DNA from: Amyelois transitella | Taxonomy: Eukaryota > Arthropoda > Insecta > Lepidoptera > Pyralidae | DNA: 64,000 bases | Assembly (NCBI RefSeq): GCF_032362555.1 | Contig: NC_083523.1 | Location: 8,035,501-8,099,500, forward strand | Reading direction: 5' to 3' | Shown: one piece after another, positions 1 to 64,000 of the stretch | Position numbering within the stretch: position 1 is the stretch's first letter | Layout of the letters: each line of letters opens with the position of its first letter | Notes under the pieces: model-generated | Seen by the model: only the letters and a program-made list of their open reading frames with translations | Told to the model about the DNA's origin: nothing | Databases searched by the model: none | Position numbers and translations under genes: made by a program

Positions 1-420
1 AATATTATCTAAAATCAAAAAGTACAAACAAACTTGAATCGAAAACCGATAAAAACCGAAGGAAACACCTACTAATTCTAATATTAAGGTACCAGGACCT
101 CAGAAATCAAAGGTGTACTTTTAATTGGCGTATCATTTTTGTAGGCGCGGAAATATTATCTAGAATCAAAAAAATACAAACAAACTAGAATCGAAAACCG
201 ATAAAAACCGAAGGAAACACCTACTAGTTTCTAATATTAAGGTACCAAGACCTCAGAAATCAAAGGTGTACTTTTAATTGGCGTATCATTTTTGTAGGCG
301 CGGAAATATTATCTAGAATCAAAAAGTACAAACAAACTAGAATCGAAAACCGATAAAAACCGAAGACAACACCTACTAGTTTCTAATATAAAGGTACCAG
401 GACCTCAGAAATCGAAGGTG
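1..420. repeat. ~152-bp tandem repeat, at least 2.7 copies
   Basis: Units start at 1, 152 and 305 with AATATTATCTA and share AACCGATAAAAACCGAAG and a GGTACC..GACCTCAGAAATC core. Units one and two are nearly identical. The third diverges after about 418. The array may extend left of the window. It ends about 70 bp before the TATA box of the myosuppressin gene. I do not recognise the family. Confidence 0.9.
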
Positions 421-439
421 TCTATTTATTTCAATCAGC

Positions 440-564
440 GATATTTGCAGGCATGCACTAGAGGGGGGACCGTGGGCGCCTCTACAATATAAAAGCTGCT
501 ACGCGGCTGCCGCGGCACTCTCGTAGCTCTACGCACTTCGTAGCCGTCGTAGCAACTCGTAGCA
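440..564 (+). promoter_or_regulatory. Ms: Core promoter and 5' UTR of the myosuppressin gene
   Basis: A TATA box (TATAAAAG) lies at 488-495, 70 bp upstream of the start codon, in a short GC-rich island. Transcription would be expected to begin about 25-30 bp after the TATA box, near 515-525. The short leader contains several CGTAGC repeats. The TATA box and spacing are seen directly; the start point is inferred. Confidence 0.6.
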
Positions 565-575
565 ATGGCTGTCTG
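565..575 (+). CDS. Ms: Myosuppressin coding exon 1 (11 nt, start codon)
   Basis: ATGGCTGTCTG is followed by a strong donor, GTAAGT. Its two leftover bases (TG) join the T at 20759 to make a Cys codon, so the protein starts M-A-V-C-G-E-S-C. The upstream TATA box supports it. Joining it across 20 kb to exon 2 is an inference that a cDNA would settle. Confidence 0.7.
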
Positions 576-3500
576 GTAAGTGACTTTTTTGAAGTTTTTT
601 TTTTTAATGAAATTTGATGGTTTTTCTTTTTCAATGTTATTTTGTTTGAGGTTTGTATCATTATAAATTAAAAATAAGATGGAAAATAAAAAAATACTTC
701 AAATAAATACGAAATGAAAATCGTAGTGAAATTTTTACATCTCAACGAATTACGAAGATACCAATTCGTTAAAAAAACTTTTTAAAAATTAAAAAGGTTA
801 CATGGCGAGTATTAAAATATCTATTTTTTTTAAAGACTCAAGATTACTTCAACTGGTTACGATTAGGTATAAAATAATATTACAAAACATTTTATAGAAG
901 GTTACCAGGAATTGAACCTAGGACTGGTGGTCGTTATCAGAGGTTAAATGTTACTGTTATACTACAAATCATGGAAACTGTCAATTAAATATAAAGATCG
1001 ATAATAAATAAAAAAAGTCGCTTAATTTGTTCAACAGAATTCGAACGATTATATTATTAAAAAAAGAAAAATAAAAAGAATGAAGGACTTTAAAAAGAAT
1101 TAAATGTAAAAAAAAAACAAAAATAAAATTCAATATTAACAATCAATTTTACTGTAACGCAGGATGTCAAATCCCACGTCTAGAAATCTTTATCTAAAAT
1201 TGTATTGCCAACATACTCGTATATTCTGTACTGTAATAAACCGTCCATACTGACATTATTAATGTGAAAGTGTGTCTGTCCGATTTCCATAAAATTTTGC
1301 ATACATTTATTGTGAAGTACGAAGAAGGACAATATACGGTTCTTATAACGCGGGCGGAGCCGCAGACAAAAGCTTGTGGTAAATAAATTAAATAATAATT
1401 TTGACACTTTCTGCTGTTTTTGCTAACTTGAGAAGTAGAAAATACACATTTCTATGAAAAAAAAACAGAAGACAAATTTCGAAAACTAATTTCTAGAAGT
1501 TCCTAGTTATTTATATTTTTTCCAAAACATTCCGATACGACTAAGCTTTATAAGTCATATCTAAGAAAGTTCAATACAAGTTAAGTAACTTTACAGAGAC
1601 TTTGCTAGAAGGATTAGACGTCAGTTTCCCGAGTTAATACCAAATTTTATAAAAAATTTACTTAGTGAAATAATCAAGAGAGAGGCATTTTTTAGCCATA
1701 ATCAAAATACATCTATGGTTTCTTTTAATATTTATATAAATAAACAAAGAATCTTTCCATAAACATTCATAAATTGTAAAAAATGCGACAATTACCGGTA
1801 ATTTCAGCCGATTTACTTCAATGTACTTGTATGTTACTTAATTTAACTATAGGCACAACCCTAAAAAGTTAACTTTACCGTGAGAAGGAAATATCAAAAA
1901 GATAACCGTAATATTATCTTTCATTTTCCTTTTATTTTCATCTAAATGTTTACAATTTATATCTTTTATAGTAGCACTATTGTATACTGATGGATCTCCA
2001 AAAGAATAGAAAAAAAAATACTTTCTAAATGTTTTTACAAGGAATTTCTCCTGTATCCTCTTAAAAAGTTAAGATTTGGAAATCCCGTATAAATTTAATA
2101 AAGGATTGATGGCAATTTTCGAAAATTGAGGTCCAGACCGCTCTACACATTTTAAATCAAAGGTTTAGGCGACACGCTCAGTGACCAAAGGCTGTCCTTG
2201 CGCGAAAAAAAAACATTGGCTACTATTTCAAAAATAGAATTCATAAAATTAATTTTCACATCTAGAACATTATAGTTTCATTAATAATGTTCTTTAAATA
2301 TGTGTGATTTTTTTAAATGTATATGGCAAAAGAAATCGTATCTTTTTTTAAAATTATGAATTGTGAATTTAAAATGAGTATCACGGTCAGAAAAGCCAAA
2401 GTGTACCAATAGTCGGCCAACTCTTGTCCTTATTATGTACAAATTTAATAAGGTCTATTCAGTTTGAATCAGAAATCCATCGGCTTTAGATTTTGTTTGT
2501 AAACACGAACTATATAACTTAGAATCTACAAGTGAACTGGGACACCTGTTGCTAGCAAGGACTTATGTAGCTAGGTACTGGGACACGGAGGCGATAATCT
2601 TTGTTATTATTCAAAGAAAGAACGGGTTTTAAAAAAAAAAACATAAATGATTTGACATTTGACAGATTAAAAATGGGGAGCGGTGTCTTGTTTTAGTGTG
2701 AGATGGACAGTCCACGTTCAGTTGGTCAATTGCATTAGAAAAAAAAACGTTTTCTATAAATCTCAGAAACTCTATTTCGTGATTAGGTCACGAAACGTGA
2801 CCGTCGAATATCTTATAACTATTGGCCCTGTCTATTTCGTTTGGGTAAGAGAAAAAGACAGAATGTACGGAACGTCAGGCAGGCCACACCACTAAAACTT
2901 AAAATCTATTTTTTTCTTAAATATATTTAAGTATCCTTTAAATCGCTGGTCCGATTTTGGTGACATATATTTAGTTCTATTAAATTTAAAGAAGTATGCA
3001 GGGATTGTGGCAAGTTGAAAGATTAAGTTTTTGTCTACCCCTCCTCTACCTAATTACGTGAGTATACCTACATAAAATGACTCGTCTTTTCCGGTGGGGT
3101 AGACAGAGTACTTGACTATTAAAGATGTGTAAGCACAGCGCAGCTTTAAATCTGTATCTACATACATAAAAGCCCTGCCTGTAATCCCCTTGTACCGTAG
3201 CATCATCGCATACTCATCATAATCTGACTTTAATGACGTTTGATCATTCTGTAGTGCCAATGATTTAGGAATGTGACATTTAGGATTGTGGCCGTGGCAA
3301 GTGGAAGGATACAGTCTCTGTCCACCCTATCGGAAAAGGGAAAGATAGAGAGACTGTTTGTATTTTTCTAACTTTTTTAACACATTTTATATTAAAAAAT
3401 ATTAAAACCACATCCACACATGTAAAAAAGTAAATATTTTTATGATAATTAAAATGAATTATATATGCACTAATAAATTTGAATTCTCGTCACGAATAAA

Positions 3501-6500
3501 CTCTCTGTTTTAAATTAAATTTGGTATACATTAGAATAGACCTTTAGAAATAACATAGGCTACTTTTTTTCTGACGGCCTCTGTGGCGCAGCGGTGATAC
3601 GCTTGTCTGTGACATCGGAGGTCCCGGGTTCGAATCCCGGTCAGGGCATGATGAGAAAAGAACTTTTTCTGATTCACCTGGGTCTTGGATGTTTATCTGT
3701 ATAAGTATTTATAATAAAATATAGTATCGTTTAATTAGTATCTCGTAACACAAGTCTCGAACTTACTTCGAAGCTAACTTAATCAGTGTAATTTGTCCCG
3801 TATATAAATTAAAAAAATTAAATTAAAATTTCTGGAAATTACCACGGAAGCGAGTCCCGCGCTGTAGCTAGTGTGATTATATAAAAAAACTGTGTTGTTC
3901 CCCATTCCCCATCCAGAGGGTCCAGGGATTTAAATCGTCCAGGAAGCCATTAATGTTCTGTTTAATCTGCCTTAAGTGAAATTGAGAACGCAATATATTT
4001 CGGATAGTCTTTTTACCTGCAAACTTATGATCTTTACAAACAAATTAAAGTGACCCACGGTTTACAAAACAATACATAGGTACATAAAAATCGCCTCTTT
4101 TCCGGAGGGGTAGACAGAGACTACAACTAACCACTTATAATTATGGGATACGATCACGATCTTTCGCTTCCTCCACATTCATAACTCTCTTCATGCAAAC
4201 TCGGCTCTGGTACTCTACACCTTTTGCCAAGACGTCTCTAATTTGAAACGTTTTTATTTTTCTTTACAACAATATTTTAAAAATAATTATTATAGAAATA
4301 TATAATAAAAATACAAAACATATCAGGTTGCTATCATATAAGTGATTTCCTCGACTGACTTTGGAAAGAGAAGCAATTGGCTCACACAATTTTTGCCCGA
4401 CCAGCATAGAAGCAATTCGTAGTCTTACACCTCTTTTCTTCGATTTTCGACAAGCATAGAAGTGTTAACTTTATCTTATACATAAGTATTATTCCGCTTT
4501 CTATGGCTTCACGTATATTATTCAGAAGCAGTTATTAAAAATGTTTTAATTTTGTTTATCCTTAAATTTCTTTAATATACATACAGTTTTTGTAAACGAC
4601 GTCTTTTTCATTATTCAATTCCACAAAAATTAGACCAGTGTTTTAAAATAATGCTTTATTCCAATTTTCCACTAAACAACTTATATTAAAAATACGTAAG
4701 TTAGTATGTTACCTCTATATGGTAAAACCACTATACTGATGTTTTTAAATATTTGTACAAATCATAGTTTAGATTGGAAACGACATTATCTTTTATATTT
4801 TAATTTTGAGAACGTGAAAATAAGCACAAGTAAGTATCTGCCAAGACCTAGTAAATTGATACAACGTTCTTTCAAAATAAAATGAAGAGCAACATGGTTC
4901 AAGTCGCTTCACTCTTTGTCTGACAAATTGCTCGTTACGAGTCTGATCTTGAGAGGAAACATTTGAACTGTAACTTTATGCAAAACTGTGGTTAGATCTC
5001 AGTTTTGTTGTTATTTCTACTCGTTTACGAATCCTGCGAAGATGTTTTAAGGTTTGAGAATTTCGCGTGAACGGCTTTCCACTTACAAGACAGCTTCAGG
5101 TTATTTTGAATGAGTCTAGGCTTGGTTTGAAATTTGCTGTTTGTATGAATGGTCCAGTTGTCAACAAAACATACTTGGCGTGTATGAATAAAAGCCTTGA
5201 TGTATATTTTCAATTCTTACCGTAGCGGTCAGGAACGAACGAGAATCCTTTTTTTTAATGTACTTCGAAGTTATAAATATATGCGGACCCATACCCTACA
5301 TTTACTTTAAAGACAGATAAATGATAGGAAAACGACGATGAATCATTCATTTGTTCATATCACGTCTAAATCCCTTGCGGGGTAGACAGAGCCGGAAGTC
5401 TTGAAAGTCTGATACGCCACGTTCAGCTAATAGGCTTATGATAGAATTGAGATTCAAATATTGACAGGTTGCTAACTCTCAAAGAATCCCAAGCTAATGA
5501 AGTCTAAGTCGAAGCTATTTCTTAGTCGCCTTTAACGACATCCATGGGAAAGAGATAGAGTGGTCCTATCCTTTTTTATATTGTTGCCCGGAACTATGGT
5601 AATTTTTTTTGCAAAACATAATGAGGTTTTATATCACGTTAAATATACGTCGCATGCAGACCCGTTGTCATTTGCACGTCAATTTATGAACAAGAGAAAC
5701 ATGCGGCCATTTTAAAATCTGTCAGTTATGTTGACAGGTATATTCTACATTTATGAGTTAGCTTTTGGCTGCTAGTTCGTAAGCGTGTAGCTTAAAAGCA
5801 AGAACAAATCATGTTCGAGATAAATAATTTTGTAGCTTATTGCAGGGGGATTTACTCCCGTGTGAATAAGTTTTTATTTCGAGGATGTCTTTTGCATTCT
5901 TTTATTTTTTGAATATAAGTATTTTTGTTATCGATAAGTAAATTACTATTTTAGTTTTTATACATTAAAATAGGTTACTAGTTTTCATTTGTCTGTGTTA
6001 ATACTTTATAAAATTAAATAAGTGTAAAAATCAGGTCGTTAAAATACTGAGTCTCTAGAGATTTATAAAATTTGTTTAATTCCAACTTTCAAAAGGTTTG
6101 AGATTATACTAACCTTAGTGGTTTCGCTATGCTAAGTTAATACCTACTTAATGTTTTGTAAGATCTTTCATACAATAATAATAAAAAAAAAAAGAATATT
6201 TCCTTAAATTTACATGTGTAGGAAAAATCAAATACAAGCTAAATTTAAGGAAGATTAATTATTAATTTGAACTTATTAATTTCAAAAGGATTTTAATTAA
6301 GTTCATCATATGTATGTTAAGAATTGTACCTATTTGCTTTGGCAGCATTTTGTTGTGGTCCACAAAATCTTGTATAATTCAGCGTTGTTCATGAATTTCA
6401 GGAAGGCGTTTGTTGAAAATATATCTCTTTGTTTGCCAAATCGTATACGCATGTAGGTAAATATAAAAGATACACAAGTGGAACCATCTCTACGCCACAC

Positions 6501-9500
6501 GTCACAACATCCAATCACACACCAACTGTCAGTCATTGCGAAGAAATAGACGCGCTCAGCCAATAGCAACGAAGAATCTAAATCGCGATTTCAATGATTT
6601 CATGGATTGGAGCATAAATACAACCTCCGACTCAACATCGTCGGAGCCGCGGTTCGGCGGAAGATCTTCTCTCTGATAGCGGTCGAGCCGAATCATCGCT
6701 CCCGCTACACAAAAATAAAGTCGTTATGATCGCTTTTACAAAATTAGAAATTAGAACGTTTAAAGAATTTTCTGCTGTTTGTAACCCCACTGTTCAAAAC
6801 ATGATATAAGTACTTAGGTATTGATACTTATTAAGAGTAAACAGTAAGTTTAGTTTCGAGTTAGTTTTAGTAGGTTTAGTAAAAGAGATGTTTTTGTAAA
6901 AAAAATGTTACTTTCAAATTCATAATACACGCGAAGCTTGACTTCGCATTTAGCCAGTGCTCATAAGAAATGCCTCAAAATTTTCCTCCAAACCATCCAT
7001 GATATAAGTTAAATATTTGTAAAATTACAATCAAAGATTCAAATTATCTGAAGCAATCGACTGGAAACATCCAGGAAAAGTACGAATCGAATGGAAATGG
7101 AGGTAAATAGGTAACTTATTGCAAAGTTTATAATATATAGGTATATATTTAAGATGAAATTGACAAAGATTCTGAGATTAATTAATACTACATTGTACTT
7201 ATCTTAACAAAAACACTCGTGCGCACCGAAAAGGGCACAAATGTTCTATAATTTTTTTTAAATTTTTCAAATGTTCTTAAAAAATTGATATTTTTAAGAA
7301 ATCTGAAATTTATTTCTTTTATTTACTAAATTCACCCGTCGACCAAGCGACAAAGAAAATCAATAAGTACGTGAAAGTGCCATTTAAGTTAACGTCTAAA
7401 ATGCAGATTTATATTTTAAAGACGGGTAATTTTATTTATTTATTCTTTGAAGAATATTGGTAATAAAACGTGATAACTAAGTATAATGATAAAGGTTTCT
7501 CAGTAGTTATCGTTAGTCTTTCGGATACGCGACCCAAACTGATCGTTAATATTGTCTATTATGTAATAATCGTTAGTTCGAAAAGCCTTAATTAATAAGA
7601 GTTGAGAAAAAACCAACCCCTAGTCTGGCTTTGCTAGTGAAATTTTAATGTTCAAATTCCTTCTTCTTTTTTATCCTGTGTGTAAATTTTCTTTTATTTG
7701 TCATACCATTAATTAAATGAAGGTATTCTTTATTATTATTTTGTAAGCAGAATTGAAATAAATCTTGCAAATTAAAAATACGTGATTAAAAGCAGAAAAA
7801 CAAAGATCCACGGACGAAACTTATTAAAAAGTAAACCGCAAAATGAGTGCGGACCAGTAACTGTTTGCAGGTACACGTCCCAAAGGAAATACACCGTTCG
7901 ATTGCTAATACCAAACCGCCCGCGGCCGAAACAATGTCATATAACGTTGTAAAATAAAAGAAAAATTAAACAAACATTGATTTTTAAAATCATTTTCTAC
8001 TGTTTGCTGCACGCAACTTCTTCTGACTATATTTGAAAGCGTATTAATTTACTTTTATTTTTATATGGACAGCAAAAAATTAAATAATATTAACAACAAA
8101 AAAAAAACAAAGTCGCGCCTTTTTTCCGGATGGGATACGCAGAGACTACATAGATTTGCTTGCGATGATATTGACAACAGTGATCAAGGAAAAAAAAGAT
8201 GTCGTCTCTGCGGATAGAAATCCTATCATCCTCTTTTCTCTCTTCATACCAACTCGTGGGTTTACAGTAGGTACTGTTAACCTGACTTGTCGTCGGGATA
8301 TCCCTTCAATCGATTTTATTTAAGTGTGAAAAATAAAAAATAAACAGTACTTCTCTAAAGGGGGGGAGAGACTAGAACTTTAGAAATACTTTTTCGTTTA
8401 TAGTCAACAATTCGTGAGTTGCACTTTCACCTTAGAAAATAACTTTAAACTTTTAACAATTTATATATTAACAAAAGTAATTAGCGACTGTTGTAATTAA
8501 AAGTGCCTAGAGCGGTCGTGTCGCAGCATAATATGCCCAACTATCTGTCATGGCGGCCGTCAACTGTCACTTTTTGGCGCGCGTTGACTTTTAATCAGAT
8601 TTCTGAACGCAGCTCTGCATTTTGAACGCGGCTGAATTAGGCCAATTTGCAGGATGCTACTGCCTCGTGCCGCGGAAATAGATGTTTGATGTTGTGATAC
8701 CGATATACAGGGTAAAACTGTGCTATTTTAGATTTGCCGCCACCAAAGGAATCTGATCTTCTACATACATATATCACAACTATAATATATGTACCTTGTG
8801 TGGATTACCGACTGCCATGCTTATTTAGAGTTTATATGCGCTAAGTAAAACATAAGGTTAACTTATTGAAATTTTATATGAAATGTTCAAAATATATGAA
8901 GAAAAATAGGACACATTCCCTTGTAACATCTTTTTAATGTAAGGAGTAAATATAAAAAACCGAAAGTTGTAAGACTCTTAAAAGAGCTTTACCTACTATT
9001 GGAATTTAGATCCAGAGAAAGTGGCAGGTTGTAAGTAAGCAGGGTCTTGCATTCATTGGCTCAAGAAAATAATAAATAAACAACATATAAAAGTAAGTAA
9101 AGTAATTTTAGCGGTTATTGATTTTTTGCTCAAAACGCCCAAAATTATAATAATAAAAAGCATAAATTATTAATTTATTTATAGACGATTTTGAAGATGA
9201 ACCACGAAAACCCACTAATGAAAAAATATAATTCTCAGATCATTTTCAATTTCTTCAAAATCAGACCAACGCGGTTAGAAAGTTATACAAAGAAACATAT
9301 GTTCATGCATACAAAAATCTATTTTGCCCCTTTATTGGTGGACCTTGCTCGCTCCAGTCGCTTCGCTCGCTCGGTCAATAAAATTCTATTTTCCGTATCC
9401 AAAATGTTCACAACACAACAACACCCAAACCTACCTATCCAAAGTGAAGTTAAGTATGTTTTCCCATATGGTCACGTTTTGCTGAAATCCGTTTAGAGGG

Positions 9501-12500
9501 CGGCTCGACTGGCAGAGAATCAATTGAAAAGGTTTTCAATGAAAAAATCTTTATTCATTTCAAGAAAAATGGTGACAAAACTTTGCGCTGCATGTTTGTA
9601 TCAAAGAATATTTGCATACTTTTTCATTACCGTTCACACAGAAAATAATGCTTGCAGCTACTCGTTATTCTCGTATGAGATGCTTTGAACCAATTTCCTT
9701 TCACAATTTTCTTCTGTATTTAGCTATTCATGCAGTATAATATTTTTGGGAAGTACATGAGTATTTGAAATATTTTAATTTTCTCACCATACTGTATCTA
9801 ATTCAAATTCTGCCCTCGCTTGTTTCCACTGAAGACAAATTTACAAACATATCCTTAAAGATATGTCTGTTAGAACGGTCATCAGCCAGACAGCCATAGC
9901 CATTACAATGAAACTGGTAAATTTTCGTAGTTACTTATTAAAAGGTTTTTTGGCAGATTTCTATTACCTAAAATCTTGATAAATTCCTTATTTCCACAAA
10001 ATTAATCGAAATATAATATATCTACGAAAACGAAATTGTCTTGACTTAAAACCACCAATTTCTAGTCTCATATACAGCAATTTCTGTCTTAACCCACAGC
10101 CTAGCACGGGCAACCAAAAGAGAATCTGTACTCTTTTACGTAAAAATAAACAAATTTCACGTTCGACAAGTTCACACGTTTATTTTTGTCTCCTCCTTTC
10201 CAACGGAAGCAGACGTTACTTCGGTTCGCCAGAATAAGTAACTTTTCCACGGGGCGACGTAAATCTTCGCCTGTCACTGAAGTCGGATTATTTGCTTGCA
10301 ATGCCGGATATTGTTCAAATGCTTTCTCATTGATTCTATTATAAGACCGATCTGTCTTTACTCTTTTTATATGGACTCCATAATTGTCTAATTGATTGAT
10401 TTCAATTACAATTATTTTATCTTCACCAAGTCTAGACCTTCATTGTTGATGGTTTCTGCAATTCTAGGTAATGTGCTTATCATTGTGTGCTTTCTCATTA
10501 ATTTCTGTCTAATTGATTACTATTTATTATATCCTCATCAAGTAAATCTAAATCATTATCAGTCTCTTTAGCGCAGTGCTAGTAACCCCTGGGTTACCCA
10601 AGTACAGATTTGATACACAGTCAGGACATCATGAAAAAGGATGCTACTCGACCATTTATTTTCCTGCTTATTTATCTAAAATATTGAAGAGTAAAATCTT
10701 ACACTACTTTTATACGATACTGGTCACGACTACGACATATATTTGCTAAAGACTAGTAAAAACATAGTTTTTAAGACCTATTCTTTAAAGTTAGTGGCTA
10801 AATTTTAAACTGCCGTGTCTCAAAATTGTGTCGTTAAGCTTCGTATTAGTTATGTGGAGCTTCGGTTTTATTACAATTCAAAAGTTTTGGCTTTGAGACT
10901 GTCGTGTTCTCGTGTTCTGACATCTTGGAATACAAAATTTAAAATAGATATTTTTCTAGGTTTCTTATTGTTTCTTTCTTTGGTTTTTTTATGTTCGCAG
11001 TTGTACCTACTCTACTCAATACTTGAGTCACTCTTTCCGGGATGAGAAAAGTGACCAACTATAGTGCGATATCACGGTCTGTTTTTTTTTTACTTTTTCG
11101 CACCCACCTGTTGCATTTCTTTAATTTTTTTCTCATGGGAACCGTTGAAAAGTCAGTAAATCTGTTTTCTACGACTGAAATATAAGAGTGATTATATTTT
11201 TTCACTTTATTTAAATGTGTTCTTAAATTAATTACATAAATCGTGTAGTCGCATGTATCGTTGCCCAAACAAATAAAACAGTAGAATAAATAATGGATAT
11301 TGAACGGCGAGTAAACACCTGTCGGATTCATTGGAACAAATTGTGTTCGTGTCTGTGCCATCCACGGCCGAAAACTTTGCTTTCGTATTGCTCAATGAAA
11401 AGAAAAAAAAGTCGTGAATATTTTTTTTTTCTTTATTAGTCCTATTCTTCGTGAAATATTGAAAGATGTCCTTAGAAGAAAGACTTCGCAACAAATATTA
11501 TTGAGAGTACAATTGGCAATGACAACTAAAATAAAAATTACCGATTAAAATGGTTAATAAATACTTCGGCCATGTACCAATAGCTATTATCGAAAGTTAT
11601 GTATGAACATTAGTTTGCGAATACTAACCGATGCTCTTACGGTGAGGGAAAACATCGTGAGGAAACCTGCACATTCAGGTAACTGGATGCGTAGGTAACC
11701 ATGATCGATCCAATACAATAAGTTACACGATAGTTAAAGAAAAGCAACAGGTGGCGACATTAATAACGTAGGTACGTACTTATACATATTTTTTTCATCA
11801 CACACATTGAAATGTCTTAAATCATAAGACTTTTATATCTTGATTTTTATATCACTTCAATTTCTATTTATTCAGAAACAGAGCACGTTCATCACGTAAT
11901 TTTTTCTCACAAGGTAAATATCTTCCAAATTTAACATATGCAAGGTGCCTTTACCATTAAGTTTATTCGCGCTAAAAGCCACTTTTGGCGGCATAAAAGC
12001 CAAGATGGCGTCTACATTATTTTTAAATGCAAAGACTTGTGTTGCCAGCATATTACAATATTTATCTATATGCTAATTAGTTGCGTAGTGGTCATTTGGA
12101 TTTTAATTGCTTAGGCGTAACCACAACGCGGATTTGCATTTCAAAGTGCGTTAATATTTTGTGTAAAATTAATGATTATGTAATTTTACTTTAATTTTTT
12201 TTTTATATTTATTTTATTTATTATTTGAATTGAAGAATGTTTTACATGCAATTTCGTTATCAGCAAATTTATTTTAAAATTCTATATTTTCTTTTAAGTA
12301 AAAAGTTCTATTGCATATAGTTTAACTGTTATGTACGGTCATCCATATAATTACAAATTAAAACCTAATAAACCACAACAAACAAACGTAAAACGAGCGT
12401 TTAGTTAATCCTGTAGTTTATTAATTAGACGGGTTTAGCAACGGTCGCAAACAGTATTTATCGCGTCGAGTTACAGCCAGTGCAGTAGGAACTGTTGCAT

Positions 12501-15500
12501 TTAGCGTCATTGGAGTACACACGTCACTGATTAATTCCATTGTAATATTGTCGTGTGGTTCCCGGCAGTGCTGTGTGGTTCCCGGCACCAATACAAAAAA
12601 TAATAGGACCATTCTATCTCTTTCCCATGGATGTCGTAAAAGGCGACTAAGGGATAGGCTTACAAACTTGGGATTTTTTTTAGGCGATGGGTTAGCAACC
12701 TGTCACTATTTGAATCTCAATTCTATCTTTAAGCCAAATAGCTGAACGTGGCCAGTCAGTCTTTTCAAGACTGTTGGCTCTGTCTACCCCGCAAGGGATA
12801 TAGACATGACCATATGTATGTATGTATGTATTGTTGTCGCTTGTTTGATTTGACTAGTTCTGGTATTACAACTTTACTAATTCTTTTCAGGATTTCCTTG
12901 ATCTTAAAATTGAAGAAATAAGAGATACTTACCTTTTTTATTCGTGATCGCTCAAATCAGTATATGTTTTTAAATACGTTACGAGAATAATATTTATATC
13001 ATTCTGAACCGTGACCGCAAATCTATACTTACAATATTAAGAGGTATTTTTTTTATTTCCATTGTTTATTAATTTAATCAAGATACGTTCGTCTAGGCCT
13101 TCCCACTCCGACCTTGAAGATTGTTACATTTTGGTCTGTTTTAATCCTGTGGGAATATAGTGCAGACATGGTGCATTTAGTGGATCATTTACGTGCATGT
13201 TTACACGTAGGCATTAGGGATGTTGCTTTATTATCGATATTTCGATAAAATATACTTAATGTGTCGTGTTCGTTTTTGCTATTATGCTCAACTACTTATT
13301 TGTGATTTTGTCTTCTTCAAGAATTTTATTTATTTATTTATGTACACAAAATTATATACAGGAGCATTCAATACAGTAATTATAGTACAAAGGTGCTACT
13401 TATTTCAAAAGAAATCTCTTCCAGTAGACCCATGAGAGGAGATATGAATTTTGTTCCTGTATTTATCGTTTAGTTTAATTTGTATTATAATAAAGCTACA
13501 CAGGCTTTATAGTTTTATTTTTTTCTGTATTAATTTTTTATTCTTTTCTGTTAGGTATTTTTGACCAAAACACTTCTGCCAAGATTTTTAAGTATTTATT
13601 AGATACCTATCCAAGATATTTCCAATAAACATAAGTACCTACCTACTTTACAGCGCGATACTAGCCCTATAACTTATCAATACATTACTTACCGGGTCAA
13701 TCAAAGTGCCCGTATCAATTATTACCGACTGTCGATAAATTAGTCATCTTAAGATATTGCATGCAAGTGCATCTCTTTAGTCGACGTTCCCGAGATAAAT
13801 TGATTGGTATCCCGTCCCAGCCTCAGTATCGTGCGTGCACGCATCTCGATATTTATCTCAGCCGTTCAACTCTCGTTAATAACGTTTAAAAATACCGCGC
13901 AACACTATTTTTAAACTTTTATTTTATTAACCGTAGATAAAAATATATTATAGTAACGCGATTGTTGTGTGTAATTAAAGATAGTTATTTTGTAAATATG
14001 ATGTGTTTTAGTGTTGTTTAAACTCGATTTTTGATGTCGTGTGTGTAAGTATACTTTCTGTAATTGAATATTTTGTTACTAATTAATTCTTACTCGTTTA
14101 ATTTTCGGTCTGAAATTAAAATTCTATTTCACAACTTGCTTAAAGTTTCCAACTGTTCAAAACTTTGCCAAATCTTTTCCACAGCACAAATCCAAATAAA
14201 AAAAAGTGAAGCAGTAAATATATAATAATTCATCGGTATATTTTATCTAAAAGATTTTTCATCATATTCAAGTATTCCCAATAGCTGCATGAGTAGGTAA
14301 TATTTTGGAATTTTTCATAACCCGTCTCAATCGTGCTTACAAGATTTATATTCCGTTTCCTAGCAATGTAAGTCGTAGTTGTCGCGATATGCATTTTTAT
14401 TTCCGACTTAACCCTTATCTGCTTTATTAGAAATAGTTCCTTCTAGCGATAATCAGTATAATATAGTTTTTAGGGATATTGTACTAGATAAACTTAGTAA
14501 CTTACTAGATAATTGTATTTTTTGTAGATATTTACTCAACGGTATCTACTATTTTATTAATTTAAAGGTTTTCTTTATTTTTTTAAAGAACCGAGAACCT
14601 AAGGCATTGCTCTAAGATTAAAAAAAAAACGATTTTATTTTAAAATAGCATTATAAAACAATCGTTTCAATCATTACTCTTCGGCAATTATGTTTTTTAT
14701 CGACTCCGAAATGTTTCCCGCCTAATTATGGACCAATTTGCAACAAGTAAAACAAGTTATATGAAAGTTGCCAGCCAACATTAATGTCCGCATGGTCACT
14801 TAATTTTGACTTACGAAGCCAAACCAAATTTAAAAAGTTTGGTCAAATTAGGAATCTGACTCCTTAGTCTAATATGGTCTCAGTTTTTTAAACGAAGAAA
14901 AAAGAAAGACGGCGTTATTATATAAAAAAAGATTAAAAAAAGAACGTTAGTAGTTTTTGTCTAGTAAAATGCGGAAAAAATCCAAATGGGTATTCCGTTC
15001 TGAATTCCATTGCAGAGAATCATCAATCATAATTTGTAAACGTAAAAGCTGCCCTGTCGTAGCCAGTGCCTCTCAGGACTTCTATCATTTTTCGACGTTT
15101 TTCATATTTTTTATGAATAAATCAAAGGGTATGCACATATGTACGTCTGCATTTATGCAAAAAATAGAACGAGAGGTTCGTAATTTCATTCAGATTTTGA
15201 GATTAATTGATTTATGTTGTGTTAACTATTGTTGTTTCATTTTCTTTGTGGTGCTGCAATTAACATATCTAAGTATTAGGTATATATTTCTTTAAGGTAT
15301 ATGCAATTTCTTTTTCTTAAAATTTAGGTTAGGTAATCTTTTGAGGTTATAAGTACCAAAAATTTTTCACAATAAACTTAAAAAAAAGACGGAGCGTCCG
15401 AATCGGTCCACCCCGTAACGGGTAGAGACGTGACTGCGCCATTAAATAATCGTTTAATCTGCAAAAGTTTGAGTTAGGACTTCAGACGGCTCAACGGCTC

Positions 15501-18500
15501 ACTTTGTTTACCCCGGCTGCTGGGACGATAATACAGAATTAGCTGTGTGGGTTGATAAAAGACGTTGTGACGCAAATTATGGACCAGAAAGGCAATGCCG
15601 AAAAAGATACAGGTTACTGGAATAAGTAGGGAGGTGTAGGAGGATCTGGGGGCCCCGAAATGAACTGTGCAACCAGGAACACATACATATATATACATAG
15701 GTACCAGAGGCCGCCCGCGACTTCGTTCGCATGGAAACCCTATCAATCCCGCGGGAATTCCGGGATAAAAAGTAGCCTATTTGTTATACTGGGTCTTCAG
15801 CTACTGTTGCTAGCCCATCGCCCCAATATAGAATCCCAAGTTTATAAGTCACTTAGTCGACTTTTACAACATCTATGGGAAAGAGAAAGACTGGTCCTAT
15901 TACACGGCACAACAATAAAGTATTATTTATATGTATTAAAAAAATAAAGAAACTTATTAGCTTACTCGTGTGTCGCGTTATGTAAATGCCCTTTGAAAAA
16001 CAATAAAAATGGCCGCCGCTGGAATTTTGGGACCTCAATCCTTTATTGGAATGCCGAATTCGATGCCTATTGGTTTATATGTTGTAGGAGAAAATATCTG
16101 GTGTGTCAGAGATTTTCACCTGAAGAGGATGCTTGTAATATATCGGACTAGCTATTACACGCAGATTTATTTGTGACGAAAAGGATAAGGCGGGCAGGGA
16201 AATCAGAAACATTTTTTATTGACTCCGTACTTAAATATTTAGATTTTTCAGGCAATGTCCTAGCAATAGTACCATAAATATTTAATATTATCACTATTTC
16301 CGAATCTCACTCACCACACAGAACACCCCGTAAGCAAAAAAAGACGTGACAGGCTGTTACTTAGATGTAAACCGCCAACAGTATGAAGGAGTATTTTTTA
16401 AACTCAAAAATATTAAATATTTGAACGTCACTGAGGAGCTTATTGTTTACCTCCCAAATTGTATTCTTTGTAAAGAGCTCTAGAACAAAGTGTGTAATTT
16501 CCTGTGGTAGATAATTTAAAAACTACCAACCTGAAAATATAGACAGAGCACACTACTATATAAACGTCAATTAATAACATTTCTTTATTTTTCTCTAAGC
16601 CGTTTTTAAAGTTAACAATTTTTTTTAATAAGATCCCATTCTTAATATCCGTATTTAAATAAAGACATGCATAGGTACTATTATAAAAACGTGTTAAGCA
16701 AATTTTCTTTAAAATTTCACAATCCAAAAATTATGTCGACAACATACTTCGTTAAAACAATTTATGCTATGAACACATATCAATTTGGTTTCCCTCCAAC
16801 TAGTGCAGCCATAATTCGGAAACAATACGAGAGCATTAACAAACACACAAACATTTCAGATGGATGTCGACAGCTCGAATAATTGTAACACAAACGTTAT
16901 GTGGCGGGAGGCGAAATAGTTTACCTAATTCACTATGAGTGTTTGTAAACATTATACCTAATAATAGATTTAACATATAGATTAGAATAGATTTAGTGCC
17001 GTGTGGTTCCCGGCACCATTACAAAAAAGATAAGGACCACTCCATCTCTTTCCCTCGGATGTCGTAAAAGGCGACTAAGGAATAGGCTTATAAACTTGGG
17101 TTTCCTCTTTTAGGCGATGGGCTAGCATCCTGTCACTATTTGAATCTCAATTCTATCACTAAGCCAAACAGCTGAGCGTGGCCTATCAGTCTTTTCAAGA
17201 CTGGTGACTCTGAACACCCCGCTAGGGATATAGACGTGATCATATGTATAGATTTAACCTGCATCTTTGAATATAGCCATGTTGGCTTTCCCATGGGATT
17301 TTTGGGAAATCCTAAGAGCGGTAAATGGACCCTTAACCTTTACAGGAATTGTTTATTAGTGCCGTGTGGTTCCTGATTAAACCACTCCGTATCTTTCCTA
17401 TGGCATATCGTAAAGGCGAATAAGGGATAGGCTTAAAACTTGGGATTCCACTTGTAGGTCATGGGCTAGCAACGTATCACAATTTAAATCTCAATTTCAT
17501 CAAATTTAACGTAACTTTCAATTGATTTCCGAGACCGCTGGTTCTGTCTACCCCTCCGGTAAAGAGGCGTGATTTTATGTATATATGTTTGTATAAGTAC
17601 CCGAAATCGCCGAGCTTGCATGAAGAGAGTTATGAATGTGGATGAAGCGAAGGAAGTATGCAGAGATCGTGGCAAGTGGAAAGAGGTAGTCTCTGCCTAC
17701 CCCTCCGGTAAAGAAGCGTGATTTTATTTATATATGTATGTATAAACTTTCCAGTCGTATAGCTTTACAGATGCTCTCAAACTATTACAGCTCAAACGTA
17801 TCAAACACAGAGCAAAAGACACTCGGCCGTAACCTTGTTAGCCAGTAACAGGAGCTACAAAGGCGCCAACTCAAAGCTAATGCCTCACATATCGTATTAT
17901 TCCTGTTTTTGAGACGGAGACGTTGTTTTTTCGTGGGTATCTAGTGGTGATGTGTGTTTTTTAAAAGGTCAAATAATGATAATTTTATTTTGTGATCAGG
18001 GACTTTTAACATTAATACTAAATCACAGATTTACTTTGATAGTTAAAATAATAAAATTATAAAAAATACCTACATACCTACTTAAATCTATACCTTGATA
18101 AATTTATCAAAAATATCTATATATAAGTATATATATTTTTGATAAATTTAATAAATTACCTCTCTCATCTTGGCTCGTACCTAGTTGCATAGTCTCCTGG
18201 CCTGGGGTCCACAAATTCTAAGTAAGTTTATAGTTTAATTATATGTACCTACTTAATATAGTAGAATTCTTCCTTACATTGAAAACAGAAGGCTGTATGA
18301 AGTATGTAGCACTGAATTTTCAGGATAAACAAAAAAATAGAATAATGCGACTTCTAATTGACCCACTTTGCGGACATCTGGGGAATGTAAAGTTAATTTT
18401 ACAGCATATCGGGTTTGATCCACTTTCATCCGGTTCCGCGAGGAAACCAAAACCGAATAATTTCGTTTGTTCATTGTTATTACAATTTCGGTTACAAATA

Positions 18501-21429
18501 GCGACAATTATGAAGAGATGAAATTATGAAAACATATTATAGATTTTAAAGAATATCTAAAATACGTAGTTCCGGTTTCGTAAATATTGCAACCTATCTA
18601 ATTGTACTTAAAAGCTTTATAATTATGAATTTAAACCAAAACGGTTCATTTTATTTTGCGTGAAAAAGTAATAAGTATTGATATGTAGGTACATAAGTTA
18701 CTCACAAACTTTTTCTTTTATAATACTACTTAGTTGGTATGAAGTTTGATTAAGCCTGTTAACAGTATGGCTACTCCCGAATTAATAGTTAACGTAATGT
18801 CAAATGACGTCATAAGCTAAGCCAATTCTGAATTATTTTTCGGACGGACGAGTTTTTCCACGAGGCCGGCCAAAAATGCTGTACTTAGCTACAGTTTACC
18901 GACCGTGCGCTTATTATTTCTGGGTAACCTCGGAAATTGGCATCTTTGTGATGGCAACAAGAGCGTTTTTACAACGTGCGAGTCTACTCGCCTAAACAAC
19001 TTGTACTCTCACCATTGAAATGCTAATAATATATGACAATAGAAATAAAAACACAATAGGAATGATGTGTCGCCGATTATCAACGAACGCAGTTATCTAC
19101 GCAGTTGTAATTAAAAAGCTGTTAAGTCAAACTTACAATTGTGAAGCTAAGTGTGTAGTGAAGAAAATGCTGCAGTGCAGTTTGTTACCACTTTTTCTGC
19201 AGTGACGCTTTGGAAGCGGCTTAGTTTTAAGTAATTTATTTTTACGGAAAAGATTTTGACTTTATGGAAAAAAAAAACAATTTTATTTCAAATAAACTTA
19301 CCTTTTAAATAACTGTGCGAAGCAATAGGATATTTCCACAAGATTGTATATTATACTCCGTAATAACAAAAATAAGAAATAGATATAATACTTATGAGGA
19401 ATAAATAAAACCCTTATTTAGTCTTTTCAAGACGTTCTGATAGCTACATAATACCTACCATTTTCGTAATTAACCTGTGAGAGCTTATAATATATATATT
19501 TAAGTGCTGAAATTATAATACTCTCAGTTAACACTAACTCGTTCTGTGTGAATGTAAAATGGACATTTAATTTGCAAGAGAATGTTGCCGACCAATGTTT
19601 ACTCGTATTGCTAAGGGCTTTATGACAAATGTTACAGTTTTTTCATAAAATGCCGTAATTTAGTACAAACATACATACATTCATATGATCACGTCTATAT
19701 ATCTTGTGAGGTAGGCAAAGCCAACAGTCTTGAAAAGACTGGATGGCCACGTTCAGCTTTATGCATTTGGCTTAATGATAGAATTGAGATTCAAATAGTG
19801 ACAGGTTGCTAACCCGTCGTCTAAAAAAGAATCCCAAGTTTGTAAGCCTATCCCTTGACTAAGGGAAAGGCGACTGCCTTTTACGAAATCCATGGGAAAG
19901 AGATGGAGTGGTCTTATTCCTTTTTGTATTGGTGCCGGGAACCACACGGCACCGTAATTTTGTTTCTTGTGTTTACCTTTCTTGATGTGTCTGTGAACAT
20001 AAATTAGTAAATTTATAATATCAGGGAGGGGTAGGGGTATACTCGTATTGGTACATTTCGAGTCTTTCACATTGATTCATGTTATTAGGTTTAAGTAATA
20101 AAAGTCAATTAACCTAAAAACTTTTAAACTCCTACTGTTTCCAAGTGATTATAATCTCCGAGATGTCGTAAAAATATAACTTAATTAGAAAATTATATGG
20201 AGAGCGCCGGCGAAGCAGCAAATAAAGTTATTGACAATAAAGCTAATGAAATACACAGTAGATTGTGACTGGGCCTCGCCGCAGGTAGTAAAGGGAATAA
20301 ATTTGTTTTGATTGTGGGCTGGTTATTATTAGAATTAGTTATTGGGGATGATTCTTTATTTTGTTATTCTTTTTGGTAAAATTATTGAAGATGTCTTGCT
20401 GTTTTTTTCTTTTTTTTATTCAATTCAAATGAAGGCAGGAGTTAAATAACATACATATATTCACGTGTATATCCCTTCCGGGGTAGCAAGAGCCAACAGT
20501 CTTCAAAAGACTGATAGGCCACGTTCAGATGTTTGACTTAATGAAAGAATTGAGATTCAAATACTGACAGGTTGCTAGCCCATCGCCTAAAAGAAGAATC
20601 CCAAGTTTATAAGCCTTCCCCTGACTCGCCTTTTACGATATCCATGGGAAAGAGATGGAGAGGTCCTATACTTTTTTGTATTGGTGCCGGGTACCACACG
20701 GCACTCAATCGGCATTAAATATGTTAAATAATAATTTAAAATATTTATTTGTCCTCAGTGGTGAATCTTGTCGCTTGGCGGTTCTCTGCCTAGTCCTGTC
20801 TTGGTGTGCGCTGACGGCGCTATCGGCTCCCGCGCCGCTCTGCGCCGGCGCAGTGGAAGATGACCCGCGCGCGGCCCGCTTCTGCCAAGCGCTGAACACC
20901 TTCTTAGAATTGTATGCCGAGGCGGCTGGGGAACAAGTGCCAGAGTACCAAGGTATGTGAGGTCTATTGACCAAAAATTGCGGGAGATTTGACCAAAAAT
21001 GTGGCTGATAAGCCAGGTTCAACTGTTTGACTTAATGATAGAAATGACATTCAAATAGTGACTGGTTGCTAGTTCATCACCTAAAAGAAGAATCCCGAGT
21101 TTATATCCCTTAGTCGTATTTTACGACATCCATGGGAAAGAGGTGGAGTAGTCCCATTCCTTTTGCTATTGGTGCCGGGAACCACACGGCAGAATTAGGC
21201 TATCAATAAGGCACAATTTGTAAAGACGATTTGCGTCCTTTGAGCATTACCTTTAGAGCTCCTGCGACTAACTTCCCTCCAGTGGGTATTTACTATTGTA
21301 CCTATTGCTTCACAACTTACATTCTTTTACTTTCCAGCTCTAGTACGCGACTACCCCCAACTCCTTGACACGGGAATGAAGCGGCAAGACGTTGTCCACT
21401 CGTTCCTCCGCTTCGGGCGTCGGCGCTGA
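565..21429 (+). CDS. Ms: Myosuppressin (FLRFamide neuropeptide) precursor, 3 coding exons
   Basis: Coding exons are 565-575, 20759-20952 and 21338-21429, giving 297 nt and 98 residues. All junctions are GT-AG and phases fit (TG|T after exon 1, G|CT after exon 2). Residues 1-26 form a hydrophobic signal peptide (RLAVLCLVLSWCALTALS) probably cleaved before APAP. A spacer with CQALNTFLELYAEAAGEQV follows. At the C-terminus KR precedes QDVVHSFLRF (residues 85-94), then an amidation Gly and RRR, then the stop. The mature product should be pGlu-DVVHSFLRF-amide, the lepidopteran myosuppressin, a secreted peptide that inhibits visceral muscle through GPCRs. Exons 2 and 3 are certain. Exon 1 (MAV plus part of Cys) is inferred from phase, the TATA box and the need for a start: the reading frame of exon 2 runs back into a SINE without a plausible signal-peptide Met. 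The ~20.2-kb first intron is unusually long for a 98-residue gene. Confidence 0.88.
2985..3130. repeat. Decayed LINE-B fragments
   Basis: A plus-strand piece with GTATGCAGGGATTGTGGCAAG is followed by a minus-strand tail (CTTTTCCGGTGGGGTAGACA). Both match the LINE 3'-end family described at 52000-52197. Confidence 0.5.
3262..3352 (+). repeat. Decayed LINE-B fragment
   Basis: CGTGGCAAGTGGAAGGATAC followed by CTCTGTCCACCCTAT matches the GKWKEVVSAYP-coding end of the LINE family. Confidence 0.45.
3574..3810 (+). mobile_element. tRNA-derived SINE (SINE-T), full length
   Basis: The head is tRNA-like, with an A box (GTGGCGCAGCGGT) and a B box (GGGTTCGAATCCCGG, 3627-3641). A body with ATGATGAGAAAAGAAC and a tail with ACACAAGTCTCGAACTTACT, ending near TTGTCCCGTATAT, follow. 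The same unit recurs at 41840-42072 and 57630-57856. It is a pol III SINE and not a functional tRNA: the acceptor stem and CCA context are absent. Confidence 0.88.
4085..4252 (-). mobile_element. LINE-B 3'-end fragment
   Basis: Reverse strand reads from AGACGTCTTGGCAAAAGG through CTTCATGCAAACTCGG-type sequence to a CCTCTTTTCCGGAGGGGTAG tail. It is one of about a dozen 5'-truncated copies of the same LINE end. Confidence 0.65.
5352..5600 (-). mobile_element. SINE-A copy, near full length
   Basis: Family layout in sense orientation: head GTGCCGTGTGGTTCCCGGCA, then CATGGATGTCGTAAAAGGCG, GGCGATGGGCTAGCAACCTG, TTTGAATCTCAATTCTATCA, AGCTGAACGTGGCC, a tail CTCTGTCTACCCCGCAAGGG and TATG repeats. This copy is minus strand and diverged at both ends. 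Confidence 0.75.
6478..6725 (+). repeat. Promoter-like dispersed repeat (family P), copy 1
   Basis: CACGTCACAACATCCAATCA, then GCGCTCAGCCAATAGCAACG, then GATTGGAGCATAAATACAAC and CGACTCAACATCGTC. Related copies lie at 26220-26330, 29020-29220 and 34560-34680. Two CCAAT boxes upstream of a TATA-like CATAAATA resemble a pol II promoter. Confidence 0.6.
8108..8305 (-). repeat. Decayed LINE-B 3'-end fragment
   Basis: A CGCGCCTTTTTTCCGGATGG tail and a CTCTTCATACCAACTCG segment match the LINE-B family, heavily mutated. Confidence 0.5.
10562..10700 (+). repeat. Very decayed SINE-T copy
   Basis: GTCTCTTTAGCGCAGTGCTA resembles the A-box end, and CAGTCAGGACATCATGAAAA the CAGGGCATGATGAGAAAA junction of SINE-T. 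The B box is destroyed. Confidence 0.4.
11635..11715 (+). repeat. Dispersed repeat family C fragment
   Basis: GTGAGGGAAAACATCGTGAG followed by GAAACCTGCACATTCAGG. Related fragments lie at 21795-22090, 40785-40925, 46375-46505 and 62035-62205. Class unknown. Confidence 0.6.
12549..12832 (+). mobile_element. SINE-A copy, full length with doubled head
   Basis: The 5' head GTGTGGTTCCCGGCA occurs twice in a row (12553 and 12574). The body is intact, ending in a TGTATGTATGTATGTA tail. Confidence 0.85.
13080..13122 (-). repeat. LINE-B internal fragment
   Basis: Reverse strand reads AAGGTCGGAGTGGGAAGGCC then TAGACGAACGTATC, which codes for [11 protein letters not shown]. The same segment precedes the longer LINE-B copies at 47930 and 52000. 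Confidence 0.5.
13318..13445 (+). repeat. Unclassified repeat, probably a retroelement 3' end
   Basis: TATTTATTTATGTACACAAA, then TACAGGAGCATTCAATACAG and CTCTTCCAGTAGACCCATGA. It resembles the copy at 23200-23340 in layout (poly-T-like start, ACAG-rich body, CTCTTCC end). Confidence 0.4.
15708..15806 (+). repeat. Dispersed repeat family D (GCCCGCGACTTCGTTCGC)
   Basis: GCCCGCGACTTCGTTCGCAT is followed by CCCGCGGGAATTCCGGGATA and AAAAAGTAGCCTATTTGTTA. Pieces of the same family appear at 25800-25850, 26995-27070, 54440-54550 and 55565-55600. Common in moth DNA; class not determined. Confidence 0.55.
15808..15908 (-). mobile_element. SINE-A fragment
   Basis: Minus-strand middle and 5' part: TTGCTAGCCCATCGCC, CATCTATGGGAAAGAG and a short ACACGGCAC end. 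Confidence 0.65.
16997..17252 (+). mobile_element. SINE-A copy, full length
   Basis: The head GTGCCGTGTGGTTCCCGGCA lies at 16997. All landmarks are present to GATATAGACGTGATCATATG. Confidence 0.85.
17358..17500 (+). mobile_element. SINE-A copy, 3'-truncated
   Basis: It starts with GTGCCGTGTGGTTCC and stops after AAATCTCAATTTCATC. Confidence 0.7.
17530..17745 (+). mobile_element. LINE-B: tail fragment plus a longer copy
   Basis: A tail fragment (TCTACCCCTCCGGTAAAGAG) at 17545-17600 is followed by a longer copy reading CGAAATCGCCGAGCTTGCAT, GAAGAGAGTTATGAATGTGG and GATCGTGGCAAGTGGAAAGA, ending in the same tail. The reading frame encodes [18 protein letters not shown]. Confidence 0.75.
18108..18160. 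repeat. AT-rich imperfect inverted repeat
   Basis: TTGATAAATTTATCAAAAAT and ATATTTTTGATAAATTTA form an imperfect hairpin around a TATATAAGTATATA centre. Confidence 0.6.
19670..19952 (-). mobile_element. SINE-A copy, full length
   Basis: From a CATACATTCATATGATCACG tail to the GTGCCGGGAACCACACGGCA head on the minus strand. Confidence 0.85.
20449..20704 (-). mobile_element. SINE-A copy next to myosuppressin exon 2
   Basis: A full-length minus copy whose head (GGTGCCGGGTACCACACGGC) ends 54 bp before the exon 2 acceptor. Confidence 0.85.
20759..20952 (+). CDS. Ms: Myosuppressin exon 2 (signal peptide and spacer)
   Basis: The acceptor TTTGTCCTCAG ends at 20758 and the donor GTATGT starts at 20953. 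The exon encodes residues 4-68 and is GC-rich against AT-rich flanks. A SINE-A copy ends only 54 bp upstream of the acceptor. Confidence 0.93.
21020..21191 (-). mobile_element. SINE-A copy in Ms intron 2, 3' part missing
   Basis: Begins at TTCAACTGTTTGACTTAATG and ends at the GTGCCGGGAACCACACGGCA head. It fills about half of the 385-bp intron. Confidence 0.8.
21338..21429 (+). CDS. Ms: Myosuppressin exon 3 (mature peptide)
   Basis: The acceptor TTTACTTTCCAG ends at 21337. The exon encodes LVRDYPQLLDTGMKR, then QDVVHSFLRF at 21385-21414, then Gly-Arg-Arg-Arg and TGA at 21427-21429. KR and RRR are prohormone convertase sites and the Gly donates the C-terminal amide. Confidence 0.97.
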
Positions 21430-21748
21430 CGCGTCCCGTCCCGTCCCCGTCGCGTCCCCCACCGGCATCGCACATAAAACGACGCGCATACCAGTAGGTC
21501 ACCTACGACAATGCTTCACCCCTTATTAAACTCGTTACTTTGTCCAAAACATACTTAAAAGTTCCTTTTAGTTATTAAGGGTATCTGCACACTGCGATTG
21601 ATGTATGTCTAAACCTCTCTCTCTTTACATTAAGGTTATGCATTGTACTTATTACTAAAAGTATTATAGTTGTAAGATATAAATAACATTGTTGTCAACA
21701 TTTTGTGGCATTCATTTTTTATAGTTTTAAGGATATTGTAATGTTTTA

Positions 21749-21754
21749 AATAAA
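21749..21754 (+). terminator. Ms: Polyadenylation signal of myosuppressin
   Basis: AATAAA lies 320 bp after the stop codon and is the first clear signal downstream. It implies a 3' UTR of about 340 bp. Confidence 0.6.
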
Positions 21755-21794
21755 TACATATTTATGACAAGCTCAGGGATTTTTATTTTATGCC

Positions 21795-22090
21795 GCTAGA
21801 CATGAAAAATTCTTCGCTGAAGAAACAACATGACCCAGCAAAATGTATTGTAACAAATTTAATTTTCCTCCTGATGATACACCCTCATCGCTCTGGACAA
21901 GAGTCTGCGGCACTCTGCCTTTGACCACGATCCTGGATTGGTTTTTTACCCGAAGCGGCTCCTGACAGCTGCAACCTTTCCAGGGAAACCTGACCCATAT
22001 TGAATCATGGCTACTTATCCAGTTGCCTGAATGCTCAGGTTTCCTCAAGCTGCTTTCCTTCACCGCAAGAGCATCGGTTAGCACTGAAAC
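21795..22090 (-). repeat. Dispersed repeat family C, longest copy
   Basis: On the minus strand: GATGCTCTTGCGGTGAAGGA, TCAGGCAACTGGATAAGTAG and GGATCGTGGTCAAAGGCAGA. The 98-codon ORF across it is probably incidental, because the same motifs recur in other frames at 40785, 46375 and 62035. Confidence 0.65.
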
Positions 22091-22852
22091 TTATGTACGT
22101 AACTCAGAAAAGATTCCCTGGCACAAAACTCCTTACTATACCGAATTTTATTGAAAGTCAATGGCACGAGTGAGGCGAGTGCGTCAACTCAAATAATTTA
22201 ATTAAATCTTAAAATTTAACGTTACCTATAACGTTATTGAACCATAAACTGAGCTATAAATTGGCTATGGTTATGAGCTAAGCGTTTAATGATTTGGCAA
22301 CTATGTTTGATACAAGTAAACCCTGTGATTTCTGGACAAAGATTCTAATTAATCTGAATGAAATGACTGGATTTAATGTGTGAATTTCGTAGGAGGCGAC
22401 TTAACAATAAGGTCACCAATAATTCGTACACAGAACATATTGTCAGGTGAATAAGCTATCACTTTTGGTAAGGGTCTATTGCTTAGGATGCATTGGTTTA
22501 TGCTCTTAAATATAACGAATGTAAATGTGAATATATGATAGAGAGCATTTTAAAAATAATGCATGCCATTTGAACAAATAAATACCTAAACCTTTGCTTC
22601 ACAGCGAGCATCGCTGTTGATTCATGATAGGTAAACTATGAGCGGGACGTCAATGAAATGACTTCTGAAATGTGGAAGAAATAGCTTGGATTTCTGAGAC
22701 CTGAACCCGCTACCGTTGGTCCGGAGACTTGCTCGATTGGTCGGGTAATACCATTTCCTAGAGTAGAAGAACATTTTTTCAATTCGATCATTAATCTTTT
22801 CGACCATAACGTAACGTATTCGACTAAACGAAAGCTACATTTAACCAAATTA

Positions 22853-22905
22853 AGTCTTGTAACTATTGTCTCTGTTTACCCCGTAAGGGATAAAGACGTG
22901 TGATG
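22853..22905 (+). repeat. SINE-A 3' tail fragment
   Basis: ATTGTCTCTGTTTACCCCGT then AAGGGATAAAGACGTGTGAT: only the last ~50 bp. Confidence 0.6.
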
Positions 22906-23199
22906 TGTGAAAAAGATTAATAAAAGACAGGTACAATTTCCGACAGTTTATTTTTTCATCCTACACACTTGTATACATTTAGACAAAATACATAAAAACA
23001 TCCAAATTGTTTCTATATAGACCGATCGAGAAATACCACCGTATTTTACTGCGGTAAATTAAAATAGGGGTCTACAGTATTATTGAATTTTTAATTTAAT
23101 TATTTCTAATAAGTCATATATACAAGGCCTGAAATTCTCCTAAGGGGCAGGCCAAGACGAACTTAATCAAATTGGGAACGTTCTTGTAAAAAAAATTGT

Positions 23200-23345
23200 T
23201 TGTTTGTAATATCTTTATTGCACAGAAATTTACACAGTTACAAGAAATAGTACATAGTTATAAAAGAAATAAATCACTTGCAATGGCGGACTTATCCCAT
23301 GAAGGGATCTCTTCCTGTCAGCCGGCAAATAAAGGAACTAGATAA
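23200..23345 (+). repeat. Unclassified dispersed repeat (GTTTGTTTGTAATATC type)
   Basis: GTTTGTTTGTAATATCTTTA, TTGCACAGAAATTTACACAG, CTTATCCCATGAAGGGATCT and TCTTCCTGTCAGCCGG. A partial reverse copy (TGCAATAAAGAGCAAACAAA) lies near 31980-32015. It looks like a non-LTR retroelement end. Confidence 0.5.
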
Positions 23346-23427
23346 TTAAATAAAAAGCGGCAAGTCACTGTGTTTTTAACAACAATATAATAATATACTA
23401 ACAGAAATTCAAAGGTCAGGTCAAGAC

Positions 23428-23535
23428 TACCTAAACGAGCTTGCATTAATGTAACAGAAATATGCAGGGAGCGTAGCAAGTGGACAGATGTAGTCTCTGT
23501 CTTACCCCACGGGAAAGAGGAACGATTATATGACA
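23428..23535 (+). mobile_element. LINE-B 3'-end fragment
   Basis: CTAAACGAGCTTGCATTAAT, AATATGCAGGGAGCGTAGCA and TGTCTTACCCCACGGGAAAG match the LINE-B end. Confidence 0.6.
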
Positions 23536-24031
23536 GTACGGTAAATAAAGATACTGTGGTAATTCTCAATCGAATTATTACTTATAGTTTGTAAAAACAC
23601 TAAAGATACAATGTAGAATCACTGATAGGAAACAGTAAGTACAACAGAGTAGTTTTTGAAATAAATCGGATATCTAATAACAATTTTTTGATATAAAATT
23701 TTACGCCAATAACTTTGCCACTCCTTTTTAAATTATAATAGGTGTTCAGCCTCCGTACATGACACGCGCGACGCTGTTATTATCGCGCGAAAAACTATCG
23801 CTGTTTCGCTTTTTATTATGACGTGAAATGAGACAGCAGTAGTTTTGTCAAGCTACAGGCTCTATATATTACTAGGCTTGGCGGTTATATTAAACTCGAC
23901 CTGTGCTATTTGAAACATCTTTTTTTGCCCACAGAACCACTGAAACCTTTTCTACACCAACTTGTCCAAACATAGTCCAATTTATTTCAAAAACGAATTT
24001 CATTTCATGCGATAGATCATACGATAGCACC

Positions 24032-24054
24032 ATATATATATATATATATATACA
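24032..24054. repeat. AT dinucleotide microsatellite
   Basis: An uninterrupted TA run. Confidence 0.9.
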
Positions 24055-24657
24055 CTAACCGGGAGACATTAACCTGATAAAACACCGATAAATTGATTCA
24101 AATTTGTAAATACATTCAGTAAAATATACATCTATATATTCTTATACATTGTAAGCCAGGATTTTAATACTTCTACGCATAGGAATTTCGCTAATTATAG
24201 TAAAGACATTTTGATAATCTAAATGTAAATGAAAAATGCTTATATTTTTTTTTGTCTTTCATAATATTTACTTTATTAATGCAGGTCATTGATCAATTGT
24301 CCCATTTGGGTATCAGAAGATAGATTTTACTCGTAATCTAATCATTTTTTGCAGTTTACAAGGATAACATTTCAGAAATTTATTACGAAATGTTATCATA
24401 TTCTTATTTACGTACAATATCGTGGTGTGTGTAATTTATTTTATGTTATTTTTACATTGCCCGAGTACATCAACTAACTAGTGATATTAAAAAAGTTTAC
24501 GTTATAAAATGCACTCGAATTATTAACTGATGTTTAGACTTTCTAATGTAAAAAAAAACTAACATTAAATACAGTAGGTATTATTATAAAAGGTTTTAAC
24601 TACGAAAAGGTGGGATGTGTAAATTACAGGTAAAATATCTAAACAAAATGTCTGTCT

Positions 24658-24766
24658 ACATACATGCATATGGTCACGTCTATATCCCTTGCGGGGTAGG
24701 CAGAGCCAACAGTCTTGAAAAGACTGAATGGCCACGTTCAGCTATTTGGCTTAATGATAGAATATT
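24658..24766 (-). mobile_element. SINE-A 3' half
   Basis: TACATGCATATGGTCACGTC to GGCTTAATGATAGAAT on the minus strand; the 5' half is absent. Confidence 0.75.
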
Positions 24767-26219
24767 CTGTCTGTTTGTGTGTAAACTCTTTACTGGACGT
24801 AAGAAAATTAATAACATAACAGATGTAAAACGAATGATTGCTTTGGAGAACTTTATTTCTTCTGTCCGAATAATAAAAAGAATTTTTATCCGTTACGTAC
24901 TTTTATGAACTTTCGATTGAAATAACTTTATATAAATTCATAAATATTTCATAAATCTCCCTCACGAAATTATATTTTAAATATTAAAAAATTAACGCTA
25001 CGGCAAGACAAAATTGCATTTTAAACTTGAGCAGATAAAATTTGTGAAGTTTTTTTCATGCAAATAAAAAAAAAACAATAATAAAAAAATTAGCAACATT
25101 TAAATACTGAACTACTATTAATGAAAAATCTTTTTCTTGACATGAATGTATTAATTCATTCATTCATTTGCCAACCAAATGAGAGTATTGAAAAATATTG
25201 AACACCAGATGGCAGCACAATAAAGTTTTGTCCAGAAATGATGATGATGATGAAAAAAAAACAATATTTTATTATACAAACTTCATTAAGATATCATTAG
25301 ATTTTTATATAAAAATACAATTCATTACATGCATAACTTACATAATTTGAAATGTGTACACCTTTAAATTATTAATTTTAAAAAAATCATCGAACTAAAT
25401 AGAATTTAACGTCACTATTCTGCCACTTACGTACATTTTTTAAACTTTACAGTTAATTAGAACACAAATTAACACCTTATAGTTTAGGCCATAACTTTTA
25501 TCATGAATCAATAGTTCTCATTGAGCAGATATTTATTGTTAAACATCGCTAACATTTAGAGCCCCTCCACACTAAGCGTCGACGCCTTGGTAGGTACACA
25601 CATGTAAGCATTAGAAAAACGACGCTCGAAAGACGCCAAGTGTATAGGGGCCTTAAATATCTCGTAAATAAAACGCTGATTAATTGACTGACATATCAAA
25701 ACGATCCCCAAACCGCTGGGAGATTTGAAATTTGACATGCAAGGTCCTTATGTGGTCTAGTGACGATTTTACAAAATTAACACGGTAACAAAAAATATAT
25801 GGATTTTTATTTGTTTTATGCGGGCGAAGTCGCGTGCTTAATCTAGTTGTAAATTTACATTTTTCGATGTTCAATTCTCGATTTGGCGAAGATCCATAAT
25901 CTCTGCTTATCCTTTCAGAAAATAAGTAAAATTTCATAAAATTTTAAAACCACGCGCATTTTGATCACTGGAAGGTGTACACGGCATTCAAACGCTTAAA
26001 ATTTAAAAACCGAAACACTTCTTACAAATATAATATAGACTTTATGTATATAATACAATGGGTATAAAGTGAAATTGCACAAACATATTTTAATTACATC
26101 AAATCATACAAGAACTTAAATTAGATATTAATAATACATTAAACGCTAAATTTTAATTGAAAACCATTCAATTACAATTCATTTTAAATTATATTACGTT
26201 ATGACAGTCTCATTCGTTT

Positions 26220-26330
26220 ATCGTTTAATGTGGCGACATCTCTTTGCCATCAGCCATTAACTACGAGCACGCTAAATCGCGCAAGCAAAGTTTTTAGACA
26301 TTGGAGCTTAAATACAACCTCAGTTAGTAG
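26220..26330 (+). repeat. Promoter-like repeat (family P), copy 2
   Basis: AATGTGGCGACATCTC and GACATTGGAGCTTAAATACA followed by ACCTCAGTTAG. It lies just beyond the 3' end of C2CD5 in opposite orientation. Diverged. Confidence 0.45.
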
Positions 26331-26430
26331 TAAAAAAGTGATCCATCGATTTTAAGGTGTTATAATTATTATTTTTTCTAAATAATGTACGTATAATTTT
26401 ATCCGACTAGGTCTTTCCAATTTTTGCTAA

Positions 26431-29400
26431 TTAATAAGTTATGTGAACAACGTCGCCGCCGACTGAGAGTAGACATTGGCCCTGAAAGATAAATGTATAA
26501 AATCCTATTAGAAATTTTATATTTATGCGCAAGACAAGACCGATGTACGAGTATCAATTTAAAGTACGGGTACCGTGTGGTTCTCGAAACTTAAGATTAG
26601 GATCACTCCTATCTGTTTCTCATGGATGTCGTAAAAGGCGACTAAGGGAATATGTACGTACATTCATTAAGTGCATCGTTTACCGTGATTGTTTTATTTC
26701 AGACAGGAGTCGCTTCGTGTAAAAACCTGACTCACTCATCCTGGGTCATGGTCAAAATCACACTTCAGGCTTCGTTCGAGTGGATGAGGATGTGATCGGG
26801 CTTAATACCAGAAAGAAAAGGACACGAGACCCGATTAAATACGAGTCAAGATTAGTTTAGTTTTTTTTTAAATAAATATACTTAAAACGAATTTAGCGTC
26901 ATCTAACAAAAACGAGACAAACTTATTACAAAAGGTAACTAAATAAAACCCACTCACAAAAAGCGACAAACCTGGCGCAATCTACAATAGAATACAGGTT
27001 TTTTCGTAAATCCCGCGAGAAATGTTGTTTTTACCGGGATGTAAAGTACCCTATTTCCTACTCTAGACCCTTATTTATATATTGATATTTTAAGAAGATT
27101 AATTCAGAAGATACCCCGTGATGAGGTAACAAACAAAGAAACACACTCCCTGGCACCTTTACAATATTAGTTGGGATGAAGTTAACAAACCTCTTGTAGG
27201 ATTCTCAATAAGGACATATTAAAGTAATAAGTTTCTCACCTGGTTTTTATGCGCGTTGTCTTGTAACATGAGCTGTGTGATGTAGAAGGAAGTCAGTGCG
27301 TTCCCGCCGAGGGCTGCAGTGTATGCTCTGAGTATAGCCATTACCTACGGTAATAAAAAAATAAAAATTACAAATAAAACCGACACTAATTTTACACACA
27401 GACAGACAGACACACACACAGGTACATTTATAACACATCTCTTTTTTGCACCGGGTTTTAAGCTAAGGACCCTTGCGGGGTGAACAGTCTCGCAAAAACT
27501 GAAAGGCCACGTATTCCTTTATGGCTAAATGAAGGTATTGAAACTCAAAAGCGAGAGATTGCTAGTCCATCGCCTAAAAGTAGAATATACCTACAGAGAC
27601 GTTAAACAACAAAAAAAAATATAACTATAACAATTATCTTAATTTCTCGTCATTTCTCACATTTGATCAGTCTATAAATTTTGCTTTAAGTAATTGTGTA
27701 GGAAAGTACACCTATCCCTACACAAACATGCAAAACGATGCTAAGCCTCCCAATTTTTTAACGGTGGTAATTTCTTGTACGAACATAACAACAAAACCTA
27801 AGAGTACAAATTCTCTGAGCACCGGCCCGGTATTAAAATTGCATATATACGAATAATTTCTCGTCATTTCTCATAGTTTCTCAACATTTCTCATCTTATT
27901 CTCACTTACCTCACAAGTAAAAGTATGTAGGAACCCGCTAAGGCCGCCCAATTCTCTAACAGCGGTAGTTTCTCGCACGAACAACAGCCGTAAAGCGCAA
28001 ACTCGCCGAGTGCCGCGTGCGCCGCTTATGTAGCTTAATGACGTAAGAGAAACCATTGTCGGGGCCTGAAACAAATATTTTGGATTAACCTAATCGGATT
28101 AATTTACAATTTTTTTAATTATTGTCTATTAATGAACTTGGGACGAATACAATTGTTTTGAATGTTTGCAAAAGTTTGCCGCGTTACAAACTTACATATA
28201 AATAATGCATTTATACTTTCAAACTGTCGGTCTGATTTTGATAAAATTTAAAAGGTATGTAAGTTCTGTCTGTCTGTCTGAGATGTGTGTTAATTTTTCA
28301 GTTCGTAGGGTAACAAAATCGGTTAAGTGGTTTTTGTAAATAATAATTGTAACATGTGGTTCACGCCATTTTCCCCTGGATGTCGTCAAGAGCGACTAAA
28401 AAACTTGGCATTCTTCTTTTAGGCGATGTCCTGGCAACCTGTCACTATTTGAATCTCCATCATTAAGCCAAACAGCTGAACCTGCTCCTATCAGTCTTTT
28501 CGAGACTGTCGATTCTTGTCTACCTAGCACGGGATATAAACGTGATATGTATGTATGTGTAGATAGATAAAAACGTTTATTCAGTTGCTACAGACACAAA
28601 ATACAAAAATAAACATAACATTATAAAAAAACACAGTTGAGTTGCATTTGCGTGCTGCAGCAAGTAGAAAAGGTCCATAACTCAGCGGAATTTAGCGTAG
28701 TGTATGTGTGTAATAAATAAAGTGTTTACGCGAAATCTGAACAGGATAAATGAGGCACTGACCTGTCCGCCCGCAGCGGCGCTGTCGGCGGGCGGCGCGG
28801 CGGCCGGCTCCTCGTCCAGCTGGAAGATGTCGTCGTCCGCGTCGCCCGCGCCCGCGCCCGCGCCGGGGGCGGCGCCCTCGGGCTTCGGGGGCTCCGCCAG
28901 GGGGAGCGCCGCGCCGGACACTATCAGCTGGATCTCGTCCTGGGGGAAACGAAATAAATAAATATTTACGGGACAAATTACACAAATTGAGTTAGCATCG
29001 AAGTAAGTTCGACACTTGTGATATGTGGCGATGTTTAGTGACGTCACACGACATCGGCCAATCGCAATAAGGATACGACGCGCTCAATCAATAACAGCGT
29101 GTGGCGATATCTCAAAAGTCATGCGCCACCAAGCCATATACAGCGCCTATGAATAAATCGCGATATTAAAAATTACACGGATTGGAGCATAAGTACAACC
29201 GACTCAAAATCGTCTAGCCGTATAAAAAGAAGCAGACGTAGTTTTACTATACGACAAAATTAAGCACCAATAGTATATTACCAATATATATTCACGCCTC
29301 ACGCACACACTCTCACGAATAGTGAGACAGTCGGCCGCCATTAAATCATGAATTATCTCATTTTCTGTCACTCACACAAGCATACAATGCCGCCATTACG

Positions 29401-31478
29401 ATGCTTCACTTTTTTTCAAGCCGCACAACGTCTGCCTTTTACCTACGTACATACATACAAACACATAGTCACATCTATATCCCTTGCGGGATAGATAGAC
29501 CCCGCAGTCTTGAAAGACTGAAAGGCCACGTTCAGCTATTAGGCTTAATGATAAAATTGAGCTTCTAATATTGACACATTGCTAGCCCATCGCCTAAAAG
29601 AATCCTACGTCTATGGTTTAAAAAGAAGCCCTTATTATTTATACCTCAGGCAGCTCCAGCTGGAAGCGCGGCGCCAGCATCGCACAGGGCTGCAACCTGC
29701 GCAGTTTGTACGTGACGCCGTCCAGCGCCCGCGACACGTGGCGCTCGGCCGCCGGCGACGCCGCGCCGCCTTGACCCGACAGGGTCAGTCTCGCTCGCCA
29801 CACCTAGGTTTAAAGAACTTTATTTCCTCATAAAGAATTAACAATTCACTTACTGAGAAATTCACAATATACATCATAAGTATAGCAAGACAGTGAGCGT
29901 ATATAAAACAAAAATTAAAATAAGGAACTATGTAGGGTAGGAGTCACAAAAATCTGCGTCGACTGCTAGTTGCACATCGGGCAACCACGGATCTAAAGTT
30001 CACAGAGCGCAATCAAACAATACATACATACGGTCACGTCTGTGTCCCTTACGGGGTAGACAGAGGCAATGGTCTTGAAAGACCAAATGGCCACGTTCAG
30101 CTGCTCGGCTCAATGATGGAATTGAGATCCAAATAGTGACAGGTTGCTAGACCATCGCCTAAAAAAAATGGATCGCAATTTCATAAGCCTATCCCTTGGT
30201 CGCCTTTTACGACATCCATAGGAAAGAGATAGAGTGGTCCTAATTTTTTTTTCTTTTGGTCTAATTCTTTTCGTTTTGACTGACAACGACAAAAATAAAA
30301 AAGGTTATCATATACCGAGAAAAAAAATATTCGATATATTTGTAGATTGCTAGTTGTTGTATATGTGTAATTATCCTTGTAATAAAGGCAGACTATAACA
30401 CATACCTGCGCAAACGCATGCGGCGGTGCGTTCCTGGCGGCTCTCATCGCCGGCGTGAACACTTGCATACGGGAGTGAAGGCGACGCGATGCTAAATTGC
30501 GGGCAGTCTCAACCTAGAATCGATTCGAAATCATTAACAATATACGATAAAGAGTCTATAAATCGAACAAAAGGAGGAAAAGAAAAGAGTCAAATAAAAC
30601 TTACATCTTCCGCCTCGTCTAATTCAAGGACACACGCGTCTTTATCCGCGCTTAGTTCTAAGATAGGTGGCGCCACTTCTTCGGACTCTATTTCCGGTAG
30701 GGCGCCATTGGTATTGTGTTCCGGAACACCTGTCACAGATAGTAAAAAGATCACAGTTGTAAAAGATAAAATAATATAACTCTTATCATAATTCATGACG
30801 CGAATTATACAAATTAAATTTAAGCAAATAACTTACCGACATCATATCCATTAGCGATCTTGTTCGCTGTAAATGTGTCCCAAAGGGCTTTTTGTATTTC
30901 AAGCGCTTCCTTTTCATTCTCTGTGGCCTGCAAAAAATATAAATAACTATAACATTTGAATGCATGTACTAATGTGTGTAATTATCTCATCATAATGAAT
31001 GTATGTGGATATTGTGTCTAGAAAACCGTGCGAGAAACGATGTTGTGTTGGTTGCTCCAAATCCGTAAAGGAATATTGCTTGCGCGTTTTAGAATTTTCA
31101 CTCTAATTGGCTTTACAATAGGGCGTCATCTGTTTTCTTGATGTTCCCTATTTCATTTTCACTGACTCTGGCAGTCATTTTTGACTAAAGTAGTCACAAT
31201 CTCATTTTTGACCGTAAATAAGTGATGGAGTCATTTTAGTCCATAAATGAGTGATGAGAGTAATTTTTGACCACAGCCGCAGCGCCGCGCCACTATCCAG
31301 CGCGACCACGCAGCGCTCGCCCAGCGACATGCGCGTTTAAGTGTGTGTGTGTGTGTGTGTGTTTGTGTGTGTAAGTGTGTGTGTGTGTGTGTATGTGTGC
31401 GCTGACCTTGACAGCGCGACCACGCAGCGCTCGCCCAGCGACATGCGCGTTTAAGTGTGTGTGTGTGTGTTTGTGTGT

Positions 31479-31518
<40 letters not shown>

Positions 31519-31626
31519 TGACCTTGATGGTGGGCGGCGCGGGCGGCGGCAGCGCGCACAGCCGCAGCGCCGCGCCGCTCGCCAGCGCGACCACGCAGCG
31601 CTCGCCCAGCGACATGCGCGTTTAAG

Positions 31627-31688
<62 letters not shown>

Positions 31689-34600
31689 CGCTGACCTTGA
31701 TGGTGGGCGGCGCGGGCGGCGGCAGCGCGCACAGCCGCAGCGCCGCGCCGCTCGCCAGCGCGACCACGCAGCGCTCGCCCAGCGACACGCGCGTTTGTAA
31801 GTTGAACAGCGCGTTTGCGCCCTGAAAAAATAAACGCGAATGGAAAATAGCAAATTTCAAATTATTTTATTTCAATAACAAGTTAAAATTGGTTGACGGG
31901 AAGAAATCCTGATTGGAATAAGTCCGCCATTGTACATATTCTTCTACATCTAATAACTGTTTTGTAATTTATTATTATTTCTCTTTACGTGCAATAAAGA
32001 GCAAACAAACAAACAATTCCTAATAGTCTTTGTTACGGGAGCAATGATTATTGCTCGACCGCCATCAAAGGGAAATACAACCACCAGGCTGGTATTGTGC
32101 CTGGAGAATCGCGTGACAAACGATGTTTTGTCGGAGGTTTTATATGTACGAGTATATGGTATATATGCGTGAAATCTTTGCTTGCGAGATTTAGTCACTT
32201 CGCTACTATTTGCTGATAGCGTCGATCGTATGATTGGTTGTTGTGACATGTGGTGTAGAGATGTCCGCACTAAAAGGGATAAAATTGCAGGTAAAAGTTA
32301 GTCTCAATAGATAAGTGAATAAAAGGGTACAAAAAATGGCATACCTGCATCCTCAGCTTGGCAAGCAGTAGCTTATGCAATTCATACTCCAAGAACGGCA
32401 GTTGGTCCGAGATATCCCGAGCCCCGGGTTCGCCGGTAGGGGGCGCGCGTCTAACTCGCGCCGCTACAGAAATAATATCCCTATTAATAAGTAGCTAACA
32501 ATTCTGTATGTACTTAAGGTTTGGCTGAAGATATTTTAATTATTTGTAAATCTTTATAGCGTTTTAAAACTAGAACCTGTGTACGTAATTCTGAAAATAT
32601 TATTTGTCTGTCAATCCCTGAAGAGAAAACAACATTAATGGATAGTTTAATTACCTTAATAAATTACTTCCGATACATTTTCAATTGTTTAAAATAGTGT
32701 AAGATGTTCAGCCGCACTAGGTGTCTGGTCAACATTTGACACCAGTTCCATTATGTCGAAATCCATTTGTAAATAGAACTAGTGATAAGAATCATTATTA
32801 TCAGTAGTTCCATCACGGAACCGTACCATAATACATGTGTCAACGAATGATTTTAAATAAACAAAAATGAACACTGTACGTTTTAATAAGAGTTACTATG
32901 GTTTTGTACTACTCTTTAAAGGAAAACCAACGTGTAGACGGGATGATTGTTTATTTGCAACAGATTCACATAATGACAACTCCTATCAATTGGACAATGC
33001 ATTTGAACATCGAACAAATACAAAGCAAATCCAATTATCGTAACACAAGTCTCGAACTTACTTCGAAGCTAACTCAATCAGTGTTATTTGTCACGCATAT
33101 ATTTATTTTAGTTAAAAAAAATGACAAAATGAAAACAAAAAAACTAATTTACTTACCTACAGCGGTCAACGTGACCGCTTTGGGGTAAGCGACGAGTCGG
33201 GAAGGTTTGGCGCAGGTAGCTAGCAACACCGCTGGTACTTTTGCTCGTCTGTTACATTAAAGGATAGTGTTAAAAACATTTATCATAATCTTAGCTGCAA
33301 AAGTTCCCTTACTGGATGATATAACATAATGATGTATTGTGTCACCTTGGCTGTTCAATCTTTTCATTGACATATTGGTCTTCTGTATTTTGACGATCAT
33401 GCGGTCATCATATACATTTCCAAGAAAGAGGCATGATAATAATAAAAATGCTAGAAGGATTGTTTCAATCTGGAATTTCTCTGTAGAATGTTTACGGGCT
33501 ATGTGGATGAGCGGTACTCCAACTAACAAGTTCTTAAACGAACGAGATGCTTGGACAAAACGTCACCACAAAATAATTACTCTATTTTCATAACTCTATT
33601 CTTAAAATGTTTATTGTATACATATGTATAGTATATGTCGTCTGACTTCCGCATCTTATACATCATATATTAAGCTTTTATTTACATCGGAAAGCCACCA
33701 GATGGTTTAATGATAGAATTCAGATCCACATTGTAACAGAGAGCTAGGTAATCGCCCACAGAAAATCAAACATAAATAAGCATTTTCCTTGATGGCCTAT
33801 TACCCCTGCGCGGGGAAAGTAGCGATTGGGACACACAAAATATGTTTTTTTTGCTACCAGTACACTATGTCTGACCTCAGCAAGTCAAAGACAAACGAGA
33901 AAAACCTAGAAAGCCTGAAGGATAAATTTCTGTAAACAGTATTACCGGCACCCCCCACAGGCCCCCAGCTCGGCCCTGTAGGGCCCCGCGGCGGGGGAGT
34001 ACGGCACGTGGGCCACGGAACACCAGTCATGGGGCAACGACTCTTCTGGGGGCTTCGTACCGTTACCTGGGAAAACACATATCTGTATAAATCTTGACCT
34101 CTTGTTGTCTATGGTCTATCTTCCTCATGGCTTTATGGTCCCGGTTGCATCCTCGCCACTCTGAAGAGGAGTGTGCCTTTGACCGTGGACCCTGGATTGG
34201 GTGAGCTCAGGGTATTAATTTGACTCTTATGTTCTATACAAATTTGATATTAATCATGTATTCGTTTATTTACGTAAGATGCGAAACTGCACCATAAAAA
34301 AACACAGATTTCATAAATAACAGTTAACGAAAAATGCCTACTAATTCCATCGAGACATTCCAATGTAGTATGCTTTTGGTCCATTAGATAACAATAATTC
34401 AATTGTGATTTTTCTTACCAGTGACAGTGGGTTCGAGATCGGCGTTGAAATCACAGTCGAGGTTAATGACCGCCGCGGTACCCGATGCGGATAAAACGCA
34501 TACGTCTTCGCTGCAACAATATAGGACTGTAAACCATTTGTGTCAAACTGCAGCCAACTACACAAAGGTCTGTGGCAACATCACTAACGTCACACGCCAG

Positions 34601-37600
34601 CAGCCAATCACAGCGAAGAATCTGACGGGTTAGAGCATTTATTGATTGTATTTGCGACCTTCGACTGAACATCGTCTGTCGCGTGGATGGCCAGGTATCA
34701 CACCAGCCTGGGGGAAGGGCTATTTGGCCAACCTTTAGGGGATCTCCATCCATCCGTGAGGCTCCCGGCACCAATACAAAAAAGAATAGGACCACTCCAC
34801 TTCTTTCCCATGGATGTCGTAAAAGGCGACTTAGTGATAGACTTACATACTTGCGATTCTTATTTTAGGCGATGGACTAGCAACCCGTCACTATTTGGAT
34901 CTCAATTCCATCATTGAGCCGAGCAGCTGAACGTGGCCATTCGGTCTTTTCGTGACTATTGTCTCTGTCTACCCCGCAGGGGATATAGACGTGACTATAA
35001 GTATGTATACATACATACATAAAATCACGCCTCTTTCCCGGAGGGGTAGGCAGAGGCTACCTCTTTCCACTTGCCACGATCTCTGCATACTTCCTTCGCT
35101 TCATCCACATTCATATCTCTCTTCATGCAAGCTCGGCGGTTTTGGGTACTTTTGACCTGACCCTTTACCAGGACGTTCTTAATTTATATGTATGTATGTA
35201 TATATATATATAGAGTCACCATATGTGCGCGGTGTCGCTGTAGGCCAGCACGGCGTTGCAGCGCAGCGCGCGCGCGTGCGCCCGCAGCTCGGTGCGCAGC
35301 TCCGCCCACCACGCCGCGCGCGCCGCGCTCTCGCCGCCGCCGTCCACCAGCTTCACGGAGCGCGCGCACACCGTGCCCCCTGCGCACACGCATACACACA
35401 TCGCAATCACACTCCTCTGACGTAGGCGGAGACTTGTATCATTTCATTTTTTGATTTTTACTCTTAATGTAATAGAATGCCGGTGCCGTGTGGTTCCCGG
35501 CACCAACAGAAAAAAGAATAGGACCACTCCATCGCTCTCCCATGGATGTCGTAAAAGGCAACTAAGGGGTAGGCGTAGTAACTTGGGATTCTTGTTTTAG
35601 GCGATGGGCTAGCGACCTGTCACTATTTGAACCTAAATTCTATCATTACCCCAAATAGCTGAACGTGGCCTATCAGTATTTTCAAGACTGTTGGCTCTGT
35701 CTACCCCGCAAAGGATATAGACGTGATTATATGTGAAATGTGATGTAATAGAATAGATTTATTTTCAATGTGATACGTCGTATCCAATTTTGAAGTTCAT
35801 TTTCAAAATTGAATACAACGTTTCAGTTTTCGACGTCGCATCACTTAAATCTAATTATATCTGCTGCTGTTTCCAAAGCGCATGTGTAGAAGATGAGGCG
35901 GATCAAACTACAGTGCAATATTTTCACCGGACGTGAATTAACAAACATAGATCTCTTAAATCTAAATCGTGAACAAATGCACATTGTCTACATTAAAAAA
36001 AAAGAATGAATATAAAACTACTGATTTCAATATATAAAATCACACTTCTTTCCTGTAAACAGAGAACTACATCTCATTTTATTTTTGATTTTTACTCTTC
36101 ATACAAACTTCTTTTGACCGAACTTTTGCTAGGATGATCTTTTTGACCTGACTTTTGCTAGGATGTCCCCGATTTGATCAATGCTTGCTAGGGAAAGTCG
36201 AATAAGTCATCATTTTTCAACACGCCGGGTTCAAGTTTCGGGACGCACAAGGCTTATTTTCGACATTTGTTTATTTACTTTTCCCATTCTTCATACACTT
36301 CGCTTGCACACCCAGGTTTAGTAATAAAGTTATATGAATAATTAACATACTAAAACCAAATAATGTAAAACAGTGTCACACACTTGCAACACAAATTGAA
36401 ATCTTTACAAAAGTATATCATAAAAAATTACACCTTCTTCATCATCAAATTCAAAATAAATTTATAATTCTGAAAGCAACAAAAGTAACGATATTAAAGA
36501 TGTATGTGTAATATATATTTGACAGCTGTCAAAACGGGTTTCTTATTTCTGGACGAACTGAAGAAATTTATTTTAGCAGTGTTGTGCTTACCGATATGCA
36601 CTATGAATCCAGGCGGGTACTCTGTCATGGTCAAGAACGGGTACTCCAGCATTTCCAAGTTGTTGCTGTTCATAGACGGCCGTAGGATGGCGCCACCGCC
36701 GCTCCCCACGTTACCCGCTGAAGTGTTTAGAGAGCTGCCTAAAAGATGACGTATAATACTTAGATATAACATTATGTCAAGCATAAGAATTAGATTTGTT
36801 AAAAATATCATAAAAGGTATCGCTTAATGACGTCAAAATTACATAATATACCTACTACCGCTGCCAAAACGACATTCGGACACGGACAATCACAAGACAC
36901 GGCGGAACAATCTACTACATTAAAAGGTTTGTCATATCGATATCTATGCATGCTACTTCTTGCGTCCTGTCTTTTTTAATTTATTTATTATAATCATTAT
37001 TTAGTTTTTTCTATTGTGTCCTCAGCTGTTAAATTTCTAAGCGCTGGATCCGCTTTTGTAGACAGAAATTAAAGTGTTACGAGTAATGATTAGATAAACT
37101 GCGAAATTGACTAGTAGTAAAAGCCGCCGTTTACATGTTTTTGCAACGAAGCCAGCAACATATTTTGCGGTCGGCTGTAATGTATAATCAAATATTTAGA
37201 CAAAGTGGAAGCAAAACACAACGTACCCTTCGGCGTAACACTAAGATCGGAGTCCGAAGATCTCCTATGTATCCCCATAGGCGCCGACGTGGCATTCAAC
37301 GAAGAATTCTGATTGGTCGGCGGTGGCGCCGGATCTTTCCCGCCGTACGACTCGTGCCGTGCGTGTCTCGGCGAACCCTTATCTTTATCGCTTCTCACTT
37401 CCCGATCCCTGTCAACATTGCACGCTGCATGCAAGTTATCGCACACACTAGCACTGTTAGTCTCACAATCATCGACACCTTCTATATCTAAACTCTCAGT
37501 ATGGTCAATACTACTCTCAGGGAGCGAAGGTATGGTCTCTAACGGTGCGCCACTAAGTATGGGATGAAAGTGCTGTAGGACCGGCTTGGTTTTTGGCACG

Positions 37601-40600
37601 GTTTCATTGGACATTTTGCACGAATCGATCGAATCTACGCTGTTTTGTCTAACTAATTTGTTTTTGTTCCCCGTTGCAGTTTCATTGGGCGTGATCATTA
37701 ATGACTGGACCTTCTCGACAAGCATTGTTTCCATTGCGGTATTTATAAGACTGGGTTCACTATCAGTGGTCGTTATAACTTCTTTATTGTTATCTGATTT
37801 TTCATCAGTGTATTCAAGAATTTGATGTACTGACTCTGTATCATTGGTGGGATCTAAAATGGTTTGCACTTTATCCATAAGTATTGTTTCAACGGCATTT
37901 TTTATAAGGTTAGGAGCCTCTTCAGGATCTTTATGAGGTTCGAGCAAATGTTTTATTTTATCAATAAATGTTGATTTGGCACCAGATTTGACAGAAAACA
38001 TGGATATGTTGTCATCTGAGTTTTTCTTCACTTCACACAAATCTACTTTACCATTTTTAATTGGACTATTATTACTTAGTTCTTTTGAAGAACCGTTCGA
38101 GGATTCGTTAATTGTACACTCTGTATTGGTTCTACTTGTTTCATGATCAACACATGATAGCTTGTCTGATTTTGTTTCAAAATCGAACTGTTTAGATTTA
38201 GTCACGTCAGGAGTCGATGGTATAAGCAAAGATTGTACTTTATCTAATAGAATAGTCTCCATAGCCGTGTGAATCAATCCTGTGGCCTCAGGTGACCTAT
38301 TTCTTGTTTCTTCAACTTTCTCTAATTTTTCATTAACATCATTAAAAAATTGACTATTTCCTCTTAAAGGTACTGGTTCTGGAGACGTCGGTGCAAGAAG
38401 TGACTGCACTTTATCTATAAGTATTGTCTCCATAGCAGTATGTACCAAGCTACATGGTTTTATATCTCGCTTTTCTTTTTTCTTTATCGAATGTTGTCTA
38501 TGTGCATGAGAGTCGTCAAGGAATAAACTACCACTCAGTGAAGCTCTAGAAACAGGTTCAGATCCAATGTACATGGAAACACTAGGACGTGGTAATTCAT
38601 CACTTTTGTGAAACGTTCGTTTAGCTTCAATCCCTTCTTTATCTAAAGACATTAAGTCAGCGTAAGAGAGAAAAAGGGAACCTAATACGGTTTCACTTGG
38701 AGCCTTTGAAGTAACATCAGAACTTGAATTTGGTTGACTTAAAGGTTTAACAACTTCATGCTTTTTCTTTGGCAACAGGGAATAATGTGACAAACTTTTG
38801 ATCATATTACTTTTAGATATTTTTGAAAGCTGGCGTTTAATGCGTCTGGATGAGCGATATACAAAGCTTTTGCTTTCAATCGGGGAAGATGGGGCACTAA
38901 CGCTTTTGGATTTCCTATGGGCAAAGGGATTGTGGAACTTGAAATGATGAGTATTAGATTTAGATGCTACAAACGTGTTTGCTTCCGCGACGCCAGATGT
39001 TGATGGGACATTCAGATGTTCAATCTTCGCAACTCTGTTGGTATCAACCGCATCGTCAGTTTCCGAAGATTCGGTTTTACTTTCTTGACTTTCATATTTA
39101 TTTTGGGGTCTAGGAAAAGTTTCTAGTATGTTTAGTTTCTTTTCCATGTGTGCAATAAGAGCCGGATTTATTTCTCGACTTAAAACAGACTGCACTACTG
39201 AGCTTGTTGTTTCATAAGACCGTTCATTGTCAGTTCTCAGATCTGAACTTTCGTCGTCTTCTTCATCAGAACTAGAGTAAATTTCAGAACTATCTCCTGA
39301 GAGTATTGAAGATACAGATCCATGAAAATCTGGTGCTATAGGTTTTAGGAGGGCATCACTTCTAACTCCTACGGGGGTTGTTGGACATGATTCAGATATT
39401 TTCCTCTCGCGTTGTACTGTTTCTGGATTGTCATCGGTAATATTTGTTAGAGAAGAAAACATAAGTTCAGGAATTTTCTTTTCAGATTTGTTATCTTGTG
39501 TTTCGGTATTAGATTTTTTTGCTTTGTCCTCATCAGATATATTAATTTGAGGTTCCGATTCACTAGTCCGCCTTATAGTGGAATTGGGAGATGGCTCAGA
39601 ATCTTGAGTTTCAGCAATACAGGCTAAACTGGTATGAGCATGAATGACGGATCTTGCCAGAATAGACGCCATACCGACGCCTTCATCTAATTTATTTACG
39701 AAAGCCTTCTTAAATTTAGGTTTCTTTAACTTTCTCAATTTTCTGAACTCATTTTTAATGTCAATCAGAGATATTTTCGAGGTATCAGACGAATTAGATT
39801 GTATTGAAACAGAATCGTCTTGCTTATCTGATTTACGCGAACGAACGCTGCTGAGACGTTTAAAAAACATGTTTGGTTTAAATTTCTTTATCTTTTTAAG
39901 AGGGCTACTCGTATCAGAGTCTCCATCGCCGTCACTACGATTGAGTAATTTGTTCAAGTCAGTCTGATCGTCATGAATGTGTCTCAGACTTTTATTAGAT
40001 ATAAAATCATCTTGATATAAGGAAACAGTTCCTGCGTAACTTTTAACACTGGATTGTCTCGTTAGTTCTGCGCTTTTTTCATCATCGTCAATAATATCCT
40101 GATCATCGAAGAGAGAAGATGTTCTGGGGTTGAGAATACTGAGAAATCTTTGTAATTCTTCGGGATGCGTATGAAAATATTCGTTTACATCAGTTATACT
40201 CTCCGTATCGGTCGACAAAATGTCCAAGTACTTTCTTAGCTGTCTATTGACGGGTAAGACGAAGCGACACAACACACCATGCAAACACGTATTCATAAGT
40301 ATGTTTATACAATTTGCATTAAGTTATTCTGGTTGCAGCTTCACGACATTTAAAGCCTATGCCATATTCCCTTAGAGTTAGGTATATTTATAGCTGTTTA
40401 AAGCAAAGAAAAATATTTAAAAAATTTGAAAAATACCATAATAGAATTTTTTTTTTTCAAAAGACAATATCATTAAATATTGATTGTGATCATAAAAAAA
40501 CTGATAGAAATACGAATAAATATTTACGCTACTGTAGTAGATCATATGTATGTATGTAAAATAGTTAAAAATATTATTAACCATATTTTACTTACTGCTG

Positions 40601-43600
40601 GGTGCAAGGTGGTAAGTTGATCGGTTGACTAGGAGTCGGGAGTGGTGTTATGCTGACGGCAGTACCTACAAATACATGATTTAAGTAACATTGTCATCGG
40701 AGAATCTATGATCCAAAGGTTAAGGTTAACTGAATAAAAAAGCTGAATGCACAGGTTCAAATCCTTTTTATGTATTTCTTATGTAGTTCTGAGGGAAAAC
40801 ATCGTGAGGAAGAACTTAGGGTGTGAACGTGTAACCATAATTTAATATGGGTTAGGCTCCTCTGCAAACGTTGCGGAGGTCAGATGGGAATCGCTTTGTG
40901 TAAAAACGTGATCAAACCAATCGATTATGATACATACATACATATAATCACGCCTTTATCCCTTGCGGGGTAGATAGAGCCCACAGTCTTGATAAGACTA
41001 GGCCACGTTTAGCTGTTTGGCTTGATGATAGAATTGACATTCAAATAGTGATAGGTTGCTAGCCCATATCCTAAAAGAAGAATCCCAAGTTAATAAGCCT
41101 TTCCCTTTGTTGCCTTTTACGACATCCATGGGAACGACATGGAGTGATCCTATTCTTTTTTTATTGGTGCCGGGAACCACATGGCTCTCGATTATAATAC
41201 TTAGTACGGTACGCTCTGGGTTCAATTTTCCAAAGGTGGGGGTAATACCAGAACTAATAGGAGATGAAGGTCCCCATGTAAAGGTTGCGGAGGAGGACAG
41301 ACGAGATCGCTTGAAAATACCTGACCTACAACATCCAGGGTCATGGCCACGGGCACATTTCCAGAGAGGTGAGTATGCAATCGGGACTAACCATATGTTT
41401 AATATAATTTGTATTGTGCAACCTCTTTTCTATTTTATTCAGAATGTGTCATAACTGGCCAGTTACAAAAAAAGAAAAAGAAAATTTTTAAGTGTGCATT
41501 TGATTTCTTTTTACAATGTAATATCTAGTACAAAATCAAATTGTTAAAACATTATTGTATCAATAAGTTCAGCGGTTTATTACAGTGCATATTTAAAGTT
41601 AAACCAAAGTGCAGTTTTACTTCATCCCAAGAGCATCCCCAGTTTATTTTCATATCTAAGTTTTACTTTTTATAGAGTGCTTTACCGTCTTTAACACCAT
41701 AAAAATGATGATGTAGATACAGTGGTCCTAGCAGATAGATAACTTGAGCCACCACCCATTTACCAGTCAAAGCGAAGAGGCTTGAGTTGTCACGGGAGCC
41801 GAGAGGGTATCTTTCAGGCCAACTATATATTATATATGTATATATACGGGACAAATTAGACAGATTGAGTTAGCCTCGAAGTAAGTTCGAAACTTGTGTT
41901 ACGAGATACTAACGCAACGATACTATATTTATAATAAATACTTATATAGATAAACATCCAAGACCCAGGCCAATCAGAGAAAGTTCGTTTCTCATCATGC
42001 CCTGGCCGGGATTCGAACCCGGGACCTCCGGTGTCACAGACAAGCGTACTACCGCTGCGCCACAGAGGCCGACAAAACTGTACTTGTATGCTGCTTACCG
42101 ATAGCCCTGGCGACTACACCGGCCTCCCCTTCCAAGTCGAAGTCTTGTTGGTACCCCACCACGGCATTGGCCCCTAGTTCCGCCGCTTTTAGACCAACTA
42201 GCCGTTGTACCTGGGGAGTAGCGACTGTTATTGTACTAAAATATTAAATTCGCCTTTTACGACATCCATGGGAAAGAGATGGAGTGGTCCTATTCTTTTT
42301 TGTATTGGTGCCGGGAACCTCACGGCACGAAATCTATTTACATTTACAACATACTAACTAATAGACCGACACACCACACCGTTAATCCTGAGCCGCTGAG
42401 ATTTCGTGTTATACAAGTTTCGTGTAGGTATATGTACAAATTACCTGGTTGTACAAATTATCTCAATTCTATCATTAATACAAATAGCTGAACGTGGCCA
42501 TTGAGTCTTTTCAAGGCTGTTGGCTCTGTCTACCCCGCAAGGGATATAGCCGTGACCATATGTATGTACCTGGTTGCTAAATTTGATGAATGCGACCTGC
42601 CTCGCCATAGATGTATGTAGAGATCGTAGCAAATGAAAAGATGCGGTGTTTGCCTACCTCTCCAGAAAAGAGGCGTGACCTAGCCCATAAAAAGCCACTG
42701 CCGGACTAAGGTCTCCCCAGAAAGGGGGGGGATTTTACCCATCACCACGCTGGGCAAGCGAGTTGATGACCGCAGTGTCTATTGATTATGGACTATTTTG
42801 TCATATCTGCCCACCCCCCAATTATTCCCTTATATGTATGCTATAAGTAATATTGTTTATTTATTTATTTTTTTCTTCTTATGTAACTGTTAACAAAATT
42901 TTGAAATGTATTTAAACTGCATAAGTACACAACGAACCTTTGTGGTTTTAACCTAATGCATTATGTGTACCATTGTAATTGTTGGTTTTTTTTTGTACAT
43001 ACATACATACATATAGTCACGTCTATATCCCTTACGGGGTAGACAGAGCCAACAGTCCCGAAAAGACTGAATGGCCACATTCAGTTGCTCGGCTTAATGA
43101 TGGAATTCAGATCCAAATAGCCGCAATCGCAATTTTATAAGCCTATCCCTTAGTCGCCTTGTACGACATCCATGTGAAAGAGATGGAGTGGTCCTATTCT
43201 TTTTGTATTGGTGCCGGGAACAACACGGCTTTTTTTTTTGGTAAAGATAATAAATAAATAAAAAATAAAAAAAGTGAAGATTACCTGGTTGCTAAGTTTG
43301 ATGAAGGCCACCTGCCTAGCCTCATTGGAGGCCCTGGGCGTGCGTATCTTGTCGATCCACTGGTATTCCGGGTCATCGTTCACCACCAACTCCTCGACGA
43401 AACCGTGGATGGATGTCGCTTTGTAGCCGGGGGGTATCATTGGACCTGTGGGAAATATCACAATCAATCGAATTGTTAAAAAAATCAAGAACTTAAAGAT
43501 TTGAGATTCTTCTTGTAGACGATGGGCTAGTACCCTATCTTTTTTTCTATAACATACATACATACCTACATATGTATAAACACGTTAAGCTGTATGGCTA

Positions 43601-46600
43601 GAAGATGGAATTGAGATATAAATAGTGACAGGTTGCTAGCCCATCGCCTAAATGAAGAGTCCCAAGTTTATTAGCCTTACCCTTAGTCGCTTTTTACGAC
43701 ATCCATGCCAAAGAGATGGAGTAGTCCTATGTTTTTTTTTCTATTAGTGCCAGGAACCACACGGCACTCTCAAATGATGACAATCTGTTACTAATTAACT
43801 AACTAAACTTCAAATAGTGACATATGAATCTCAATTCTATCATTAAACCAAAAAGCTGAATTTGGCCTTTCAGTTTTTTGATGACTGTTGGCTCTGTCTA
43901 CCCCGCAGATGATATAGACGTGATTATATGTTATGTTCCGTTCATCATTTAGAACTAGTCAGTAGCTTTTACAAAATCTTAAAAATATTTATTTACACAC
44001 AGCAACTCTTTTTCTTAAGTTGGTTAAAAAAGTAGGGCAGTAACCCGCAAATTCATTCAAACTCCATAATCCAACGACGTAATTCTAAAAGCAAATTTAT
44101 CAACGGCGCCATTAATTTTACTAAAAAAAAACAAAACTGAAGGGCTTTTGCGTCGTTTTCGCAAACAAATAATATCCACAAACATTTCCTTAATGCCAGA
44201 TTACCCGACGCGACAGATGGTCCTAATAGTTTGTTATCGGACGCGAATTTGGCGCGACGTCAAGATTTTACACTATAGGTACATCTACGAGTGCTAATCA
44301 TAAATGAAATTCTTGCGCAAATATTTGGGTACTAAATATATTTGCTAAACAAAGCTATACTTTTAAAAATATCGGATTCAATTTTGCGTTTATTCTATAG
44401 GTTATATTCTATAGGTATCAAATCTATGTCCGGATATGTCTTATCTTCAATAACTTTGATCACCTAACATAAGTTACAAAAAAAAACTCACAATGGAAGA
44501 ATTGCACGCCGCAACTGGATGTCTTGTTGTTAAAGTCCGAGAACAATCAACTTCGACAATCACGTTATCTTCCCTCACTTTGATCACGTAGAAGAGAGTT
44601 ACCAAATATGAAATAGCATCCTTAACATGGAATACCGACATTTCTCTCTAACGGATAGTCCCTCACTTTGATCACCAAACGTAAGTTAAAAAAAAAAACT
44701 CACAATGGAAGAACTGCACGCCGCAGCTGGAAGTCTTGTACTTGTTGAAGTCCGAGAACAATTCCACTTTGACGATCACGTTCAGGTGTCATTTGACCTA
44801 AGTCCGGATAGGTATGTCTTATCTTCCCTAACTTTGATCACCAAACATAAGTTACAAAAAAACTCACAATGGAAGAACTGCACGCCGCAACTGGATGTCT
44901 TGTACTTGTTGAAGTCGGAGAACAATTCCACTTTGACGATCACGTTCAGGTGTCATTTGACCTAAGTCCGGATAGGTATGTCTTCCCTTCCCTAACTTTG
45001 ATCACCAAACATAAGTTACAAAAAAACTCACAATGGAAGAACTGCACGCCGCAACTGGATGTCTTGTACTTGTTGAAGTCGGAGAACAATTCCACTTTGA
45101 CGATCACGTTCAGGTGTCATTTGACCTAAGTCCGGATAGGTATGTCTTATCTTCCCTAACTTTGATCACCAAACATAAGTTACAAAAAAACTCACAATGG
45201 AAGAATTGCACGCCGCAGCTGGAAGTCTTGTACTTGTTGAAGTCCGAGAACAATTCCACTTTGACGATCACGTTCAGCTCGCCGCGAATGCCGTGCATCG
45301 TGTCGAACACCGGGATCCAGCCGGAGAGCACCGCACCTTGAATTTGTACAAACATACATACTACATATGGTCACGTCTATATCCCTTGCGGGGTAGACAG
45401 AGCCAAAAGTCTTGAAAAGACTGAATATATGGCCACGTTCAGCTATTTGGCTTAACGATAGAATTGAGATTCAACTAGTGACAGGTTGCTAGCCCATCGC
45501 CTAAAAAAGAATTTTTTAAGGGATAGCCCTTAGTCGCCTTTTACGACATCCATGGGAAAGAGATGGAGTGGTCCTATTCTTTTTTGTATTGATGCCGGAA
45601 ACCACACGGCACCGAATTTTGAATTTGAATTTGTAAATGTACAAAAATGTTTATCTCCTTCTATGGAAGCCAATTCACTGGAGAATGAAAGACAATGCGT
45701 TTTAACCTGTCCTTTTCAGACTTTGGGAATTCCCTATTCGTTATTTATCCCAACAATTTGCGTCTCTCTCTCTCTCTCTCTCTCTCTCATCTTTATGTGC
45801 TCCCAGTAGTAGCGATCTCCGCCAGTCCAGCGATCCAGCCGGAGAGCACCGCACCTTGAATTTGTGAATGTACAAAAATGTTTATCTCCTTCTTTAGAAG
45901 CCAATTCACTGGAGAATGAAAGACAATGCGTTTTAACCTGTCCTTTTCAGACTTTGGGAATTCCCTTTTCGTTTTTATCCCACCAATTTGCGTCTCTCTC
46001 TCTCTCATCTTTATGTGCTCCCAGTAACTATAGTAACAACCTGTCACTATTTGAATCTCAATTCTATCATTAAGCCAAATAGCTGAACGTGGCCATTCAA
46101 TCTTTTCAAGACTGTCGGCTCTGTCTAACCCGCGAGGGATATAGACGTGACCATATGTATATGTATATGTATGTATGTGCTCCTAGTAGTAGCGATCTCT
46201 GCCAGTAAATTTAAGCCCTAGGTCCACTTGCACATACTTACTAATAATAAGACTGTTTACATAAAGTAAAACTTTATGTCTACCAGTTTACCTGTTTCTT
46301 TCCCTTAGTCTAAATGTCGCAATTGATAACCAAAAGATAATACTTTTCACCTATTGCAACAATTATGATACAAGTCGGTTAAGGTTCCCTGGGTTAAGTG
46401 TGAAAAAGATCAGGCGGGAGTCGCTCCCTGTTATAACCTGACTTACCCAATTTTGGATCGTGTTCATATGCAGGCCTTGGGGTCTTCTGTAGGAAGGACA
46501 AAACCAGAATACATACATATCATCCACATCTCAAGCGTGGTAGACAGAGCCAATAGTCTTGAACTTCAACTGTTTGACCAATGCCAATGAAAAAAGCCGG

Positions 46601-49600
46601 AATGCTGATTATTTTTTACCAGGTTGATCAGAACACAACTTCACATATTTGTTAAGAGTGTATACGTTGCCAATCTGCTTTGAGCGGACACTCATGCTTA
46701 TTGTGTGTTTAGTGTAGTGCTATATGATAGAGCTTTTTGTTATCGACCTCTTATCAGTGAAACATTTTGTTACATGGGCCATTAGCTAAATAGGCAGATT
46801 GCTCATTAGACGTTTCGCTTTCTCGTTTGTGTATGATGACCAGAGATCGGAATAGGTAGATTGATTTTGTGTACTTGCATCATGAATTACCATAGAAAGC
46901 ATAACATGGATAAGCCTCTTTTCCGGGATTCCATTTCAGTACTTACACTTACAGTAAACTACATTGTCCGCGGGTAACATAGGACTACAATTTACGTGAA
47001 CGAAGTCGTGGGAAAACAGCTACCACTAATATATTCTTCATCCCACTTGTAAAAATTCCGGAAATAATCTTAATAATTTACAAATCCCGCAATCCCGGAC
47101 GGAGGCATGTCCATATTAATATATACGTTTCAGTTCATTGACCCCAATTCAATCTACCTATCCGAACTTTAGTGATGACGCCTTTAGTTAGCTAACGAAT
47201 CCTTACCTCCGTGCCCCCCGGCGGTACTCTTTGCATTGATAGCCTCTCTCGCAAGAAGGGGTGCTAAACTTATGACAACTTTTCCAATTGCATCATTAGC
47301 GGAGTACGTGTCGTGGTCCATTAGACGAAGCTGTAACGGCTCATCTTGTAGTTCTGATTCGTCGACCTGGAAAAGTATTTATTGTTATTTTTGCATTTTT
47401 GAAATGAAAATATTGATAAATGTGTATGCAGAAAAAGAAGTATGCAGGGATTGTGACAACTGGAAACTCTTCCTTTGCTTCATAAAGAGACGTGATGTAT
47501 GTATGTATGCTTTTCCCCCAGGGCGTCAGGTACAAATGATTTTACACGTTAAATTCTTTTCAAATTATGTATTATGTTAGATTTTTATACTATTTTTAGG
47601 TTTGTAATCGTTGGCAGTGACAGAATTTGAGTGGACCGCGAGAAATGAAATAAATACATTACAGTTTTACGACCCATTTACGTTTTCAGCAAAACAATTA
47701 GCCAGTAGGTAATAAATCTTTTCCTGTTTTCATTTCTAGTCCTTTAACTGACTGCCAAATAGTGCTATTTTATCTGACTAGAGAGAGAGAGAGTTATTTA
47801 TTACATTATGTTCTGTAAGAAGTAACTTTGTAGTAATAAGATGGCAGACGGACGCCAGACGTTTACAAAAATACCCACTATGACGACGCACATCGCACGA
47901 GACGATGTCGAACAACAAAATTGCGATAAATTATGAAAGAGTATGGAGGGAAAGGTCGGAGTGGGAAGACCTAGACGAACGTATCTTGATTTTAGAAATT
48001 AAGGACGTCCTGGTAAAGGGTCAGGTCAAAAGTACCCGAAACCGCCAAGCTTGCATGAAGAGAGTTATGAATGTGGATGAAGCGAAGGATTTTATGTATT
48101 TATTTATTTATTTTATTTTATAACACACTAGCAGCTTATTAAGCTGATGCGTGTGTATCCAAAACTTTGGAGATTTTATCTATGTATGTATTATGAAAAC
48201 TAGCCATTGCGTGCATCATCATCATATGCACGCATTTAAGTAAAATTGGTGTCATTCCTGTTCCCAAAAATAAATTAAAAAAAAAAAGAAATCTTGTAAA
48301 GGTTTTTTCTTTTTTTTTAAATAAAAACTATTTTTAAATTTGTTGAGAGGATGGTATGATGTATATTATTATATTTTATGACTGGATTGAACGTGTGTAA
48401 TATCTCCGTTTAGCGAAGTGCAGCATGCCACTGACTGCTAGCTGCTAGTCGTCGGTCGGTAGCACGCATGTTTAATTTATATATGTATTACAAAACAAAC
48501 ACTAACATATAATCACGTCTATATCTCTTGTGGGTAGACAGAGACAACAGTCCTCAAAAGACTGAAAGGCCACATTCAGCTGCTGGGCCGAATGATAGAA
48601 TTGAGATTTAAATAGTGACAGGTTGCTAGCCCATCACCTTGAAGAGGAATCCCAAGCATACATATAAGCCTATTAATTAATCGCATTTTACGATATCCAT
48701 GGGAAAGAGATTGGAGTGGTCCTATTTTATTTTCTATTGGTGCCGGGAACCACACGGCACAAAAAAACAAACAAATATATTTTCTTTATATTTTTTAAGC
48801 TTAAATATATGCAGGATACACTTTGACATAGTTATTTACTATGTTTTTAATGTGACTTACATGCTAATTAAAATTGATTAACTTGAAATCATTGCCAAAT
48901 TATTCACACAACAGGCATTTTAAAAATCAACCATTATAACTGCTACTGCAGTATTAAATCAAATAAAGTGTTTACATTTACATACATACATATAGTCACA
49001 TATATAACCCTTGTGGGGTAGACAGAGCCAACAGTCTTGAAAAGACTGATAGGCCATGTTCAGCTTTTGGGCCTGATGATAGAATTGAGATTCAAAAAGT
49101 GACACGTTGCTAGCCCATCACTTAAAAAGAAGAATCCCAAGTTTATTTAAGCCAATGGCAAGAAAAGGAGTGGTCCTATTCTTTTTTATTGATGCGGGGA
49201 TTCATGATTAACGAAAAAAAAAACAATAATTTTTAAGCATATTACTTGCAAGTGTTATCTATTGGGGATGAAATTAGAACATTAACTGTGCTTTATACAA
49301 TGACAGGTAACTAAATTTACAGATTATTAGTAGAGATAAATAACCTCATTGTTATTCTATGTAATTAAATTGTACTTGATATCTATTAAATGATTTTTTA
49401 TTTAATTTTCATTTAACCTATGTTTAGATCTTACCTCAAACCTATACCATTCTGTACTACTCCAGTGTGGGTTCAAGGACTTCCTGCACACATCAGTCTT
49501 ATGGGTGATCCCTCCAAACTTTATCTCCACAAAAGCATCCGTTGTATCACTAGCTCTGTCCATGACAGGCAAATTTCTACCCGCCAGTACTTTTACCTTT

Positions 49601-49614
49601 ATTTTTCCAGGCAT
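26431..49614 (-). CDS. C2CD5: C2 domain-containing protein 5 (C2CD5/CDP138), 22 coding exons, 1889 aa
   Basis: Exons in gene order: 49435-49614, 47207-47366, 45196-45336, 43285-43445, 42099-42210, 40596-40665, 37227-40243, 36592-36738, 35220-35379, 34419-34510, 33946-34066, 33157-33248, 32345-32463, 31696-31821, 30837-30927, 30605-30729, 30406-30513, 29645-29803, 28763-28939, 27910-28065, 27240-27344, 26431-26481. All introns are GT-AG, every phase fits, and the sum is 5670 nt. Similarity to vertebrate C2CD5 runs from end to end: the start [123 protein letters not shown], and the end [16 protein letters not shown]. The N-terminal C2 domain (about residues 1-110) keeps the Ca2+-binding Asps at 19, 26, 77, 79 and 85. 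In vertebrates the protein binds Ca2+ and phospholipids and helps GLUT4 vesicles fuse under Akt. It is nearly twice the vertebrate length (about 1000) because exon 7 adds about 1000 residues. Confidence 0.93.
26568..26650 (+). mobile_element. SINE-A 5' fragment
   Basis: TACCGTGTGGTTCTCG to CATGGATGTCGTAAAAGGCG and ACTAAGGGA. It lies in the last intron of C2CD5. Confidence 0.65.
26680..26868 (+). repeat. Family C-like dispersed repeat
   Basis: AGGAGTCGCTTCGTGTAAAA, ACCTGACTCACTCATCCTGG and GATGTGATCGGGCTTAATAC. Related wording occurs at 40860, 41260 and 46410. Confidence 0.5.
26995..27070. repeat. Family D repeat fragment
   Basis: CGTAAATCCCGCGAGAAATG and ACCGGGATGTAAAGTACCCT resemble the CCCGCGGGAATTCCGGG part of the copy at 15708. 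Confidence 0.4.
27466..27592 (-). mobile_element. SINE-A fragment
   Basis: ACCCTTGCGGGGTGAACAGT to GCTAGTCCATCGCCTAAAAG, minus strand, diverged. Confidence 0.6.
27715..27836 (-). pseudogene. Decayed copy of C2CD5 exon 20
   Basis: Plus-strand AAGCCTCCCAATTTTTTAAC, GGTGGTAATTTCTTGTACGA and CAAATTCTCTGAGCACCG parallel the real exon at 27910-28065 (AAGGCCGCCCAATTCTCTAA). A 4-nt insertion shifts the frame and a stop follows. A shared TTTCTCGTCATTTCTCA flank at 27645 and 27855 suggests a tandem duplication of about 210 bp. Confidence 0.7.
27910..28065 (-). CDS. C2CD5: C2CD5 exon 20 (conserved C-terminal block)
   Basis: Encodes [18 protein letters not shown] to [18 protein letters not shown] and FLHTFTCE, matching vertebrate MFFIRETTSLREEGGVSGFL. 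The acceptor is TTTGTTTCAG and the donor GTAAGT. Confidence 0.94.
28352..28558 (+). mobile_element. SINE-A copy with internal deletion
   Basis: ATGTGGTTCACGCCATTT, GGATGTCGTCAAGAGCGACT and a GATATAAACGTGATATGTAT tail. Confidence 0.75.
28968..29022 (-). repeat. SINE-T tail fragment
   Basis: ACGGGACAAATTACACAAAT and TGAGTTAGCATCGAAGTAAG are the reverse of the SINE-T 3' end. Confidence 0.65.
29022..29222 (+). repeat. Promoter-like repeat (family P), copy 3
   Basis: GTGGCGATGTTTAGTGACGT, CGGCCAATCGCAATAAGGAT, CGACGCGCTCAATCAATAAC, CGGATTGGAGCATAAGTACA and CCGACTCAAAATCGTC match copy 1 in order and spacing. It lies in intron 18 of C2CD5, opposite strand. Confidence 0.65.
29449..29611 (-). mobile_element. 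SINE-A 3' half
   Basis: CATACATACAAACACATAGT to TAGCCCATCGCCTAAAAGAA, minus strand. It ends 34 bp from the low edge of C2CD5 exon 18. Confidence 0.75.
30023..30252 (-). mobile_element. SINE-A copy lacking the extreme 5' head
   Basis: TACATACATACGGTCACGTC to AGAGATAGAGTGGTCCTAAT on the minus strand. Confidence 0.8.
31270..31690 (-). repeat. TG microsatellites interleaved with three partial copies of exon 14
   Basis: Partial copies lie at about 31271-31340, 31399-31455 and 31516-31625, separated by long TG runs. They break at the same GCGCGTTT point, so they lack the acceptor and first ~25 nt of the exon. The last two keep the GTCAGC donor. The 186-209 codon ORFs here are products of TG repeats and GC-rich exon copies, not genes. 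Confidence 0.9.
31696..31821 (-). CDS. C2CD5: C2CD5 exon 14, source of a second exon-fragment array
   Basis: Encodes [36 protein letters not shown] and APPTIK in phase 0. The acceptor is TTTTTTCAG and the donor GTCAGC. Very GC-rich. Aligns to vertebrate NALFGLRIQITVGENMLMGL. Confidence 0.93.
33040..33112 (+). repeat. SINE-T 3' tail fragment
   Basis: CGTAACACAAGTCTCGAACT, TACTTCGAAGCTAACTCAAT and TCACGCATATATTTATTT. It ends 45 bp from C2CD5 exon 12. Confidence 0.7.
34145..34208 (-). repeat. Family C fragment
   Basis: GTGTGCCTTTGACCGTGGAC and CCTGGATTGGGTGAGCTC match the reverse of the copy at 21795-22090. Confidence 0.45.
34560..34682 (+). repeat. Promoter-like repeat (family P), copy 4
   Basis: CATCACTAACGTCACACGCC, CAGCCAATCACAGCGAAGAA and TTCGACTGAACATCGTC match copy 1, with a deletion of the second CCAAT block. 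Confidence 0.55.
34757..35010 (+). mobile_element. SINE-A copy, nearly full length
   Basis: GGCTCCCGGCACCAATACAA to GATATAGACGTGACTATAAG. Its TATG tail abuts the tail of a reverse LINE-B copy. Confidence 0.82.
35018..35190 (-). mobile_element. LINE-B 3'-end copy
   Basis: Tail CGCCTCTTTCCCGGAGGGGT, then ACCTCTTTCCACTTGCCACG and CTCTCTTCATGCAAGCTCGG, ending at TTACCAGGACGTTCTTAATT. It ends about 30 bp from C2CD5 exon 9. Confidence 0.75.
35483..35738 (+). mobile_element. SINE-A copy, full length
   Basis: Head GTGCCGTGTGGTTCCCGGCA at 35483; ends at GATATAGACGTGATTATATG. Confidence 0.88.
35745..36000 (+). repeat. Dispersed repeat family E (TAGAATAGATTTATTTTC)
   Basis: TAGAATAGATTTATTTTCAA, TCTAATTATATCTGCTGCTG and GATCTCTTAAATCTAAATCG. 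A second copy lies at 62210-62440 with the same order. Confidence 0.65.
36035..36182 (-). repeat. Decayed LINE-B 3'-end fragment
   Basis: ATCACACTTCTTTCCTGTAA, TTTTACTCTTCATACAAACT and TGACTTTTGCTAGGATGTCC, minus strand. Confidence 0.45.
37227..40243 (-). CDS. C2CD5: C2CD5 exon 7: giant 3017-bp exon with four helical repeats
   Basis: The exon encodes residues 275-1281, an uninterrupted frame. The acceptor is TTACCCGTCAATAG and the donor GTACGT; both phases match exons 6 and 8. It ends with [14 protein letters not shown], which aligns with the conserved SSDTDLSLTPK of vertebrate C2CD5 just before the next conserved block, so it belongs to this gene. The rest is Ser/Glu/Lys-rich and probably disordered. 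Basic-Ser sites such as [18 protein letters not shown] and RQNSVDS fit basophilic kinases. Four copies of a motif close to LhxTAMETILhDKVQSLL-P start at residues 874, 931, 1054 and 1107, and a shortened relative ([12 protein letters not shown]) precedes the third. Composition is AT-rich, in contrast to the very GC-rich exons 9, 14, 18 and 19. The in-frame Met at 40296 lies in the intron. Confidence 0.88.
40785..40925 (+). repeat. Family C repeat
   Basis: GAGGGAAAACATCGTGAGGA, GGTTAGGCTCCTCTGCAAAC and GTTGCGGAGGTCAGATGGGA. Confidence 0.55.
40931..41187 (-). mobile_element. SINE-A copy, full length
   Basis: ACATACATACATATAATCAC to GGTGCCGGGAACCACATGGC, minus strand. Confidence 0.85.
41200..42098. 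other. Lower part of C2CD5 intron 5: repeats only
   Basis: Holds a family C-like piece at 41250-41400 (GGTTGCGGAGGAGGACAGAC) and the SINE-T copy at 41840-42072. No exon is seen between. Confidence 0.5.
41840..42072 (-). mobile_element. tRNA-derived SINE-T, full length
   Basis: Reverse copy with B box CGGGATTCGAACCCGG and A-box end CACTACCGCTGCGCCACAGA-like sequence. It ends 26 bp from C2CD5 exon 5, in its donor-side intron. Confidence 0.85.
42249..42328 (-). mobile_element. SINE-A 5' end, minus strand
   Basis: CGCCTTTTACGACATCCATG to GGTGCCGGGAACCTCACGGC. The 3' end of a different, plus-strand copy follows. Confidence 0.75.
42458..42570 (+). mobile_element. SINE-A 3' end, plus strand
   Basis: TCTCAATTCTATCATTAATA to GATATAGCCGTGACCATATG. 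Confidence 0.75.
42560..42607 (-). pseudogene. Decayed copy of the 3' end of C2CD5 exon 4
   Basis: Minus-strand AGGTCGCATTCATCAAATTT then AGCAACCAGGTAC encodes [12 protein letters not shown], matching the last residues of exon 4 ([12 protein letters not shown]) with its donor. It lies in intron 4, downstream of the real exon, and has no acceptor. Confidence 0.75.
42605..42682 (+). repeat. LINE-B 3'-end fragment
   Basis: GATGTATGTAGAGATCGTAG and TGCCTACCTCTCCAGAAAAG then AGGCGTGACC. Confidence 0.55.
42999..43230 (-). mobile_element. SINE-A copy
   Basis: ACATACATACATACATATAG to GGTGCCGGGAACAACACGGC; the mid-body is deleted. It ends about 55 bp from C2CD5 exon 4. Confidence 0.8.
43556..43769 (-). 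mobile_element. SINE-A copy with deleted tail segment
   Basis: CATACATACCTACATATGTA to GTGCCAGGAACCACACGGCA, minus strand. Confidence 0.78.
43806..43931 (+). mobile_element. SINE-A 3' half
   Basis: AAACTTCAAATAGTGACATA to GATATAGACGTGATTATATG. Confidence 0.7.
44485..45195 (-). repeat. Tandem array of partial C2CD5 exon 3 copies with donors
   Basis: The 164-bp unit repeats at 44705, 44869 and 45033, and matches the true exon at 45197. A more diverged copy starts near 44493. Each unit holds the last ~79 nt of exon 3, its GTGAGT donor and the following ~75 nt of intron. All lack the acceptor and the 5' part of the exon; the break is after GATCACGTTCAG. The plus-strand ORFs of 86-102 codons here are shadows. 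Confidence 0.92.
45196..45336 (-). CDS. C2CD5: C2CD5 exon 3, source of a tandem exon-fragment array
   Basis: Encodes [36 protein letters not shown] and [10 protein letters not shown] (the last Cys split to exon 4). The donor is GTGAGT. Its 3' part and donor are repeated four times just downstream (44485-45195), and a copy of its 5' end with acceptor lies upstream at 45829-45866. A SINE-A copy starts 13 bp upstream of its acceptor. Confidence 0.93.
45350..45612 (-). mobile_element. SINE-A copy inserted next to C2CD5 exon 3 acceptor
   Basis: A full-length minus copy (tail CATACATACTACATATGGTC, head at 45590-45612). GAATTTGTA occurs on both sides (45340 and about 45626) and is the likely target-site duplication. 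Confidence 0.85.
45619..46023. repeat. Tandem duplication including a 5' copy of C2CD5 exon 3
   Basis: A segment starting GAATTTGTAAATGTACAAAA, with GAAGCCAATTCACTGGAGAA and a TC microsatellite, recurs from 45857. Between the copies, at 45829-45862, sits a minus-strand acceptor plus exon 3 start (encoding GAVLSGWI) that then reads into a stop. A third scrap (GTAGTAGCGATCTCTGCCAG) lies at 46186. Confidence 0.8.
46036..46178 (+). mobile_element. SINE-A 3' half
   Basis: CAACCTGTCACTATTTGAAT to GACGTGACCATATGTATATG. Confidence 0.78.
46375..46505 (+). repeat. Family C repeat
   Basis: GTTAAGGTTCCCTGGGTTAA, GGCGGGAGTCGCTCCCTGTT and ACCTGACTTACCCAATTTTG. Confidence 0.45.
46511..46575 (-). repeat. 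SINE-A tail fragment
   Basis: ACATACATATCATCCACATC and GGTAGACAGAGCCAATAGTC. Confidence 0.55.
47430..47515 (+). repeat. Decayed LINE-B fragment
   Basis: AAGTATGCAGGGATTGTGAC and AAAGAGACGTGATGTATGTA. Confidence 0.45.
47930..48095 (+). mobile_element. LINE-B 3'-end copy, truncated at the tail
   Basis: In one frame GGTCGGAGTGGGAAGACCTA encodes [27 protein letters not shown] and [14 protein letters not shown] follow after a frame change. Confidence 0.7.
48505..48762 (-). mobile_element. SINE-A copy, full length
   Basis: CATATAATCACGTCTATATC to GGTGCCGGGAACCACACGGC. Confidence 0.85.
48981..49206 (-). mobile_element. SINE-A copy, head degraded
   Basis: ACATACATACATATAGTCAC to TTTTTTATTGATGCGGGGAT, minus strand. 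Confidence 0.8.
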
Positions 49615-49969
49615 TTTTACGGTGTACACAACTTCTTAACACTAAAACACTAATATTGTAATGCAACGAGGACACACAAACTATTAGCACAACATATTTG
49701 AGAAGATTATCGCTGAATTCACGAGAGATTAGCGCTTTTAGAACTTTTAATCAGTACCAAAACATCAGATAACGATCTTATCGAAATGTCTGTATGTACA
49801 TCAAATTTAGACCACAGATTTGATGCACAGGTAAAAAATATGTCCCGTATCATTTCCAACACATTGTTGTTATGAACTTTGATGAAATATGATAGTTTTT
49901 GATAAAAATGTAATTATTTTATTTACGCAGACACTGTTTTCATAACGCATTTTCCACGCGATTTACGCG

Positions 49970-50010
49970 GTGTACTATATAAACACAAGTTTTGCTCGCT
50001 TCAGACGTCT
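49970..50010. promoter_or_regulatory. Candidate core promoter with TATATAAA
   Basis: TATATAAA at 49976-49983, with an initiator-like TTCAGAC about 27 bp downstream on the plus strand. Read in reverse, TTTATATAGT could serve C2CD5, whose ATG is about 360 bp away. No plus-strand coding exon is visible, so C2CD5 or a divergent non-coding transcript are the options. Confidence 0.35.
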
Positions 50011-50427
50011 GCGAGAGGTGTTCTAAAAGCAATGACTAGGGTTTATTAATAGATAAACGTGCAATTTTATAAATAAAAGTTCGTCTTTCGTAATTCAAGC
50101 GACAACAAATGTCAGCTCAGCTGGGATAATGTCAAATTTGAGCTGCGTTCCAATTTTCGTTATTTTGTGGAATTTTCATTTGATACTTTCAATATTTGTT
50201 ATTGATAAAAAAAATGAACAGACTTACATTTAGTATTTACATAGCAAATAGATTATTAAATTATTTGTTTATTTTATGAACTTATTAATTAGGTACATAG
50301 TTTAAATCATATTAACATCATTCTATCATTAAATACGCTAACATGACCTTCCAGTATGATTACATTCTTTGGTATTTTCAAGACAGAGACAATTTTAAAT
50401 TAGGATTCCTTTTGTACAAACCTTTCA

Positions 50428-50507
50428 CTATATGAATCTCAATTCTATCATAACGCCATACAGCTGAACGTCTACCTCGCAATGGATATAGACGTGACTA
50501 TATGTGC
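50428..50507 (+). repeat. SINE-A 3' fragment
   Basis: TATGAATCTCAATTCTATCA to GATATAGACGTGACTATATG. Confidence 0.65.
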
Positions 50508-50696
50508 GTTGTTTAATTCAGTGCTATTACCAGAATCAACATCTCCCGGGACCGGCCGGGACGGCTTTAGTATACCTAATGCATATGATCGTACGATAAA
50601 TGTAGATTTATACGATAACAATAATTCGATGGATACAAAGTCGAGTTAGACTACTTACGAGAGTCGATCGACTTTGTTGCTTTTCCAACACAGATA

Positions 50697-50898
50697 AGAT
50701 TCCATCTCTTTTCTATAGATGTCGTAAAAGGCGACTAAGGGATAGGCTTATAAACATGAGATTTTTCTTTCAGACTATGGGCTAGCAACCTGTTACTATT
50801 TGGATCTCAACTCTGAAGTTGAACGTGGACTATAAGTCTTGTCAAGACTGTTGGTTCTGTCTACCCCGCAAGGGATATCGACATGACTATATGTATGA
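50697..50898 (+). mobile_element. SINE-A copy lacking the head
   Basis: GATTCCATCTCTTTTCTATA to CGACATGACTATATGTATG. Confidence 0.75.
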
Positions 50899-51699
50899 TA
50901 AGATTTCAAGGCGCATATTGACATGTGACTCTTTTTCTATCGTAGAAGGTTACCAAAGTAACAGAATGAGAGAAGACATATGCCTCCATTAATGAAACAG
51001 GGCAGGTTAGAAAGTTAGTTAGGGAAAATCATTCAAATCTCCAATTAAAACTATCAAGTCAGATTCAATAATTTATTATTATTTTGTAACAGTCTTTCGT
51101 ATTCTTACTTACTTATTTAACCTTTTCTTATTAATTGAAATGGCTTTACATTTTGCTTGAGACATAAAAAAAAACTACTTATATATCTCTGTCTCTTATC
51201 AACGATATTGCTAAGAAAAGGAAAGCAACACGAAATATTTCAAATATTTCATTTGATCCGAATGAGTTTTTAAATAACTAAAAACAGTTGATTATCAAAA
51301 TTCAATCACGCATTTCAAATTATATGATTAAATACACAAAAATCGTTATTAATCGTGAAATTGTCGTCAATTCGCTTCACCGGCACAGCCGAAAGCGTGT
51401 AATTATTTCTTTATAGAATGCAAAAACAAAATGATAGCTAATGTTGGCAATGTGAACTTCATGTATTTAATTTGATTATTATGTTTATCAATTATTTTCA
51501 TATTATATTATTCTGATTGATAAATGTTTGAAGAAAATAAACTCACTTCTATATCCCAATAAAGTCATTTTATGACAACTTATTTATCTTGTAATCAAAC
51601 CAATATTTTGATGATATCTTGTCTACCAGAGGCACCTTTACCTATATTACCTACTTAAAAGTTGCACTTCTCTCCAGGAAACAATCACTCATTATTTAA

Positions 51700-51705
51700 T
51701 TTATT
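51700..51705 (-). terminator. nopo: Likely polyadenylation signal of nopo
   Basis: AATAAA on the minus strand, 114 bp after the nopo stop codon. Confidence 0.5.
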
Positions 51706-51755
51706 ACACAACACTGAGACCATGAAATGATTACCGAGTTATTTCATGCAACCAC

Positions 51756-51808
51756 GTCACGTTTAATCCCTTACGGGGTAGACAGAGCAAACAGGCCGCG
51801 TTCAGATC
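51756..51808 (-). repeat. SINE-A fragment in the nopo 3' UTR
   Basis: CCACGTCACGTTTAATCCCT and TACGGGGTAGACAGAGC, minus strand, between the stop codon and the poly(A) signal. Confidence 0.6.
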
Positions 51809-51818
51809 TGTAGATGGG

Positions 51819-54800
51819 TCATTTATCCTGCATCTTAGCCAACATTTTGCTTATATCCTGGCTGCCATTAGGAGTGGGTCGCTTTAGTTTGTGCTTAGCT
51901 GAAAGTTTCGGGACGCAGCTTTTCAGTGGGCGTTTTGTGGGCGTCGGGAATATGTCCGGTTTCGAGTGGCCTCCTGCAATTAAAATATAATTAAATAAAA
52001 AACGAACGTATCTTGATCAAATAAAGGACGTCCTGGTAATGGGTCAGGTCAAAAGTACCCGAAACCGCCGAGCCTGCATGAAGAGAGTTATGAATGTGGA
52101 TGAAGCGAAGGAAATATGCAGAGATCGTGGCAAGTGGAAAGAGGTAGTCTCTGCCTACCCCTCCGGGAAAGATTTTATGTATGTATGTATGTATGTTAAA
52201 TACAAAAAGGCTTATTTTCAGGGTTATGTAAAGGTAACGTTGTTCCAACAAAAAGCAAATTAGGGAGAGTGATTTAAAATAATTTGGCTCTATATTTTAA
52301 TAATAAAAATTCCTACTCATATTATGTTTGTACATAAAAATAAGATAATAAAATAATAATACTAAACATAAAATTAAATTATAATATATTTATTTTTATC
52401 TAATATTTACAATCGTGAAAGTACTTTAACTTTTATTCCTTCATTCAATTCTTTAACGGCTAAAACAATGCAATGATTTAAAAAAAAATTTGTAGAATAC
52501 AATTTAAGACGTTTTTCGCGCGAGAATTTGTGGTTAGCAGTTTTTTAAACGGTTAAAATGAATATGGCCGGCTTCGATAGCACTTAAAAACTCCTCCATT
52601 TTGGTTCAACTTATATGTGTTTTACAAACCTAATCCGTCATATGTGATATCCATCTGTGCATCGTCGAGGTTAGGCTCGTGTTCCATCGCAAGCGATAAT
52701 AGCTTTGGCTTTTTCTGGAATATGCTAGTGCTGGGTTCTTGCGCCGGTTTCTTCATTGCGATATTCCTAACAGAGTTCAATAGCGCCAATTCTGAAGGCT
52801 GGAATAGATATATAATGTTACCATTATTATAAACTAGCTGTTGCACACGACTTCATTCGCCGACAAACTTAACACGTAAAAGCTGGCACACTGTATTTCC
52901 TCCTTAAGAGGGTTGGGTAGAGTAGTAGTATATACATACATATAATCACGTTTATAACCCTTGCTGGGTAGACAAAGCCAACAGTCTTGAAAGGACTGAT
53001 AGGCAACGTTCAGCTGTTTGGCTGAATGATAGAATTGAGATTCGAATTGTGACAGGTTGCTAGCCCATCGCCTAAAAGATGAATCCCAAATTTATAAGCC
53101 TATCACTTAGTCGCCCTTTTTACGACATCCATGGCAACGAGTGGTCCTATTCTTTTTTTATAAGTGCCGGGAACCACACGACACTTGGGAACCTTAGTTA
53201 GACAAAGTCTGACACATCTGAGAAAACCGCATTTATGTCGGAGCAATATATTTCGCATGATACAATTTTGGACATTAAATTGACACAAGGGCAGAAGTAC
53301 ATTTAAATATTTTAACTTACATACATACATATAATCACATTTATATCCCTTGCGGGGTATTCAGAGCCAACAGTCTCGCAACAACTGAAAAGCCACGTTC
53401 AGTCGAATTGGCTTAATAATGTAAAAATTGCGATGGGCTAGCAACCTGTCACTATTGGAATCTCAATTCTAGCATTAAGCCAAATAGCTGTGCGTGGCCT
53501 ATCAGTCTTTTCAAGACTGTTGTCTCTGTCTACCCCACAAGGGATATAGACGTGACCAAATGTATGTATGTATGTGAAATTGAGATTCAAATAGTGACAA
53601 GGTCGCTAGCCCATAACCTACAAGAAGAATACCAAGTTTATGGTTTATAAGAGGTCGCTAGCCCATAACCTACAAGAAGAATACCAAGTTTATGGTTTAT
53701 AAGAGGTCGCTAGCCCATAACCTAAAAGAAGAATACCAAGTTTATGGTTTATAAGAGGTCCCTAGCCCATAACCTACAAGAAGAATACCAAGTTTATGGT
53801 TTACTTACCTTCAGTTTATTATCAGCCGCCATTTGCTTCGGCCGCTGCTGGAGCACAGTCAACGCTAAACTACTCTGCTTCAGACACAAATATGGCGAGT
53901 CCGAGTCCTCTATAGTTTTCACCATTCTGTCCTGAAAACAAAGATAATGTAAGTTTATCTTTAAAGGTAAATATTATATTTTATGCCGTGTGGTTCCTAG
54001 CACCATTAGAAAAAGAATAGGACCACTCCATCTCTTTCCTATGGCGACTAAGGGATAGGCTTATACACTTGGGTTTCTTTTAGGCGATGGGCTAGCAACC
54101 TGTCACTATTTGAATCTCAATTCCATCATGAAGCCAAACAGCTGAACGTGGGATTATTGGTCTTTTCGAGACTGTTGGCTCTGTCTATCCCGCAAGGATT
54201 TACATAAATGAATCCATGAGGGTACAGAAAAAAATAAATCAAAGATGTTATAAGAATTACTTTTGCTTTTGATTATACATGGTTACCTACATTTATATCA
54301 GAAATTCGCCTTTTACGACATTTACAGGGAAGAGTGGTCCTTTTTTGTTTTTCAATATCAATATAAGTAGTAATAAAGACCACAGTTAATAATAAAGAGA
54401 ATTTTATTTTATTTTTGTAAGTTTGTAGCGAATAAAACGACTGAACTGATATTTACAAAGTTTGGCACAGATATAGAATAGACCTTTGGGAGTGACATGG
54501 GTTACTTTTTTCCGGAATTTCCCACGGGAAAGAAGGGCCGCGCGAAACCTAATTGATACTTATGATGTGTTGTTTTACATTTATTGCAGTTATTCTAATA
54601 CGGAAACTTGAGGAACCAAATCATAATTAAAGGCAGGATTTTTACTTTAATTAGATCATTAAATATGATTTTATTTCATTGTTATCTTGTTAGGAAGTTT
54701 TAAGATTAAAATATTAGAATAAGGAAGTCTTTGTTCCAACCCCCTTTATTACGGCGTCAAAAATTTGACTGTTTGCAATGTTTCTTTATTAAAACAACTC

Positions 54801-57800
54801 TACTACTAAATAAAACTAGAAACAGTGATTAAAAAATAAAAAAAAATAATTCACCGTGTGTGTCGGTCCAAGCGTTTAAGTGGGTAAGTGGTAATTTACC
54901 TGGGTGGTAATTACCGAGTTAAGGCTGTATTCACATTGTTAAATATGTGGAATAAAAACACAAAACTTCAGTAACATTTATTGAAAAAAAAAATTATATA
55001 GTTTCAAGGTGCATACCATTACCAACATAAAATCTTTGAGATACACATATTGAAAGTTCAAGTATTTATTTAAAATATAATTAAAAATTTCTTATTGATT
55101 CAAAGAAGTAATGAGTACAATAACGTACCCCTATGCATGAAGCATTAAAATTAATTGAAATCGCAAAATGCCAAGTTTCTACCTAATATACATATTATCA
55201 CGTCTATATCCCTTGCGGGTAAGACACGAGTCTTGTTAAGACTGAAAGGCCACGCTCAGTAAGATAGATAAATCTCTTTTTTGCACCATAAGAGTAAAAC
55301 ATTCAAAACAGCTGTATGGGTTAATTATTTTCCACCTTTTTTGACAAAATCCTGGAAAACTACATAAGCATATATCTAGTGGTACCCTTTTGCTTGGAAC
55401 GCCACATATGATACCATCGCATTGTGATAAATAATTAGATTTTACAAATTATAAAGATACCGAATGTTAAACATACATTAAACACATAATTAAAAAAAAT
55501 AGTATAGTCAATTTCTGTAGGTACTGAAATGAAGGCAAAGTCTTGACACGTCTTTTTATTGAAGAACTAGCGACCCGCCCCGTCTTTGCACGGGTAGCAA
55601 TTGGCTCTATGATTAGATTGTTGTATCAGTCAAAAGTCTCTAAGGAGTCTCGCCCATCTACGCATAGGATGTTGGTCCCAACACTAATATATGTTTTTCT
55701 TTAGGCGCATTTGGCAAATTTTGAAGACTGAAATTGGATTTTTCCGATATATTGTATAATATAAATAACTTACAAATGATTTATCGCTATGGCTAACATA
55801 CATAGCTTTGTTGAATTCGGATTGCCTCTTTGGGTGATCTTTGCAAACATCAGGTGATTTCTTTTCATCGCGATTAGACTCTAAGGCTTGCTCCATATCA
55901 GTCTGAATTACGTTGTCCTCCGTTTTCCTTTTATTGTTACTTTCATATTGTTTCTTCAATTCGGAGGCGTTCAACTCTGCATGTATAAGCTTCTCCTCTA
56001 GTTGGCTGTAAAAAAGAAATAAGATTCAATACTGTATTTTCTTAATCGTCGAAACTAGTTAATTGAATTATTCAACTGTTATATAGAGGTTTTTTTTAGC
56101 AAATATATTAAAAAAATACTGAAACTGATTTTGGTAAAATTTTGCGCAACGAAGCGACAAAAACTAAGCTACATTTATTTTTGAAATTACCACAGGGAAT
56201 TGAGCCCATGGTTCTAGAAAGAAGGGTTTGGAATATTAAGTATGAAATGTAAGTCATAATGGCCACTTTTAAAAGAAATGCTCTCTGAAACACGCTTTTA
56301 AAAGATTTTCTCTCTGAAACACGCTTTTAAAAGAAATGCTCCCTGAATTAAGTTACGACTTACGCAAGTTTTGTCTGCAAAGAGCGAACTTTAGATATTT
56401 CCGCGTTGCAGTTCTGAGTGGCCGAGTGCAGTCTTTCTCTTAGTTCATTCTTTCTTGCCTCAGATTCACATAATGCTCTGTTAAAAAAAAAACATTCTAT
56501 TTAAAAGGTATAAATATTACACTTAACAAAATTAAACAAAAGAAACCATATGTATGTATGTATTTAATTTAATTTTTTTTGGGCATAATGAGAAAAGAAC
56601 TTATTCTGATTGGCCTGGGTCTTGGATGTTTATCTATATAAGTATTTATTATAAAATATGGTATCGTTGAGTTAGTATCTCGTAACACAAGTCTCGAAGT
56701 TACTTCGAGGCTAACTCAATCAGTGTAATTTGTCCCGTATATATTTATTTATTCATTTAAAAAAAAAAAAAAAATAAAAAAAATTACCTTTTGAGAGCTG
56801 TCGCGAAGGTGGCTACAGTACGTACATCCGTGTATCCTTGTAACATCTGTTCCACTTCGTCACTTGTAGCGTTTAACACCTTCTGTAGACTGGCAAAAAA
56901 TATATATACAATCTGTGAATAGTTTTAGCCTTTACCGATTTTGACGAATATAAACTAATAAATTAATGTTATTTCTCTATCCATACTAATATGAAAAAGA
57001 AAAAATATTTGTAAGTTTGGTTGTGATTATCAGAAACAAACACAATACTTTAAGAAGTTATACTATACATGGTGCTTTTATTATGGCAATTGCGAACGGG
57101 ACTGAAGGCGCAAATTAATAACTTATTAAAAATTCCTGGACCAATTTTTTCTACAACAGTACATCATTAACACTAACCCATTTAAAGTCTGCAAGTTCTT
57201 CTTCAAAGACGTATTCTCATCTTTTATCCTTTTCGTTTCCTTATTCTGCAATTTGATATACTCCAGTTGTTCCCGAAGAGCTACCACAGCTGAGTCTCGG
57301 CTGACGAGCTTCTTCTCATACGTCTTTAGAAGTTCCCTGAAACAAGGTAAAGTACCAGGTTTGAATGAATGAATGAATGAAACTTTATTAGCATCACAAA
57401 AATATATCGAACACTTTAAGTAATTATTAAAAGTATTAATAGTGGCTTAATTGTAATACTAATCTAACGTACACTCAGCATGTGCCGAGGCATTTTACCA
57501 CACTGACCTTCTGGAGAAACGGGTCAATCATGAGGAATCATCAAGGTTACAGCTTACAAGACTGACGTTTTATAATCACTACAAAAGTAAATGAGGAATT
57601 AAGCAGATGAATGTAATGGTATGTGTGTATGGTATTTGGCGCAGGAGTAGTGCACTTATCTGTGACAACAGGGGTCCCGGTTTCGAATCCCGGCCAGGGC
57701 ATGATGAGAAATGAACTTTCACCAGCCTGGGTCATGGATGTTTATAGCTATATAAGTATTTATTATAAAATATAGTATTGTTGAGTTAGTATCTCGTAAC

Positions 57801-59049
57801 ACAAGTCTCGAACTTACTTCGAGGCTAACTCAATTAGGGTAAATTGTGCTGTATAAAAAAAAATTACAATTCTGGAGTGGAGTAGTCATGTACTCACCAT
57901 ATGGATATCAGAATAGGGTATGAATAGTACTAATGCAAATTACAAAAAGATTCAATGTGGCCCTAGACTCTTTTTCAAATCATAGTGAGATTGAAATCAT
58001 ACCAGGGTGCTAAAAAAACAATACATAGACATTTGATCTATGTACATGTCTACAGAGTTAAAACAATCAATATATTTGATTTGATTCAACCATCTATATC
58101 TATGTATCTGTTGTATGATAAAATAGTACCATAATATAATAAAACAGAATTAAATCAAGTTGCTTTCAATAAACTTTGAAGCAGCCTTAATTTGACCATT
58201 TAAATGCCACTTAACATAAATTTTTAGTTTGGTTTGTTTTTATGACACCATATGTCATATAATGTAAATAAACTATTAAAATGAATAAGAAACATGCACT
58301 CATGAACAAGTTACACACGTGTAGAGAATTGATAAAAGGTGACTTACACATTTTTCTTCAAATCAGCACCGATTTCTGCCAGCTTATCCTCTTTTTCTTT
58401 CTCTTTTACTTTCTGCTGTCGCAATTGCAACAATGCATCGTCCAGCTTCGACTGAAGTGTGGTAACATCATCACCAGAATTCTCATTTGACACAGTTGGG
58501 TAAACACGGAACATACATCGGTCTGTCACTTTGTTACGGCATTGGGGACATGATGCTGATCTGAAACATAAATGAAATTACCTCATTAGAGTCATAAAAG
58601 GCAACTAGGACACATGTTAGAAGAATGAGGGAATGTAAGTCTACACCATCAACCACCTAAATCACCACATGTGTCTCATCTCCGTCGCCGGCACGGCAGT
58701 CCATCGCCTATGCTTATCGAGTGCACTATGTAATATGTTTAGTATGATATACCTTGGTCCATGATAGTTTCACTTAAAATTGAAGTGCGGTTTCTTTAGC
58801 AACAGCTCCATCAATTTTCCTTGTTCTATCACAAACAAAGTATTTCATGGAATATTTGAATAAAGCCAGGTGTTTCCAAAAATAATGTATTGTTTTATTT
58901 TTCCTATGTGATGGTTATTAATACAAAAATTTATACCTTTCGATCCATTGTGAGAGACAACGGTAATGAAACAGATGACCACATTTAGTAGCATGTAAAT
59001 TTTCAGCCGGATTCACCAGGTCACTACAAATAGTGCATAGAATATGCAT
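51819..59049 (-). CDS. nopo: E3 ubiquitin-protein ligase TRAIP / no poles, 9 coding exons, 459 aa
   Basis: Exons in gene order: 58937-59049, 58348-58560, 57178-57336, 56788-56889, 56364-56477, 55774-56005, 53809-53931, 52630-52798, 51819-51973. All junctions are GT-AG, all phases fit, and the sum is 1380 nt. The N-terminus is a C3H2C3 RING (Cys5, Cys8, Cys23, His25, His28, Cys31, Cys42, Cys45) with CTICSDLVNPAENL and SASCPQCRNKVTDR. A long coiled coil follows (about 70-260). A basic, Ser-rich C-terminal part contains EDSDSPYLCLK and the hallmark TYDGLGGHSK. TRAIP-family ligases act with E2 enzymes in replication-linked DNA repair and, in flies, early mitosis (no poles). The ORF in exon 8 runs on to a TAA at 52622, but a GTTTGT donor after YDGL plus an in-phase last exon (GGHSKPDIFPTPTKRPLK to SKMLAKMQDK) fits the family better. 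The ATG sits directly after an acceptor, so the 5' UTR is spliced. Confidence 0.92.
52000..52200 (+). mobile_element. LINE-B 3'-end copy, best preserved
   Basis: One open frame reads RTYLDQIKDVLVMGQVKSTR, then [20 protein letters not shown], then [17 protein letters not shown], followed by TATGTATGTATG. The preceding GRPRR motif in the copy at 47930 resembles the C-terminal end of LINE reverse-transcriptase ORFs (GRP..W-D..). The same sequence, truncated to different lengths, occurs about a dozen times in the window, as expected for target-primed retrotransposition. The clade is not determined. Confidence 0.7.
52932..53186 (-). mobile_element. SINE-A copy, full length
   Basis: ATACATACATATAATCACGT to GTGCCGGGAACCACACGACA, minus strand. 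Confidence 0.85.
53317..53427 (-). mobile_element. SINE-A 3' half, minus strand
   Basis: CTTACATACATACATATAAT to TTGGCTTAATAATG. Confidence 0.75.
53428..53572 (+). mobile_element. SINE-A 3' half, plus strand
   Basis: CGATGGGCTAGCAACCTGTC to GACGTGACCAAATGTATGTA. The two halves meet head to head. Confidence 0.75.
53575..53802. repeat. 52-bp minisatellite made from SINE-A, touching a nopo splice donor
   Basis: Four units start at 53601, 53653, 53705 and 53757 with GGTCGCTAGCCCATAACCTA (CCTAGC in the last). The unit derives from the reverse SINE-A body. The array ends directly at the ACTTAC (donor GTAAGT) of nopo exon 7. Confidence 0.92.
53982..54200 (+). mobile_element. SINE-A copy, tail truncated
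   Basis: TGCCGTGTGGTTCCTAGCAC to TGTCTATCCCGCAAGGA. Confidence 0.82.
54308..54346 (-). repeat. SINE-A 5' fragment
   Basis: TTCGCCTTTTACGACATTTA and GGGAAGAGTGGTCC. Confidence 0.55.
54405..54550 (+). repeat. Family D repeat
   Basis: AACGACTGAACTGATATTTA, TAGAATAGACCTTTGGGAGT and GGAATTTCCCACGGGAAAGA. A related start occurs before the SINE-T at 3530. Confidence 0.45.
55192..55262 (-). repeat. SINE-A tail fragment
   Basis: TATTATCACGTCTATATCCC to ACTGAAAGGCCACGCTCAG. Confidence 0.65.
56268..56346. repeat. Short tandem repeat, ~30-bp unit, about 2.5 copies
   Basis: CTTTTAAAAGAAATGCTCTC followed by TGAAACACG repeats with small changes, 18 bp from nopo exon 5. Confidence 0.8.
56578..56786 (+). 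mobile_element. SINE-T copy, 5'-truncated, followed by an A-rich run
   Basis: GGGCATAATGAGAAAAGAAC to TTTGTCCCGTATATATTTAT, then about 25 A/T bases. The run reaches the donor of nopo exon 4 (56787). Confidence 0.8.
57362..57385. repeat. TGAA microsatellite
   Basis: GAATGAATGAATGAATGAA. Confidence 0.85.
57630..57856 (+). mobile_element. SINE-T copy, full length
   Basis: GGTATTTGGCGCAGGAGTAG (A box), GGTTTCGAATCCCGG (B box), CAGGGCATGATGAGAAATGA and an ACACAAGTCTCGAACTTACT tail, in nopo intron 2. Confidence 0.85.
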
Positions 59050-59819
59050 CTGAAAGATATAAAGTTTTTTTTATGAAACACACTCAGATTGAATTAAAAG
59101 CCATATACCATAAGGATTTTTTTGACCCATACCACTAAGCCCATCCAATTTTCGAGCCACTGATGAAGCTAATGCTTCCCTCTGTGTGGATCGGATTTGG
59201 CAGAGTGGCCTTTGTGAACATAAGTTCTTTGAGCAAATCAGTAAGACATTCCGCAACACACGCTCTTTCCGTGTTTATGCTGACATATATGTAAATAAAT
59301 GACATCAATTTTGCGCGCTCCATTGTATTGGCTAGACAGCTAGGGAAACCGCGTCGAGTAATGTCTCTCTGAGGTTATGATCGATTGTAATTGTAAAAAT
59401 TAATAAGAACCGACATCATAGCAATAGCTATTTCCTTACTTACCCTCACACAACTGCCAAGATACGGTACAACAAAGCTTTTTTAGAGGAGTTTTTCTTT
59501 TTGATCATACCACAAGCAAGCTACCTAAAAAATAACAACACTGTCTCATCCAATCAACTTACAAATAACAACAATTAAACTGCAAACAAAGAAAATCAAT
59601 CTTAAACGAAATTCAAATTCAACACACTAAACGAAACCAATAGTCTAGGAATGGGCACAACGTTGTTATACTCGTCAACGCAAACGTTATAACCGATTTT
59701 TTTTTAATTTTTACCACGATCTTTTCTACGACGTCAAATTCAATTTTGTTTTCCGTTGCGGCATCGTTTGCGGAGAAGTGAAAACATAAACAACGACAGC
59801 GAAAGGAGTGGACAGAGGT

Positions 59820-59943
59820 CACATCTAAAAGAAAAATTCCAAGTTTATCAGACTATCCCTTAGTCACCTTTTACGAAATCCATGGAAAGTCCATCAAAAG
59901 AGATGGATAGGTTTTATTCTAAAGTACCGGAAACCACACGGCA
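59820..59943 (-). mobile_element. SINE-A 5' half
   Basis: GGTCACATCTAAAAGAAAAA to GTACCGGAAACCACACGGCA, minus strand. Confidence 0.7.
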
Positions 59944-60857
59944 AATATTTTCGTTGTTGAATAATCCCTCAGCCGTTACAATATACGTATAGACATTAAC
60001 AAACAAAGCCATATTCCCAAAGTTTTACTACCTCGTTAAAATTGTGAAACAAATTTGTTGTGAATTTGTAAAACAACCTATATATAATACATATAAAATA
60101 TATTATGGACGTTGGTTGTCAAGTAGATCGTTTTGAAAATAGACGGATTGGACAACGTTGAGTACATTTGTAACGTTTCGATGTGTTATTAATAAAACGA
60201 ACAACAACACATAACTAAAATATGTAGTCCCTTTGACTTAATAATTTTAAGAAAAATAATTTAACTTTTTTTATGGTTAATTTTTAAGCGTTTAAGTTTT
60301 TAAATCAACAATGAGTGATTGATAGTAGTACCTGACAATGACATAAAGACCCACACACTAGAGATGAGCTCTTGGCAATGGCAACACAGCTGAGATGAAT
60401 GAAAATAAACAAAAACCACAGATTTACCACAGTCTGTGTACAAACATCTCGAATTCTTTTTCGGAACTCGAATGTCGATCTTGCATTATTTCGATTCTTT
60501 CGGCTTCCCAGGCTCACCAACGTGCAACCATTCTTCTTTGTGATTGTTGACTATAACATGCTCTTTATACTGTCGTTGAAGATCTGAATTGTTGTTTGTT
60601 CTTTCCTTGTTCTTTTTTCTCGATGGGGATTTTCATATAGATTAATACCATGCTTTGGCCATTAGTGGACTTGCATCAGCTGTACTCAGAATAATTATGG
60701 TATTTATTCTATAATGTAGTACAGAATTTTAACAAAGGTAAGTAATAAAACGACATAATTTTTGGATGCATCGCGTTACTATTCATGGAAGTTTTTAATT
60801 TAGGCTTGTATCGTAATGTGACCACAAGGCAAAGTAATAAAGAGTGCTGCATAATTT

Positions 60858-60895
60858 GATTTTAAATGCTTTGTTCTTACAAAGCATTTAAAATC
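60858..60895. repeat. Perfect hairpin, 17-bp arms, TCTT loop
   Basis: GATTTTAAATGCTTTGT, then TCTT, then its exact reverse complement. It lies in the inferred first intron of the paralogue. Confidence 0.95.
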
Positions 60896-60897
60896 TA

Positions 60898-60973
60898 ATA
60901 AGAATATTAAATTAGTCATTTGTGTATGAAGTATCTTTACTTCATACACAAATGACTAATTTAATATTCTTAT
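60898..60973. repeat. Perfect hairpin, 36-bp arms, TCTT loop
   Basis: The left arm is 60898-60933, the loop TCTT is 60934-60937 and the right arm 60938-60973 is its exact reverse complement. It starts two bases after the first hairpin and has the same loop. Confidence 0.95.
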
Positions 60974-61107
60974 CAATTTCCTGTTTAAGTGTTTAATGAT
61001 ATTGAAATGATTAATATTATTAGGATATGCAGGTTTTACCAATAGAAAAGATTCATTTCTATTATTTAATTTAGGTGTCTCTTCTTGTGAGAATGAGTGA
61101 GTGTGTG

Positions 61108-61290
61108 TGAGTGAGATTTAAATAGTGACAGGTTAACCATCACCTGAAGTTAACCACCACCAGGTTAACACCTGTCACTATTTAAATCTCAATTCCAACA
61201 TTAAAAGCCATGCAGCTGATCATGGCCTTTCAGTCATTGTGGACTGTTAGCTCTGCTTTACCACAAGGGGTAAATAAAAGACGTAATTTC
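61108..61290. repeat. Inverted SINE-A fragments forming a palindrome
   Basis: GAGATTTAAATAGTGACAGG and CCTGTCACTATTTAAATCTC face each other around a spacer with repeated CACC/GTTAACC. The right side continues as a SINE-A 3' half to AAAAGACGTAAT. Confidence 0.8.
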
Positions 61291-61644
61291 ACTCTGCCAG
61301 CTTATATGTTCTATTACTCATTCAAACCTGGTTTGCTAGCCTATATATTAGTAATTGATTCTTCTATTGGATTTCAGTAGACATATTTATTTTTAAATTT
61401 TTCCCTAATTTTTTATATGTACAGTCACCTGCATAAAAATACAGTACAATAACATGCACATCTCACACACGTGAGACAGGATCAAGTATGTCTGTGTACA
61501 TACTTATGGTAAAAAATTCTAAATAATTTGTTACGGGTTTGTTGTGACAACTTGCTAGACAGCATTTACCATACAGTTTTGGTGTGTTCCATCAGGGAGT
61601 CATGGTCCTTTGACAGCACCATAAATAATATTTCCGTTTTTCAG

Positions 61645-63747
61645 ATGTATATCATTTGCACTATATGTACCGACCCAGTAAACCCGGCGGACTACTTGAA
61701 CGTAATAAATTGCGGTCACATGTTTCATTGCCGTTGCCTTGAACAATGGATTTTAAGGTTTTCATAAATATATACATACTTTTTCTTTTAGTCAGTTTTG
61801 CCATTTGGTTTCCAGCACCAGTGCATCTATTTCGTATGTTTATCTGGTGTTGAAAAAGGCTTCTTAAGAGAATAGGCACACTACCCTGTATTGGATAAAG
61901 ATATCATAATATGTATGTATGTTTAGTTAATTTACATTGTGTCACACTCCATGCTAGAAATAAAGATAAGCGCTCTTTATCATATATATGTGTGTGGGTT
62001 TAAACCTGGTACCTTGGCCAATGTACCAATGACTTTTCTGAGTGCTAAGAAATGTTCTCACGGTGATGAAAAACATCACGAGGAAGCTGCACATTCAGTC
62101 TACTGGACGTGTAACCATCCAATGCAGGTTAGGTTCCCCTGCAGAGGTTGTGGAGGACATACAGCTTGTGACACTTCAAGATTATGGCTATATGGCACTC
62201 TTCTCCAGAATAGAATAGATTTATTTTCAAAATTAGATACAAGTTATTACTTATTGACGTGACATAACTTAAAGCTAATTATATCTACTACCGCTTCCAA
62301 TGCACATGTGTAGAACAAGTGGCGGAACAAACTACACTGCATAATTTTCACCAAACGTCAATTTACATATATTGATCTCTTAAATCTAAATTATGAAAGA
62401 ATGCCCATTGTCATTGTTGCCCAAAACTGTGAACAAGCTGAAGATGTAACCGGGATTAACATGAAGTAGAGGAAGATGAGTAATTAAACCTGTAATGGAT
62501 TTCAGATCGAAAACATGCCCACAATGCCGTCAAGAGGTGTCGTACGAGCGAATGTATCGAGTGTACCCCACGATGTCAGACGAGCCCAGGGATACCGTCC
62601 AGGAAGAAATTGAGCCCAACCCAGAGCCAGACAAAACTCAGGAAAACGAGTATGTTCCCCATTTTTATAGGAAGACCGATTTTGATGCAGTTTTCAGAAT
62701 AGTTTTTTTTTTACCCTAAGGAGAAGGTTTTAGATATTTAATTGACTTCCAAATAGGAGGATATGTATTGTAGCCGGTCCTCTTTTTACAATATGTACTT
62801 ATATTATCATTTAACTTTTTAACAAAAACTTTTGATGTCAAGTATTGTAAATTTGCAATTTTAATTTCAATTTCAGAGAACTCATCAGACTGTACACTGC
62901 GGAGCTTGACAATCGCAATTTCGAACTGATCAAGCTGAAAAGCGAATATCTCGCCCTGAAACGCATGCATGACGTGAATGCCGCGGATATTGTCTACCTG
63001 AAGAATGCCAAGAGGGTTATGAATGAGTAAGTAATCTATATATGTGCCGTGTGGTTCCCGGCACCAGTACAAAAAAGAATAGGACCACTCCATCTCTTTC
63101 GTATAGATGTCGTAAAAGGCGACTAAAGGGTAGGCTTACAAACTTGGGATTCTTTTTTTAGGTGATGGGCTAGCAACCTGTCACTATTGGAATCTTAATT
63201 CTATGATGAAATCAAATAGCTGAGCGTGGCGTATCAGTCTTTCCAAGACTGTTGGCTCTGTCTACCCCACAAGGGATATAGACGTGACCATATGTATGTA
63301 TGTATGTAAGTAAATCTATACTATAGCTTGACCAGAAATTTTGCATACTTCGCCATTATGCGAATAAATAAATAAGTATATACGGGACAAATTACACAGA
63401 TTGTATTAGCCCCGAAGTAAGTAAGTAAAATTGTGAATAGGTAAGTATAAAATTATCATTCTATGCCGCTGTCACAGAGATTATCTAAGTTATAATAAAG
63501 TTATATTGCAATAATAATATACAAGTCTTGTATAAATTTTAATGATATAGGACGATGTTTTCCAGAAATTTCCGCTACAATGTGTATTCGTTTGTTTTAG
63601 CGAAATGAAACGCCAAAACACTGTGTATAATGAGCTGCGGGAACAGTTCGACGCTCAACACTCGGATTTGGGGTTGTACATAAAAAGAAATAACCATCTT
63701 ACCCACAAGATCGATGTGATGGAGAAAGAAATGAAGAGATCCAAAGA
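61645..63747 (+). CDS. TRAIP/nopo-like RING E3 ligase paralogue, 5' part (exons 1-4)
   Basis: Exons are 61645-61757, 62506-62649, 62877-63026 and 63601-63747. The last donor is GTGAGT, so the gene continues past the window. Residues 1-45 are a C3H2C3 RING with the same spacing as the minus-strand gene: Cys5, Cys8, Cys23, His25, His28, Cys31, Cys42, Cys45 (CTICTDPVNPADYLN, CGHMFHCRCLEQW, SKTCPQCRQEV). RMYRVYPTMSD follows, as MFRVYPTVSN does in the neighbour. Exons 3 and 4 encode charged coiled coil (LIRLYTAELDNRNFELIKLK, QNTVYNELREQFDAQH). The first coding exon is 113 nt in both genes, each ATG directly follows an acceptor, and the phases agree. The exon 1 donor (GTTTTC) is weak. Likely a ubiquitin ligase; whether it shares TRAIP function is unknown. 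Confidence 0.85.
62035..62208 (+). repeat. Family C repeat in intron 1 of the paralogue
   Basis: CGGTGATGAAAAACATCACG, AGGAAGCTGCACATTCAGTC and TCCCCTGCAGAGGTTGTGGA. The 107-codon ORF across it is not a gene. Confidence 0.6.
62210..62440 (+). repeat. Family E repeat, second copy
   Basis: TAGAATAGATTTATTTTCAA, GCTAATTATATCTACTACCG and TTGATCTCTTAAATCTAAAT, same order as 35745-36000. Confidence 0.65.
63043..63310 (+). mobile_element. SINE-A copy, full length, 16 bp after exon 3
   Basis: GTGCCGTGTGGTTCCCGGCA to GACCATATGTATGTATGTAT. Only 16 intronic bases separate it from the exon 3 donor. Confidence 0.9.
63382..63426 (-). repeat. SINE-T tail fragment
   Basis: TATACGGGACAAATTACACA and TTAGCCCCGAAGTAAGTA, minus strand. 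Confidence 0.6.
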
Positions 63748-63769
63748 GTGAGTATGAAGGTCTATGTTA

Positions 63770-64000
63770 TATGTACATACATACATATAATCACGTCTAT
63801 ATCCCTTGCGGGGTAGACAGAGCCAACAGTCTCGAAAAGACTGATAGGCTACGTTCAGCTATTTGGCTTTAAGATATAATTGAGATTCAAATAGTGACAG
63901 GTTGCCAGCCCATCGCCTAAAAGAAGAATCCCAAGTTTATAAGCCTACACCTCAGTCGCCTTTTACGACATCCATGGGAGCGAGATGGAGTGGTCCTATT
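63770..64000 (-). mobile_element. SINE-A copy cut by the window end
   Basis: ACATACATACATATAATCAC through GAGATGGAGTGGTCCTATT; the head lies beyond the edge. It starts 22 bp after exon 4 of the paralogue. Confidence 0.85.

Follow-up and report, generated by a model that had tools for sequence, protein, structure and literature searches.

A 3017-bp exon in the C2CD5 gene of Amyelois transitella carries four copies of a predicted helix and may encode a docking array

What is the function of a giant exon of C2CD5 which separates the first YbjQ-like domain from the second? The question is raised by a window of 64,000 nucleotides from Amyelois transitella (contig NC_083523.1), in which exon 7 of the C2CD5 gene measures 3017 bp, compared with at most 180 bp for each of the 19 remaining exons in the model. 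We consider it probable, at about 0.62, that exon 7 encodes a mainly disordered tether with helices that dock a folded domain of one partner.

Exon 7 in the C2CD5 gene model

Exon 7 is located at 37227..40243 on the minus strand, as are all other features described here, between exon 6 (40596..40665) and exon 8 (36592..36738). Its 1005 whole codons contain zero stops, for which the chance probability is 6e-31 at the exon's own base composition; the remaining two sense frames have 57 and 143 stops. The splice sites are of the AG/GT type (acceptor ..CCCGTCAATAG|ACAG, donor AAGG|GTACGT). In a model of 20 exons and 1829 residues, free of stops, the frame is kept at the joins of exons 6/7 and 7/8. 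Coordinates, open frame and splice sites agree with the original prediction of a single 3017-bp exon in phase with both neighbours.

The domains on the modelled chain are those of C2CD5. Exons 1-5 (42099..49614) contribute the N-terminal C2 domain (PF00168, E 7.5e-20, residues 3-101) and the first YbjQ-like domain (PF23025, E 5.1e-24). Exons 8-20 (27910..36738), where the model stops short of the gene end, contribute two more PF23025 stretches (E 4.1e-48) and PF23028, the 'fifth YbjQ-like domain' (E 3.5e-11); the second YbjQ-like domain begins in exon 8. Four YbjQ-like stretches were matched, i.e., one before exon 7 and three after. In the whole genome PF23025 is found at three places, all of them exons of this C2CD5 gene. 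In vertebrate C2CD5 a short linker (<100 residues) joins YbjQ domains one and two; the long form described here has 1005 linker residues from exon 7. The long linker is a variant trait which is compatible with C2CD5 membership.

Might exon 7 be a gene of its own, or an open frame that arose by chance within a C2CD5 intron? Its base composition is unlike that of the neighbouring exons and Pfam reported nothing above cut-off in it, both in favour of such an origin. However, both phases fit, AG and GT are in place, skipping breaks the frame and no stop precedes the donor; such an origin is extremely unlikely. PDB gave no significant match to exon 7 and NCBIfam no match. Matches to tubulin (best E 0.18), to a histidine kinase (E 0.68) and to a bacterial topoisomerase zinc-ribbon (E between 0.00032 and 0.041, varying with the segment queried; best 20.9 bits against a cut-off of 27) were taken as chance.

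A different proposal concerns splicing. The main transcript might be without most of exon 7, an acceptor at 37408 joining exon 6 directly to the last 60 codons, and the long form would then be the alternative. This candidate short-isoform part (37227..37408) would provide a 60-residue linker by way of an internal, in-phase acceptor with a score of 6.3, and the corresponding 20-exon model reads through 884 aa without a stop. Further, both sites of exon 7 itself rank last in the gene, the acceptor with a score of -2.3 (of 19) and the donor with 2.9 (of 20); GC3 is 0.31 in exon 7 versus 0.59 before and 0.72 after it, and rises near its 3' end. Yet these scores derive from matrices built on a single gene (19 donors, 18 acceptors) with the exon 7 sites excluded, which favours the other sites. 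Four internal AGs score at least 6.3, and two of these keep the phase of exon 6 (38914, score 7.1; 37408, score 6.3), so that one near the end is unremarkable, and in-phase introns inside exon 7 can be drawn as well. Skipping all of exon 7 shifts the frame and leads to a stop at codon 275. The open frame and the motif constraint reported below indicate that translation of the long form does occur somewhere. We view a predominantly short transcript as somewhat unlikely and infer that exon 7 is present in the mature transcript.

Motif copies and the constraint between them

An 18-residue core occurs four times in exon 7: copy 1 at exon residues 599-616 (38395..38448), copy 2 at 656-673 (38224..38277), copy 3 at 779-796 (37855..37908) and copy 4 at 832-849 (37696..37749). 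Thus, four copies with a spacing of 57, 123 and 53, as originally described, were recovered. The absolute residue numbers did not carry over: in the modelled protein the cores start at 865, 922, 1045 and 1098, and the earlier values of 874, 931, 1054 and 1107 are each 9 higher, presumably because exons 1-6 had been modelled differently. When each copy was scored with a matrix built from the remaining three, copies 1 to 4 reached 68.0, 68.3, 55.3 and 60.3; in 300 shuffled exons the four-copy matrix gave a maximum of 15.3 +/- 3.5 and a top value of 27.0. The four motif copies are well above chance. Each 18-residue helix is followed by a Pro within two or three residues. The shorter extra copy which had been proposed is present at exon residue 759 (37933..37968). 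It comprises 12 residues, resembles the second half of the motif and is a fifth member of the DNA repeat family (63% identical), but its own protein score of 25.5 with the four-copy matrix is inside the shuffled range.

The genome searches, which score only the best candidates from a first look, returned no second locus. A degenerate DNA pattern of the motif with at most 2 mismatches occurs at 4 places in 327 Mb, all of them the copies in exon 7 (reversed control, 0). A protein search of the genome with copy 2 retrieved the four copies only (E up to 10), and the whole of exon 7 matched only itself (E up to 1). An arbitrary 15-base pattern, probed in the same genome, was located at two places elsewhere. 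A paralogue of another protein or a mobile domain was rejected as an explanation, as exon and motif were found only here by these best-candidate searches. tblastn retrieved no relatives, either from 7 and 68 pattern stretches of viral_contigs or from 24 of genome_contigs; these collections are viral and prokaryotic and hence uninformative on orthologues.

At the protein level the 18-residue cores are 50-89% identical among the four copies, and the flanks, 12 residues on each side, average 14%. In the six copy pairs synonymous differences per site amount to 0.53-1.2 versus 0.07-0.27 for nonsynonymous ones. dN/dS is 0.10, 0.15 and 0.33 in the three computable pairs and dS is saturated in the other three, rates which are rough because each copy has only about 12 synonymous sites. 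Codon sharing and nucleotide identity are near the values predicted for random codon choice in these proteins. Largely saturated synonymous sites and near-random codon sharing thus indicate that selection on the protein and not constraint on the DNA holds the copies alike. The same two observations oppose constraint at the DNA level as well as recent duplication; gene conversion would have levelled the synonymous sites, too. Copies 1 and 2 align across 71 nt of DNA at 73%, and an old, true duplication is therefore likely for this pair.

The helices and their candidate partners

Structure prediction of the motif had been suggested at the outset as a check. Built from the four aligned copies, the AlphaFold2 model has a single helix exactly on the core (residues 13-30 of 43; block pLDDT 90 and 91). 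In addition, 17 of 20 full 50-residue blocks fall on the disordered side of the charge-hydropathy line. A recurring helix within a linker that is rich in Ser and looks largely disordered is therefore an apt description.

The conserved helix, the disordered linker and the protein-level constraint fit the original prediction of repeated docking sites for one partner, except for its tie to Akt. As to a link with an Akt-regulated vesicle role, exon 7 has one RxRxxS/T site versus 0.4 +/- 0.6 in shuffles, and two of the looser form [RK]x[RK]xxS/T versus 3.9 +/- 1.8, which lends it no support. RxxS/T sites are mildly raised (14 vs. 9.4 +/- 2.6); proline-directed sites in exon 7 are not enriched (11 vs. 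12.2 +/- 3.0).

We propose the following mechanism. A long tether would be spliced into C2CD5 after its first YbjQ-like domain and before its second, and would display four, perhaps five, copies (one of them degenerate) of an 18-residue amphipathic helix. Every helix would dock the same folded domain of the partner, presumably in trans. One C2CD5 on a vesicle could then bind tightly to several partner molecules or to one multimer.

The invariant motif positions, 1, 5, 7, 8, 10, 13, 14 and 15, are spread all around the helical wheel. This is more than a helix which docks with one face requires, and it is also compatible with a helix buried in a bundle. Possibly, then, the helices act inside the protein, packing among themselves or against the YbjQ domains, or mediating self-association of C2CD5. 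Invariant positions on all sides resemble those of a helix enclosed on several sides, and the four matched YbjQ-like stretches, one of which is named fifth by Pfam, mean that partners exist in the chain. In contrast, the uneven spacing (57, 123, 53) and the unrelated flanks (14%) are unlike a folded repeat domain; a single-sequence model of a 286-residue region was uninformative on several copies together (mean pLDDT 37.9). Overall, we deem an intramolecular role unlikely.

For helices that dock a partner in trans, MIT domains, e.g., those of VPS4, LIP5/Vta1, USP8 or spastin, are a speculative candidate to which we would assign a low probability. They come into view because a relaxed MIM1 pattern, E-xx-L-xx-K-V-xx-[LI], is specific to the motif within exon 7: all four copies agree at 5/5 positions (permutation P 0.005-0.019), and they are the only full matches in exon 7, against a shuffled mean of 0.29. 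The classes of this relaxed pattern were chosen after the motif had been seen, and several motif families were compared. The partial copy agrees at 4/5 positions (P 0.087). Every copy departs from the strict MIM1 consensus, [DE]xxLxxRLxxL[KR], agreeing with it at 2-3 of 6 positions; for the minimal form, LxxR-phi-xxL, the agreement in copies 1-4 is 3/4, 3/4, 2/4 and 3/4 (consensus forms from PMC12057046 and PMC6862464). Lys replaces Arg and the final basic residue is missing. According to these papers, Arg is central to MIM1 and retained in the refined consensus (PMC12057046), and changes of Arg and of the final Lys in AQP2 affected binding (PMC6862464). The wider notion that C2CD5 of this lineage might be a multivalent recruiter of MIT proteins (VPS4/LIP5, USP8 or spastin) tied to ESCRT, with splicing at 37408 toggling the array, is quite improbable.

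Alternatively, the copies might be AKAP helices for regulatory subunits of PKA, placed close to RxxS sites of the PKA type. When the pattern LxxxAxxIVxxAIxxA is applied (PMC3682517), 6/7 positions are hydrophobic in all four copies. Ten exon windows reach at least 6/7 versus 2.6 in shuffles (10 is attained in 2/500), and 8 of the 10 overlap motif copies. A looser AKAP pattern has a single match, at residue 776 on copy 3 (0.7 +/- 0.8 in shuffles). On the other hand, in their shared register the copies invariably have Lys as the fifth contact residue, zero windows in exon 7 attain 7/7, and permuted copies fit equally well in about 17%, i.e., composition alone explains the fit. AKAP activity is thus very improbable.

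Other helical motifs were discarded. A loose pattern of the LxxLL type (NR box), phi-xx-phi-phi, is matched at 3/3 positions in all copies (P about 0.85) and is too loose, with 19 full matches in exon 7 versus 12.6 shuffled. The LD motif, [LV][DE]x[LM][LM]xxL, is matched at 4/5 positions at best (permutation P about 0.6). Copies 1-4 do not fit the BH3 consensus (3/6) or the vinculin-binding consensus (4/8). Among the titles listed in searches of open-licence PMC papers, none dealt with exon 7 or its motif. A repeated helix under selection supplies an 18-residue bait for partner finding.

Comparison with known systems

Paxillin LD motifs and similar scaffolds consist of short helices which are irregularly spaced in a disordered chain. 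This architecture is shared by exon 7; the sequence is different, as 4/5 relaxed LD positions at P of about 0.6 illustrate. AKAP helices, as described in PMC3682517 and PMC8339350, are likewise amphipathic and of similar length (14-18 residues), and the motif reported here is hydrophobic at 6/7 of their positions in register, yet it differs by the invariant Lys that takes the place of the fifth contact residue.

MIM1 helices of ESCRT-III tails, AQP2, Girdin and melanophilin are helical short motifs with a link to vesicle traffic (PMC12057046 and PMC6862464), and an E..L..[basic]V..[LI] spacing like theirs recurs in 4/4 copies. In contrast to them, the copies in exon 7 have Lys for Arg and Val for Leu, end without the final basic residue, and are predicted to start the helix six residues earlier; moreover, four copies reside within an internal linker.

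C2CD5 itself is reported to participate in GLUT4 translocation and in MC4R internalisation, the MC4R mechanism being called unclear (PMC12989912), and, together with CDK5 and 14-3-3 epsilon, to take part in controlling the force of dynein on lipid droplets (PMC6335402). A butterfly genome paper lists C2CD5 among spot-pattern genes and cites a 2018 preprint (PMC7202024). A docking array in C2CD5 could bear on wing-pattern work. The moth protein shares with C2CD5/CDP138/KIAA0528 the C2 domain, the PF23025 YbjQ domains and PF23028 on one chain; it differs by an insertion of about 1000 residues, repeated helix included, that separates the first matched YbjQ domain from the second.

Exon 7 within the C2CD5 gene

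The C2CD5 gene model was read from open reading frames and splice sites on the minus strand. It consists of 20 exons running from 49614 to 27910 and encodes 1829 residues, with every join in phase and without a stop; the model ends at exon 20 (27910), and the 3' end of the gene lies outside the modelled part. According to Pfam, exons 1-6 carry the C2 domain and the first YbjQ-like domain; exons 8-20, on the same strand, carry two more stretches of the YbjQ-like domain PF23025 and the 'fifth YbjQ-like domain' PF23028, both Pfam models named for C2CD5. Thus, exon 7 (37227-40243) is placed after the first of the YbjQ domains found and ahead of the second. In the whole genome PF23025 matched in three places (window 35.2, 42.1 and 43.3 kb), all of them C2CD5 exons, in a search which is not exhaustive because other YbjQ exons went undetected.

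The original prediction of one giant in-phase exon held: exon 7 comprises 3017 bp with 1005 open codons in a stop-free model, compared with a median of 126 bp and a maximum of 180 bp for the 19 other exons. The chance that 1005 such codons remain stop-free is 6e-31. Exon 7 is a real coding feature. Searches against Pfam and NCBIfam returned nothing above cut-off. In vertebrate C2CD5 the linker at this position is probably short, and the [11 protein letters not shown] segment is probably conserved.

The acceptor and donor of exon 7 are the weakest in the modelled gene, as scored with a small splice matrix from which its own sites were excluded. Skipping of exon 7 would shift the frame and lead to a stop at codon 275. 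Use of a candidate internal acceptor at 37408 would leave an in-frame 60-residue linker; a second in-phase internal acceptor at 38914 outscores it. GC3 is 0.313 in exon 7 versus 0.592 upstream and 0.718 downstream. Within exon 7 it shifts from 0.272 to 0.515 near codon 835 (log-likelihood gain 18.2; 300 permutations gave at most 8.2). This fits an AT-rich coding sequence which extended an older, GC-richer 3' end, long enough ago for the repeats in the extension to have ceased to resemble each other at synonymous sites, an order of events which we infer.

Elsewhere the gene holds two exon-plus-donor tandem arrays, which we consider unusual. At 44659-45277, 3.8 copies of 164 bp (96% matches) comprise the 3' half of exon 3 and its splice donor; later copies retain GTGAGT, and no acceptor was seen ahead of them. 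At 31298-31796 exon 14 is partly tandem-duplicated, in units of 173 bp (2.2 copies) and 114 bp (2 copies), with its GTCAGC donor and a CA/GT microsatellite. Intron 5 contains a tRNA-like match (41998-42069, minus strand; RF00005, 36.5 bits), either a tRNA gene or a tRNA-derived repeat. Upstream of C2CD5, at about 51800-59100 on the minus strand, are open frames which begin with a RING-finger-like region and contain coiled-coil-like stretches, presumably resembling TRAIP/nopo.

A repeated, predicted helix conserved as protein

The four motif copies initially proposed were recovered. Their 18-residue cores (exon 7 residues 599, 656, 779 and 832) score 55-68, each against a matrix built from the remaining three, versus at most 27 in 300 shuffled exons scored with the four-copy matrix. 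A fifth, partial copy (residue 759) scores 25.5 and would not be called on its own. Mean identity between copies is 68% in the core and 14% in the flanks on either side. Across their 18 codons, copies 1 and 2 show 10 synonymous changes (12.5 sites) and 3 nonsynonymous changes (41.5 sites). Sd/S ranges from 0.53 to 1.2 and Nd/N from 0.07 to 0.27 in the six copy pairs, on few sites and with copies compared with one another, not across species. Nucleotide identity (31-41 of 54) is close to the 34.0-38.9 expected from random codon choice for the same proteins, and 0.14-0.99 of simulations equalled or exceeded the observed values. Since synonymous sites have diverged and nucleotide identity resembles random codon choice, selection acts on the protein to keep the copies alike; as judged from its codons, the repeat is under protein-level constraint. 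In searches of the 327-Mb genome that scored the best candidates of an initial scan, the motif as protein matched the four copies alone, as did a degenerate DNA pattern with at most 2 mismatches (the reversed pattern gave 0).

From the four aligned 43-residue copies AlphaFold2 predicted a single helix at residues 13-30, i.e., exactly the core (pLDDT by block, 90 and 91; whole-model mean 75.4). Run on a single 286-residue sequence, it gave an uninformative model (mean pLDDT 37.9, all residues <50). By charge-hydropathy, 17 of 20 full 50-residue blocks of exon 7 fall on the disordered side. Blocks 501-550, 651-700 and 751-800 do not, and the last two of these contain copies 2 and 3. The 8 invariant positions of the 18 are spread all round the helix.

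Candidate partners and relation to known C2CD5

Among eight consensus sets scored, two were fully matched by all four copies, relaxed LxxLL and relaxed MIM1 (MIT-binding helix; E-xx-L-xx-K-V-xx-[LI]). LxxLL is unspecific, with 19 full matches in exon 7 versus 12.6 in shuffles (P about 0.85). Relaxed MIM1 matches fully in the four copies only (shuffled mean 0.29; permutation P in the copies 0.005-0.019). The copies satisfy neither the strict MIM1 consensus, as given in PMC12057046 and PMC6862464, nor the minimal LxxR-phi-xxL, chiefly because the motif has Lys in place of Arg. Arg is reported to be central to MIM1 (PMC12057046), and in AQP2 Arg and the final Lys were both found to matter (PMC6862464); the USP8 MIT domain is reported to bind degenerate variants, including two Arg-less peptides which dominated the selection (PMC12057046). 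The relaxed classes were defined after the motif was seen, and the fit is therefore a lead.

All four copies fit 6 of 7 positions of the A-kinase anchoring (AKAP) consensus, as given in PMC3682517; the fifth position is the invariant Lys. In exon 7, 10 windows fit 6 or more of the 7 positions, versus 2.6 in shuffles (2 of 500 as high); 8 of the 10 overlap motif copies, and none fits all 7. Permuted copies fit equally well in about 17% of cases. The Akt link initially suggested gains no support from site counts in exon 7.

We found no description of exon 7 or its helix among the papers listed in searches of open-licence PMC. The repeat is a good lead for experiments. It is not a new kind of system: C2CD5 is a known protein, and this is a variant of it in one lineage, with a repeated putative docking helix.
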